Source: Procambarus clarkii (lineage: Eukaryota; Arthropoda; Malacostraca; Decapoda; Cambaridae). Taken from it: a stretch of DNA of 64,000 bases. The stretch covers positions 49,135,390-49,199,389 of the forward strand of contig NC_091171.1 of assembly GCF_040958095.1 (NCBI RefSeq), in the 5' to 3' direction. The notes under the pieces are model-generated. The model had not been told where the DNA came from, ran no database searches, and was given only the letters and a program-made list of their open reading frames with translations. Positions 1-64,000 of the stretch are shown here, in pieces; positions within the stretch are counted from its first letter, which is position 1, and the number at the start of each line of letters is the position of its first letter. Both the position numbers and the translations under genes were made by a program.

Positions 1-1059
1 GTCCACACTCTCCCACGGTCCACACTCTCCCACGGTCCACACACTCCCACGGTCCACACACTCCCAAGGTCCACACACTCCCACGGTCCACACTCCCACG
101 GTCCACACTCTTCCATGGTCCACACTCTCCCATGGTCCACACTCTCCCATGGTCCACACTCTCCCACGGTCCACATACTCCCTCGGTCCACACTCTCCCA
201 TGGTCCACACTCTACCATGGTCCACACACTCCCACGGTCCACACTCTCCCACGGTCCACACACTCCCACGGTCCACACACTCCCATGGTCCACACACTCC
301 CACGGTCCACACACTCCCACGGTCCACACTCTCCCACGGTCCACACTCTACCACGGTACACACACTCCCACGGTCCACACTCTCCCACGGTCCACACACT
401 CCCACGGTCCACACACTCCCACGGTCCACACTCTCCCATGGTTCACACACTCCCACGGTCCACACACTCCCACGGTCCACACTCCCACGGTCCACACACT
501 CCCACGGTCCACACACTCCCACGGTCCACACACTCCCACGGTCCACACTCCCACGGTCCACACTCCCACGGTCCACACTCTCCCACGGTCCACACTCTCC
601 CACGGTCCACACACTCCCACGGTCCACACTCTCCCACGGTCTACACACTCCCACGGTCCACACTCTCCCACGGTCTACACACTCCCACGGTCCACACTCT
701 CCCACGGTCCACACACTCCCACGGTCCACACTCTCCCATGGTTCACACACTCCCACGGTCCACACACTCCCACGGTCCACACTCCCACGGTCCACACTCT
801 CCCATGGTTCACACACTCCCACGGTCCACACACTCCCACGGTCCACACTCCCACGGTCCACACTCCCACGGTCCACACTCTCCCACGGTCCACACTCTCC
901 CACGGTCCACACTCCCACGGTCCACACTCTCCCATGGTTCACACACTCCCACGGTCCACACACTCCCACGGTCTACTCTCCCACGGTCCACACTCTCCCA
1001 CGGTCCACACTCCTACGGTCCACACTCTCCCACGGTCCACACTCTCCCACGGTCCACAC
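1..1059. repeat. 17-bp minisatellite, left part
   Basis: Tandem array of ctcccacggtccacact with 15- and 17-bp variants; it runs off the left window edge. Substitution variants (cccatgg, ctaccatgg, cctcgg) mark individual units. Positions 1-1057 match 13689-14745 almost perfectly in the same orientation; I see only two substitutions, both in the first 85 bases. Open frames here (VHTLPRSTLSHGPH type) exist in three plus frames and in minus frames, so they reflect the repeat and not a gene. The array stops abruptly at the palindrome arm. Confidence 0.97.
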
Positions 1060-1064
1060 TAGTA

Positions 1065-1206
1065 GTAGGGTGTAAGCGCCACAGGTCCCCATTTTTTTTT
1101 TTTGCCAGAGGACCCCTGTAGGGTGTAAGCGCCACAGGTCCCCATTTTTTTTTTTTGCCAGAGGACCCCTGTGGGGTGTAAGCGCCACAGGTCCCCATTT
1201 TTTTTT
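1065..1206 (+). repeat. 53-bp T-tract tandem repeat at outer end of left arm
   Basis: About 2.7 copies of a 53-bp unit that contains gtgtaagcgccacaggtccc, a run of 9-12 T, then gccagaggacccct. The mirror copy ends the right arm at 13312-13450, where one A run is 11 against 12 here. It caps both arm ends and is a candidate terminal signature of the element. Confidence 0.93.
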
Positions 1207-1779
1207 CAGGTCAAATATCCCCTTTGCGCCCCAAGGGTTTCAGGTAAATTTAGAAAATCGTGTGTAGCGCTTGGGGGTTTTCAGGTAAATTTTGTCAGTC
1301 GCAGATTTTAGAAGTAAGGATTTCTTATGAGAAAAATAATTTCCGAGACTTAGAAGTTTGTTAAAGCCTTATGGGAGAAATTCAAATAACGTGTGTAGCA
1401 CTTTAGGGCTTCCAGGAGAACTCTACGGACATATTTTACATGTTTTCAACTTACAAAATCGTCTATGTAAGCCTTAGTTATTCATATAAATTTAGAAAAT
1501 CACCTGTGTAAGTCATGGTTTTCAGGGTTTCGTACATCACACCCCCCTCCCTCCCCCCTTACCTCGCAATCTCTCACGTCACCTGTATTTACTTTGCGCC
1601 CAGCCAGCCAGTCGGCTCTTAATCTTATCTTATCTTCATAATATCTGGACCGTCCCTCCTCTCTCTCTCTCTCTCCTTTCATTCAGTTCAACTATTTTCC
1701 AACATCGTATGTTTGCTCCTTTTCATTAAGCAAGTCAGTATGTTTGCTCCTTTTCATTAAGCAAGTCAGTTTTACACAA

Positions 1780-2760
1780 ATAAATCATGTTAGTAAGCAA
1801 GTTCTAGCTCACGTTCCCCACCTTAGTCCCCTGTCGTATAATGAATACTATCATTCCAATCCCTCTAAAATTTAAAAATAATCATATTTCAAATGTAGTT
1901 CAATACAGTAATTAGTTACCAAGCTCCAGCTCTTGTCCTCCGCCTTAGCTCTCTCTCGTATCTTCGTTAGTATCAGTCCAATTTCCCTGAAATTTCTACC
2001 CTCTGTATTTCAGACATAGTTTAGTAAATGCAAACAATTATCAAACTCTAGCTCTTGTCCCCAGCTTAGTTCATTTGTACAAAATCATTAGTAACAGTCC
2101 AAATTCCCTGAGATTTTTAGCCTCTGTATTTCAGACGCCGTAAATAAGATCAAAACAGTTACCAAGCTCCAGCTCTCGTCCCCGCCTTAATTCTCTTTCG
2201 TATCTTTGTAAATAACCCATCAATTTCCCTAAAATTAAAAGCAGACATACTTCAAAGTTAGTAAATAAGATCAAGTCAGTTACTGAGCTCCAGCTCTCGT
2301 CCCCACCTTAGTTCTCTTTCGTATCTTTGTAAATAACCCATCAATTTCCCTGAAATTTTTACCCTCTGTATTTCAGACATAGTAAATATGAAGTAAACAA
2401 TTATAAAACTCTAGCTCTTGTCCTCTGTCCAAGCTCACTTTTGTAAATTCATTACTCTCAGTCCAAATCACCCAACTACATTTTCAGACATAGTAAATAA
2501 AAACCAGTTCAGTTATCAAGTTTCAAGACATAGTAAATAAAAACCAGTTCAGTTATCAAGTTTCAACTCTTGTGCCCCAGCTTAGTTCATTTGTGCAAGT
2601 TCTTTATTTTCCAACTAAATCACCTGAGATTTAAGATCACCTTATTTTCTAACGTAGTAAAATTAATCAGGGCATTAACCAAGTTCCATTCCCTCAGCCT
2701 TAGATCATCAGACATAAATATATTCGATCAAGTCCCTCTCCAGCCTATCTGTTTATCAGA
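1780..2760 (+). repeat. degenerate ~120-bp tandem units in left arm
   Basis: About eight diverged units share the order agctccagctctcgtcccc, ccttagttctctttcgta, catcaatttccctgaaat and tttcagacatagtaaata. A separate 40-bp exact duplication sits at about 2487-2566. Units are diverged from one another, yet each is matched nearly perfectly by its mirror in the right arm, so the arms were copied (or converted) much more recently than the internal repeats formed. Confidence 0.8.
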
Positions 2761-5700
2761 GTAATTACTTTACCCTTCTCATCCCCAACGTATCAATCCC
2801 CAACATATCAAAACCTTCAATAATCATACTGTATTTGCATATTTTCTCTATATTCAGCTGTGTTCTTCACATTTTGTCCATGTTTTCTGTGTTCACTCCA
2901 TGTTCTTCAAATGTTCACAGTCCCATTCAGTTCATATTTTCACAAGTATCTCCATTTTTTCTGTAATCTTTCTCTTAGTCTCATTACTTTCTCTACAAAT
3001 TCTAGTCATATTTTCTATGTTTTCATGTTCATCACATGTTCTCTTTACAACTTTTATACTCAATATTCATGCTAACTTCTATATTTTGTGTTCTTTGTCA
3101 ATATTCATGTTCTCTGTAAGTTCATATTCCCAGCATGTTCACTGTATTCATCAACTTTTCTTACATGTGTTCTTTACCATGTTCCCCATATGTTCTCTGG
3201 GTTTTTCCCCTTACATGTTATCTAACGTTCCTTAACTAAAAAATCTTTCACCAATCAACTAAAAACATAGTCACTTTCGTCATTTCTCAACTAAACTTAT
3301 TATCCAGTCAACTAAAAATAGTCAGAAATAGCCTCGTTCAACACTGTTCTTAACTAAACCAACCTTTCTCTTAGCTAAAATTGTCAAAGGAAACTTTTTT
3401 CAGCACTTTCTTAACAGGCGCTATGTTTCATCAAGAAAAATTGTCAAAGGAAACTTTCCAAAACTGTTCATAACTAGCTTTTATCCATCGTCAATCAACT
3501 AAAAATAATAACTTTCATCATTTCTTAACTAAACATATTCCCCATTCATCAGAAAATAACCGTGTTCATCATGTTTCATTGTCATTTCATAACTAAAATT
3601 ATCTGTCAATCATCAGAAAAGTCATGTTCATCATGTTTTGGCTTTTGCTCAACTAAAAGTATTCATCGGTCAACTAAAAATAGTTACTTCATCATGTTTC
3701 CTTGTCATTTCTTAACTGAAATATCACTTCTCTCATCTGAAAATAGTCAGGATTAACCTCATTCAACACCGTTCATAAGTAAAACAGCCTTTCGCTTAGC
3801 TAAAAATTGTCAAAGGAATCTTTTCAGCACTGTTCATAACTAACTTTATCCATAGTCAAGTAAGAAAATATAGTCAAAGATATCTATCATCGTCGTTCTT
3901 AACTGGCATTATACTTTGTGGAGCACTAAAATAGTCATTGTCGTCATATTTTGTCTTTTTCCTCAACTAAAAGAGTCAAATGTAACTTTTTCAACACTTT
4001 CGTAACTAAAATTATATGTCGCTAAGTAAGAAAAATAGTCAAAGGTGCTCTCCGTTACACCAAAGTTACTCTTCGAGAAATCAAAGACACTCTTCAATAC
4101 ATTAAGGACTTACTCAAAGACACCAAAGTTACACTCTAAGACATCCTTCGAGACATCAAAGACATCCTTTAAGACTTCAAGGGCACTCTTCGAGATATCA
4201 AAAGACACTCTCAAACACTCAAATTTACTCGCATCCTCAAAGTTATTCTCAGAGTCATCAAAAAGTTAATCTCAGTCATCAAAATGCTATTCTCTAAGTA
4301 GCCTTTCGTTCATCAGAGAAACTTTCTAAGACACCTTCGTTCATTAAAGTTAATCTCAGAGGCATAAACGTTATTCTTGGAGCTATCAAAATTAATCTCT
4401 AAAACAACAAAAGTTAATCTCTGTCATCAAAGTTAATCTGCAAGATATCTTCGAGACATCAAAGTTACTTTTCATTACATCAAAGACGCATTCAAATACT
4501 ACCCATGTTCTCAGAAGTCATTCTCTAAGCCATCAATGTTCTTCTCTAATACATAAAGTTATTCTCTATGTCATCAAAAAGTTATTCTCTGAGCTAACAA
4601 AATACTACTCATGTTCTCAAAGACATTCTCCAATTCATCAAAGTGGTTTCAAAGACATCAAAGTTAATCTCAGAGTTATCCAAAGACATTCTCAAAGTCA
4701 TCTAAAGTTATTCTCTAAGACATCAAAGTTATTCTAAGAGTTATCAAAAGTTATTCTCAGTCATGATATGTTATTCTCTAAGTAACCTTCCATTCATCAA
4801 AGACATTCTCTAAGCCCTCAAAGTTATTCTCTAAGACAACAAAGTCATTCCCAGTCATCAAAAAGTTATTCTTCGAAACATAAAATTTGCTCTGTAAGAT
4901 ATCTTCGTTCATCAAACTTATTCTCAGAGATATCTAAAGTTATTCTCAGAACAATCAAAAGTTATTCTAAGACAACAAAAGTTATTCTCAGAGCTACCCA
5001 AAGCTATTCTCAGAGTCACCTTCGTTCGTCAGAGAAACTTTCAAAAACATCTTTGTTCATCAAACTCGTTTTCAAAGTCATCAAAAGTTAATCTAAGACA
5101 TCTTCTTTCATCAAAGTTATTTTCAGAGACATCTAAAGTTATTCTCAGAGCTATCAAACTTGTTCTCAGAGACGTCAAATGTTATTCTCGAAGTCATCAA
5201 AGATATTTTCAGAGACATCTAAAGTTAATTTCTATGTTATAAAAGTTATTCTCAGAGACATCTAAAGTTAATCTTGGTCATCAAAGTTGTTCTCTAAACA
5301 TCAATGTTGTTCTCCAAGACATCAAAGATATTCTCAAAATCATAAAAGTTATTCCCAGAGCTATCAAAGTTAATCTCAGAGTTATCCAAAGATATTCTCA
5401 TGTCCACAAAAGTTATTCCAAGAGACGTCAAAGTTAATCTCAGACATCTTCGTTCATAAAAGTTATTCTCAGAGACATCTGAAGTTTTTCTCTAAGACAA
5501 CAAAGTCTTTCTCAGAGCTACCAAAGTTGTTCTCTAAGACATAAAAGTTATTCTCAGAGTCATCAAAGTGATCTCTAATTCACCTTCGTTCTCCCAAAGT
5601 TGTTCTCTAAGACACCTTCGTTCATCAAAGAAACTCTCCTTCTTCCATCATGTTATTCTTTAAGACATCTTCAGTCATAAAATTTCTCTCCAAAATGTAA

Positions 5701-5860
5701 CTAGTTCAGCTTTTCATACCAAACCTGCATTTCTGTTAAAACATATTTTCTTAGTTGCTTTACCCTAAAACTGTTCTCTGAACTACACTGTTCAAACCTA
5801 CGTAACCTATCCTCTCCACCCAATGTTACTTAGTTAACGTAACGTTCCTAAACCTAGCTT
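2761..5860 (+). repeat. AT-rich degenerate short repeats, left arm interior
   Basis: Three successive textures: T-rich sequence with recurring catgttct (2860-3230); units around aactaaaatagtca with gttcatcatgtt (3240-4040); and a long run of units near catcaaagttattctcagag (4040-5700). Short frames at 2860-3235, 3562-3756 and 4045-4269 are open only because of composition. No splice-flanked exon or protein motif is visible. Confidence 0.75.
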
Positions 5861-5869
5861 TACCTATCC

Positions 5870-6290
5870 TAACATAACTTACCTTACCTTACCTATCTTA
5901 CCTAACTTTACCTATCTTACCTAACTTAACCTGCATAACCTAACTTTACCTTTACCTTACCTTACCTATCTTACCTAACCTAACCTAACTTTACCTATGT
6001 TACCTTACCTTACCTACCTTTCCTAACTTAACCTATCTTACCTATCTTACCTAACTTACCTACATTACCTAACTTAACTTAACCTGCATAACCTAACTTT
6101 ACCTATCTTACCTAACTTAACTTTCATAACCTAACTTTACCTATCTTACCTAACTTAACTTTCATAACCTAACTTTACCTATCCTAACATAACTTACCTT
6201 ACCTTCCTTATCTTACCTAACTTTACCTATCCTATCCTAACCTAACTTGTCTTACCTAACTTAATCTTACATTCCCAAACTGATGTATCC
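5870..6290 (+). repeat. CCTAA-like (telomere-motif-like) degenerate tract, left arm
   Basis: Degenerate pentamer and hexamer units such as acctaactttacctatctt, including three consecutive perfect CCTAA at about 5975-5990. CCTAA is the complement of the arthropod telomere unit TTAGG. The mirror tract (TTAGG orientation) lies at about 8229-8650. The two tracts point away from each other across the spacer, the opposite of a head-to-head telomere fusion. Confidence 0.7.
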
Positions 6291-6404
6291 TAACTTATCT
6301 AGTCAAACCAGACATGATCTAACTTACATAAGTATTCCTTCTTGTCTTTTGTGTTTCGTCAATCATTGTCTCATATTCATTTACTCATTTCATTAGTTAA
6401 TTTC

Positions 6405-6790
6405 TCAAATGGTCACTCATGCATTTCAAGTGCTATTTGTTAGAGATTGGATATTTAAGCATTTCAAGTGCTATTTGTTAGAGATTGGATATTTAAGCAT
6501 TTCAAAGAATTATAATTTCTCAGATGGACGTTTTGCATTTCAAGTGCTATTTGTTAGAGATTGGATATTTAAGCATTTCAAAGAATTTTTTGTTATATAT
6601 GGGCATTTACTCATTTCAAGGGATAATTTCTCAAATGGACGTTTTTGCATTTCAAGTGTTATTTGTTTAAGATTGGGTATTTAACCATTTCAAAGGATTT
6701 TTGTTATATATGGGAACTTACTCGTTTCAAGGGCTAATTTCTCAAATGGTCATTTTTGCAGATCAAGGGTTATTTGTTAAAGTTCATCAA
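6405..6790 (+). repeat. degenerate repeats near the inner end of the left arm
   Basis: Units around tttcaagtgctatttgtta and gagattggatatttaagc recur with deletions. A 91-codon frame at 6409-6684 spans them and is duplicated exactly on the minus strand at 7835-8110. It is itself internally repetitive (YLLEIGYL and FKHFK recur), shows no domain, and I do not regard it as a gene. Confidence 0.75.
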
Positions 6791-7034
6791 GTTGCCCATA
6801 AGTTGTATTAGTAGGTTCTATCTTATGTTCTTATTCCTCAACCCCTTAACCTAACCTCTTGTAATCTTAGTGTATTTAGTAGGTTCTATCTTATGTTCTT
6901 ATTCCCCAACCCTTTAACCTAACCTTTCAGATGTAGTTTGTTGAATATATTATCCTTTTCCTAACCTTTCAGATGTAGTTTTGTTTCTCCTTTTTGTATA
7001 TTTTTACCCAAACCTTCTTTCCTTCTTTACTTTG

Positions 7035-7484
7035 TTTTCACATATAAGTTCATTCTTTATCATAGTAATAATAAAAATTACAATAGTAAAGAATCAGATC
7101 TACTAAGACTTGAAAATTGAGAAACAAGAGCTTAAGGGAGTGAGAGCATGAAAGAAGAGCAAGGAGTAAGAGAGAGGGGGTGGAAGAAAATGGGACCAAA
7201 GAAGAGAGAATGAGAGAGAGTGTGGGCATGGGAGCACTAAGACTTGAATTGAGAAAAAGAAAAACTAAGTGAATGAGAATGAGAGTGTGAGAATGGGAGC
7301 AATAAGACTTGAATTGAGAAAAAGAAAAACTAAGTGAATGAGAATGAGGGTGTGAGAATGGGAGCAATAAGACTTGAATTTGAGAAACAAGAGAGCATTT
7401 GAGCAAATAAGGGAGAGAGAGGGGGAGGAAGAGAGAGAATAAGGGAGAGAGATAGAAAAGGAGGGTTAGAAGGAGTAGGAGAAT
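7035..7484. other. unique spacer (loop) of the palindrome
   Basis: The only part of the 12.4-kb unit that is not mirrored. It is purine-rich on the plus strand and contains about 2.5 copies of a 65-bp unit (7220-7390; gggagcaataagacttgaat recurs at 7230, 7295 and 7360). A 162-codon minus-strand frame (7050-7538) is Leu/Ser/Phe-rich low complexity and overlaps the spacer-arm edge. I see no transposase or other protein motif. Confidence 0.9.
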
Positions 7485-10400
7485 CAAAGTAAAGAAGGAA
7501 AGAAGGTTTGGGTAAAAATATACAAAAAGGAGAAACAAAACTACATCTGAAAGGTTAGGAAAAGGATAATATATTCAACAAACTACATCTGAAAGGTTAG
7601 GTTAAAGGGTTGGGGAATAAGAACATAAGATAGAACCTACTAAATACACTAAGATTACAAGAGGTTAGGTTAAGGGGTTGAGGAATAAGAACATAAGATA
7701 GAACCTACTAATACAACTTATGGGCAACTTGATGAACTTTAACAAATAACCCTTGATCTGCAAAAATGACCATTTGAGAAATTAGCCCTTGAAACGAGTA
7801 AGTTCCCATATATAACAAAAATCCTTTGAAATGGTTAAATACCCAATCTTAAACAAATAACACTTGAAATGCAAAAACGTCCATTTGAGAAATTATCCCT
7901 TGAAATGAGTAAATGCCCATATATAACAAAAAATTCTTTGAAATGCTTAAATATCCAATCTCTAACAAATAGCACTTGAAATGCAAAACGTCCATCTGAG
8001 AAATTATAATTCTTTGAAATGCTTAAATATCCAATCTCTAACAAATAGCACTTGAAATGCTTAAATATCCAATCTCTAACAAATAGCACTTGAAATGCAT
8101 GAGTGACCATTTGAGAAATTAACTAATGAAATGAGTAAATGAATATGAGACAATGATTGACGAAACACAAAAGACAAGAAGGAATACTTATGTAAGTTAG
8201 ATCATGTCTGGTTTGACTAGATAAGTTAGGATACATCAGTTTGGGAATGTAAGATTAAGTTAGGTAAGACAAGTTAGGTTAGGATAGGATAGGTAAAGTT
8301 AGGTAAGATAAGGAAGGTAAGGTAAGTTATGTTAGGATAGGTAAAGTTAGGTTATGAAAGTTAAGTTAGGTAAGATAGGTAAAGTTAGGTTATGAAAGTT
8401 AAGTTAGGTAAGATAGGTAAAGTTAGGTTATGCAGGTTAAGTTAAGTTAGGTAATGTAGGTAAGTTAGGTAAGATAGGTAAGATAGGTTAAGTTAGGAAA
8501 GGTAGGTAAGGTAAGGTAACATAGGTAAAGTTAGGTTAGGTTAGGTAAGATAGGTAAGGTAAGGTAAAGGTAAAGTTAGGTTATGCAGGTTAAGTTAGGT
8601 AAGATAGGTAAAGTTAGGTAAGATAGGTAAGGTAAGGTAAGTTATGTTAGGATAGGTAAAGCTAGGTTTAGGAACGTTACGTTAACTAAGTAACATTGGG
8701 TGGAGAGGATAGGTTACGTAGGTTTGAACAGTGTAGTTCAGAGAACAGTTTTAGGGTAAAGCAACTAAGAAAATATGTTTTAACAGAAATGCAGGTTTGG
8801 TATGAAAAGCTGAACTAGTTACATTTTGGAGAGAAATTTTATGACTGAAGATGTCTTAAAGAATAACATGATGGAAGAAGGAGAGTTTCTTTGATGAACG
8901 AAGGTGTCTTAGAGAACAACTTTGGGAGAACGAAGGTGAATTAGAGATCACTTTGATGACTCTGAGAATAACTTTTATGTCTTAGAGAACAACTTTGGTA
9001 GCTCTGAGAAAGACTTTGTTGTCTTAGAGAAAAACTTCAGATGTCTCTGAGAATAACTTTTATGAACGAAGATGTCTGAGATTAACTTTGACGTCTCTTG
9101 GAATAACTTTTGTGGACATGAGAATATCTTTGGATAACTCTGAGATTAACTTTGATAGCTCTGGGAATAACTTTTATGATTTTGAGAATATCTTTGATGT
9201 CTTGGAGAACAACATTGATGTTTAGAGAACAACTTTGATGACCAAGATTAACTTTAGATGTCTCTGAGAATAACTTTTATAACATAGAAATTAACTTTAG
9301 ATGTCTCTGAAAATATCTTTGATGACTTCGAGAATAACATTTGACGTCTCTGAGAACAAGTTTGATAGCTCTGAGAATAACTTTAGATGTCTCTGAAAAT
9401 AACTTTGATGAAAGAAGATGTCTTAGATTAACTTTTGATGACTTTGAAAACGAGTTTGATGAACAAAGATGTTTTGAAAGTTTCTCTGACGAACGAAGGT
9501 GACTCTGAGAATAGCTTTGGGTAGCTCTGAGAATAACTTTTGTTGTCTTAGAATAACTTTTGATTGTTCTGAGAATAACTTTAGATATCTCTGAGAATAA
9601 GTTTGATGAACGAAGATATCTTACAGAGCAAATTTTATGTTTCGAAGAATAACTTTTTGATGACTGGGAATGACTTTGTTGTCTTAGAGAATAACTTTGA
9701 GGGCTTAGAGAATGTCTTTGATGAATGGAAGGTTACTTAGAGAATAACATATCATGACTGAGAATAACTTTTGATAACTCTTAGAATAACTTTGATGTCT
9801 TAGAGAATAACTTTAGATGACTTTGAGAATGTCTTTGGATAACTCTGAGATTAACTTTGATGTCTTTGAAACCACTTTGATGAATTGGAGAATGTCTTTG
9901 AGAACATGAGTAGTATTTTGTTAGCTCAGAGAATAACTTTTTGATGACATAGAGAATAACTTTATGTATTAGAGAAGAACATTGATGGCTTAGAGAATGA
10001 CTTCTGAGAACATGGGTAGTATTTGAATGCGTCTTTGATGTAATGAAAAGTAACTTTGATGTCTCGAAGATATCTTGCAGATTAACTTTGATGACAGAGA
10101 TTAACTTTTGTTGTTTTAGAGATTAATTTTGATAGCTCCAAGAATAACGTTTATGCCTCTGAGATTAACTTTAATGAACGAAGGTGTCTTAGAAAGTTTC
10201 TCTGATGAACGAAAGGCTACTTAGAGAATAGCATTTTGATGACTGAGATTAACTTTTTGATGACTCTGAGAATAACTTTGAGGATGCGAGTAAATTTGAG
10301 TGTTTGAGAGTGTCTTTTGATATCTCGAAGAGTGCCCTTGAAGTCTTAAAGGATGTCTTTGATGTCTCGAAGGATGTCTTAGAGTGTAACTTTGGTGTCT

Positions 10401-13400
10401 TTGAGTAAGTCCTTAATGTATTGAAGAGTGTCTTTGATTTCTCGAAGAGTAACTTTGGTGTAACGGAGAGCACCTTTGACTATTTTTCTTACTTAGCGAC
10501 ATATAATTTTAGTTACGAAAGTGTTGAAAAAGTTACATTTGACTCTTTTAGTTGAGGAAAAAGACAAAATATGACGACAATGACTATTTTAGTGCTCCAC
10601 AAAGTATAATGCCAGTTAAGAACGACGATGATAGATATCTTTGACTATATTTTCTTACTTGACTATGGATAAAGTTAGTTATGAACAGTGCTGAAAAGAT
10701 TCCTTTGACAATTTTTAGCTAAGCGAAAGGCTGTTTTACTTATGAACGGTGTTGAATGAGGTTAATCCTGACTATTTTCAGATGAGAGAAGTGATATTTC
10801 AGTTAAGAAATGACAAGGAAACATGATGAAGTAACTATTTTTAGTTGACCGATGAATACTTTTAGTTGAGCAAAAGCCAAAACATGATGAACATGACTTT
10901 TCTGATGATTGACAGATAATTTTAGTTATGAAATGACAATGAAACATGATGAACACGGTTATTTTCTGATGAATGGGGAATATGTTTAGTTAAGAAATGA
11001 TGAAAGTTATTATTTTTAGTTGATTGACGATGGATAAAAGCTAGTTATGAACAGTTTTGGAAAGTTTCCTTTGACAATTTTTCTTGATGAAACATAGCGC
11101 CTGTTAAGAAAGTGCTGAAAAAAGTTTCCTTTGACAATTTTAGCTAAGAGAAAGGTTGTTTTAGTTAAGAACAGTGTTGAACGAGGCTATTTCTGACTAT
11201 TTTTAGTTGACTGGATAATAAGTTTAGTTGAGAAATGACGAAAGTGACTATGTTTTTAGTTGATTGGTGAAAGATTTTTTAGTTAAGGAACGTTAGATAA
11301 CATGTAAGGGGAAAAACCCAGAGAACATATGGGGAACATGGTAAAGAACACATGTAAGAAAAGTTGATGAATACAGTGAACATGCTGGGAATATGAACTT
11401 ACAGAGAACATGAATATTGACAAAGAACACAAAATATAGAAGTTAGCATGAATATTGAGTATAAAAGTTGTAAAGAGAACATGTGATGAACATGAAAACA
11501 TAGAAAATATGACTAGAATTTGTAGAGAAAGTAATGAGACTAAGAGAAAGATTACAGAAAAAATGGAGATACTTGTGAAAATATGAACTGAATGGGACTG
11601 TGAACATTTGAAGAACATGGAGTGAACACAGAAAACATGGACAAAATGTGAAGAACACAGCTGAATATAGAGAAAATATGCAAATACAGTATGATTATTG
11701 AAGGTTTTGATATGTTGGGGATTGATACGTTGGGGATGAGAAGGGTAAAGTAATTACTCTGATAAACAGATAGGCTGGAGAGGGACTTGATCGAATATAT
11801 TTATGTCTGATGATCTAAGGCTGAGGGAATGGAACTTGGTTAATGCCCTGATTAATTTTACTACGTTAGAAAATAAGGTGATCTTAAATCTCAGGTGATT
11901 TAGTTGGAAAATAAAGAACTTGCACAAATGAACTAAGCTGGGGCACAAGAGTTGAAACTTGATAACTGAACTGGTTTTTATTTACTATGTCTTGAAACTT
12001 GATAACTGAACTGGTTTTTATTTACTATGTCTGAAAATGTAGTTGGGTGATTTGGACTGAGAGTAATGAATTTACAAAAGTGAGCTTGGACAGAGGACAA
12101 GAGCTAGAGTTTTATAATTGTTTACTTCATATTTACTATGTCTGAAATACAGAGGGTAAAAATTTCAGGGAAATTGATGGGTTATTTACAAAGATACGAA
12201 AGAGAACTAAGGTGGGGACGAGAGCTGGAGCTCAGTAACTGACTTGATCTTATTTACTAACTTTGAAGTATGTCTGCTTTTAATTTTAGGGAAATTGATG
12301 GGTTATTTACAAAGATACGAAAGAGAATTAAGGCGGGGACGAGAGCTGGAGCTTGGTAACTGTTTTGATCTTATTTACGGCGTCTGAAATACAGAGGCTA
12401 AAAATCTCAGGGAATTTGGACTGTTACTAATGATTTTGTACAAATGAACTAAGCTGGGGACAAGAGCTAGAGTTTGATAATTGTTTGCATTTACTAAACT
12501 ATGTCTGAAATACAGAGGGTAGAAATTTCAGGGAAATTGGACTGATACTAACGAAGATACGAGAGAGAGCTAAGGCGGAGGACAAGAGCTGGAGCTTGGT
12601 AACTAATTACTGTATTGAACTACATTTGAAATATGATTATTTTTAAATTTTAGAGGGATTGGAATGATAGTATTCATTATACGACAGGGGACTAAGGTGG
12701 GGAACGTGAGCTAGAACTTGCTTACTAACATGATTTATTTGTGTAAAACTGACTTGCTTAATGAAAAGGAGCAAACATACTGACTTGCTTAATGAAAAGG
12801 AGCAAACATACGATGTTGGAAAATAGTTGAACTGAATGAAAGGAGAGAGAGAGAGAGGAGGGACGGTCCAGATATTATGAAGATAAGATAAGATTAAGAG
12901 CCGACTGGCTGGCTGGGCGCAAAGTAAATACAGGTGACGTGAGAGATTGCGAGGTAAGGGGGGAGGGAGGGGGGTGTGATGTACGAAACCCTGAAAACCA
13001 TGACTTACACAGGTGATTTTCTAAATTTATATGAATAACTAAGGCTTACATAGACGATTTTGTAAGTTGAAAACATGTAAAATATGTCCGTAGAGTTCTC
13101 CTGGAAGCCCTAAAGTGCTACACACGTTATTTGAATTTCTCCCATAAGGCTTTAACAAACTTCTAAGTCTCGGAAATTATTTTTCTCATAAGAAATCCTT
13201 ACTTCTAAAATCTGCGACTGACAAAATTTACCTGAAAACCCCCAAGCGCTACACACGATTTTCTAAATTTACCTGAAACCCTTGGGGCGCAAAGGGGATA
13301 TTTGACCTGAAAAAAAAATGGGGACCTGTGGCGCTTACACCCCACAGGGGTCCTCTGGCAAAAAAAAAAATGGGGACCTGTGGCGCTTACACCCTACAGG

Positions 13401-13455
13401 GGTCCTCTGGCAAAAAAAAAAAATGGGGACCTGTGGCGCTTACACCCTACTACTA
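7485..13455 (-). repeat. right arm of giant inverted repeat
   Basis: Reverse complement of the left arm. Six minus-strand frames (for example 7835-8110, 10249-10473, 11283-11618 and 11754-11948) have translations identical to the plus-strand frames of the left arm. The outer end ...ccctactacta stops at 13455, and the plus-strand minisatellite resumes at 13456. Its internal repeat content mirrors the left arm, including a TTAGG-like tract (about 8229-8650) and the 53-bp A-tract repeat (13312-13450). Confidence 0.95.
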
Positions 13456-15541
13456 CACACTCCCACGGTCCACACTCTCCCACGGTCCACACACTCCCAC
13501 GGTCCACACACTCCCATGGTCCACACACTCCCACGGTCCACACACTCCCACGGTCCACACTCTCCCACGGTCCACACTCTCCCACGGTCTACACTCTCCC
13601 ACGGTCCACACTCTCCCACAGTCCACACTCTCCCACGGTCCACACTCTCCCACGGTCCACATTCTCCTATGGTCCACACTCTCCCATGGTCCACACTCTC
13701 CCACGGTCCACACTCTCCCACGGTCCACACACTCCCACGGTCCACACACTCCCACGGTCCACACACCCCCACGGTCCACACTCCCACGGTCCACACTCTT
13801 CCATGGTCCACACTCTCCCATGGTCCACACTCTCCCATGGTCCACACTCTCCCACGGTCCACATACTCCCTCGGTCCACACTCTCCCATGGTCCACACTC
13901 TACCATGGTCCACACACTCCCACGGTCCACACTCTCCCACGGTCCACACACTCCCACGGTCCACACACTCCCATGGTCCACACACTCCCACGGTCCACAC
14001 ACTCCCACGGTCCACACTCTCCCACGGTCCACACTCTACCACGGTACACACACTCCCACGGTCCACACTCTCCCACGGTCCACACACTCCCACGGTCCAC
14101 ACACTCCCACGGTCCACACTCTCCCATGGTTCACACACTCCCACGGTCCACACACTCCCACGGTCCACACTCCCACGGTCCACACACTCCCACGGTCCAC
14201 ACACTCCCACGGTCCACACACTCCCACGGTCCACACTCCCACGGTCCACACTCCCACGGTCCACACTCTCCCACGGTCCACACTCTCCCACGGTCCACAC
14301 ACTCCCACGGTCCACACTCTCCCACGGTCTACACACTCCCACGGTCCACACTCTCCCACGGTCTACACACTCCCACGGTCCACACTCTCCCACGGTCCAC
14401 ACACTCCCACGGTCCACACTCTCCCATGGTTCACACACTCCCACGGTCCACACACTCCCACGGTCCACACTCCCACGGTCCACACTCTCCCATGGTTCAC
14501 ACACTCCCACGGTCCACACACTCCCACGGTCCACACTCCCACGGTCCACACTCCCACGGTCCACACTCTCCCACGGTCCACACTCTCCCACGGTCCACAC
14601 TCCCACGGTCCACACTCTCCCATGGTTCACACACTCCCACGGTCCACACACTCCCACGGTCTACTCTCCCACGGTCCACACTCTCCCACGGTCCACACTC
14701 CTACGGTCCACACTCTCCCACGGTCCACACTCTCCCACGGTCCACTCTCCCACGGTCCACACTCTCCCACGGTCCACACTCCCACGGTCCACACTCTCCC
14801 ACGGTCCACACTCTCCCACGGTCCACACTCCCACGGTCCACACTCCCACGGTCCACACTCTCCCATGGTTCACACACTCACTGTCCACACTCTCCCACGG
14901 TCCACACTCTCCCACGATTCACACACTCCCACGGTCCACACTCTCCCACGGTCCACACTCTCCCACGGTCCACACTCTCCCACGGTCCACACTCTCCCAC
15001 GGTCCACACACTCCCACGGTCCACACTCTCCCACGGTCCACACTCTCCCACGGTCCACACACTCCCACGGTCCACACTCTCCCACGGTCCACACTCTCCC
15101 ACGGTCCACACTCTCCCACGGTCCACACTCTCCCACGGTCCACACTCTCCCACGGTCCACACTCGCCCACGGTTCACACACTCCCACGGTCCACACTCTC
15201 CCACGGTCCACACACTCTCACGGTCCACACTCTCCCACGGTCCACACTCTCCCACGGTCCACACTCTTCCACGGTTCACACACTCCCACGGTCCACACTC
15301 TCCCACGGTCCACACACTCTCACGGTCCACACTCTCCCACGGTCCACACTCTCCCACGGTCCACACTCTCCCACGGTCCACACTCTCCCACGGTCCACAC
15401 TCGCCCACGGTCCACACACTCCCACGGTCCACACTCTCCCACGGTCCACACACTCTCACGGTCCACACTCTCCCACGGTCCACACTCTCCCACGGTCCAC
15501 ACTCTTCCACGGTTCACACACTCCCACGGTCCACACTCCCA
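13456..15541. repeat. 17-bp minisatellite, right part
   Basis: Same ctcccacggtccacact array and same strand as 1-1059, resuming right after the palindrome. Frames of 770, 739 and 724 codons overlap here in all three plus frames, and 405 codons on the minus strand, because 17-bp units translate in rotating frames without stops. The array decays at cacagtgaagactgagagct. I reject a coding role. Confidence 0.97.
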
Positions 15542-15644
15542 CAGTGAAGACTGAGAGCTGTGGACCAATACTAATGATCTCAAACATCCTGGAAATAATA
15601 ATTTGTAAGCCGCTTATATGCAGACTGTAAGATCAATGTTTGTA
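15542..15644. other. short unique spacer between minisatellites
   Basis: About 100 bases of non-repetitive sequence separate the 17-bp and 25-bp arrays. Nothing recognisable is present. Confidence 0.7.
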
Positions 15645-17160
15645 TTGGCCTAGCTGTCTCCTAGCTGTACACGCCTAGCTGTCTCCTAGCTGTACACACC
15701 TAGCTGTCTCCTAGCTGTACACGCCTAGCTGTCTCCTAGCTGCACACGCTTAGCTGTCTCCTAGCTGTACACGCCTAGCTGTCTCCTAGCTGTACACGCC
15801 TAGCTGTCTCCTAGCTGCACACGCCTAGCTTTCTCCTAGCTGTACACACCTAGCTGTCTCCTAGCTGTACACACCCAGCTGTCTCCTAGCTGTACACACC
15901 TAGATGTCTCCTAGCTGTACACGCCTAGCTGTCTCCTAGCTGTACACGCCTAGCTGTACACGCCTAGGTGTCTCCTAGCTGTACACGCCTAGCTGTCTCC
16001 TAGCTGTACACGCCTAGGTGTCTCCTAGCTGTACACGCCTAGCTGTCTCCTAGCTGTACACACCTAGCTGTACACGCCTAGCTGTCTCCTAGCTGTACAC
16101 ACCTAGCTGTTTCCTAGCTGTACACGCCTAGCTGTCTCCTAGCTGCACACGCCTAGCTGTCTCCTAGCTGTACACACCTAGCTGTCTCCTAGCTGTACAC
16201 ACCCAGCTGTCTCTTAGCTGTACACACCTAGCTGTCTCCTAGCTGTACACGCCTTGCTGTCTCCTAGCTGTACACACCTAGCTGTCTCCTAGCTGTACAC
16301 ACCTAGCTGTCTCCTAGCTGTACACACCTAGCTCTCTCCTAGCTGTACACGCCTAGCTGTCTCCTAGCTGTACACGCCTAGCTGTCTCCTAGCTGTACAC
16401 ACCTAGCTGTCTCCAAGCTGTACACGTCTAGCTGTCTCCTAGCTGTACACACCTAACTGTCTCCTAGCTGTACACACCTAACTGTCTCCCAGCTGTACAC
16501 GCCTAGCTATCTCCTAGCTGTCTCCTAGCTGTACACACCTAGCTGTCTCCTAGCTGTACAGGCCTAGCTGTCTCCTAGCTGTACACACCTAGCTGTCTCC
16601 TAGCTGTACACGCCTAGCTGTCTCTTAGCTGTCTCCTAGCTGTACACGCCTAGGTGTCTCCTAGCTGTTCACGCCTAGCTGTCTCCTAGCTCTACACGCC
16701 TAGCTGTCTCCTAGCTGTACAAACCTAGCTGTCTCCTAGCTGTACACGCCTAGCTGTCTCTTAGCTGTCTCCTAGCTGTACACGCCAAGCTGTCTCCTAG
16801 CTGTACACGCCTAGGTGTCTCCTAGCTGTGCACGCCTAGCTGTCTTCTAGCTGTACACGCCTAGCTGTCTCCTAGCTGTACACGCCTAGCTGTCTCCTAG
16901 CTGTACACGCCTAGCTGTCTCCTAGCTGTACACGCCTAGCTGTCTCCTAGCTGTACACACCTAGCTGTCTCCAAGCTGTACACGCCTAGCTGTACACACC
17001 AAGCTGTCTCCTAGCTGTACACACCAAGCTGTCTCCTAGCTGTACACACCCAGCTGTCTCCTAGCTGTACACACCTAGCTGTCTCCTAGCTGTACACACC
17101 TAGCTGTCTCCTAGCTGTACACACCCAGCTGTCTCCCAGCTGTACACACCTGACTGTCTA
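15645..17160. repeat. 25-bp minisatellite
   Basis: About 60 copies of a 25-bp unit containing tagctgtctcctagctgta followed by cacgc or cacac. The unit is itself two related halves (ctagctgtctc and ctagctgtacacgc). Partial units (for example near 15950 and 16510) show slippage by half-units. CTAG makes most frames stop, so no open frame forms here. Confidence 0.97.
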
Positions 17161-17400
17161 GGTGTGTACAGTATACCAGGTCTGGTCAAGCAAGTATCAC
17201 CGCGTGATCACAAAAGCGAAGTTTACAACGTTTAATATAACCCTCGCCCCCCATGAACAGGAAGTGTGTAGAAGGTTGCGTTAGGCAAGTACCGAAGGTG
17301 TTATTCCCTCGTGGCTCTGGCTTCAGTGTGGCGACCCCCGGGGCGGGGGGTTCACGCCCCCCCCCCCACTACCACAACTCTGACACCTCTTGTTCTCGTT
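17161..17400. other. unique GC-mixed sequence, no gene seen
   Basis: Non-repetitive sequence with a C run at 17359-17369. A 64-codon frame (17253-17447) crosses it and has no recognisable motif. I cannot assign a function. Confidence 0.5.
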
Positions 17401-17889
<489 letters not shown>

Positions 17890-18125
17890 TTACCTTGCCT
17901 CTGGTCGCCCTCAGAAGTGAAATCCTTCCTGATAAGGCCCCATGAGGGTTTATCAATAAATAAACCCAACATCACCTCCACAGGACCACTACACCACCAC
18001 AGCACCCACAGATCTCCACAACACCATAACACCACCCCACACATCAACACACTGTACTTGACTGTACTTTGTATAGTAAAGTACTGTACTGTACAGTAAA
18101 TTTTACTGTACACACGGTACTGTAC
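17890..18125. other. unique sequence with GTAC-rich stretch before a LINE copy
   Basis: Holds a ccaccaca-rich portion (about 17980-18045) and a stretch of gtact/agtac self-complementary repeats (18050-18125) that could form short hairpins. No coding evidence. The LINE sequence starts abruptly after it. Confidence 0.55.
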
Positions 18126-19064
18126 TTTGACACAGTAACCCACAAAAGGCTGATGCATAAGCTGGAGAAACAGGCAGGAGTAACTGGTAGGGCGCTCCAG
18201 TGGATAAGGGAGTACCTAAGCAATAGGAAGCAGAGAGTTACAGTGAGGGGTGTGACCTCAGAATGGCGTGAAGTCACCAGTGGAGTCCTACAGGGCTCTG
18301 TACGCGGACCTATCCTGTTTCTGATATAGGTAAATGTTCTCCCAGAGGGTATAGACTCATTCCTCTCAATGTTTGCTGACGACGCCAAAATTATGAGAAG
18401 GATTAAGACAGAGGAGGACAGCTTGAGGCTTCAAGAAGACCTGGACAAGCTGCAGGAATGGTCGAACAAATGGTTGTTAGAGTTTAACCCAAGCAAATGC
18501 AATGTAATGAAGATAGGTGTAGGGAGCAAGAGACCAGATACAAGGTATCATTTGGGAGATGAAATACTTCAAGAGTCAGAGAGAGAGAAAGACCTGGGGT
18601 TGATATCACGCCAGACCTGTCCCCTGAAGCTCATATCAAGAGGATAACATCAGAGGCATATGTCAGGTTGGCTAACATAAGAACGGCCTTTAGAAACTTG
18701 TGTAAGGAATCTTTCAGAACTTTGTATATCACATATGTCAGACTAATCCTGGAGTATGCGGCACCAGCATAGAGTCCATATCTAGTCAAGCATAAGACTA
18801 AACTGGAAAAGGTTCAAAGGTTTGCCACCAGACTAGTACCCGAACTAGTATAAATAGTACCTGAATAAAGACAGGCTATTTACCGCAAGGGGCACACGCA
18901 CTAGGGGACACAGGTGGAAACTGAGTGCCCAAATGAGCCATAGGGACGTTAGAAAGAATTTTTTCAGTGTCAGAGTAGTAGATAAATGGAATGCATTAGG
19001 AAGTGATGTGGTGGAGGCTGACTCCATACACAGCTTCAAGTGTAGATATGATAGAGCCCAGTAG
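18126..19064 (+). pseudogene. reverse transcriptase fragment, broken
   Basis: Would synthesise DNA from the element's own RNA at the insertion site. Visible segments in order: FDTVTHKRLMHKLEKQAG (the end of motif A), VTSGVLQGSVRGPILFLI (motif B), then a TAG stop, FADDAKIMRRI (motif C with the catalytic Asp pair), and WSNKWLLEFNPSKCNVMK. A frameshift follows near 18597, where DLGVDI becomes DLGLIS, and later in-frame stops at PA*SPYLV and VPELV*. The final block FFSVRVVDKWNALGSDVV ends at DRAQ stop. The endonuclease and the N-terminal half of RT are missing. Not functional. Confidence 0.88.
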
Positions 19065-19154
19065 GCTCAGGAACCTGTACACCTGTTGATTGACAGTTGA
19101 GAGGCGGGACCAAAGAGCCCAAGCTCAACCCCCGCAAGCATAACTAGGTAAGTA
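18126..19154 (+). mobile_element. LINE copy 1, 5'-truncated and decayed
   Basis: A 5'-truncated non-LTR retrotransposon that begins inside the RT domain and ends with the family's 3' region (ttgagaggcgggaccaaaga) and tail-like aactaggtaagta at 19142-19154. Compared with the copy at 28.2-30.4 kb it has stops, a frameshift, and a deletion between VPELV and GHRWKLSAQMSHRDVRK. The (CA)n tail found on other copies is missing here. Confidence 0.88.
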
Positions 19155-19330
19155 CCACACCACCACAGCATCACCTTCCTTGGCATCCGGGGCTGTATGG
19201 CCGTCCAGGACTACCGGACCCTCCGGAGCTGAAGGCCCTCAGGGGCTACCAGGGCTGCCGGGCCCTCAGGGGCTACCAGGGCTGCCGGGCCCTCAGGGGC
19301 TACCAGGGCTGATGGGCCCTCAGGGGCTGC
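19155..19330. repeat. short GC-rich minisatellite (~27 bp unit)
   Basis: Three to four imperfect units containing ggggctaccagggctgccgg. The ggggctgcc core is shared with the 18-bp array starting at 20181, so the two may be related by an old duplication. Confidence 0.75.
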
Positions 19331-20180
19331 TGTGAAAAGAATATATAAGAGGAAAAAATGAGGAACAAGATAGAGGGAGGAAGACTGAGACGGAGGAAAA
19401 AATATGAAAGGGAAAAAAATGTAGAAATGTAGAAAATGGGATGAAGGGTAAACTAATAGAATAAAAAAAAAAAGTAGAGAAAGATGGGTATAACAGGTAG
19501 GAAAGAATTAGAGCTGCCTCCATCCAGTCATATTATTTACAAGAGCAAGAATGGCACTATTCAGTGTTCAACAGTCATTATAGTTGATGTCAACAGGTAA
19601 CAACTGCCAGCATAGGAGCCTCACGAAGTCTATTACCAAGTCTGAATCTTTAGTAACCTTCAGAGTGCTCTTCACTCTAGAGTCAAGAAATTAATCCAAA
19701 GTCTTAGGATATCTGATTTAAGGACGATTAACAATAACATCAGAGAATATTTATTATATGTGTTCATCATTGAGTAATATGGATGGACGAGTATTTTCCT
19801 TTGACTGTACGATAAGCATTACTGGTTCAGAATCACAGTGACTGAACACAGACAACTGAGGCCACCGCGGCTGACTGACACTGAAGTGTTCAGTCAAGGC
19901 CTCCCGCCCGCCGCGGCCCGCCTGACAGCTGAATCCTCAGTGTAGAGCCAGGAGCCTCTATATCCTAATATACAGCTGCCCGGGGTATGTAAAGGTGGGA
20001 GCCAGGAGCTAAGCTCTGCCTCTCAGAGACAGTCACGGGCTGGCTGTCTCTCACAAGAGACGAGGCAGCGTGTGTGATGGACGCAGCTAACATGTGTCCC
20101 TTAACACAGGTGGCGCCACCTGACCTCGGCCCGCCATCTGCACATCAACTCTTTTCAGGTGTGACTTTTGTATTGTCAGG
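19331..20180. other. unique region, no gene recognised
   Basis: A purine-rich stretch (19333-19510) is followed by mixed-composition sequence with several actgaacaca/ctgaagtgttcagt self-complementary bits near 19840-19890. Short frames have no domain. An ATG-initiated frame at 20074 runs into the 18-bp array, but its extension is only repeat translation. Promoter or exon status cannot be judged from sequence. Confidence 0.5.
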
Positions 20181-21552
20181 GACCGGGGCTGCCTGGTCCT
20201 CCGGGGCTGCCTGGTCCTCCGGGGCTGCCTGGTCCTCCGGGGCTGCCTGGTCCTCTGGGGCTGCCTGGTCCTCCGGGGCTGCCTGGTCCTCCGGGGCTGC
20301 CTGGTCCTCCGGGGCTGCCTGGTCCTCCGGGGCTGCCTGGTCCTCCGGGGCTGCCTGGTCCTCCGGGGCTGCCTGGTCCTCCGGGGCTGCCGGGTCCTCT
20401 GGGGCTGCCGGGTCCTCCGGGGCTGCCTGGTCCTCCGGGGCTGCCTGGTCCTCCGGGGCTGCCTGGTCCTTCGGGGGCTGCCTGGTCCTCCGGGGCTGCC
20501 TGGTCCTCCGGGGCTGCCTGGTCCTTCGGGGGCTGCCTGGTCCTCCGGGGCTGCCTGGTCCTCCGGGGGCTGCCTGGTCCCCCGGGGCTGCCTGGTCCTC
20601 CGGGGCTGCCTGGTCCTCCGGGGCTGCCTGGTCCTCCGGGGCTGCCTGGTCCTCTGGGGCTGCCGGGTCCTCCGGGGCTGCCTGGCCCTCCGGGGCTGCC
20701 TGGTCCTCCGGAGCTGCCTGGTCCTCCGGGGCTGCCTGGCTCTCCGGGGCTGCCTGGTCCTCCGGGGCTGCCTGGTCCTCCGGGGGCTGCCAGGCTCTCC
20801 GGGGCTGCCTGGTCCTCCGGGGCTGCCTGGTCCTCCGGGGCTGCCTGGTCCTCCGGGGCTGCCTGGTCCTCCGGGGCTGCCTGGTCCTCCGGGGCTGCCT
20901 GGTCCTCCGGGGCTGCCTAGCCCTCCGGGGCTGCCGGGTCCTCCGGGGCTGCCTGGCCCTCCGGGGCTGCCTGGCCCTCCGGGGCTGCCTGGTCCTCCGG
21001 GGGCTGCCAGGCTCTCCGGGGCTGCCTGGTCCTCCGGGGCTGCCTGGTCCTCCGGGGCTGCCTGGTCCTCCGGGGCTGCCGGGTCCTCCGGGGCTGCCTG
21101 GTCCTCCGGGGCTGCCTGGTCCTCCGGGGCTGCCTGGTCCTCCGGGGCTGCCGGGTCCTCCGGGGCTGCCTGGTCCTCCGGGGCTGCCAGGCCCTCCGGG
21201 GCTGCCTGGTCCTCTGGGGCTGCCGGGTCCTCCGGGGGCTGCCAGGCTCTCCGGGGCTGCCTGGCCCTCCGGGGCTGCCTGGTCCTCCGGGGCTGCCTGG
21301 TCCTCCGGGGCTGCCTGGTCCTCCGGGGCTGCCGGGTCCTCCGGGGCTGCCGGGTCCTCCGGGGCTGCCTGGTCCTCCGGGGCTGCCTGGCCCTCCGGGG
21401 CTGCCTGGTCCTCCGGGGCTGCCGGGTCCTCCGGGGGCTGCCAGGCTCTCCGGGGCTGCCTGGCCCTCCGGGGCTGCCTGGTCCTCCGGGGCTGCCTGGT
21501 CCTCCGGGGCTGCCTGGTCCTCCGGGGCTGCCTGGTCCTCCGGGGCTGCCGG
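20181..21552. repeat. 18-bp minisatellite encoding collagen-like hexapeptide in one frame
   Basis: About 76 copies of ggggctgcctggtcctcc. One plus frame reads GLPGPP repeats (Gly-X-Y), another GAAWSS, a third RGCLVL, and the minus strand AAPEDQ, RTRQPR or PGGPGS. Single-base insertions (the gggggct units, for example at 20474, 20528 and 20567) move the Gly-X-Y frame repeatedly, so no frame is preserved across the array. It has no signal peptide, collagen domain ends or splice context. I call a minisatellite, not a collagen gene. Confidence 0.95.
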
Positions 21553-21700
21553 AAATGGAATACTTTCACAAGTTTGTTAATAGTTTGACAACCCTCAGAG
21601 ATATTACGAAAAAAAAGGTTTATAACATTTGCCTCAAGTGTCTCCGGTCAAGTTGGAGCATCTGGAAGATGCAATTAAATGTCTTAAGAGAAGGAGGAGG
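21553..21700. other. short unique linker
   Basis: About 150 bases with an A run and a GGAGGA stretch. Nothing recognisable. Confidence 0.6.
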
Positions 21701-22215
21701 AGGAGGCTAACTTTCCCTTGGTCCCTGTGTCACCTGGAGACCCTAGCTAACTTTGCCATGGTCTCTGAGTCACCTGGAGACACTAGCTAACTTTCCCTTG
21801 GTCCCTGAGTCACCTGGAGACCCTAGCTAACTTTCCCATGGTCCCTGAGTCACCTGGCGACCCTAGCTAACTTTGCCATGGTCTCTGAGTCACCTGGAGA
21901 CACTAGCTAACTTTCCCTTGGTCCCTGAGTCATCTGGAGACCCTAGCTAACTTTGCCATGGTCTCTGAGTCACCTGGAGACACTAGCTAACTTTCCCTTG
22001 GTCCCTGTGTCACCTGGAGACCCTAGCTAACTTTGCCATGGTCTCTGAGTCACCTGGAGACACTAGCTAACTTTCTCTTGGTCCCTGTGTCACCTGGAGA
22101 CACTAGCTAACTTTCTCTTGGTCCCTGTGTCACCTGGAGACCCCTAGCTAACTTTCCCATAGTCCCTGAGTCACCTGGAGACCCTAGCTAACTTTCCCAT
22201 GGTCCCTGTGTCAGG
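21701..22215. repeat. 40-bp minisatellite
   Basis: About 13 copies of a 40-bp unit containing gtcacctggagacactagct and aactttcccttggtccct. Two unit types (aactttgccatggtctct and aactttcccttggtccct) partly alternate, indicating an 80-bp higher-order pattern. Confidence 0.96.
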
Positions 22216-22529
22216 GACAATGGTAAAAGGGAAATGGGAGATATGAAAGAAAGAGGGAGAGAGAGAAGAGAGTGGGGAGGGGGGGGGGGGGGAAGGAGTG
22301 GGGGAGAGAATTTATGTGAGAGAGGCGTCAACAGCAGCCATTGGGAAACACTTGGACCCCTTCCATCACGTTACGACTCCCTCTCCCCCTCCCCCTGCCC
22401 CTCCCATTGGCAGTGGAAGGGGAGGGGGGGGGCGGGGGTGTAGTGGCAGTCACAATAATGTCTCAGTAACGTCACCACACTGTCCCAATGACCTTAGTAA
22501 CGTCACCATACTGTGCCTATGACCGTGTC
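22216..22529. other. purine- and G/C-run-rich linker
   Basis: Contains a GA-rich then G-run segment (22240-22310) and a C-rich then G-rich segment (22376-22440). Short frames of 69 and 74 codons have no motif. No gene seen. Confidence 0.6.
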
Positions 22530-24930
22530 ACACAGCGTCAGGAAGCGTCACACAGCATCAGGGAGCGTCACACAGCATCAGGGAGCGTCACACAGCGTCA
22601 GGGAGCGTCACACAGCATCAGGAAGCGTCACACAACATCAGGGAGCGTCACACAGCGTCAGGGAGCGTCACAGAGCATCAGGGAGCGTCACAAAGCGTCA
22701 GGGAGCGTCACACAGCATCAGGAAGCGTCACACAGCATCAGGGAGCGTCACACAGCATCAGGAAGCGTCACACAGCATGAGGGAGCGTCACACAGCATGA
22801 GGGAGCGTCACACAGCATGAGGGAGCGTCACACAGCATGAGGGAGCGTCACACAGCATGAGGGAGCGTCACACAGCATGAGGGAGCGTCACACAGCATGA
22901 GGGAGCGTCACACAGCATCAGGGAGCGTCACACAGCATCAGGAAGCGTCACACAGCATCAGGGAGCCTCATATAGCATCAGGGAGCGTCACACAGCATCA
23001 GGGAGCGTCACATAGCATCAGGGAGCGTCACACAGCATCAGGGAGCGTCACATAGCATCAGGGAGCGTCACACAGCATCAGGAAGCGTCACACAGCATCA
23101 GGGAGCGTCACACAGCATCAGGGAGCGTCACACAACATCAGGGAGCGTCACACAGCATCAGGGAGCGTCACAGAGCATCAAGGAGCGTCACACAGCGTCA
23201 GGGAGCGTCACACAGCGTCAGGGAGCGTCACACAGCATCAGGGAGCGTCACACAGATTCAGGGAGCGTCACAGAGCATCAGGGAGCGTCACAGAGCATCA
23301 GGGAGCGTCACACAGCGTCAGGGAGCGTCACACTGCGTCAGGGAGCGTCACAGAGCATCAGGGAGCGTCACAGAGCACCAGGGAGCGTCACACAGCGTCA
23401 GGGAGCGTCACAGAGCATCAGGGAGCGTCACAGAGCATCAGGGAGCGTCACACAGCGTCAGGGAGTGTCACACAGCATCAGGGAGCGTCACACAACATCA
23501 GGGAGCGTTACACTGCATGAGGGAGCGTCATACAGCATGAGGGAGCGTCACACAGAAGCAGGGAGCGTCACACAGCATGAGGGAGCGTCACACAGCATGA
23601 GGGAGCGTCACACAGCATGAGGGAGCGTCACACAGCATGAGGGAGCGTCATACAGCATGAGGGAGCGTCACACAGCATGATGGAGCGTCACACAGCATGA
23701 GGGAGCGTCACACAGCATGAGGGAGCGTCACACAGCATGAGGGAGCGTCACACAGCATGAGGGAGCGTCACACAGCATGAGGGAGCGTCATACAGCATGA
23801 GGGAGAGCGTCACACAGAAGCAGGGAGCGTCATACAGCATGAGGGAGCGTCACACAGAAGCAGGGAGCGTCATACAGCATGAGGGAGCGTCACACAGGAG
23901 CAGGGAGCGTCACACAGCATGAGGGAGCGTCATACAGCATGAGGGAGCGTCACACAGCATGAGAGAGCGTCACACAGAAGCAGGGAGCGTCACACACCAT
24001 GAGGGAGCGTCACACAGAAGCAGGGAGCGTCACACAGCATGAGGGAGCGTCATACAGCATGAGGGAGCGTCACACAGCATGAGAAAGCGTCACACAGCAT
24101 GAGGGAGCGTCATACAGCATGAGGGAGAGCGTCACATAGAAGCAGGGAGCGTCACACAGCATGAGGGAGCGTCACACAGGAGCAGGGAGCATCACACAGC
24201 ATGAGGGAGCGTCATACAGCATGAGGGAGCGTCACACAGCATGAGGGAGCGTCATACAGCATGAGGGAGAGCGTCACACAGAAGCAGGGAGCGTCATACA
24301 GCATGAGGGAGCGTCACACAGGAGCAGGGAGCGTCACACAGCATGAGGGAGCGTCATACAGCATGAGGGAGCGTCACACAGCATGAGAGAGCGTCACACA
24401 GAAGCAGGGAGCGTCACACACCATGAGGGAGCGTCACACAGAAGCAGGGAGCGTCACACAGCATGAGGGAGCGTCATACAGCATGAGGGAGCGTCACACA
24501 GCATGAGGGAGCGTCACACAGCATGAGGGAGCGTCATACAGCATGAGGGAGCGTCACACAGAAGCAGGGAGCGTCACACACCATGAGGGAGCGTCACACA
24601 GAAACAGGGAGCGTCACACACCATGAGGGAGCGTCATACAGCATGAGGGAGCGTCACACAGAAGCAGGGAGCGTCACACAGCACGAGGGAGCGTCATACA
24701 GCATGAGGGAGCGTCACACAGAAGCAGGGAGCGTCACACACCATGAGGGAGCGTCACACAGAAGCAGGGAGCGTCACACAGCATGAGGGAGCGTCATACA
24801 GCATGAGGGAGCGTCACACAGAAGCAGGGAGCGTCACACAGAAGCAGGGAGCGTCACACAGCATGAGGGAGCGTCACAGCCCTAGGGAACGTCACACAGC
24901 GTCAAGGAGCGACTCACAGCGTCACATATT
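22530..24930. repeat. 20-bp minisatellite, ~120 copies
   Basis: Unit gggagcgtcacacagcatga with variant last bases (atca, gtca, atga, aagca). The first half is mostly 'atca' units, a middle block is pure 'atga' units, and the second half mixes atga, aagca and catacag units in larger repeating blocks. A 2-bp insertion (gggagagcg) marks three homologous positions near 23803, 24123 and 24265. A block around 23.89 kb recurs about 424 bp downstream. Confidence 0.97.
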
Positions 24931-25034
24931 TCCGGAAAGGGGGGGGGGCGGGGGGCGGGGGGCGTCGTGGGACAGTAAGAAGTATTATTTCAATTTTCAG
25001 GGATTTGGAGACCGGCGGAAACACAGAGAGGGGC
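24931..25034. other. G-rich linker
   Basis: Contains two G runs (24939-24962) and a short unique stretch. Nothing recognisable. Confidence 0.6.
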
Positions 25035-25384
25035 TGTGAGCCCAGCTGAGGATCACAGGAGCTGTGAGCCCAGCTGAGGATCACAGCAGCTGTGAACCCA
25101 GCTGAGGATCACAGCAGCTGTGAACCCAGCTGAGGATCACAGCAGCTGTGAGCCCAGCTGAGGATCACAGGAGCTATGAGCCGAGCTGAGGATCACAGCA
25201 GCTGTGAGCCCAGCTGAGGATCACAGCAGCTGTGAGCCGAGCTGAGGATCACAGCAGCTGTGAGCCCAGCTGAGGATCACAGCAGCTGTGAGCCCAGCTG
25301 AGGATCACAGCAGCTGTGAGCCCAGCTGAGGGTCACAGCAGCTGCGAGCCGAGCTGAGGACCACAACTGCTGTGAGCCGAGCTA
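25035..25384. repeat. 28-bp minisatellite
   Basis: About 12 copies of a 28-bp unit containing gaggatcacagcagctgtga then gcccagct. It shades directly into the 23-bp array that follows, and both share the caggagctgtg core, suggesting a common origin. Confidence 0.96.
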
Positions 25385-27015
25385 AGAACCCTGTTACAGG
25401 AGCTGTGTGGTCCCTGTTACAGGAGCTGTGGTCCCTGTTACAGGAGCTGTGTGGTCCCTGTTACTGGAGCTGTGTGGCCCTTGTTACAGGAGCTGTGTGG
25501 CCCCTGTTACAGGAGCTGTGTGGCCCCTGTTACAGGAGCTGTGTGGCCCCTGTTACAGGAGCTGTGTGGCCCCTGTTACAGGAGCTGTGTGGCCCCTGTT
25601 ACAGGAGCTGTGTGGACCCTGTTACAGGAGCTGTGTGGCCACTGTTACAGGAGCTGTGTGGACCCTGTTACAGGAGCTGTGTGGCCCCTGTTACCGGAGC
25701 CGTGTGGTCCCTGTTACAGCAGCTGTGGCCTCCTGTTACAGGAGCTGTGGCCCCCTGTTACAGGAGCTGTGTGGTCCCTGTTACAGGAGCTGTGGCCCCT
25801 GTTACAGGAGCTGTGGCCCCCTGTTACAGGAGCTGTGTGGCCCTTGTTACAGGAGCTGTGTGGTCCCTATTACAGGAGCTGTGGCCCCCTGTTACAGGAG
25901 CTGTGGCCCCCTGTTACAGGAGCTGTATGGCCCATGTTACAGGAGCTGTGGCCCCCTGTTACAGGAGCTGTGTGGTCCCTATTACAGGAGCTGTGTGGTC
26001 CCTATTACAGGAGCTGTGGCCCCCTGTTACAGGAGCTGTGTGGCCCCCTGTTACAGGAGCTGTGTGGTCCCTATTACAGGAGCTGTGTGGCCCCTGTTAC
26101 AGGAGCTGTGTGGCCCCCTGTTACAGGAGCTGTGTGGTCCCTATTACAGGAGCTGTGTGGTCCCTATTACAGGAGCTGTGGCCCCCTGTTACAGGAGCTG
26201 TGGCCCCCTGTTACAGGAGCTGTGGCCCCCTGTTACAGGAGCTGTGGCCCCTGTTACAGGAGCTGTGTAGCCCCTGTTACAGGAGGTGTGTGGCCCCTGT
26301 TACAGGAGCTGTGTGGCCCCTGTTACAGGAGCTGTGTGGCCCCTGTTACAGGAGCTGTGTGGCCCCTGTTACAGGAGCTGTGGCCCCCTGTTACAGGAGC
26401 TGTGGCCCCCTGTTACAGGAGCTGTGTGGCCCCTGTTACAGGAGCTGTGGCCCCCTGTTACAGGAGCTGTGGCCCCCTGTTACAGGAGCTGTGTGGCCCA
26501 TGTTGCAGGAGCTGTGTGGTCCCTGTTACAGGAGCTGTGTGGCCCCTGTTACAGGAGCTGTGTGGCCCCTGTTACAAGAGCTGTGGCCCCTGTTACAGGA
26601 GCTGTGGCCCCTGTTACAGGAGCTGTGTGGCCCCTGTTATAGGAGCTGTGGCCCCTGTTACAGGAGCTGTGGCCCCTGTTACAGGAGCTGTGTGGCCCAT
26701 GTTACAGGAGCTGTGTGGTCCCTGTTACAGGAGCTGTGTGGCCCCTGTTACAGGAGCTGTGTGGCCCCTGTTACAGAAGCTGTGGTCCCTGTTACAGGAG
26801 CTGTGGCCCCCTGTTACAGGAGCTGTGTGGCCCCTGTTACAGAAGCTGTGGTCCCTGTTACAGGAGCTGTGGCCCCTGTTACAGGAGCTGTGGCCCCTGT
26901 TACAGGAGCTGTGTGGCCCCTGTTACAGAAGCTGTGGTCCCTGTTACAGGAGCTGTGGCCCCTGTTACAGGAGCTGTGGCCCCTGTTACAGGAGCTGTGG
27001 CCCCTGTTATAGGGC
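25385..27015. repeat. 23-bp minisatellite
   Basis: About 75 copies of a unit containing ctgttacaggagctgtgtgg, with shorter variants lacking tgtg. Frames of up to 546 codons (VTGAVWPLLQEL / CYRSC) are open in all three plus frames because 23-bp units rotate the frame. No coding role. Confidence 0.97.
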
Positions 27016-27070
27016 GCTTCAGTCATTGCATGTCTTGATTTTAATATAACGCGCGATGTTATATAAAATA

Positions 27071-27074
<4 letters not shown>

Positions 27075-27137
<63 letters not shown>

Positions 27138-27168
27138 GAGCAGACAGAGCAGAGAGAGACAGAGAGAC

Positions 27169-27267
<99 letters not shown>

Positions 27268-27284
27268 CAGAGAGACAGAGAGAG
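27075..27284. repeat. (GA)n microsatellite with CAGA interruptions
   Basis: Pure GA at the left, then GAGACAGA mixtures. The Arg-Glu and Ser-Leu frames over it are repeat translations. Confidence 0.97.
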
Positions 27285-27722
27285 CGCTAGCTTACTGAGA
27301 CACTCTCCCTCACCCATTATAAACAATGAGACATCAGTTGAAAGAGACGGAGCAAGATGAGAGACAAACAATCTTACAGATGAGAGAGAGGCCCAAGTGA
27401 GAGAGACAGAGTGAGACGGGATAATTAGCTGAGTGAGGTGGAGGCAGCTGAGAGAGGAGTGTAATGAGAGAGATGGCTGCTGGAGGCCTGCAGTGCACAG
27501 CTAATAGTCTAGTTGGTGGCTGGCAGGCGCGCCCACTCCACCTCTTCTCCGGGGGGCCCTCGCTGCCCACTCACGGGCCCTCACCGCCCTCTCATGGGGC
27601 CCTCACTGGATGCTCCTGGGAGCTCCAGGGGACCCTACGCCAGTCCAACTAGGGTCCTTCACTCTCACTATAGTCCTTCAGTGTATTGGTGCCGTCACCA
27701 CCACACGCGGCCCCTGGCGGCC

Positions 27723-27725
<3 letters not shown>
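27285..27725. other. unique region, no gene recognised
   Basis: GA-rich at the left (27285-27470), then sequence with a weak repeat of gggccctc/cactc (27555-27610). Short overlapping frames have no motif. Nothing further can be supported. Confidence 0.5.
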
Positions 27726-27813
<88 letters not shown>

Positions 27814-27834
27814 TGTGTTTATGTGTGTATGTGT
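27726..27834. repeat. (GT)n microsatellite
   Basis: Nearly pure GT to about 27806, then GTTTATGTGTGTATG variants. On its right it meets a LINE-type 3' end in minus orientation, so it occupies the tail position seen in neighbouring copies. Confidence 0.95.
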
Positions 27835-27950
27835 TTACTAGTTGTGTTTTTGCGGGGGTTGAGCTTTGCTCTTTCGGCCCGCCTCTCAACTGTCAATCAA
27901 CTGTTTACTAACTACTACTAACTTACTAACTACTTTTTTTTTTTCCCACA
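27835..27950 (-). mobile_element. LINE/SINE 3'-end fragment, diverged
   Basis: Plus strand reads tactagttgtgtttttgcgg, ggttgagcttt, then cccgcctctcaactgtcaat. This matches, with substitutions, the 3' region of the LINE copies at 28.2 and 31.7 kb. It breaks off into actaacttactaac repeats and a T run at 27932-27943. Only the terminal ~80 bp is recognisable. Confidence 0.65.
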
Positions 27951-27973
27951 CCACACACACACACACACACACA
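27951..27973. repeat. short (CA)n tract
   Basis: About 11 CA units next to the 3'-truncated end of the SINE at 27974. Confidence 0.85.
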
Positions 27974-28148
27974 CCCCAGGAAGCAGCCCGTGACAGCTGA
28001 CTAACTCCCAGGTACCTATTTACTGCTAGGTAACAGGGGCACTTAGGGTGAAAGAAACTTTGCCCATTTGTTTCTGCCTCGTGCGGGAATCGAACCCGCG
28101 CCACAGAATTACGAGTCCTGCGCGCTATCCACCAGGCTACGAGGCCCC
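27974..28148 (-). mobile_element. tRNA-derived SINE with tRNA-Thr-like head
   Basis: On the minus strand a 70-nt tRNA-like head (28145 to 28076) has a perfect 7-bp acceptor stem (GCCTCGT with ACGAGGC), a perfect 5-bp T stem around TTCGATT (B box GGTTCGATTCC), and an anticodon stem CAGGA/TTCTG with loop CTCGTAA. That places anticodon CGT (Thr). The D arm pairs poorly. The body continues with gtttctttcaccctaagtg, ctgttacctagcagtaaata and gtcacgggctgcttcctggg, then ends at a CA tract. The body matches the SINE at 50.4 kb. It would be transcribed by RNA polymerase III from its internal A and B boxes and mobilised in trans by a LINE. It lacks the 3' portion present at 50.4 kb. Confidence 0.85.
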
Positions 28149-28190
28149 CGTGTGTGTGTATGTGTGTATGTGTGTATGTGTGTGTGTGTG
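28149..28190. repeat. (GT)n tract, tail of LINE copy 2
   Basis: gtgtgtatgtgtgtatgtgt-type tract. On the minus strand it directly follows two actaggtgagtaca units that end LINE copy 2. The SINE head abuts its left edge, so the SINE lies inside or beside this tail. Confidence 0.92.
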
Positions 28191-28294
28191 TACTCACCTA
28201 GTTGTACTCACCTAGTTGTGCTTGCGGGGGTTGAGCTCTGGCTCTTTGGTCCCGCCTCTCAACCGTCAACCAACAGGTGTACAGATTCCTGAGC

Positions 28295-29758
28295 CTATTG
28301 GGCTCTATCATATCTACACTTGAAACTGTGTATGGAGTCAGCCTCCACCACAACACTCCCTAATGCATTCCATTTGTCAACCACTCTGACACTGAAAAAG
28401 TTCCTTCTAACGTCCCTGTGGCTCATGTGGGTACTCAGTTTCCACTTGTGTCTCCTTGTTCGCGTCCCACCAGTGTTGAATAGTTTATCCTTGTTTACCC
28501 GATCGATTCCACTGAGGATTTTGTAGGCTGTGATCATGTCTCCCCTTACTCTTCTGTCTTCCAGTGTCGTGAGGTGCATTTCCCTCAGTCTTTCCTCGTA
28601 ACTCATGCCTCTTAGTTCTGGGACTAGTCTAGTGGAATACCTTTGAACTTTTTCCACCTTCGTCTTGTGCTTGACAAGGTACGGGCTCCATGCTGGGGCC
28701 GCATACTCCAGGATTGGTCTTACATATGTGGTGTACAAGATTCTGAATGATTCCTTACACAGGTTCCTGAACGCTGTTCTGATGTTAGCCAGCCTCGCAT
28801 ATGCCGCAGACGTTATTCTTTTTATGTGGGCTTCAGGAGACAGGTTTGATGTGATATCAACTCCTAGATCTTTCTCTCTGTCCTTTTCATTAAGTACTTC
28901 ATCTCCTATTCTGTATCTTGTGTCTGGCCTCCTGTTTCCACTGCCTAGTTTCATTACTTTGCATTTACTCGGGTTGAACTTCAACAGCCATTTGTTGGAC
29001 CATTCACTCAGTCTGTCTAGGTCATCTTGTAGCCTCCTACTATCATCCTCTGTTTCAATCCTCCTCATAATTTTTGCATCATCAGCAAACATTGAGAGAA
29101 ACGATTCTATACCCTCTGTCAGATCATTTACATATATCAGAAACAGTACAGGTCCAAGGACTGACCCCTGCGGGATTCCACTTGTAACGTCTCACCAATC
29201 TGAGACCTCACCCCTCACACTGACTCGTTGTCTCCTGTTGCTTAGGTACTCGTTTATCCAATGGAGTACCTTCCCTTTCACTCCAGCCTGCATCTCCAGC
29301 TTTTTCACTAGCCTCTTGTGTGGTACTGTATCAAAGGCTTTCTGGCAATCCAAAAATATGCAGTCTGCCCACCCTTCTCTTTCTTGCCTGATTTTTGTTG
29401 CCTGGTCGTTGAATTCAAGTAACCCTGTGAGGCAGGACTTGCCATCCCTGAACCCATGTTGATGCTGTGTTACAAAGTTCTTTCGCTCCAGATGTTTCAC
29501 TAGCTTTCTTCGCACAATCTTCTCCATCAGCTTGCATGGTATGCAGGTTAGGGACAGTGGCCTGTAGTTCAGTGCCTCCTGTCTATCCCCTTTCTTGTAT
29601 ATCGGGACTACGTTAGCTGCTTTCCAAATTTCTGGCAGTTCCCCTGTTGCCAGTGATTTGTTATACACTATGGAGAGTGGCAGGCACAGTTCTTCTGCTC
29701 CTTCCTTTAGTATCCAAGGGGAGATTCCATCTGGCCCTATAGCCTTTGTCACATTCAA
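28295..29758 (-). pseudogene. reverse transcriptase domain, single in-frame stop
   Basis: One continuous reading frame of about 487 codons, interrupted by a single TGA at 29192-29194. Ordered motifs: AIGPDGISPWILKEG; NYRPLSLTCIPCKLMEKIV; QHGFRDGKSCLTGLLEF; FLDCQKAFDTVPHKRL (motif A, first catalytic Asp); TSGIPQGSVLGPVLFLIY (motif B); FADDAKI (motif C, catalytic Asp pair); WSNKWLLKFNPSKCKVMK; then the conserved thumb/C-terminal part LSPEAHIKRITSAAYARL, LEYAAPAWSPYL and SFKCRYDRAQ stop. The TGA follows EVSDW where the sister copy at 18.26 kb has CGT (Arg), so it may be a recent mutation. All catalytic residues are kept. The enzyme would act at target-primed reverse transcription. Frameshifts upstream and the missing endonuclease make the copy inactive as it stands. 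Confidence 0.92.
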
Positions 29759-29825
29759 CTCTAGTAAACACTTCCTTACTTCCCCGCTGGTAATCTCAAA
29801 CTCTTCCAGTGGTTCCTGGTTAACC

Positions 29826-30385
29826 TTATCCCTCTCTTATCTCTGGAATTTCTCCTTGCTCTAAGGTGAAGACCTCCTGGAATTTCTTATTCAGTTCCTC
29901 ACACACTTCCTTGTCGTTTGTAGTGAATCCTTCTGCCCCTATCCTTAATTTCATAACCTGTTCCTTTACTGTTGTTTTTTCTCCTGATGTGGCTATGCAG
30001 CAATTTAGGCTGAGTCTTTGCCTTGCTTGCGATGTCATTTTCGTATTATCTTTCTGCCTCTCTTCTCATCCTGACATATTCATTCCTGGCACTCTAGTAT
30101 CTTTCTCTGCTCTCAAGTGTCCTGTTATTCCTATAGTTTCTCCATAAACATTTACTTTGCTGCTTAGCTAGCCTACATCTCTGATTAAACCATAGGTTTC
30201 TCATCTTCATTTCACTGTTTTCCTTTTGGACTGGGACAAACTTGTTTGCTGCGTCCTTGCACTTCTGCGTGATGTAATCCATCATATCTTGGGCCGTCTT
30301 TTCCCTGAGCTCTGTTTCCCATGCTATATCTGCTAGGCATTTTCTTATCTCCTCATAGTTTCCCTTTCGGTATGCTAACCGAAAT
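29826..30385 (-). pseudogene. LINE ORF region upstream of RT, frameshifted
   Basis: Encodes the linker between endonuclease and RT in this family. Visible pieces are MMDYITQKCKDAANKFVPVQ and NLWFNQRCRLAKQQSKCLWR in one frame (30285-30094), then VMKLRIGAEGFTTNDKEV and LNKKFQEVFTLEQGEIPE in another (30038-29826), ending at a stop before the RT frame. The two frame changes show decay. It is cut at 30385 by the GT tract. Confidence 0.8.
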
Positions 30386-30403
30386 ATGTGTGTATGTGTG
30401 TGT

Positions 30404-30486
<83 letters not shown>

Positions 30487-30495
30487 TGTGTGTGT

Positions 30496-30577
<82 letters not shown>
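30386..30577. repeat. (GT)n microsatellite, tail of LINE copy 3
   Basis: 190 bp of GT with occasional GTAT. Its right edge continues, on the minus strand, the two actaggtgagtaca tail units of LINE copy 3. Its left edge is the truncated 5' end of LINE copy 2. Confidence 0.97.
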
Positions 30578-30580
<3 letters not shown>

Positions 30581-31400
30581 CACCTAGTTGTACTCACCTA
30601 GTTGTGTCTGCAGGATCGAGCACTGACTCTTGGATCCCGCCTTTCGAGCATCGGTTGTTTACAGCAATGACTCCTGTCCCATTTCCCTATCATACCTAGT
30701 TTTAAAATTATGAATAGTATTTGCTTCCACAACCTGTTCCTGAAGTGCATTCCATTTCCCCACTACTCTCACGCTAAAAGAAAACTTCCTAACATCTCTG
30801 TGACTCATCTGAGTTTCAAGCTTCCATCCATGTCCTCTCGTTCTGTTACTATTCCGTGTGAACATTTCGTCTATGTCCACTCTGTCAATCCCTCTGAGTA
30901 TCTTATACGTTCCTATCATGTCCCCCCCTCTCCCTTCTTCTTTCTAGTGTCGTAAGGCACAGTTCCCTCAGGCGCTCCTCATACCCCATCCCTCGTAGCT
31001 CTGGGACGAGTCTCGTTGCAAACCTCTGAACCTTTTCCAGTTTCATTATATGCTTCTTCAGATGGGGACTCCATGATGAGGCGGCATACTCTAAGACTGG
31101 CCTTACGTAGGCAGTGTAAAGCGCCCTAAATGCCTCCTTACTTAGGTTTCTGAATGATGTTCTAACTTTTGCCAGTGTAGAGTACGCTGCTGTCGTTATC
31201 CTATTAATATGTGCCTCAGGAGATAGATTAGGTGTTACGTCCACCCCCAGGTCTCTTTCGCGCGTCGTTACAGGTAGGCTGTTCCCCTTCATTGTGTACT
31301 GTCCCTTTGGTCTCCTATCTCCTAGTCCCATTTCCATAACTTTACATTTGCTCGTGTTGAATTCTAGTAGCCATTTCTCTGACCATCTCTGACACACACA

Positions 31401-31401
<1 letters not shown>
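30578..31401 (-). mobile_element. LINE copy 3, 5'-truncated, different subfamily
   Basis: Minus-strand fragment starting at the end of the RT palm (RWSEKWLLEFNTSKCKVMEM) and running through LSPEAHINRITTAAYSTL, VLEYAASSWSPHLKKHIM, VGKWNALQEQVVEANTIH and DREMGQESLL stop, then the 3' tail. The amino-acid differences from copy 2 (CRYDRAQ versus TRYDREMGQESLL ends) are subfamily differences shared with copy 4. A frameshift near 30920 in a C/T run breaks the frame. Confidence 0.9.
30659..31401 (-). pseudogene. LINE RT C-terminal fragment, frameshifted
   Basis: Two minus frames (31454-30903 and 30919-30659) cover the C-terminal half of the LINE ORF. The catalytic FADD motif lies upstream of the truncation and is missing. 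The first frame's initial His-Thr residues come from the adjacent CA tract and are not protein sequence. Not functional. Confidence 0.85.

Positions 31402-31448
<47 letters not shown>
31402..31448. repeat. (GT)n tract, tail of LINE copy 4
   Basis: Short GT tract between the truncated end of copy 3 and the tail of copy 4. A short cacacaca inversion sits just left of it (31391-31399). Confidence 0.93.
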
Positions 31449-31451
<3 letters not shown>

Positions 31452-31636
31452 CACCTATTTGTACTCACCTATTTGTGCTTGCAGGATCGAGCATTGACTC
31501 TTGGATCCCGCCTTTCCAGCTATCGGTTGTTTACAGCAATGACTCCTGTCCCATTTCCCTATCATACCTAGTTTTAAAACTATGAATAGTATTTGCTTCC
31601 ACAACCTGTTCCCCAAGTGCATTCCATTTTTCCACT
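31449..31636 (-). mobile_element. LINE copy 4, terminal 190 bp only
   Basis: Minus strand encodes VEKWNALGEQVVEANTIHSF then KTRYDREMGQESLL stop, followed by the 3' region and tail at 31449-31470. Same subfamily as copy 3. It is 5'-truncated directly at the GT tract 31637-31722. Confidence 0.9.
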
Positions 31637-31722
31637 GTGTGTGTGTGTGTGTGTATGTGTGTGTGTGTGTGTGTATGTGTGTGTGCGCGCGCGTGTGTGT
31701 GTGTGTGCACATGTGTGTATGT
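31637..31722. repeat. (GT)n tract with GCGC interruption, tail of LINE copy 5
   Basis: GT with GTAT and a gtgcgcgcgcgtgt interruption. It separates copies 4 and 5. Confidence 0.95.
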
Positions 31723-32357
31723 GTACTCACCTAATTGTGTTTGCGGGGGTTGAGCTCTGGCTCTTTGGTCCCGCCTCTCAACCGTCAATCAACAGGTGTA
31801 CAGGTTCCTGAGCCTACTGGGCTCTATCATATCTACACTTGAAGCTGTGTATGGAGTCAGCCTCCACCACATTACTTCCTAATGCATTCCATTTGTCAAC
31901 CACTCTGACACTAAAAAAGTTCTTTCTAATATCTCTGTGGCTCATTTGGGCACTCAGTTTCCACCTGTGTCCCCTTGTGTTAAATAGCCTGTCTTTATTT
32001 ACCCTATCAATTCCCTTGAGAATCTTGAATGTGGTGATCATGTCCCCCCTAACTCTTCTGTCTTCCATCGAAGTGAGGTTTAATTCCCGTAGTCTCTCCT
32101 CGTAGCTCATACCTCTCAGCTCGGGTACTAATCTGGTGGCAAACCTTTGAACCTTTTCCAGTTTAGTCTTATCCTTGACTACATATGGACTCCATGCTGG
32201 GGCTGCATACTCCAGGATTGGTCTGACATACGTGGTATACAAAGTTCTGAATGATTCCTTGCACAAGTTTCTGAATGCCGTTCGTATGTTGGCCAGCCTG
32301 GCATATGCCGCTGATGTTATCTTCTAGATATGTGCTGCAGGAGACAGGTCTGGCGTG
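31723..32357 (-). mobile_element. LINE copy 5, 5'-truncated
   Basis: Minus-strand fragment starting near DLSPAAHI, with an in-frame stop, then ITSAAYARLANIRTAF and an open frame (32266-31814) from MCKESFRTLYTTYVRPILEY to SFKCRYDRAQ stop, then the 3' region and one tactcacctaa-type tail unit. It belongs to the DRAQ subfamily, like copy 2. Here the 5' edge meets unique sequence and not a GT tract. Confidence 0.9.
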
Positions 32358-33040
32358 ACCAACACAAGACACCGACCAACACAAGAGAACGGAAAACAAT
32401 TCCACACACTGGATTAACAAACGCACGCACGCACGCACGCACACCCCAGAAACCCAATACATGCAAATAAAAAGCAATTTAGCACTTTGAGTGCATTAAA
32501 TCGGGCGGCGGCGGCGGCGGGCACATCTGCGAGAGTTGCTCAATAGCAGTATTTTTCAAGTATAAGTGGAGAACCCGCTCCTCGTCCGTCAGCGGGGGTA
32601 TTGGAGGCGGAGTCAATGTTTCACCCAGACGTTCCCGTCAGCCGCCCCATCACTCACCTCCTCTTCCCCCTTCGCTTAGTCCATTTTCTTTACGTTGCGG
32701 CCTGCGGACAGCACCAAATTTTGACTCTGGGGAAAATAGTCCCCCCCAAAAAAAGGCCAGTTTGTGATATAATTAATTGCGTCTCTTAGAACTATACTCC
32801 GGGGAAATTGCCAGGGGAAAGTTTGAGGTAAATATGCGACTGGCTAAATGGCCGCCAATGTTACAACTGCGAGAGCCGGAAAAACTAAAGAATTACATTC
32901 CTTGTGTCCACCCGCGCATTCCTCTTAAAAGTTGGGGCGCGTTTCCTTGGCGGGCTTGTGGACGGCTGTGATTGGCTACAAATGGTGCAGGAGGCGGCGG
33001 GCCGCGTCCACTGTCATGAATACTGAGGCTCCCTACACCC
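32358..33040. promoter_or_regulatory. unique region, possible promoter-like GC segment
   Basis: Longest unique stretch in this part. It contains a GCAC run (32419-32442), a CGG run (32503-32520), moderate GC, and an ATTGGCTA (inverted CCAAT box) at about 32971 followed by aggaggcggcggg, a GC-rich block. Two short frames (32601-32789 and 32777-32971) have no domain. The CCAAT plus GC block could be a promoter remnant, but no transcript start, TATA box or downstream gene supports it. Confidence 0.25.
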
Positions 33041-33145
33041 TCACACACACACACGCACACACACACGCACACGCACACACCCTTACACACACACACACGC
33101 ACACACGCACGCACACACACACACACATGCACACACACACACACA
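33041..33145. repeat. (CA)n microsatellite with CG interruptions
   Basis: CA repeats with ACGC interruptions. On the plus strand it is CA where the LINE-tail tracts to its left are GT, so it is not an obvious tail of the minus-strand copies. Confidence 0.95.
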
Positions 33146-33194
33146 CTCTGTGTATTAGTGGGTTCGTGTCACAGTGAGAGATGTGTCAGGTCAC

Positions 33195-33535
33195 CTTATT
33201 CTCTTGGCGAGGTTTGAGCTTTTGGGTCCCGCCTCTCTGGCCTGGTCGACGGAACTTTCTGTCGTCTATGGTAATAAAGGCCTCCTTTTGTCACTGATTC
33301 CCTTGGCGACCTTCTTGAAGATTTGTCCTTATTTACTTGTGGCTTATTGGAATATATTATTTCTGTGTGTCGCTCGTGTATCTTTGATGGTGAATACTTT
33401 ACCCATATCTACCACCATGACTTTTCCCAATACTGTGTATGTCGTGATCATGTCTCCACTGAGTGCTGTGTATGTCGTGATCATATCTCCACAGAGTACT
33501 GGGATTCCATTATTGATCTGTTTGGGACTCTATTA
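33195..33535 (-). mobile_element. strongly diverged LINE fragment (copy 6)
   Basis: Plus strand at 33211-33242 reads gaggtttgagcttttgggtc then ccgcctctctgg, resembling the LINE 3' region. On the minus strand, two tandem blocks encode GDMITTYT...LS (33425-33490), matching RGDMITTYKIL of the other copies. The rest is too decayed to align by eye. It runs into the 23-bp array at 33540. Confidence 0.6.
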
Positions 33536-33539
33536 CTGA

Positions 33540-33815
33540 CCCTTGTGGGACCCCACCACAGACCCCTGTGGGACCCCACCACTGACCCCTGTAGGACCCC
33601 ACCACTGACCCCTGTAGGACCCCACCACTGACCCCTGTAGGACCCCACCACTGACCCCTGTAGGACCCCACCACTGACCCCTGTGGGACCCCACCACTGA
33701 CCCCTGTAGGACCCCACCACTGACCCCTGTAGGACCCCACCACTGACCCCTGTGGGACCCCACCACTGACCCCTGTAGGACCCCACCACTGACCCCTGTA
33801 GGACCCCGCCACAAG
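33540..33815. repeat. 23-bp minisatellite apparently derived from a LINE RT motif
   Basis: About 12 copies of a unit containing ccactgacccctgtaggacc. On the minus strand the unit reads gtcctacaggggtcagtg and is translated VLQGSVVG, very close to SGVLQGSV / SGIPQGSVLG, RT motif B of the LINE copies at 18.28 and 29.17 kb. Because 23 is not a multiple of 3, all three minus frames are open; they are not genes. Confidence 0.9.
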
Positions 33816-34060
33816 AGCGCCAGGGACCATGCATGAACTATAAACGTAGAGATAAAGTATTTGGTAAGAGGTGTGAGGCAGACCATGGAACTCCTGAACA
33901 CTCCCGTCAAATACCATCTCTCTGTCTCCGATACTCCTCTCTGTCTGTCCCCTGCCGTCTAAGTACCCTACACACCCGTCACCAAGCAAGGTAATGAGCA
34001 TCTTGCTCTTCTCAAAGCTGTCACACTTGAACCAATTGCCCCTTCTGTCAAAAGTCTAAG
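33816..34060. other. unique sequence before the RNase H remnant
   Basis: No repeat. It may belong to the same decayed retroelement, because an RNase H-like segment begins right after it, but I cannot trace an aligned protein here. Confidence 0.4.
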
Positions 34061-34196
34061 ATCCGACAATCACTGTCTACACTTATGGTTCTGTCCAACC
34101 GTCTACTGGACGGACTGCAGCAGCAGCATGTAGGTTGTACAGCAACAATACTTGCACCCACACTGTCAGGGTCAACACCGGGCTGGCCTCAACACC
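34061..34196 (+). pseudogene. RNase H domain N-terminal remnant of a retroelement
   Basis: In one plus frame the sequence reads TVYTYGSVQPSTGRTAAAAC then RLYSNNTCTHTVRVNTGLAS. This has the form of the first strand of retroelement RNase H, (I/V)YTDGS...TGRAGAA, where the Asp is catalytic; here it is Tyr, so the domain would be dead. RNase H removes the RNA strand of the RNA-DNA hybrid. The sequence breaks off into the 36-bp minisatellite where the TEL-A...DS part of the domain is expected, and the C-terminal part reappears at 40237. Confidence 0.6.
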
Positions 34197-37100
34197 AACA
34201 ACTAGCACCACCACCACCACTAACTACCACCCAACAACTAGCACCACCACCACTACTAACTACCACCCAACAACTAGCACCACCACCACCACTACTAACT
34301 ACCACCCAACAACTAGCACCACCACCACTACTAACTACCACCCAACAACTAGCACCACCACCACCACCACTAACTACCACCCAACAACTAGCACCACCAC
34401 CACCACTACTAACTACCACCCAACAACTAGCACCACCACCACCACTACTAACTACCACCCAACAACTAGCACCACCACCACCACTAACTACCACCCAACA
34501 ACTAGCACCACCACCACTACTAACTACCACCCAACAACTAGCACCACCACCACCACCACTAACTACCACCCAACAACTAGCACCACCACCACCACTACTA
34601 ACTACCACCCAACAACTAGCACCACCACCACCAATAACTACCACCCAACAACTAGCACCACCACCACTACTAACTACCACCCAACAACTAGCACCACCAC
34701 CACCACTACTAACTACCACCCAACAACTAGCACCACCACCACCACTAACTACCACCCAACAACTAGCACCACCACCACCACCACTAACTACCACCCAACA
34801 ACTAGCACAACCACCACCACTACTAACTACCACCCAACAACTAGCACCACCACCACCACCACTAACTACCACCCAACAACTAGCACCACCACCACCACCA
34901 CTAACTACCACCCAACAACTAGCACCACCACCACCACCACTAACTACCACCCAACAACTAGCACCACCACCACCACCACTAACTACCACCCAACAACTAG
35001 CACCACCACCACCACTAACTACCACCCAACAACTAGCACCACCACCACCACTAACTACCACCCAACAACTAGTACCACCACCACCACCACTAACTACCAC
35101 CCAACAACTACCACCACCACCACCACTAACTACCACCCAACAACTAGCACCACCACCACCACTAACAACCACCCAACAACTAGCACCACCACCACCACCA
35201 CTAACTACCACCCAACAACTAGCACCACCACCACCACCACTAACTACCACCCAACAACTAGCACCACCACCACCACCACTAACTACCACCCAACAACTAC
35301 CACCACCACCACCACTAACTACCACCCAACAACTAGCACCACCACCACCACTAACAACCACCCAACAACTAGCACCACCACCACCACCACTAACTACCAC
35401 CCAACAACTAGCACCACCACCACCACTAACTACCACCCAACAACTAGCACCACCACCACCACTAACTACCACCCAACAACTAGCACTACCACCACCACTA
35501 ACTACCACCCAACAACTAGCACCACCACCACCACTAACTACCACCCAACAACTAGCACCACCACCACCACCACTAACTACCACCCAACAACTAGCACCAC
35601 CACCACCACTAACTACCACCCAACAACTAGCACCACCACCACCATTAACTACCACCCAACAACTAGCACCACCACCACCACTAACTACCACCCAACAACT
35701 AGCACCACCACCACCACTAACTACCACCCAACAACTAGCACCACCACCACCATTAACTACCACCCAACAACTAGCACTACCACCACCACTAACTACCACC
35801 CAACAACTAGCACCACCACCACCACTAACAACCACCCAACAACTAGCACTACTACCACCAATAACTACCACCCAACAACTAGCACCACCACCACCACTAA
35901 CTACCACCCAACAACTAGCACCACCACCACCACTAACTACCACCCAACAACTAGCACCACCACCACCACTACTAACTACCACCCAACAACTTGCAGCACC
36001 ACCACCACCACTAACTACCACCCAACAACTAGCACTACCACCACCACTAACTACCACCCAACAACTAGCACCACCACCACCACTAACTACCACCCAACAA
36101 CTAGCACCACCACCACCACTAACTACCACCCAACAACTAGCACCACCACCACCACCACTAACTACCACCCAACAACTTGCAGCACCACCACCACCACTAA
36201 CTACCACCCAACAACTAGCACTACCACCACCACTAACTACCACCCAACAACTAGCACCACCACCACCACTAACTACCACCCAACAACTAGCACCACCACC
36301 ACCACCACTAACTACCACCCAACAACTAGCACCACCACCACCCAACAACTTGCCACCCAACCACCTAACTACCACCCTAGCTACCACCCAAACTACCACC
36401 CAACAACTTGCAGCACCACCACCACCACTAACTACCACCCAACAACTAGCACTACCACCACCACTAACTACCACCCAACAACTAGCACCACCACCACCAC
36501 TAACAACCACCCAACAACTAGCACCACCACCACCACCACTAACTACCACCCAGCAACTAGCACCACCACCACCACCACTAACTACCACCCAACAACTACC
36601 ACCACCACCACCACTAACTACCACCCAACAACTAGCACCACCACCACCACCACTAACTACCACCCAACAACTAGCACCACCACCACCACTAACTACCACC
36701 CAACAACTAGCACCACCACCACCACTAACTACCACCCAACAACTAGCACCACCACCACCATTAACTACCACCCAACAACTAGCACCACCACCACCACTAA
36801 CTACCACCCAACAACTAGCACCACCACCACCACTAACTACCACCCAACAACTAGCACCACCACCACCATTAACTACCACCCAACAACTAGCACTACCACC
36901 ACCACTAACTACCACCCAACAACTAGCACCACCACCACCACTAACAACCACCCAACAACTAGCACTACTACCACCAATAACTACCACCCAACAACTAGCA
37001 CCACCACCACCACCACTAACTACCACCCAACAACTAGCACCACCACCACCACTAACTACCACCCAACAACTAGCACCACCACCACCACTACTAACTACCA

Positions 37101-40100
37101 CCCAACAACTTGCAGCACCACCACCACCACTAACTACCACCCAACAACTAGCACTACCACCACCACTAACTACCACCCAACAACTAGCACCACCACCACC
37201 ACTAACTACCACCCAACAACTAGCACCACCACCACCACTAACTACCACCCAACAACTAGCACCACCACCACCACCACTAACTACCACCCAACAACTTGCA
37301 GCACCACCACCACCACTAGCTACCACCCAACAACTAGCACTACCACCACCACTAACTACCACCCAACAACTAGCACCACCACCACCACTAACTACCACCC
37401 AACAACTAGCACCACCACCACCACCACTAACTACCACCCAACAACTAGCACCACCACCACCCAACAACTTGCCACCCAACCACCTAACTACCACCCTAGC
37501 TACCACCCAAACTACCACCCAACAACTTGCAGCACCACCACCACCACTAACTACCACCCAACAACTAGCACTACCACCACCACTAACTACCACCCAACAA
37601 CTAGCACCACCACCACCACTAACAACCACCCAACAACTAGCACCACCACCACCACCACTAACTACCACCCAGCAACTAGCACCACCACCACCACCACTAA
37701 CTACCACCCAACAACTACCACCACCACCACCACTAACTACCACCCAACAACTAGCACCACCACCACCACCACTAACTACCACCCAACAACTAGCACCACC
37801 ACCACCACTAACTACCACCCAACAACTAGCACTACCACCACCACTAACTACCACCCAACAACTAGCACCACCACCACCACTAACTACCACCCAACAACTA
37901 GCACCACCACCACCACCACTAACTACCCACCAAACAACTAGCACCACCACCACCACTAACTACCACCCAACAACTAGCACCACCACCACCACTAACTACC
38001 ACCCAACAACTAGCACCACCACCACCATTAACTACCACCCAACAACTAGCAACACCACCACCACTAACTACCACCCAACAACTAGCACCACCACCACCAC
38101 TAACTACCACCCAACAACTAGCACCACCACCACCATTAACTACCACCCAACAACTAGCACTACCACCACCACTAACTACCACCCAACAACTAGCACCACC
38201 ACCACCACCACTAACAACCACCCAACAACTAGCACTACCACAACCACTAACTACCACCCAACAACTAGCACCACCACCACCACTAACTACCACCCAACAA
38301 CTAGCACCACCACCACCACTAACTACCACCCATCAACTAGCACCACCACCACCACTACTAACTACCACCCAACAACTTGCAGCACCACCACCACCACTAA
38401 CTACCACCCAACAACTAGCACTACCACCACCACTAACTACCACCCAACAACTAGCACCACCACCACCACTAACTACCACCCAACAACTAGCACCACCACC
38501 ACCACTAACTACCACCCAACAACTAGCACCACCACCACCACCACTAACTACCACCCAACAACCTGCAGCACCACCACCACCACTAACTACCACCCAACAA
38601 CTAGCACTACCACCACCACTAACTACCACCCAACAACTGGCACCACCACCACCACCACTAACTACCACCCAACAACTTGCAGCACCACCACCACCACTAA
38701 CTACCACCCAGCAACTAGCACCACCACCACCACTAACTACCACCCAACAACTAGCACCACCACCACCACCACTAACTACCACCCAACAACTAGCACCACC
38801 ACCACCACCACTAACTACCACCCAACAACTAGCACCACCACCACCACTAACTACCACCCAACAACTAGCACCACCACCACCACTAACTACCACCCAACAA
38901 CTAGCACCACCACCACCACTACTAACTACCACCCAACAACTTGCAGCACCACCACCACCACTAACTACCACCCAACAACTAGCACTACCACCACCACTAA
39001 CTACCACCCAACAACTAGCACCACCACCACCACTAACTACACCCAACAACTAGCACCACCACCACCACTAACTACCACCCAACAACTAGCACCACCACCA
39101 CCACCACTAACTACCACCCAACAACTTGCAGCACCACCACCACCACTAACTACCACCCAACAACTAGCACTACCACCACCACTAACTACCACCCAACAAC
39201 TGGCACCACCACCACCACCACTAACTACCACCCAACAACTAGCACCACCACCACCACTAACTACCACCCAACAACTAGCACCACCACCACCACTAACTAC
39301 CACCCAACAACTAGCACCACCACCACCACCACTAACTACCACCCAACAACTAGCACCACCACCACCACTAACTACCACCCAACAACTAGCACCACCACCA
39401 CCATCACTAACTACCACCCAACAACTAGCACCACCACCACCACCACTAACTACCACCCAACAACTAGCACCACCACCACCACTAACTACCACCCAACAAC
39501 TAGCACCACCACCACCACCACTAACTACCACCCAACAACTAGCACCACCACCACCACTAACTACCACCCAACAACTAGCACCACCACCACCACTAACTAC
39601 CACCCAACAACTAGCACCACCACCACCACTAACTACCACCCAACAACTAGCACCACCAACACCACTAACTACCACCCAACAACTAGCACCACCACCACCA
39701 CCACTAACTACCACCCAACAACTAGCACCACCACCACCACTAACTACCACCCAACAACTAGCACCACCACCACCACTAACTACCACCCAACAACTAGCAC
39801 CACCACCACCACCACTAACTACCACCCAACAACTAGCACCACCACCACCACTAACTACCACCCAACAACTAGCACCACCACCACCACCACTAACTACCAC
39901 CCAACAACTAGCACCACCACCACCACCACTAACTACCACCCAACAACTAGCACCACCACCACCACTAACTACCACCCAACAACTAGCACCACCACCACCA
40001 CTAACTACCACCCAACAACTAGCACCACCACCACCACTAACTACCACCCAACAACTAGCACCACCACCACCACTAACTACCACCCAACGACTAGCACCAC

Positions 40101-40195
40101 CACCACCACTAACTACCACCCAACAACTAGCACCACCACCACCACTAACTACCACCCAACAACTAGCACCACCACCACCACTAACTACCACTACA
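34197..40195. repeat. 6-kb minisatellite of 33/36/39-bp units
   Basis: About 170 copies of a unit containing caacaactagcaccaccacc followed by (cca)n ctaactaccac. Unit length varies by 3 bp through CCA copy number, so frames persist: one plus frame gives QQLAPPPPLTTT for 2056 codons (34085-40255), another TSTTTTTNYHPT, and the minus strand GGGASCWVVVS for 1255 codons. Two indels (about 37927 and 39039) swap the first two registers without a stop. This is repeat behaviour, not conserved protein coding. A block of about 1.12 kb is duplicated (markers at 36351 and 37470). Confidence 0.97.
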
Positions 40196-40236
40196 TTAAC
40201 ACACGCAAGAGGAGGAGGAGGAGGAATAATATATTA

Positions 40237-40460
40237 TAGTTCAGTCTGCTCTTAAAGCTCTTGGAAACTTGTCGGGCAAGATAAGTAAGAGTCTCATTCT
40301 TGCAATTATAAATGACATGATCGCTGAACAGAATAAAGGGTTTAGAATCTTTTTTGTATAGATACCATCACACACAAATATAACCCATCATAATGGCAGA
40401 CATTGCAGCCAAATTAGCGTGTAACAAAGATGAAGTTGAATTAGACCCAGGCATCCGCCA
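40237..40460 (+). pseudogene. RNase H domain C-terminal remnant of a retroelement
   Basis: Plus strand reads VQSALKALGNLSGKISKSLI then LAIINDMIAEQNKGFRIFFV, a TAG stop where Trp is usual, and IPSH. After a frameshift comes MADIAAKLACNKDEVELDPG. This matches the order S-A-L-x-A-L ... (W)xPSH ... ADxxAKxA of retroelement RNase H C-terminal halves. With 34061-34196 it forms one decayed domain split by the 6-kb minisatellite. The clade cannot be fixed; several LINE and LTR groups carry RNase H. Confidence 0.6.
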
Positions 40461-40737
40461 TCACTGTTGTCAAGACTACATTGTTCCAAACACTCAGTTC
40501 CAATACCAGAGAAATTACTGACTCCCAACGACCTGAAAACACAAGGATAAAAAGCTATGATTTGTTCAGCTCTGAAACCTATGTATATGGTCAGCACAAA
40601 ACGTCGACCAGACTGTGCGACACAGTGGCTGCCAGGATCAGGTTGGGTTACCTGTGACAGGTGGCTACAGGCGACTACAGGTGAGCACAGGTGACGGATA
40701 CTGAGCACTCCAGGTGCAAACTCTGTGAGCAGGAACT
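40461..40737. other. unique sequence downstream of RNase H remnant
   Basis: Non-repetitive; it may be further 3' sequence of the decayed retroelement. Just before the next array it contains several caggtg-type near-repeats (40655-40695). Confidence 0.45.
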
Positions 40738-42275
40738 ACGGCAGGTCCCCCATGTACAGGTCCCCCATGTACAGGTCCCCCATGTACAGGTCCCCATGTA
40801 CAGGTCCCCCATGTACAGGTCCCCATGTACAGGTCCCCCATGTACAGGTCCCCCATGTACAGGTCCCCCATGTACAGGTCCCCATGTACAGGTCCCCCAT
40901 GTACAGGTCTCCATGTACAGGTCCCAACGTACAGCTCCCCCAATGTACAGGTCCCCATGTACAGGTCCCCATTTACAGGTCCCCATGTACAGGTCCCCAT
41001 ATACAGGTCCCCATATACAGGTCCCCATGTACAGGTCCCCATATACAGGTCCCCATATACAGGTCCCCATATACAGGTCCCCCATGTACAGGTTCCCATG
41101 TACAGGTCCCCATATACAGGTCCCCATATACAGGTCCCCATATACAGGTCCCCATATACAGGTCCCCATGTACAGGTCCCCATATACAGGTCCCCATGTA
41201 CAGGTCCCCATTTACAGGTCCCCATATACAGGTCCCCATGTACAGGTCCCCATGTACAGGTCCCCATATACAGGTCCCCATGTACAGGTCCCCATGTACA
41301 GGTCCCCATATACAGGTCCCCATATACAGGTCCCCATATACAGGTCCCCATGTACAGGTCCCCATGTACAGGTCCCCATATACAGGTCCCCATGTACAGG
41401 TCCCCATGTACAGGTCCCCATATACAGGTCCCCATGTACAGGTCCCCATGTACAGGTCCCCATATACAGGTCCCCATATACAGGTCCCCATATACAGGTC
41501 CCCATATACAGGTCCCCATGTACAGGTCCCCCATGTACAGGTCCCCATGTACAGGTCCCCCATGTACAGGTCCCCCATGTACAGGTCCCCATGTACAGGT
41601 CCCCCATGTACAGGTCCCCATGTACAGGTCCCCATATACAGGTCCCCATATACAGGTCCCCATATACAGGTCCCCATATACAGGTCCCCATGTACAGGTC
41701 CCCCATGTACAGGTCCCCATGTACAGGTCCCCATGTACAGGTCCCCATGTACAGGTCCCCATATACAGGTCCCCATGTACAGGTCCCCATATACAGGTCC
41801 CCATATACAGGTCCCCATATACAGGTCCCCATGTACAGGTCCCCCCATGTACAGGTCCCCATGTACAGGTCCCCATGTACAGGTCCCCATGTACAGGTCT
41901 CCCATGTACAGGTCCCCATGTACGGGTCCCCATATACAGGTCCCCATATACAGGTCCCCATATACAGGTCCCCCATGTACAGGTCCCCCATGTACAGGTC
42001 CCCATGTACAGGTCCCCATGTACAGGTCCCCATGTACGGGTCCCCATGTACAGGTCCCCATGTACAGGTCCCCATGTACAGGTCCCCATGTACAGGTCGC
42101 CCATGTACAGGTCCCCCATGTACAGGTCCCCATGTACAGGTCCTCATATACAGGTCCCCATGTACAGGTCCCCATGTACAGGTCCCCATGTACAGGTCCC
42201 CCATGTACAGGTCCCCATGTACAGGTCCCCATGTACAGGTCCCCCATGTACAGGTCGCCCATGTACAGACGGTGC
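40738..42275. repeat. 14/15-bp minisatellite
   Basis: About 108 copies of aggtccccatgtac with a 15-bp form (ccccc) and an atatac variant. Blocks rich in atatac units alternate with blocks of atgtac units. Frames above 480 codons (MYRSPCTGPHVQVP / MGTCTWGPVHGDL) are open on both strands and are repeat translations. Confidence 0.97.
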
Positions 42276-42504
42276 CAAACCACTTTAAATCGCGAAGTTT
42301 TTTCTGACCAGAGAAGTGGCGAGCAATTTGTATGTAGATGAACTCATTATCAACACCAGACCAATAAAAAGTGATATTACGCCCGTCACTTGCTGGACCG
42401 TCTTGAAGCTTGGCCGAGGCGAGGGGGGAGGGGGGCTTGCGTGGCCGAGACGGGGGGGGGCACTTGCTGGACCGTCTTGAAGCTTGGCCGAGACGAGGGG
42501 GGAG
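42276..42504. other. unique linker with a ~73-bp tandem duplication
   Basis: A sequence containing cttgctggaccgtcttgaag and cttggccgag is present twice (about 42388 and 42461), each followed by G-rich sequence. Otherwise unique. No gene seen. Confidence 0.7.
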
Positions 42505-42960
42505 GCGTATGGGTGTGCCCAGAGGCAGGGGGCGTGTCACATAGGCATGTGGGCGTGCCCAGAGGCAGGGGGCGTGTCACAGAGGCATGTGGGCGTGCCC
42601 AGAGGTAGGGGGCGTGTCACAGAGGCATGTGGGCGTGCCCAGAGGCAGGGGGCGTGTCACAGAGGCATGTGGGCGTGCCCAGAGGCAGGGGGGCATGTCG
42701 CATAGGCATGTGGGCGTGCCCAGAGGCAGGGGGGCATGTCGCATAGTCATGTGGGCGTGCCCAGAGGCATGTGGGCATGCCCAGAGGCAGGGGGCGTGTC
42801 ACAGAGGCATGTGGGCATGCCCAGAGGCATGTGGGCGTGCCCAGAGGCATGTGGTCGTGCCCAGAGGCATGTGGGCATGCCCAGAGGCAGGGGGCGTGTC
42901 AGAGAGACATGTGGGCGTGCCCAGAAACAGGGGGCGTGCCCAGAGGCATGTGGGGCGTGC
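42505..42960. repeat. 40-bp minisatellite with shorter variants
   Basis: Units contain gtgcccagaggcagggggcg then tgtcacagaggcatgtgggc. Shorter units lacking the G-run half dominate after 42760. Frames are repeat translations. Confidence 0.95.
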
Positions 42961-43130
42961 CAGGCGGCGAGGCACGCCTCCGGCGGACACACCGACATAA
43001 AAGAGGCCGAGGAAGTCGACTCGGGCAGATTGTGTATTGGTTGAGAATACATTAGGACGGATTCAATTACCGCGCGCGCCGCCAGTATCGCTTTCACATA
43101 GATCAGCGTCACCGCCACTATTGTTGCTGC
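42961..43130 (+). promoter_or_regulatory. possible promoter-like segment
   Basis: After the array the sequence has a cataaaag (TATA-like) at about 42995, attggttgag (inverted CCAAT) at 43036, and a cgcgcgcgcc block at 43070. No downstream exon can be identified: the sequence passes into degenerate repeats and then the 28-bp array. Weak evidence. Confidence 0.2.
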
Positions 43131-43485
43131 TCTGGAGTCTACGGACCCGCTTGGGCACTCTTGGGGACACTTGCGGACTCTCCAGGACACTTGCGAGCCT
43201 TGTGGTCCCGCTGGGGACTCGCTGTGAACTCTCGGGGACACTTTGGGACTTCTGGGGACATTTGGGGACCTTTTGGTCGCGCCAAGGAATCCGGGAACAC
43301 TTGGGGACCTTCAGTTCTCTCTGGGGGACTCTCTGGGGATTTCCTGGGGAGACGCGGGGACTTGGAGACACTTGGGGACTCCTGCGTCAGGTCCGGACTC
43401 TCCCAGCCACAGATTACCATAGTGTGAGCACTCTTAACACCACTCTAGGTCTAGTTAAGGACCTTTACGGACTCTTAAAATCCAC
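43131..43485. repeat. degenerate ggggacactt-type repeats
   Basis: Irregular spacing of cttggggacact, ctcggggacactt and ctctggggat elements, 10-25 bp apart. A long frame starting at 43037 enters the following array, and I do not consider it real. Confidence 0.7.
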
Positions 43486-45065
43486 ACCTGGCCCTGCAGA
43501 CACACACGGCACACACCTGGCCTGCAGACACACACGCCACACACCTGGCCTGCAGACATACCCGGCACACACCCGGCCTGCAGACACCAACGCCACACAC
43601 CTGGCCTGCAGACACACACACCACACACCCGGCCTGCAGACACCCACGCCACACCCGGCCTGCAGACACCCACGCCACACACCCGGCCTGGAGACACACA
43701 CGCCACACACCTGGCCTGCAGACACACCCGCCACACACCTGGCCTGCAGACACACACGCCACACACCCGGCCTGGAGACACACACGCCACACACCTGGCC
43801 TGCAGACACACACACGCCACACACCCGGCCTGCAGACACACACGCCACACAAACGGCCTGCAGACACACCCGCCACACACCCGGCCTGCAGACACACCCG
43901 CCACACACCCGACCTGCAGACACACACACGCCACACACCCGGCCTGCAGACACACACGCCACACACCCGACCTGCAGACATACACGCCACACACCTGGCC
44001 TGCAGACACACACACGCCACACACCCGGCCTGCAGACACACACGCCACACACCCGGCCTGCAGACACACCCGCCACACACCCGACCTGCAGACACACACA
44101 CGCCACACACCTGGCCTGCAGACACACACGCCACACACCCGGCCTGCAGACACACACGCCACACACCCGGCCTGCAGACACACACGCCACACACCCGGCC
44201 TGCAGACACACCCGCCACACACCCGACCTGCAGACACACACACGCCACACACCCGGCCTGCAGACACACACGCCACACACCCGGCCTGCAGACACACCCG
44301 CCACACACCTGGCCTGCAGACACACACGCCACACACCCGGCCTGGAGACACACACGCCACACACCCGACCTGCAGACACACACGCCACACACCCGGCCTG
44401 CAGACACACACGCCACACACCTGGCCTGCATACACACACGCCACACACCCGGCCTGGAGACACACACGCCACACACCCGGCCTGCAGACACACACGCCAC
44501 ACACCCGACCTGCAGACATACACGCCACACACCTGGCCTGCAGACACACACACGCCACACACCCGGCCTGCAGACACACACGTAACACACCCGGCCTGCA
44601 GACACACACGCCACACACCCGGCCTGCAGACACACACGCCACACACCCGACCTGCAGACACACACACGCCACACACCTGGCCTGCAGACACACACGCCAC
44701 ACACCCGGCCTGCAGACACACACGCCACACACCCGGCCTGCAGACACACACGCCACACACCCGGCCTGCAGACACACACACGCCACACACCTGGCCTGCA
44801 GACACACACGCCACACACCCGGCCTGCAGACACACACGCCACACACCCGGCCTGCAGACACACCCACGCCACACACCCGGCCTGCAGACACACACGCCAC
44901 ACACCCGGCCTGCAGACACACCCACGCCACACACCTGGCCTGCAGACACACACGCCACACACCCGGCCTGCAGACACACACGCCACACACCCGGCCTGCA
45001 GACACACCCACGCCACACACCCGGCCTGCAGACACACCCACGCCACACACCTGGCCTGCAGACAC
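43486..45065. repeat. 28-bp minisatellite
   Basis: About 56 copies of a unit containing cctgcagacacacacgccac then acacccgg, with 28/30-bp forms differing by one CA. Frames over 500 codons (CRPGVWRVCLQAGCVACVSA on the minus strand, three frames) are repeat translations. Confidence 0.97.
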
Positions 45066-45268
45066 TGGATGAAGCAACAGACAATTTACCGCTGGATTAC
45101 ACAGCTGGAGGAGAAGCACACACCTGTCACGAGCAGAGTAATGCTCCTCCTCCTCTTGTCTTGTTCAGCTTGCAGGTGTGGCCCACACCTGGCGGTCTGT
45201 CTTACCCTTCGTGGGCCACACCTGGCGGTCTGTCTCACCCCTTGTGGGCCACACCTGGCTCTCCAGAT
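45066..45268. other. unique linker with a ~40-bp duplication
   Basis: Contains two copies of gggccacacctggcggtctgt-like sequence (about 45180-45255). No gene recognised. Confidence 0.65.
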
Positions 45269-46190
45269 GATCTACAAGCAGAGTTACAAGCAGAGCTATA
45301 AGCAGAGCTACAAGCAGAGCAACAAGCAGAGCTACAAGCAGAGCTTAAAGCAAGTCTTCATGCAGACCTACAAGCGGGGTTACAAGCAGGGTTACAAGCA
45401 GACCTACAAGCAGGGCTACAAGCAGGGCTACAAGCAGCTACATAAGCTAGCTAAACAGGCCTTCGAGCAAGAATAGAATTAGAGCTACAGGCAGAGCTAC
45501 AATCAGAACTTGGCTACAAGCAGGTATGGAAGCAGAGCTACAATCAGAACATTGGGACTACAAGCTGGTGTAGATGTAAAAGTACAATCAGGGTTGCAAG
45601 CAGAACTAAAAGTAGGGCTACAAGCAGAACAACGCAATAAGAGGGCTAGAAAGGGAGCTACAAGCAGAACAGGGCCACAATCAGAACTACAAGCAGATCA
45701 GAGCTTCAAGGAAAGCAACAAGCAGGGCTGCAAGTTGCAACTCAACTAGCACGGCTACAAGCAGAGATACAAGCAGGGCAGGCTTGCAAGCAGAGATACA
45801 AGCAGACATATAAGCAGAGATACAAGCAGAGCAGGCTTACAAGCAGAGATACAAGCTGAGCAGGCTTACAAGCAGAGATACAAGCAGAGCAGGCTTACAA
45901 GCAGAGATACAAGCAGACATATAAGCAGAGATACGAGCAGAGCAGGCTTACAAGCAGAGATACAAGCAGAGCTACAAGCAGAGATACAAGCAGAGCAGGC
46001 TTACAAGCAGAGATACAAGCAGAGCTACAAGCAGAGATACAAGCAGAGCTACAAGCAGAGATACAAGCAGAGCAGGCTTACAAGCAGAGATACAAGCAGA
46101 GCAGGCTTACAAGCAGAGATACAAGCAGAGCTACAAGCAGAGATACAAGCAGAGATACAAGCAGAGCTACAAGCAAGGGCTACAAGCATT
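45269..46190. repeat. 12-bp minisatellite, degenerate at the left
   Basis: Unit aagcagagctac or aagcagagatac. From 45269 to about 45750 it is heavily diverged; from 45750 it is regular, with a 33-bp-type block including aagcagagcaggcttac. The YKQSYKQS frame at 45290-45470 is repeat-derived. Confidence 0.93.
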
Positions 46191-46295
46191 AAGGGCGCCC
46201 TTGTTCCAATTAGGGGAGAGCAGTGTGAAGTGTGTGTGGACACTGCCTCTCTCTACGGGGTAATTATACTCCCTGCAGGGCTTATCTCACTCATC
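46191..46295. other. unique linker
   Basis: About 100 bases without repeats or motifs. Confidence 0.6.
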
Positions 46296-47899
46296 TCTCC
46301 GCCCCCACACCTGCTGACCCCCGCCCCCACACCTGCTGACCCCCGCCCCCACACCTGCTGACCCCCGCCCCCACACCTGCTGACCCCAGCCCCCCACACC
46401 TGCTGACCCCCGCCCCCACACCTGCTGACCCCCGCCCCCACACCTGCTAACCCCCGCCCCCACACCTGCTGACCCCAGCCCCCCACACCTGCTGACCCCC
46501 GCCCCCACACCTGCTGACCCCCGCCCTCACACCTGCTGATCCCAGCCCCCCACACCTCCTGACCCCTGCCCCCACACCTGCTGATCCCCGCCCCCACACC
46601 TGCTGACCCTCGCCCCCACACCTGCTGACCCCCGCCCCCCACACCTGCTGACCCCTGCCCCCACACCTGCTGATCCCCGCCCCCACACCTGCTGACCCCC
46701 GCCCCCACACCTGCTGATCCCCGCCCCCACACCTGCTGACCCCAGCCCCCCACACCTGCTGACCCCCGCCCCCACACCTGCTGACCCCCGCCCCCACACC
46801 TGCTAACCCCCGCCCCCACACCTGCTGACCCCAGCCCCCCACACCTGCTGACCCCCGCCCCCACACCTGCTGACCCCCGCCCTCACACCTGCTGATCCCA
46901 GCCCCCCACACCTCCTGACCCCTGCCCCCACACCTGCTGATCCCCGCCCCCACACCTGCTGACCCTCGCCCCCACACCTGCTGACCCCCGCCCCCCACAC
47001 CTGCTGACCCCTGCCCCCACACCTGCTGATCCCCGCCCCCACACCTGCTGACCCCCGCCCCCACACCTGCTGATCCCCGCCCCCACACCTGCTGATCCCA
47101 GCCCCCCACACCTGCTGACCCCCGCCCCCACACCTGCTGACCCCCGCCCCCACACCTGCTGACCCCCGCCCCCACACCTGCTAACCCCCGCCCCCACACC
47201 TGCTGACCCCAGCCCCCCACACCTGCTGACCCCCGCCCCCACACCTGCTGACCCCCGCCCTCACACCTGCTGATCCCAGCCCCCCACACCTCCTGACCCC
47301 TGCCCCCACACCTGCTGATCCCCGCCCCCACACCTGCTGACCCTCGCCCCCACACCTGCTGACCCCCGCCCCCCACACCTGCTGACCCCTGCCCCCACAC
47401 CTGCTGATCCCCGCCCCCACACCTGCTGACCCCCGCCCCCACACCTGCTGATCCCCGCCCCCACACCTGCTGATCCCAGCCCCCCACACCTGCTGACCCC
47501 CGCCCCCACACCTGCTGACCCTCGCCCCCACACCTGCTGAACTCCGCCCTCACACCTGCTGATCCCAGCTCCCCACACCTCCTGACCCCTGCCCCTACAC
47601 CTGCTGACCCCCGCCCCCACACCTGCTGACCCTCGCCCCCACACCTGCTGACGTCCGCCCCCGCACTTGCTGACCCCCGCCCCCACACCTGCTGACCCCC
47701 GCCCCCACACCTGCTGACCCCCGCCCCCACACCTGCTGACCCCCGCCCCCACACCTGCTGACCCCAGCCCCCCACACCTGCTGACCCCCGCCCCCATACC
47801 TGCTGACCCCCGCCCCCACACCTGCTGGCCCCCGTCCCCACACCTGCTGATCCCAGCCCCCCCTCACACCTGCTGACTCCCGTCCCCATACCTGCTGAC
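46296..47899. repeat. 22-bp minisatellite, left part
   Basis: About 73 copies of a unit containing cccccgcccccacacctgct plus ga. A higher-order unit of about 0.36-0.38 kb is marked by cctcctgacccctg at about 46555, 46914, 47290 and 47578. The strand-biased C runs would be G runs on the minus strand. The array is interrupted at 47900 by a solo LTR candidate and resumes at 48790. Confidence 0.96.
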
Positions 47900-48020
47900 T
47901 GTTACGAATCTCATTAGGATTCTGTCATTACTCTTGATTTTCATATTACTTTATTGTCTTGTTCTTTAATATAGCATCTAGTTGTATAATATAAGATTTT
48001 CGTAACTGTAACTGTAACTG

Positions 48021-48079
<59 letters not shown>

Positions 48080-48789
48080 CATGCAGTAGTGTGCCTGAGT
48101 TACATTATATTGTGTGAGGCTTTTGGTGTTAATTTCTCATGTAGTTTCTCCGTGTGGGCGGTTGACCATATTTGGATATGGCCAGTGTGGGAACATTGTT
48201 GTCAATCGAGTGTTTATAGTAGTACATGGATTATTCCCATATTTTGGTTTCTGTATTATTGTATGGAATGTTGTACCAGTGTTTATTACTCTTTAGTTTA
48301 ACAATGTTTTGAATATTAGTGCTGCGTTTTATTATTAGATTTTCCACAATGTTTTGTGTGGACGGTTAGTTGATTTTTTGGTAGACGCTTGGCCTGCGGA
48401 CCAAGGCGTGGGCAGAGGCGTGGCGGCTGCTGTCGTGAGGAGTCATGTTTAAGTTAAGTCATTGGTCACTGTTATTTTAGCCCATATAAATGTTAATTAT
48501 TTGGTTAGATCATATTGTATATATCTCTCTAATTAATCCATGTCTTAGTGATAGTGCTCATGTCTCAATAAGGAGGTTATTCTATGATTTGCATGCTGAA
48601 GAATATTTCTGGTTATTATTGATACATTTAAGTGTTGTTATGATTGTCCCCCTTAGCATAAATATATTGTTCTCCATTTTATGCAGTGATGTATATCTAC
48701 CCCTAGACCGTTGTTGACAAGGCCGAGTTATTATTTTCTTTATTGCACTGCGGGGAGAAGAACCTTATTTAGTCTCAAGGGTGGTAACA
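47900..48789. mobile_element. solo LTR candidate (890 bp) inside the 22-bp minisatellite
   Basis: The insert begins TGTTAC and ends GTAACA, giving the TG...CA ends and short terminal inverted repeat of LTRs. It is flanked by identical CTGAC at 47895-47899 and 48790-48794, the 5-bp duplication usual for several LTR families. Removing the insert and one CTGAC rejoins the 22-bp array in register. Inside are a TA run (48022-48074) and a TATA-like catataaatg at about 48482. No internal gag or pol sequence is present, consistent with LTR-LTR recombination. A caveat is that CTGAC also occurs in every 22-bp unit. The strand was not determined firmly. Confidence 0.68.
48022..48074. repeat. (TA)n microsatellite within the LTR candidate
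   Basis: About 26 TA units, preceded by gtaactgtaactgtaactgt, a short 6-bp repeat. Confidence 0.96.
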
Positions 48790-49084
48790 CTGACCCACGC
48801 TCCCACACCTGCTGACCCCCGCCCCCACACCTGCTGACCTCCTCCCCTACACCTGCTGACCTCCTCCCCTACACCTGCTGACCCCAGCCCCCACACCTGC
48901 TGACCCCAACCCCCACACCTGCTGACTTCCTCCCCTACACCTGCTGACCCCCGCCCCCACACCTGCTGACCCCCGCCCCCACACCTGCTGACCCCCGCCC
49001 CCACACCTGCTGACCCCCGCCCCCACACCTGCTGACCTCCTCCCCTACACCTGCTGACCCCCCCTCCCCCACACCTGATGACTT
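48790..49084. repeat. 22-bp minisatellite, right part
   Basis: Same cccccgcccccacacctgct unit as 46296-47899, continuing on the other side of the LTR candidate. A variant type, cctcccctacacctgctga, is frequent here. Confidence 0.95.
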
Positions 49085-49890
49085 CCGCTCCTACACTGGT
49101 GTGGGTCCACCTGGACCACACTGTACAACACTGGCGGGGGTCCACCTGGACCACACTGTACAACACTGGCGGGGGTCCACCTGGACTACACTACAACACT
49201 GGTGGGGGTCCACCTAGACCACACTGTACAACACTGGCGGGGGTCCACCTGGACCACACTGTACAACACTGGCGGGGGTCCACCTGGACCACACTGTACA
49301 ACACTGGTGGGGGTCCACCTAGACCACACTGTACAACACTGGCGGGGGTCCACCTGGACTACACTGTACAACACTGGTGGGGGTCCACCTGGACCACACT
49401 GTACAACACTGGTGGGGGTCCACCTGGACCACACTGTACAACACTGGCGGGGGTCCACCTGGACCACACTGTACAACACTGGCGGGGGTCCACCTGGACC
49501 ACACTGTACAACACTGGTGGGGGTCCACCTGGACCACACTGTACAACACTGGTGGGGGTCCACCTGGACCACACTGTACAACACTGGCGGGGGTCCACCT
49601 GGACCACACTGTACAACACTGGTGGGGGTCCACCTAGACCACACTGTACAACACTGGTGGGGGTCCACCTAGACCACACTGTACAACACTGGCGGGGGTC
49701 CACCTGGACCACACTGTACAACACTGGTGGGGGTCCACCTGGACCACACTGTACAACACTGGTGGGGGTCCACCTAGACCACACTGTACAACACTGGCGG
49801 GGGTCCACCTGGACCACACTGTACAACACTGGTGGGGGTCCACCTGGACCACACTGTACAACACTGGTGGGGGTCCACCGAGACCAAACA
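49085..49890. repeat. 36-bp minisatellite
   Basis: About 22 copies of a unit containing gtccacctggaccacactgt then acaacactgg(c/t)ggggg. The C/T variant and a cctagacc variant are scattered. Because the unit is 36 bp, frames are open in several registers; none is coding. Confidence 0.97.
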
Positions 49891-50165
49891 GTCCTGGCCA
49901 GGGTTGTTAACACGTCACCAGCTCCTAAGCACCATTAGACTACTTATAACTATAACAACAGTTGAATGGTAAGTTTCAGCGCCGGTAAACTGTTGCAAAG
50001 TTGGAGAAGATTAAGAAAAGATGCCCCAGTGTGCCAGGGGAGGAATGAGTACCTCTTGACTCCTGTTGACTCCTGTTGACGCCTGGTGATTCCTGTTGAC
50101 TTCTGGTGCTCGTAATCTCTCCTGTGATGACTAGTTGCTGTGTGTTGACCACCAGGGTAGGACAA
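49891..50165. other. unique region
   Basis: Includes five imperfect copies of gactcctgttgact/ctggtga (50056-50108). No gene. Confidence 0.6.
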
Positions 50166-50325
50166 CACCACCTTTCGTGTCATCACAACACCTCTCGTGT
50201 CATCACAACACCTTTCGTGTCATCACAACACCTTTCGTGTCATCACAACACCTCTCGTGTCATCACAACACCTCTCGTGTCATCACAACACCTCTCGTGT
50301 CATCACAACACCTCTCGTGTGAACT
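50166..50325. repeat. 20-bp minisatellite, 8 copies
   Basis: Unit cctctcgtgtcatcacaaca with a cctttcg variant. Confidence 0.96.
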
Positions 50326-50407
50326 ATTAAACCTGTCAAAGGCTTTTTCATATTCATCAATGCCATGAGTTTCTAATATTTTTTCTCATATATTCCGCCG
50401 CCTTAGA

Positions 50408-50638
50408 GCCGGTCGGCCGAGCGGACAGCACGCTGGACTTGTGATCCTGACTTGTGAAACAATGGGCAGAGTTTCTTTCACCCTATGCCCCTGTTACCTA
50501 GCAGTAAAATAGGTACCAGGTGTTTGTCAGCTGTCACGGGCTGCTTCCTGGGGGTGGAGGCCTGGTCGAGGACCGGGCCGCGGGGACACTAAAAAGCCCC
50601 GAAATCATCTCAAGATAACCTCAAGATAACCTCAAGAT
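50408..50638 (+). mobile_element. tRNA-derived SINE with Ser/Leu-like head
   Basis: The head starts gagccggtcggccgagcgga, an A-box-like tRNA 5' half of the Ser or Leu kind, but the B-box half is deleted at the gatcctg/acttgtgaaac join. The body contains gcagagtttctttcacccta, cctgttacctagcagtaaaa, gtcacgggctgcttcctggg and gaccgggccgcggggacact. The 3' part has aagccccgaaatcatctcaa and ends in three ctcaagataac units, a typical SINE tail. The body is shared with the SINE at 27974-28148, whose head is a different tRNA type. Confidence 0.85.
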
Positions 50639-50663
50639 ATACCTCCTCTATCCACTAACACAT

Positions 50664-50990
50664 ATATATGTGGTGAGTTTGTGGTATGTAGTATGTGGTG
50701 AGTATGTAGTATTTGGTGATTATTTGGTGAGTATGTGGTGAGTATGTGGTGAGTATGTGGTAAGTATGTGGTGAGTATGTAGTGTGTGGTGTGTATGTAG
50801 TATTTGGTGAGTATGTGGTGAGTATGTGGTGAGTATGTAGTATGTATGTAGTATTTGGTGAGTATGTGGTGAGTATGTAGTATGTGGTGAGTATGTAGCA
50901 TGTGGTATGTAGTATGTGGTGAGTATGTAGCATGTGGTGAGTATGTGGTATGTAGCATGTGGTGAGTATGTAGTATGTGTTGAGTATGTG
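50664..50990. repeat. 11-bp-type minisatellite (left arm of an inverted pair)
   Basis: Irregular units around gagtatgtggt, with agtatgtagt and agcatgtggt variants. The same repeat occurs in reverse complement at 51096-51182. Confidence 0.92.
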
Positions 50991-51095
50991 TACTCTAGCT
51001 GTTGAGGAGCGAGCGTGTTCCGTGAGAGTGGTTGACGCCTCTGTGCTGTTCCTTAAACATGTGTCAGTGGTCAACATGGGCGGCTCCCTGCTGGT
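50991..51095. other. unique spacer between inverted minisatellites
   Basis: About 105 bases of non-repetitive sequence flanked by the same minisatellite in opposite orientation. Confidence 0.75.
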
Positions 51096-51182
51096 ACACC
51101 ACATACTCACCACATACTTGCCACATACTCACCACATGCTACATACTCACCACATGCTACATACTCACCACATACTCACAAC
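51096..51182. repeat. inverted copy of the 11-bp-type minisatellite
   Basis: accacatactcaccacatgc-type sequence is the reverse complement of units at 50880-50990. It passes directly into the 30-bp array. Confidence 0.9.
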
Positions 51183-53030
51183 ACTCGTCACAACACCCGG
51201 GGCTTCTACAACACTCGTCACAACACCCGAGGCTTCTACAACACTCGTCACAACACCCGGGGCTTCTACAACACTCGTCACAACACCCGAGGCTTCTACA
51301 ACACACGTCACAACACCCGGGGCTTCTACAACACACGTCACAACACCCGGGGCTTCTACACCACACGTCATAACACCCGGGGCTTCTACAACACTCGTCA
51401 CAACACCCGGGGCTTCTACAACACTCGTCACAACACCCGAGGCTTCTACAACACTCGTCACAACACCCGAGGCTTCTACAACACTCGTCACAACACCCGA
51501 GGCTTCTACAACACTCGTCACAACACCTGAGGCTTCTACAACACGTCACAACACCCGAGGCTTCTACACCACACGCCACAACACCCGAGGCTTCTACAAC
51601 ACTCGTCACAACACCCGGGGCTTCTACAAGACACGTCACAACACCCGAGGCTTCTACAACACTCGTCACAACACCCGGGGCTTCTACAATCGTCACAACA
51701 CCCGAGGCTTCTACAACACACGTCACAACACCCGGGGCTTCTGCAACACTCGTCACAACACCCGGGGCTTCTACAACAACACGTCACAACACCCGAGGCT
51801 TCTACAACAACACGTCACAACACCCGGGGCTTCTACAACACTCGTCACAACACCCGAGGCTTCTACAACAACACGTCACAACCCCCGGGGCTTCTACAAC
51901 ACTCGTCACAACACCCGGGGCTTCTACAACACTCGTCACAACACCCGAGGCTTCTACAACACACGTCACAACACCCGGGGCTTCTACAACAACACGTCAC
52001 AACACCCGGGGCTTCTGCAACACTCGTCACAACACCCGGGGCTTCTACAACACTCGTCACAACCCCCGGGGCTTCTACAACACTCGTCACAACACCCGGG
52101 GCTTCTACAACACTCGTCACAACACCCGGGGCTTCTACAACACTCGTCACAACACCCGAGGCTTCTACAACACTCGTCACAACACCCGGGGCTTCTACAA
52201 CACTCGTCACAACACCCGGGGCTTCTACAACACTCGTCACAACACCCGGGGCTTCTACAACACACGTCATAACACCCGGGGCTTCTACAACACACGTCAT
52301 AACACCCGAGGCTTCTACAACACTCGTCACAACACCCGGGGCTTCTACAACACACATAACACCCGGGGCTTCTACAACACACGTCATAACACCCGGGGCT
52401 TCTACAACACTCGTCACAACACCCGGGGCTTCTACAACACTCGTCACAACACCCGGGGCTTCTACAACACACGTCATAACACCCGGGGCTTCTACAACAC
52501 ACGTCATAACACCCGGGGCTTCTACAACACACGTCATAACACCCGAGGCTTTTACAACAACACGTCACAACACCCGAGGCTTCTACAACAACACGTCACA
52601 ACACCCGGGGCTTCTACAACAACACGTCACAACACCCGAGGCTTCTACAACAACACGTCACAACACCCGGGGCTTCTACAACACACGTCACAACACCCGA
52701 GGCTTCTACAACAACACGTAACAACACCCGAGGCTTCTACAACACATGTCACAACACCCGGGGCTTCTACAACAACACGTAACAACACCCGGGGCTTCTA
52801 CAACACTCGTCACAACACCCGAGGCTTCTACAACACACGTCACAACACCCGAGGCTTCTACAACAACACGTCACAACACCCGGGGCTTCTACAACACTCG
52901 TCACAACACCCGGGGCTTCTACAACACTCGTCACAACACCCGGGGCTTCTACAACACTCGTCACAACACCCGAGGCTTCTACAACACTCGTCACAACACC
53001 CGGGGCTTCTACAACACACGTCACAACCCT
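51183..53030. repeat. 30-bp minisatellite
   Basis: About 62 copies of a unit containing cccggggcttctacaacact then cgtcacaaca. Variants are cccgagg, acacgtcac and acaacacgtcac (29-32 bp). Frames (TTLVTTPGAS, NTRGFYNTRH, VVEAPGVVTS) are repeat translations. Confidence 0.97.
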
Positions 53031-53530
53031 CCCTCTCCTCGCTTAGCTCTCTTTCCCTCCCTTTCTCTTCCTCTATCTCTTCCGTCTCTATTCGTCTCCT
53101 CACATATTCCTTCCCTCCTCTCCTCTCTACTCTCTCCGTCCCATTACTCTCTCTCTCTCCCTTCTTCCCTACATCCCTTCCCCTAAGAGTGCCTCTCTCC
53201 CTCCCTCCCTCCCTCCCTCCCTCCCTCCCTGCTTGCCTAACTGCTTCTCCCTTCTTCCCTACATCCCTTCCCCTAAGAGTGCCTCCCTCCCTCCCTCCCT
53301 CCCTCCCTCCCTCCCTCCCTCCCTGCTTGCCTAACTGCTTCTCCCTTCTTCCCTACATCCCTTCCCCTAAGAGTGCCTCCCTCCCTCCCTCCCTACTTGC
53401 CTAACTGCTTCTCCCTTCTTCCCTACATCCCTTCCCCTAAGAGTGCCTCCCTCCCTCCCTCCCTTCTTGCCTAACTGCTTCTCCCTTCTTCCCTACATCC
53501 CTTCCCCTAAGAGAGCCTCCCTACTTCCCT
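53031..53530. repeat. pyrimidine-rich region with CCCT runs and tandem units
   Basis: CT-rich sequence; from about 53180 there are four or five tandem units made of a (CCCT)n run, gcttgcctaactgcttctcc and cttcccctaagagtgcct. Unit length varies with the number of CCCT. Confidence 0.93.
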
Positions 53531-53660
53531 AACAGTTCCCCCCCCCCGTGCCCCTAACACCCCCCCCGCCAGGGACCGTCCACCAAGGGCTTAGTAACCA
53601 CTTCCAATTACGCCGCATGTGGTGTGATTTGGGTAAGCGGCTTATGTCCCGTCACGACTG
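53531..53660. other. unique linker with C runs
   Basis: Two C-rich runs at 53539-53570 then a short unique piece. No gene. Confidence 0.6.
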
Positions 53661-54566
53661 TGGCGGTGACGGCCCTTCACGGTACACTGTTGCTGCTACA
53701 CTGTGACGGTGACGGCCCTTCACGGTACACTGTTGCTGCTACACTGTGACGGTGACGGCCCTTCACGGTACACTGTTGCTGCTGCACTGTGACGGTGACG
53801 GCCCTTCACGGTACACTGTTGCTGCTACACTGTGACGGTGACGGCCCTTCACGGTACACTGTTGCTGCTACACTGTGACGGTGACGGCCCTTCACGGTAC
53901 ACTGTTGCTGCTGCACTGTGACGGTGACGGCCCTTCACGGTACACTGTTGCTGCTACACTGTGACGGTGACGGCCCTTCACGGTACACTGTTGCTGCTAC
54001 ACTGACGGTGACGGCCCTTCACGGTACACTGTTGCTGCTACACTGTGACGGTGATGGCCCTTCACGGTACACTGTTGCTGCTGCACTGTGACGGTGACGG
54101 CCCTTCACGGTACACTGTTGCTGCTGCACTGTGACGGTGACGGCCCTTCACGGTACACTGTTGCTGCTGCACTGTGACGGTGACGGCCCTTCACGGTACA
54201 CTGTTGCTGCTGCACTGTGACGGTGACGGCCCTTAACGGTACACTGTTGCTGCTGCACTGTGATGGCGACGGCCCTTAACGGTACACTGTTGCTGCTGCA
54301 CTGTGACGGTGACGGCCCTTCACAGTACACTGTTGCTGCTACACTGTAACGGTGACGGCCTTTAACGGTACACTGATGCTGCTACACTGTGACGGTGACG
54401 GCCCTTCACGGTACACTGTTGCTGCTACACTGTGACGGTGACGGCCCTTCACGGTACACTGTTGCTGCTACACTGTGACGGTGACGGCCCTTCACGGTAC
54501 ACTGTTGCTGCTACACTGTGACGGTGACGGCCCTTCACGGTACACTGTTGCTGCTACACTGTGACG
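53661..54566. repeat. 43-bp minisatellite
   Basis: About 21 copies of a unit containing gtgacggtgacggcccttca then cggtacactgttgctgctac. Variants at one base (ctac versus ctgc) occur in runs. Confidence 0.97.
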
Positions 54567-54597
54567 ACCCGCCACTTTAACTTATACTCGCCACTTG

Positions 54598-56125
54598 TAA
54601 CAGCTTCACGTGCAACAGCTTCACGTGCAGCAGCTTCACGTGCAGCAGCTTCACGTGCAGCAGCTTCACGTGCAACAGCTTCACGTGCAACAGCTTCACG
54701 TGCAGCAGCTTCACGTGCTTTAGCTTCACGTGCAGCAGCTTCACGTGCAACAGCTTCACGTGCAACAGCTTCACGTGCAGCAGCTTCACGTGCAGCAGCT
54801 TCACGTGCAGCAGCTTCACGTGCAACAGCTTCACGTGCAGCAGCTTCACGTGCAGCAGCTTCACGTGCAGCAGCTTCACGTGCAACAGCTTCACGTGCAG
54901 CAGCTTCACGTGCAACAGCTTCACGTGCAGCAGCTTCACGTGCTTTAGCTTCACGTGCAGCAGCTTCACGTGCAACAGCTTCACGTGCAGCAGCTTCACG
55001 TGCAGCAGCTTCACGTGCTTTAGCTTCACGTGCAGCAGCTTCACGTGCAACAGCTTCACGTGCAGCAGCTTCACGTGCAACAGCTTCACGTGCAGCAGCT
55101 TCACGTGCAACAGGTTCACGTGCAGCAGCTTCACGTGCAACAGGTTCACGTGCAACAGCTTCACGTGCAGCAGCTTCACGTGCAGCAGCTTCACGTGCAG
55201 CAGCTTCACGTGCAGCAGCTTCACGTGCAGCAGCTTCACGTGCAGCAGCTTCACGTGCAGCAGCTTCACGTGCAACAGCTTCACGTGCAGCAGCTTCACG
55301 TGCTTCAGCTTCACGTGCAGCAGCTTCACGTGCAGCAGCTTCACATGCAGCAGCTTCACGTGCAGCAGCTTCACGTGCTTTAGCTTCACGTGCTTTAGCT
55401 TCACGTGCTTCAGCTTCACGTGCAGCAGCTTCACGTGCAGCAGCTTCACGTGCAACAGGTTCACGTGCAGCAGCTTCACGTGCTTTAGCTTCACGTGCTT
55501 CAGCTTCACGTGCAGCAGCTTCACGTGCAGCAGCTTCACGTGCAACAGGTTCACGTGCAGCAGCTTCACGTGCAACAGCTTCACGTGCAACAGCTTCACG
55601 TGCAGCAGCTTCACGTGCAACAGCTTCACGTGCAGCAGCTTCACGTGCAACAGCTTCACGTGCAACAGCTTCACGTGCAGCAGCTTCACGTGCAACAGCT
55701 TCACGTGCAACAGCTTCACGTGCAACAGCTTCACGTGCAACAGCTTCACGTGCAACAGCTTCACGTGCAGCAGCTTCACGTGCAACAGCTTCACGTGCAA
55801 CAGCTTCACGTGCAACAGCTTCACGTGCAGCAGCTTCACGTGCAGCAGCTTCACGTGCTTTAGCTTCACGTGCAGCAGCTTCACGTGCAACAGCTTCACG
55901 TGCAGCAGCTTCACGTGCAACAGCTTCACGTGCAACAGCTTCACGAGCAGCAGCTTCACGTGCAGCAGCTTCACGTGCAGCAGCTTCACGTGCAACAGCT
56001 TCACGTGCAGCAGCTTCACGTGCAGCAGCTTCACGTGCAACAGCTTCACGTGCAACAGCTTCACGTGCAGCAGCTTCACGTGCTTTAGCTTCACGTGCAG
56101 CAGCTTCACGTGCAACAGCTTCACT
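54598..56125. repeat. 15-bp minisatellite carrying a CACGTG E-box in nearly every unit
   Basis: About 101 copies of agcagcttcacgtgc (variants caaca, tttag, ttcag, caggt). Nearly every unit contains the palindrome CACGTG, spaced at exactly 15 bp. Several frames (ASRAAASRAT, MQQLHVQQL, LLHVKLLHVK) are open because the unit is 15 bp. An 879-codon frame (54561-57200) continues into the next unrelated array, which shows it is not a gene. Confidence 0.98.
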
Positions 56126-56210
56126 CAGACCTTCCTATAATTGCAGTGTCTATAAAGAAGCAATTATTATGCAAATTATATTAAGACTTTCTGAACCAGT
56201 TACGAGACCT

Positions 56211-57135
56211 GCTGCACCCCACACCTGCTGCACCCCCACACCTGCAGCACCCCACACCTGCTTCACCCCACACCTGCTGCACCCCCACACCTGCTGCACC
56301 CCACACCTGCTGCACCCCGACACCTGCAGCACCCCACACCTGCTTCACCCCACACCTGCTGCACCCCCACACCTGCTGCACCCCACACCTGCTGCACCCC
56401 CACACCTGCTGCACCCCACACCTGCTGCACCCCCACACCTGCTGCACCCCCACACCTGCTGCACCCCACACCTGCTGCACCCCCACACCTGCTGCACCCC
56501 CACACCTGCTGCACCCCCACACCTGCTGCTCCCCACACCTGCTGCACCCCCACACCTGCTGCACCCCTACACCTGCTGCACCCCCACACCTGCTGCACCC
56601 CTACACCTGCTGCACCCCCACACCTGCTGCACCCCCACACCTGCTGCTCCCCACAACTGCTGCACCCCCACACTTGCTGCTCCCCACACCTGCTGCATCC
56701 CCACACATGCTGCTCCCCACACCTGCTGCACCTCCACACCTGCTGCACCCCACACCTGCAGCACCCCACACCTGCTGCACCCCACACCTGCTGCACCCCA
56801 CACCTGCTGCACCCCCACACCTTCTGCACCCCCACACCTGCTGCACCCCACACCTGCTGCACCCCCACACCTGCTGCACCCCCACACCTGCTGCACCCCA
56901 CACCTGCTGCACCCCCAGACCTGCTACACCCCACACCTGCAGCACCCCACACCTGCTGTACCCCTACACCTGCTGCACCCTGACACCTGCAACACCCCAC
57001 ACCTAGTGCACACTACACCTGCTGCACCGTACACCTGCAGCACCCCACACCTAGTGCACACTACACCTGCTGCACCCCACACCTGCAGCACCCCACACCT
57101 AGTGCACCCCACACCTGCTGCACCATACACCTGCT
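56211..57135. repeat. ~16/17-bp minisatellite
   Basis: About 56 copies of cacctgctgcaccccca with 16/17-bp forms (ccccac or cccccac), plus diverged units cacctgcagcaccc and cacctagtgcacac at the right end. It shares the cacctgctg core with the 22-bp array at 46.3 kb. Confidence 0.95.
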
Positions 57136-57184
57136 ACACACAGCAACCCACACAAACATCACATGATGATAGTTTGCGGCAACA

Positions 57185-58015
57185 AGATCACTTAAACTGA
57201 ATGAATGGTCCAACAAATGGCTTCTAAAGTTCAACCCGAGTAAATGTTGTCGGAGGAAACAGGAGGCCAGACACAGGATACCGAATGGGAGATGAAGTCC
57301 TTCATGAAACGGACAAAGAAAAAGATCTAGAGTTGATATCACACCAAACCTGTCTCCTGAAGCCCACATAACAGGAATAACATCAGCGGCGTATGCGAGG
57401 CTGGCTAACATCAAAACTGCCTTTGGTTCATCAGGAACCTGTGTAATTAATCATTCAGAACCTTGTATACCACGTATGTAAGACTAATCCTGGAGTATGC
57501 GGCCCCAGCATGGAGCCCGTACCTTGTCAAGCACAAGACGAAGCTGGAAAAAGTTCAGAGGTATGCCACTAGGCTAGTCCCAGAACTAAGAGGCATGAGT
57601 TACGAGGAAAGCTGAGTGAAATGCACCTCACGACACTGGAAGACAGAGAAGAAACAGGAGACATGACCACTACCTACAAAACTCTCTGAGGAATTGACAG
57701 GGTAGATAAAGATAAATTGTTTAACACGGGTGGTACGCGAACAAGGGGACACAGGTAGAGACGAGTACCCAAATGAGCCACAGGGACGTTAGAAAGAACT
57801 TTTTCAATGTCAGAGTAGTTAACAGGTGGAATGCATTAGGCAGTGATGTGGTGGAGGCTGACTCCATACACAGTTTAAAATGTAGATATGATAGAGCCCA
57901 GTAGTCTCAGGAATCTGTACACCAGCTGATTGACAGTTGAGAGGCGGGACCAAAGAGCCAGCGCTCAACCCCCTCAAGCACAACTAAGTGAGTACAACTA
58001 GGTGAGTACATCAAC
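57185..58015 (+). mobile_element. LINE copy 7, 5'-truncated and decayed
   Basis: Plus-strand copy from LNEWSNKWLLKFNPSKC to the 3' region (ttgagaggcgggaccaaaga) and two tail units ctaagtgagtaca/ctaggtgagtaca, followed by (CA)n. A 15-30 bp deletion follows NPSKC, and several frameshifts and stops are present (for example tacgaggaaagctgagtgaa). DRAQ-type end, as in copies 1, 2 and 5. Confidence 0.9.
57191..57903 (+). pseudogene. LINE RT C-terminal fragment, multiply broken
   Basis: Recognisable blocks scattered over frames: LNEWSNKWLLKFNPSK, RLILEYAAPAWSPYLVKHKT, KVQRYATRLVPELRGMSYEE, RVDKDKLFNTGGTRTRGHR-like, and FNVRVVNRWNALGSDVVEAD. The catalytic motifs lie upstream of the truncation and are missing. 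Non-functional. Confidence 0.82.
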
Positions 58016-60858
58016 ACACACACACACACACACACAGCCCCACACAGCCCCACACAGCCCCACACAGCACCATACAGCCCCACACAGCCCCACACAGCAC
58101 CACACAGCACCACACAACACCACACAGCCCCACACAGCACCACACAGCCCCACACAGCACCACACAGCCCCACACAGCCCCACACAGCACCACACAGCAC
58201 CACACAGCACCACACAGCACCACACAACACCACACAGCCCCACACAGCACCACACAGCCCCACACAGCACCACACAGCCCCACACAGCACCACACAGCCC
58301 CACACAGCACCACACAGCACCACACAGCCCCACACAGCCCCACACAGCACCACGCAGCCCCACACAGCCCCACACAGCACCACACAGCCCCACACAGCAC
58401 CCCCACACAGCACCACACAGCACCACACAGCCCCTCACAGCCCCACACAGCCCCACACAGCACCACACAGCCCCACACAGCACCACACAGCACCACACAG
58501 CCCCACGCAGCACCACGCAGCCCCACACAGCAGCACACAGCACCACACAGCCCCACACAGCACCACGCAGCCCCACACAGCACCACACAGCCCCACACAG
58601 CCCCACACAGCCCCACACAGCCCCACACAGCCCCACACAGCACCACGCAGCACCACGCAGCTTCACACAGCCCCACAAAGCACCACGCAGCACCACACAG
58701 CCCCACACAGCACCACACAGCACCACACAGCCCCACACAGCACCACACAGCACCACACAGCCCCACACAGCCCCACACAGCACCACACAGCTCCACACAG
58801 CCCCACACAGCACCACACAGGCCCACACAGCCCCTCACAGCACCACACAGCCCCACACAGCACCACACAGCCCCACACAGCACCACACAGCACCACACAG
58901 CTCCACACAGCCCCACACAGCACCACACAGGCCCACACAGCCCCTCACAGCACCACACAGCCCCACACAGCACCACACAGCCCCACACAGCACCACACAG
59001 CTCCACACAGCCCCACACAGCACCACACAGCCCCACACTGCCCCACAAAGCACCACACAGCACCACACAGCACCACACAGCACCACACAGCACCACACAG
59101 CCCCACACAGCACCACACAGCTCCACATAGCCCTACACAGCACCACATAGCACCACACAGCACCACACAGCACCACACAGCCCCACACAGCACCACACAG
59201 CACCACACAGCCCCACATAGCACCACACAGCACCGCACAGCCCCACACAGGCCCACACAGCCCCACACAGCACCACACAGCACCACACAACACCACACAG
59301 CACCCACACAACACCACACAGCACCACACAGCACCGCACAGCCCCACACAGGCCCACACAGCCCCACACAGCACCACACAGCACCACACAGCACCACACA
59401 GCACCACACAGCACCACACAGCCCCACACAGCCCCACAAAGCACCACACATCACGACACAGCACCACACAGCACCACACAGCCCCACACTGCCCCACAAA
59501 GCACCACACAGCACCACACAGCCCCACACAGCACCACACAGCCCCACACTGCCCCACAAAGCACCACACAGCACCACACAGCACCACACAGCACCACGTA
59601 GCACATCACAGCACCACACAGCACCACACAGCCCCACACAGCACCACACAGCACCACACAGCCACACACAGCACCACACAGCCCCACACAGCCCCACATA
59701 GCCCCACACAGCGCCACACAGCCCCACACAGCGCCACACAGCACCACACAGCACCACACAGCACCACACAGCCTCACACAGCCCAACACAGCACCACACA
59801 GCCTCACACAGCCTCACACAGCACCACACAGCCCCACACAGCCCAACACAGCACCACACAGCCTCACACAGCCCCACACAGCACCACACAGCCCCACACA
59901 GCCTCACACAGCCTCACACAGCCTCACACAGCACCACACAGCCCCACACAGTCCCACACAGCCTCACACAGCCTCACACAGCCTCACACAGCACCACACA
60001 GCCTCACACAGCACCACACAGCACCACACAGCACCACACAGCCTCACACAGCCTCACACAGCACCACACAGCACCACACAGCACCACACAGCCTCACACA
60101 GCCTCACACAGCCTCACACAGCACCACACAGCCCCACACAGCCCCACACAGCCCAACACAGCACCACACAGCCTCTCACAGCCTCACACAGCACCACACA
60201 GCCTAACACAGCCTCACACAGCCCCACACAGCACCACACACCACCACACAGCCCCACACAGCCCAACACAGCACCACACAGCACCACACAGCCCCACACA
60301 GCACCACACAGCCCCACACAGCACCACACAGCACCTCACAGCACCACACAGCACCACACAGCCTAACACAGCCTCACACAGCCCCACACAGCACCACACA
60401 CCACCACACAGCCCCACACAGCCCAACACAGCACCACACAGCCCCACACAGCACCACACAGCCCCACACAGCCCCACACAGCCCAACACAGCACCACACA
60501 GCCTCACACAGCCTCACACAGCACCACACAGCCTAACACAGCCTCACACAGCCCCACACAGCACCACACACCACCACACAGCCCCACACAGCCCAAAACA
60601 GCACCACACAGCACCACACAGCCCCACACAGCACCACACAGCCCCACACAGCACCACACAGCACCTCACAGCACCACACAGCACCACACAGCACCACACA
60701 GCACCACACAGCACCACGCAGCACATCACAGCACCACACAGCACCACACAGCACCACACAGCCCCACACAGCACCACACAGCACCTCACAGCACCACACA
60801 GCACCACACAGCACCACACAGCACCACACAGCACCACATGCACCACGCAGCACATCAC
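58016..60858. repeat. 10-bp minisatellite growing from a LINE (CA)n tail
   Basis: Begins as pure CA right after the LINE tail (58016-58037), then about 280 copies of cacacagccc / cacacagcac to about 60858. Blocks differ in the mix of ccc, cac and ctc. Frames up to 382 codons (THTAPHSPTQHH; VVLCGAVWGC) are repeat translations in all registers. Confidence 0.97.
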
Positions 60859-61040
60859 AGCTGTAGTGATCAGCACTTATAATCCCGTTGGCGGACAATC
60901 ATGCAAATTGAGTGTTAAAATTAATGCCCAGTGAGGGACAAACACGACCCCCTCCCCCCCTGACCCTCCCTCATTCATTGTACCCCTCCCTCACTCATTA
61001 TACCGCTCCCTCACTCATTGTACTCCTCCCTCCCTCATTA
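60859..61040. other. unique linker and degenerate start of the next array
   Basis: About 90 bases of unique sequence, a C run, then diverged cctccctcactcattatac-like units. Confidence 0.65.
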
Positions 61041-62302
61041 TACGTCTCCCTGACTCATCACAACTCTCCCTGACTCATCACAACTCCCCCTGACTCATCA
61101 CAACTCTCCCTGACTCATCACAACTCTCCCTAACACATCACAACTCTCCCTGACTCATCACAACTCTCCCTAACACATCACAACTCTCTCTAACCCATCA
61201 CAACTCTTCCTAACTCATCACAACTCTCCCTGACTCATCACAACTCTCCCTAACTCATCACAACTCTCTCTAACTCATCACAACTCTCGCTAACTCATCA
61301 CAACTCTCCCTGACTCATCACAACTCTCCCTGACTCATCACAAGTCTCCCTAACACATCACAACTCTCTCTAACTCATCACAACTCTCCCTAACTCATCA
61401 CAACTCTCCCTGACTCATCACAACTCTCCTTAACTCATCACAACTCTCTCTAACTCATCACAACTCTCCCTAACTCATCACAACTCTCCCTGACTCATCA
61501 CAACTCTTCCTGACTCATCACAACTCTCCCTAACACATCACAACTCTCTCTAACTCATCACAACTCTCCCTAACTCATCACAACTCTCCCTGACTCATCA
61601 CAACTCTCCCTAACTCATCACAACTCTCCCTGACTCATCACAACTCTCCCTAACTCATCACAACTCTCTCTAACTCATCACAACTCTCCCTAACTCATCA
61701 CAACTCTCTCTAACTCATCACAACTCTCCCTAACTCATCACAACTCTCCCTGACTCATCACAAGTCTCCCTGACTCATCACAAGTCTCCCTAACACATCA
61801 CAACTCTCTCTAACTCATCACAACTCTCCCTAACTCATCACAACTCTCCCTGACTCATCACAACTCTCCTTAACTCATCACAACTCTCTCTAACTCATCA
61901 CAACTCTCCCTAACTCATCACAACTCTCCCTGACTCATCACAACTCTTCCTGACTCATCACAACTCTCCCTAACACATCACAACTCTCTCTAACTCATCA
62001 CAACTCTCCCTAACTCATCACAACTCTCCCTGACTCATCACAACTCTCCCTAACTCATCACAACTCTCCCTGACTCATCACAACTCTCCCTAACTCATCA
62101 CAACTCTCTCTAACTCATCACAACTCTCCCTGACTCATCACAACTCTTCCTGACTCATCACAACTTCCTGAGATATCACATCTCTCCCTGACTCATCACA
62201 ACTCTCCTTGACTCATCACAACTTTCCCTGACTCATCACAACTCTCCCTGACTCATCACAACTCTCCCTGACTCATCACAACTCTCCCTGACTCATCACA
62301 AC
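61041..62302. repeat. 20-bp minisatellite with AP-1-like TGACTCA units
   Basis: About 63 copies of ccctgactcatcacaactct. Roughly half the units carry TGACTCA and others TAACTCA or TAACACA. A 440-bp higher-order duplication is visible: the caagtctccctaacacatca marker occurs at 61341 and 61781 with matching downstream variant order. Confidence 0.97.
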
Positions 62303-62450
62303 TGTGACCTTTCCTGGGGTAGGAGTATACCTGAAGATGGCCCTTAGAGTTCTTCGACTCCCCAAGCCCGTCCTCGCCCCAGGCTTAACCGGTGATAGCT
62401 TGATCCAACAGGCTGTTGCTTGAAGCGGCCCGCACATCCAACACAAGTCC
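62303..62450. mobile_element. SINE-like dispersed repeat fragment (tentative)
   Basis: Sequence including cctggggtaggagtatacct, cgccccaggcttaaccggtg and caacaggctgttgcttgaag resembles dispersed crustacean repeats I remember, but no tRNA head or tail is visible here. The assignment is tentative. Confidence 0.35.
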
Positions 62451-62587
62451 TTAATCGATCAGTTAGAGGGCGATTTGATTAGAATCATTGACATATATAT
62501 TTGACTCACTAATATCTCAATTATCTCATTAAAGACATTGTAGCTCACTTCCTTCTTGCCTATATACCCACACCCACTGGTACTCCA

Positions 62588-62672
62588 TCCTTCTGAAGAT
62601 ATATTATTAATTACGAAAGTACTTGAGGAAATTCCTGTCTTAATCCTTCCTTCATGGCCTGACATTGTATAT
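62588..62672. repeat. diverged single arm related to the hairpin at 62831
   Basis: ttctgaagatatattatta, cgaaagtacttgaggaaatt and catggcctgacattgta align with the right arm of the hairpin at 62915-62992 (ttctgaagatgtatttaat, cgaaagtacttaaggaaatt, gtggtctggcattgtca). The other arm is missing. It shows the hairpin belongs to a repeat family. Confidence 0.75.
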
Positions 62673-62714
62673 TATTGACATTGTATATATGATGACTGAC
62701 AATGACTGACATTG

Positions 62715-62716
<2 letters not shown>

Positions 62717-62788
<72 letters not shown>
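62717..62788. repeat. (TA)n microsatellite
   Basis: About 36 TA units, flanking the hairpin region on the left. Confidence 0.97.
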
Positions 62789-62797
<9 letters not shown>

Positions 62798-62830
62798 ATA
62801 TCACGAAAATAAACACGTGATTAAGAATGT

Positions 62831-62990
62831 GACAATGTCAGACCACGGAGGAAAAATGAAACAGGAAATTTCCTTAAGTACTTTCGTATATTAAATACAT
62901 CTTCAGAAGGTCAATTCTGAAGATGTATTTAATATACGAAAGTACTTAAGGAAATTTCCTGTTTCATTTTTCCTCCGTGGTCTGGCATTG

Positions 62991-62992
<2 letters not shown>
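62831..62992. repeat. near-perfect 78-bp-stem hairpin
   Basis: Left arm 62831-62908 and right arm 62915-62992 are reverse complements apart from one mismatch that could pair as G-T; the loop is ggtcaa (6 nt). It is flanked by TA tracts on both sides. If transcribed it would give a long double-stranded RNA; as DNA it can form a cruciform. A snapback/MITE-like element is possible, with no transposase seen. Confidence 0.93.
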
Positions 62993-63058
<66 letters not shown>

Positions 63059-63080
63059 AGAATCTATATATATATATAAT
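62993..63080. repeat. (TA)n microsatellite
   Basis: TA tract to about 63055, then a short second TA stretch between two copies of atatccagaatc. Confidence 0.95.
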
Positions 63081-63246
63081 ATCCAGAATCACAGTACTTG
63101 GCCTACTATGCAAGGTCCCATGCTCCTAACAGGCTGAATGATTTGCGTTATTTTCAAATATTTATTTCCAGATTGGTTCTTTTCTAACAATAATAATCTA
63201 TTACATTAAGAACATGAATTACTGACTTAGTTATAGTAAGGTTTGA
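63081..63246. other. unique AT-rich linker
   Basis: No repeats or genes recognised; ends at tagtaaggtttgagttg. Confidence 0.55.
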
Positions 63247-63700
63247 GTTGGTCATGTCAGTTCATGTCAGGTCATGTCAGGTCATGTCATGTCAGGTCAT
63301 GTCAGGTCAGGTCAGGTCAGGTCAGGTCATATCAGGTCAGGTCATGTCAGGTCATGTCAGGTCATGTCATGTCAGGTCAGGTCAGGTCAGGTCAGGTCAG
63401 GTCAGGTCAGGTCAGGTCAGGTCATGTCATGTCATGTCATGTCATGTCATGTCATGTCAGGTCATGTCAGGTCAGGTCAGGTCAGGTCAGGTCAGGTCAG
63501 GTCATGTCATGTCATGTCATGTCATGTCATGTCATGTCATGTCATGTCATGTCATGTCAGGTCAGGTCAGGTCAGGTCAGGTCAGGTCAGGTCAGGTCAG
63601 GTCAGGTCATGTCATGTCATGTCATGTCATGTCATGTCATGTCATGTCATGTCATGTCATGTCATGTCATGTCATGTCATGTCATGTCATGTCATGTCAT
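63247..63700. repeat. pentanucleotide TCAGG/TCATG array
   Basis: About 90 copies of a 5-bp unit, either TCAGG or TCATG, arranged in homogeneous blocks of 2 to about 20 units. Frames on the plus strand (RSGQVRSG, MSCHVMSC) are repeat translations. Confidence 0.97.
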
Positions 63701-63867
63701 GTTTGCACAGGTCAGGTTAAATTCGTTAAAATTTTTACGTTAGTTTTAACTCAAATCACATCAAATAGCAATCATATATAAGACAATGAAAACTTGATAT
63801 TTTCACACGAAAAAATATTATATAAATTAAATATTTCACGAAAATTCGTTTGTTAGCGAATTGTGGA
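63701..63867. other. AT-rich linker
   Basis: Unique AT-rich sequence, with no gene or repeat recognised. Confidence 0.55.
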
Positions 63868-64000
63868 GAGGGAGAGAGAAGGGTGGCGAGGGTGGCGAAG
63901 GGGGGTGGCGAGAGGGGGTGGCGAGGTGGCGATGGGGGGTGGCGAGAGGGGGTGGCGAGGTGGCGATGGGGGGGGGGGGCAGTGAAGGGGCCGGGGGGGG
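63868..64000. repeat. G-rich minisatellite at window edge
   Basis: Units around gggggtggcgaggtggcgat with long G runs, running off the right window edge. Confidence 0.85.

What the first reader, a model, noticed from the sequence alone, without database searches (positions are those of the whole stretch)
1060..13455. 12.4-kb near-perfect palindrome resembling a giant foldback element inserted in a minisatellite
Seen: arms of about 5.97 kb, nearly identical, a 450-bp unpaired spacer, and internally repetitive arms. The flanking 17-bp array is on the same strand on both sides. CACAC is present at both edges, and deleting the insert plus one CACAC restores a normal array unit. Known: Drosophila FB-type foldback elements have long inverted repeats built of short tandem repeats. 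Inferred: this is an unusually large, non-autonomous foldback-type element. Arm near-identity despite strongly diverged internal repeats implies recent formation or arm-to-arm conversion.
Basis: partly seen in the sequence, partly recalled or inferred. Interest (0 to 1): 0.75.

Follow-up and report, generated by a model that had tools for sequence, protein, structure and literature searches.

The report
Giant palindromic Polinton-ended mobile element
A 12.4-kb stretch of gene-free mirror-image DNA in this animal genome is one copy of a many-copy mobile element whose ends match those of Polintons (virus-like jumping DNA) in the same genome, and its two halves appear to keep being copied from each other.

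Summary
The palindrome is real: arms 1061-7037 and 7482-13454, 2 substitutions and 3 small gaps apart, spacer 444 bp. It is not a one-off, nor an assembly artefact. Its 25-bp end occurs 339+333 times (≤2 mismatches; control 0) in the 4.03-Gb genome; of the 100 ends listed, 78 form 39 inverted pairs, median span 12,476 bp. Eighteen of 21 distinct copies read at both ends have a 6-bp target-site duplication. One 13.9-kb copy with the same ends carries PolB, an A32-like ATPase and an rve-chromodomain integrase: a Polinton/Maverick. AGTAGTAGGG also lies 3.6-3.8 kb upstream of PolB in 6 of 6 other loci. So this is a non-autonomous, gene-free palindrome with Polinton ends. Of 15 further-examined long copies, 13 are palindromes and 2 carry other genes. 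Spacers differ by up to 8.8% between copies, arms within a copy by 0-0.15%: arms are re-copied from each other. The CACAC "duplication" is not supported: this copy has no direct repeat at its true ends, and its left array duplicates 13689-14745, so its flanks are rearranged or mis-assembled.

The parts
1061..7037 (+). left arm (5,977 bp), outer end to spacer
   Evidence: Inverted match to 7482-13454, 2 substitutions and 3 gap events; true edge from other copies.
7038..7481 (+). unpaired central spacer, 444 bp, purine-rich; homologous spacers in other palindromic copies
   Evidence: 9 of 9 copies compared share it, 91.2-100% pairwise; 40 of 40 scored genome matches cover all 444 bp at 98-100% (1252 candidates of which 40 scored).
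7482..13454 (-). right arm (5,973 bp), mirror image of the left
1061..1085 (+). left terminal motif AGTAGTAGGGTGTAAGCGCCACAGG
   Evidence: 339+333 genome matches with up to 2 mismatches, 0 in the reversed-pattern control.
13430..13454 (-). right terminal motif, the same 25 bp inverted
1065..1206 (+). 53-bp terminal tandem repeat, 2.7 copies, with T-tract
   Evidence: a 50-bp version of the unit stands at the ends of the PolB-bearing copy.
13310..13450 (-). the same 52-53-bp terminal tandem repeat, inverted
1914..2423 (+). 121-bp tandem repeat in left arm (mirror 12095-12604)
4515..5578 (+). 21/43-bp AAGTTATTCTCAGAG-type repeats in left arm (mirror about 8941-10003)
5851..6264 (+). degenerate AACCT/CTTAC repeats in left arm, like the arthropod telomere unit TTAGG (likeness recalled); mirror about 8250-8668
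6379..6782 (+). 111-bp (38-bp) tandem repeat next to the spacer; mirror about 7740-8141
1..1060 (+). left flanking 17-bp minisatellite; 1-1057 is a direct copy of 13689-14745
13455..13688 (+). array segment between the element and the duplicated segment
13689..14745 (+). right-hand copy of the duplicated array segment (1,055 of 1,057 identical, no gaps)

Best explanation
The 12,394-bp insert is a non-autonomous mobile element with Polinton/Maverick ends. Shown: a many-copy family with the same sharp ends and 6-bp target-site duplications; a Polinton with PolB and integrase bearing the same 25-bp end and same kind of terminal repeats; a shared central spacer; near-identical arms within each palindromic copy. 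Inferred: the Polinton integrase and protein-primed PolB act on these ends in trans. Because both strands are self-complementary, a displaced single strand can snap back into a hairpin with 6-kb stem and 0.4-0.6-kb loop; mismatch repair or fill-in copies one arm onto the other, and the product is integrated with a 6-bp staggered cut. So the element behaves as a replicative satellite of Polintons. My odds: Polinton-ended non-autonomous element 0.9; mobilised in trans by Polinton proteins 0.75; arms re-copied from each other, by whatever route, 0.85; the snap-back route specifically 0.4. The window copy's own junctions are secondary: either two ends that joined two different array positions, or recombination or an assembly haplotype switch between two insertions in one array.
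For: End motif 339+333 times, control 0. 39 inverted pairs among the 100 exact ends listed, median span 12,476 bp, 30 of 39 at 12-14 kb. 6-bp duplications in 13 of 13 pairs plus 5 of 8 further loci (by eye): 18 of 21. Copy C4:22356565-22370440 with the same 25-bp ends and duplication GTCAAG holds PolB (PF03175, E 3.4e-18 on a 700-aa middle piece), A32-like ATPase (E 1.1e-7), rve (E 5.6e-9) and chromodomain (E 6.2e-6); its first 0.6-0.7 kb is 80-82% identical to the window arm end and its terminal repeats are 98.5% alike over 1,013 bp. AGTAGTAGGG 3.56-3.77 kb upstream of PolB at 6 of 6 other loci. Palindromes: 7 distinct loci whole, 1 in part (C23), 5 of 5 more at one internal site at 99.5-100%. 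Spacers 91.2-100% alike between 9 copies while arms within a copy are 99.85-100% alike. 8 of 40 spacer hits fall in a listed end pair, each within 52 bp of its centre. Literature: 6-bp TSD for Polinton (PMC10045372, passage); 5-6 bp (PMC8547959, passage).
Against: The window copy itself has no duplication at its true ends, nor do C41 and C20b. No expression, excision or mobilisation evidence exists. The inner arms show no similarity to the 10.9 kb read of the Polinton C4, so the palindrome is not a simple deletion of that copy. In the outer 900 bp, the two arms of a copy are each other's nearest in only 14 of 22 copies; 4 of the 8 exceptions are allelic or duplicate copies, but C11, C12b, C37 and the mini copy C1a are real exceptions, so ends also exchange between copies. 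The first copies fetched were the best matches to the window end, so the palindromic share is biased upwards. PF03175 was not reported when the whole 1309-aa frame was scanned, only in the middle piece and in the genome search. One only of the 95 PolB matches lies in a listed pair, but only 100 of 672 ends were listed.
Confidence: 0.85

Rival explanations
1. A foldback element of the Drosophila FB or Galileo kind: long inverted repeats made of short repeats, moved by a cut-and-paste transposase.
For: Same architecture: giant inverted repeats, internal tandem repeats, little or no coding capacity.
Against: 6-bp duplications in 18 of 21 copies, whereas FB makes 9 bp and Galileo 7 bp (recalled). 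Ends are shared with a PolB- and integrase-bearing Polinton.
Confidence: 0.04
2. A fold-back assembly or library artefact.
For: Palindromes are hard to assemble. Flanks are mirror images at C41 (98.2% over 1,038 bp) and C20b (99.25% over 1,068 bp), and the window copy's left array duplicates the right one. No reads could be examined.
Against: Same-strand flanks at the window copy and intact 6-bp duplications at 18 of 21 copies; at least 13 distinct palindromic loci with one shared spacer.
Confidence: 0.02
3. Independent, recent palindrome formation at each site, without arm-to-arm copying.
For: Arms are nearly identical within each copy.
Against: Nine of nine copies share the same non-palindromic central spacer (91.2-100% pairwise); 8 spacers inside listed pairs sit at the centre. 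One ancestral palindrome was inherited, so arms should have diverged as spacers did (up to 8.8%) unless re-copied.
Confidence: 0.04
4. The arms are homogenised by ordinary gene conversion in the chromosome, not during an extrachromosomal, Polinton-dependent replication step.
For: Close inverted repeats convert readily (general knowledge); C37 and C12b show partly diverged arms, which fits occasional rather than per-cycle copying.
Against: Nothing decisive; insertion with intact 6-bp duplications and almost no arm differences in 7 distinct loci fits copying at or near each transposition.
Confidence: 0.45

Closest known systems
Polinton/Maverick self-synthesising DNA transposons
   Same: Ends (25 bp identical to a PolB- and integrase-bearing copy here), terminal tandem repeats, 6-bp duplications in the family.
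   Different: No PolB, integrase, ATPase or other genes in the window copy; terminal repeats fill the whole element except 444 bp; 12.4 kb rather than the 15-25 kb given in PMC6431247 (section 10 read).
Foldback elements (Drosophila FB, Galileo)
   Same: Giant inverted repeats with internal tandem repeats and a short middle.
   Different: Duplication length and ends; FB and Galileo values recalled; Galileo papers seen only as search listings.
Palindromic defective genomes of adenovirus (symmetric recombinants)
   Same: Linear, protein-primed replicon with the same end on both sides and a mirror-image body. Recalled; one search listed no paper on it.
   Different: Those are viral laboratory products; this is a chromosomal family of many copies.
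Endogenous nimaviruses of crustaceans
   Same: Host-repeat insertions in crustaceans, some with a retroviral-type integrase, inverted ends and BIR genes (PMC10871703, abstract and passages).
   Different: Genomes of 265-285 kb with a different 46-bp inverted repeat and (AT)n target in the case quoted; no such genes in the window element.

Membership tests
Polinton/Maverick | 6-bp target-site duplication | tested here: met
   For the family: 18 of 21 distinct copies. For the window copy itself: NOT met; also not met at C41 and C20b.
Polinton/Maverick | long terminal inverted repeats beginning 5'-AG (AG rule recalled) | tested here: met
   Window ends AGTAGTAGGG...CCCTACTACT; same 25 bp at a PolB-bearing copy; AGTAGTAGGG at 6 of 6 other PolB loci, one end each.
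Polinton/Maverick | PolB and retroviral-like integrase encoded (autonomous member) | tested here: not met
   No such gene in the window copy. It is therefore filed only as a non-autonomous element with Polinton ends, not as a Polinton.
Polinton/Maverick | moved by Polinton proteins | not testable with these tools
   Needs a mobilisation assay or evidence of extrachromosomal forms.
Foldback (FB) of Drosophila | 9-bp target-site duplication (recalled) | tested here: not met
   6 bp in 18 of 21 copies.
Foldback (FB) of Drosophila | long inverted repeats built of tandem repeats | tested here: met
Galileo / P superfamily | P-like transposase in an autonomous relative | not tested
   Not searched; the relative with the same ends encodes an rve integrase instead.

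The most novel reading that the evidence does not exclude
A self-complementary replicative satellite of Polintons: one ancestral palindrome, parasitic on Polinton PolB and integrase, whose strands snap back and are copied arm onto arm in each cycle, has spread to at least 40 and perhaps several hundred sites of one genome, beside a second same-ended class (99 scored copies) that carries IAP-like and other genes. The natural copies would be a direct record of Polinton single-strand replication.
Probability: 0.4. Interest if true: 0.85.

Novelty: new variant of a known kind. Interest (0 to 1): 0.66.

Why it matters
How Polintons replicate and move is largely inferred from their genes. A large natural family that is all palindrome, with Polinton ends and arms kept identical, gives a way to test whether they pass through a single-stranded, snap-back stage: arm differences, hairpin forms and end exchange are measurable. 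It also shows that non-autonomous Polinton relatives can be numerous and as long as autonomous ones, and that a 12-kb palindrome can persist at many sites. I found no description of such an element in the held open-access library by searches; Repbase, Dfam and subscription papers were not searched.

Tried and rejected
Rejected: assembly artefact as the origin of the palindrome (13 palindromic loci of different flanks); one-off duplication; FB membership; CACAC duplication; simple insertion into a contiguous array.

Led nowhere: Rfam gave one tRNA and nothing in the element. The terminal 19-mer had 0 hits in viral contigs. The 425-aa frame of the gene-bearing class had no relative in viral contigs and none in the PDB. 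The 232-aa frame had none in phages or the PDB. A fold of the 232-aa frame (mean pLDDT 58.9) gave no PDB match at E 0.001 or better; the two best rows are an SPX complex, and many of the next rows are macro domains: weak. Insertion preference for minisatellites is not shown: 22 of 30 end flanks abut tandem arrays, but 70% of window 15539-64000 is such arrays and no random background was drawn. The window pattern with GGTCCCCATTTTTT did not complete. Bases just left of the window read N, so whether the duplicated array goes on there is unknown.

Full report
WHAT IS THERE. The window is C22:49135390-49199389 of a 4.03-Gb assembly of 2,308 contigs. Arms are made of several kinds of tandem repeat, and each strand is pyrimidine-rich in its 5' half and purine-rich in its 3' half. 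Frames inside it are short; six of them (95-174 aa) have no Pfam match above cut-off.

IT IS A FAMILY. A search with the first 201 bp of the arm gave 61 matches at about 22 places, mostly inverted pairs 12-14 kb apart (only 40 of 1,017 candidates were scored). The 25-bp end, up to 2 mismatches, occurs 339 times forward and 333 reverse, 0 in the control. Of the 100 exact ends listed, 78 form 39 inverted pairs and 22 stand alone; 30 of 39 pairs span 12-14 kb, median 12,476 bp, extremes 1,888 and 21,418 bp.

TRUE ENDS AND DUPLICATIONS. Flanks of other copies fix the ends as AGTAGTAGGG...CCCTACTACT. All 13 complete pairs have an exact 6-bp duplication (for example ATTGGG, GTAGCG, GATCTG, GTCAAG). 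Among eight further distinct loci (read by eye), five have one (GAGTGT, ACTACC, GTCGCA, GCTGTG, and CCCCCC, which lies in a C-run and is weak), and three do not: the window copy, C41 and C20b. Total 18 of 21. C1438 and C1306 share flanks and count once; C11 occurs in both calls and counts once.

POLINTON. The DNA polymerase family PF03175 has 95 scored matches in the genome. One lies inside a listed end pair, C4:22356565-22370440 (13,876 bp, duplication GTCAAG, inserted beside a stretch that reads like the reverse-transcriptase frame in the window, by eye). Read in pieces, that copy holds a 1,309-aa PolB frame (PF03175 E 3.4e-18 on the middle 700 aa; not reported when the whole frame was scanned), an A32-like ATPase (PF04665 E 1.1e-7), an integrase with rve (E 5.6e-9) and chromodomain (E 6.2e-6), and further frames without Pfam match that I take, from memory of gene order, for capsid and protease genes. 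PHROGs agree for polymerase and transposase/integrase; the PDB comparison lists chromodomains and one integrase. Its terminal repeats are 98.5% alike over 1,013 bp, carry a 50-bp version of the 53-bp terminal unit, and match the window arm end at 80-82% over about 0.65-0.7 kb. At 6 of 6 other PolB loci that I chose from the plus-strand rows, AGTAGTAGGG lies 3.56-3.77 kb upstream of the PolB match (other end and duplication not read). Six base pairs is the published duplication length of Polintons (PMC10045372, passage; 5-6 bp in PMC8547959, passage).

PALINDROMES AND GENE-BEARING COPIES. Of the copies fetched whole, seven distinct loci are full palindromes: C22, C11, C41, C18a, C20a, C20b and C1438/C1306, with arms of 5.94-6.50 kb. 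C23, fetched to 8 kb, is palindromic at its centre. Five more (C2a, C3a, C3b, C10, C15), tested at one 300-400-bp site about 4 kb inside, are mirror images at 99.5-100%. Two, C44 and C37, are different: C44 has arms of 3.5 kb at 99.9%, C37 has partly rearranged arms at 96%, and both have a centre of about 6 kb with the same frames: IAP-like BIR (E 2.7e-14) and BIR-RING (E 7.4e-10, 1.3e-12) frames, three related frames of 232, 345 and 242 aa in C44 that may be macro-like (weak), and a 425-aa frame of unknown kind. So 13 of 15 such loci are palindromes, a share biased by picking window-like ends and spans of 12-13 kb. The 425-aa frame has at least 99 copies (of 624 candidates), 94-100% identical, 93 of 99 without an inner stop.

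ARM COPYING. The spacers of nine copies are homologous, 91.2-100% pairwise. Forty of forty scored genome matches to the window spacer cover all 444 bp at 98-100%, and the eight that fall in a listed pair sit within 52 bp of its centre. The palindromic plan is therefore inherited. Yet arms within a copy differ by 0-10 substitutions in 5.9-6.5 kb (0-0.15%), while spacers differ by up to 8.8% between copies and arms of different copies match in separate blocks, mostly at 83-98% (at most 4 blocks per pair printed; allelic or duplicate pairs excepted). Arms must be re-copied from each other. Against a tidy picture, in the outer 900 bp the two arms are nearest to each other in only 14 of 22 copies: four exceptions are allelic or duplicate copies, but C11, C12b, C37 and the mini copy C1a are not, so ends are also exchanged between copies.

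HOW IT PROBABLY WORKS. Polintons are thought to copy themselves with a protein-primed polymerase and to insert with a retroviral-type integrase (PMC6431247, section 10). An element whose two ends are those of a Polinton could use both in trans. If a single strand is displaced during copying, this element would fold along its whole length; repair of the hairpin would make the arms identical. These steps are inferred. Chromosomal gene conversion explains the arms about as well.

THE WINDOW COPY. It is not a clean insertion. The six bases at its true ends are CACACT and ACACAC. Its left array, 1-1057, is a copy (1,055 of 1,057) of 13689-14745, ending at the element, while the array to the right of the element starts with a different segment, 13455-13688. 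Three explanations remain: the two ends joined different array positions on sister molecules; two insertions recombined; or the assembly switched haplotype inside the element. C41 and C20b, with mirror-image flanks, show that such loci are troubled. Bases left of the window read N.

VERDICT. A real, many-copy, non-autonomous element with Polinton ends and a palindromic body: a new variant of a known kind.

Noticed in passing
L016:4572-10613 region with L017; L022 and L023 (copies C44 and C37): A second class with the same ends carries IAP-like BIR and BIR-RING frames, three related 232-345-aa frames and a 425-aa frame; the 425-aa frame has at least 99 copies genome-wide, 93 of 99 without inner stops. 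A numerous same-ended element with anti-apoptosis-like cargo deserves its own study.
   Followed up: partly
L059, L060 (copy C4:22356565-22370440): A Polinton with open PolB and integrase frames and near-identical terminal repeats; described only.
   Followed up: partly
L012, L013 (C41) and L018-L021 (C20a, C20b): Flanking tandem arrays are mirror images around two palindromic copies (98.2% and 99.25%), and the right flank of C20a is identical over 1,091 bp to that of C20b: palindrome-driven rearrangement or mis-assembly.
   Followed up: partly
L029, L030 (C1:62975433-62977320): A 1,888-bp mini element with the same ends, 6-bp duplication TGGGTG and 548-bp inverted repeats at 90%.
   Followed up: partly
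C19:42214459-42235876 and C15:48355847-48379682 of G000: Same-ended pairs of 21.4 and 23.8 kb, possibly longer autonomous copies or nested insertions; not fetched.
   Followed up: no
window 15539-64000: 70% of this stretch is tandem arrays of many different units, including about 6 kb of a 36-bp CCAACAACTAGCACCACC unit at 34195-40191.
   Followed up: no
window 28295-29836 (-): Two neighbouring frames match the two ends of the reverse-transcriptase domain (RVT_1, E 1.6e-14 and 1e-15), a LINE-like remnant; a tRNA-Thr (CGT) lies at 28075-28145 (-).
   Followed up: partly
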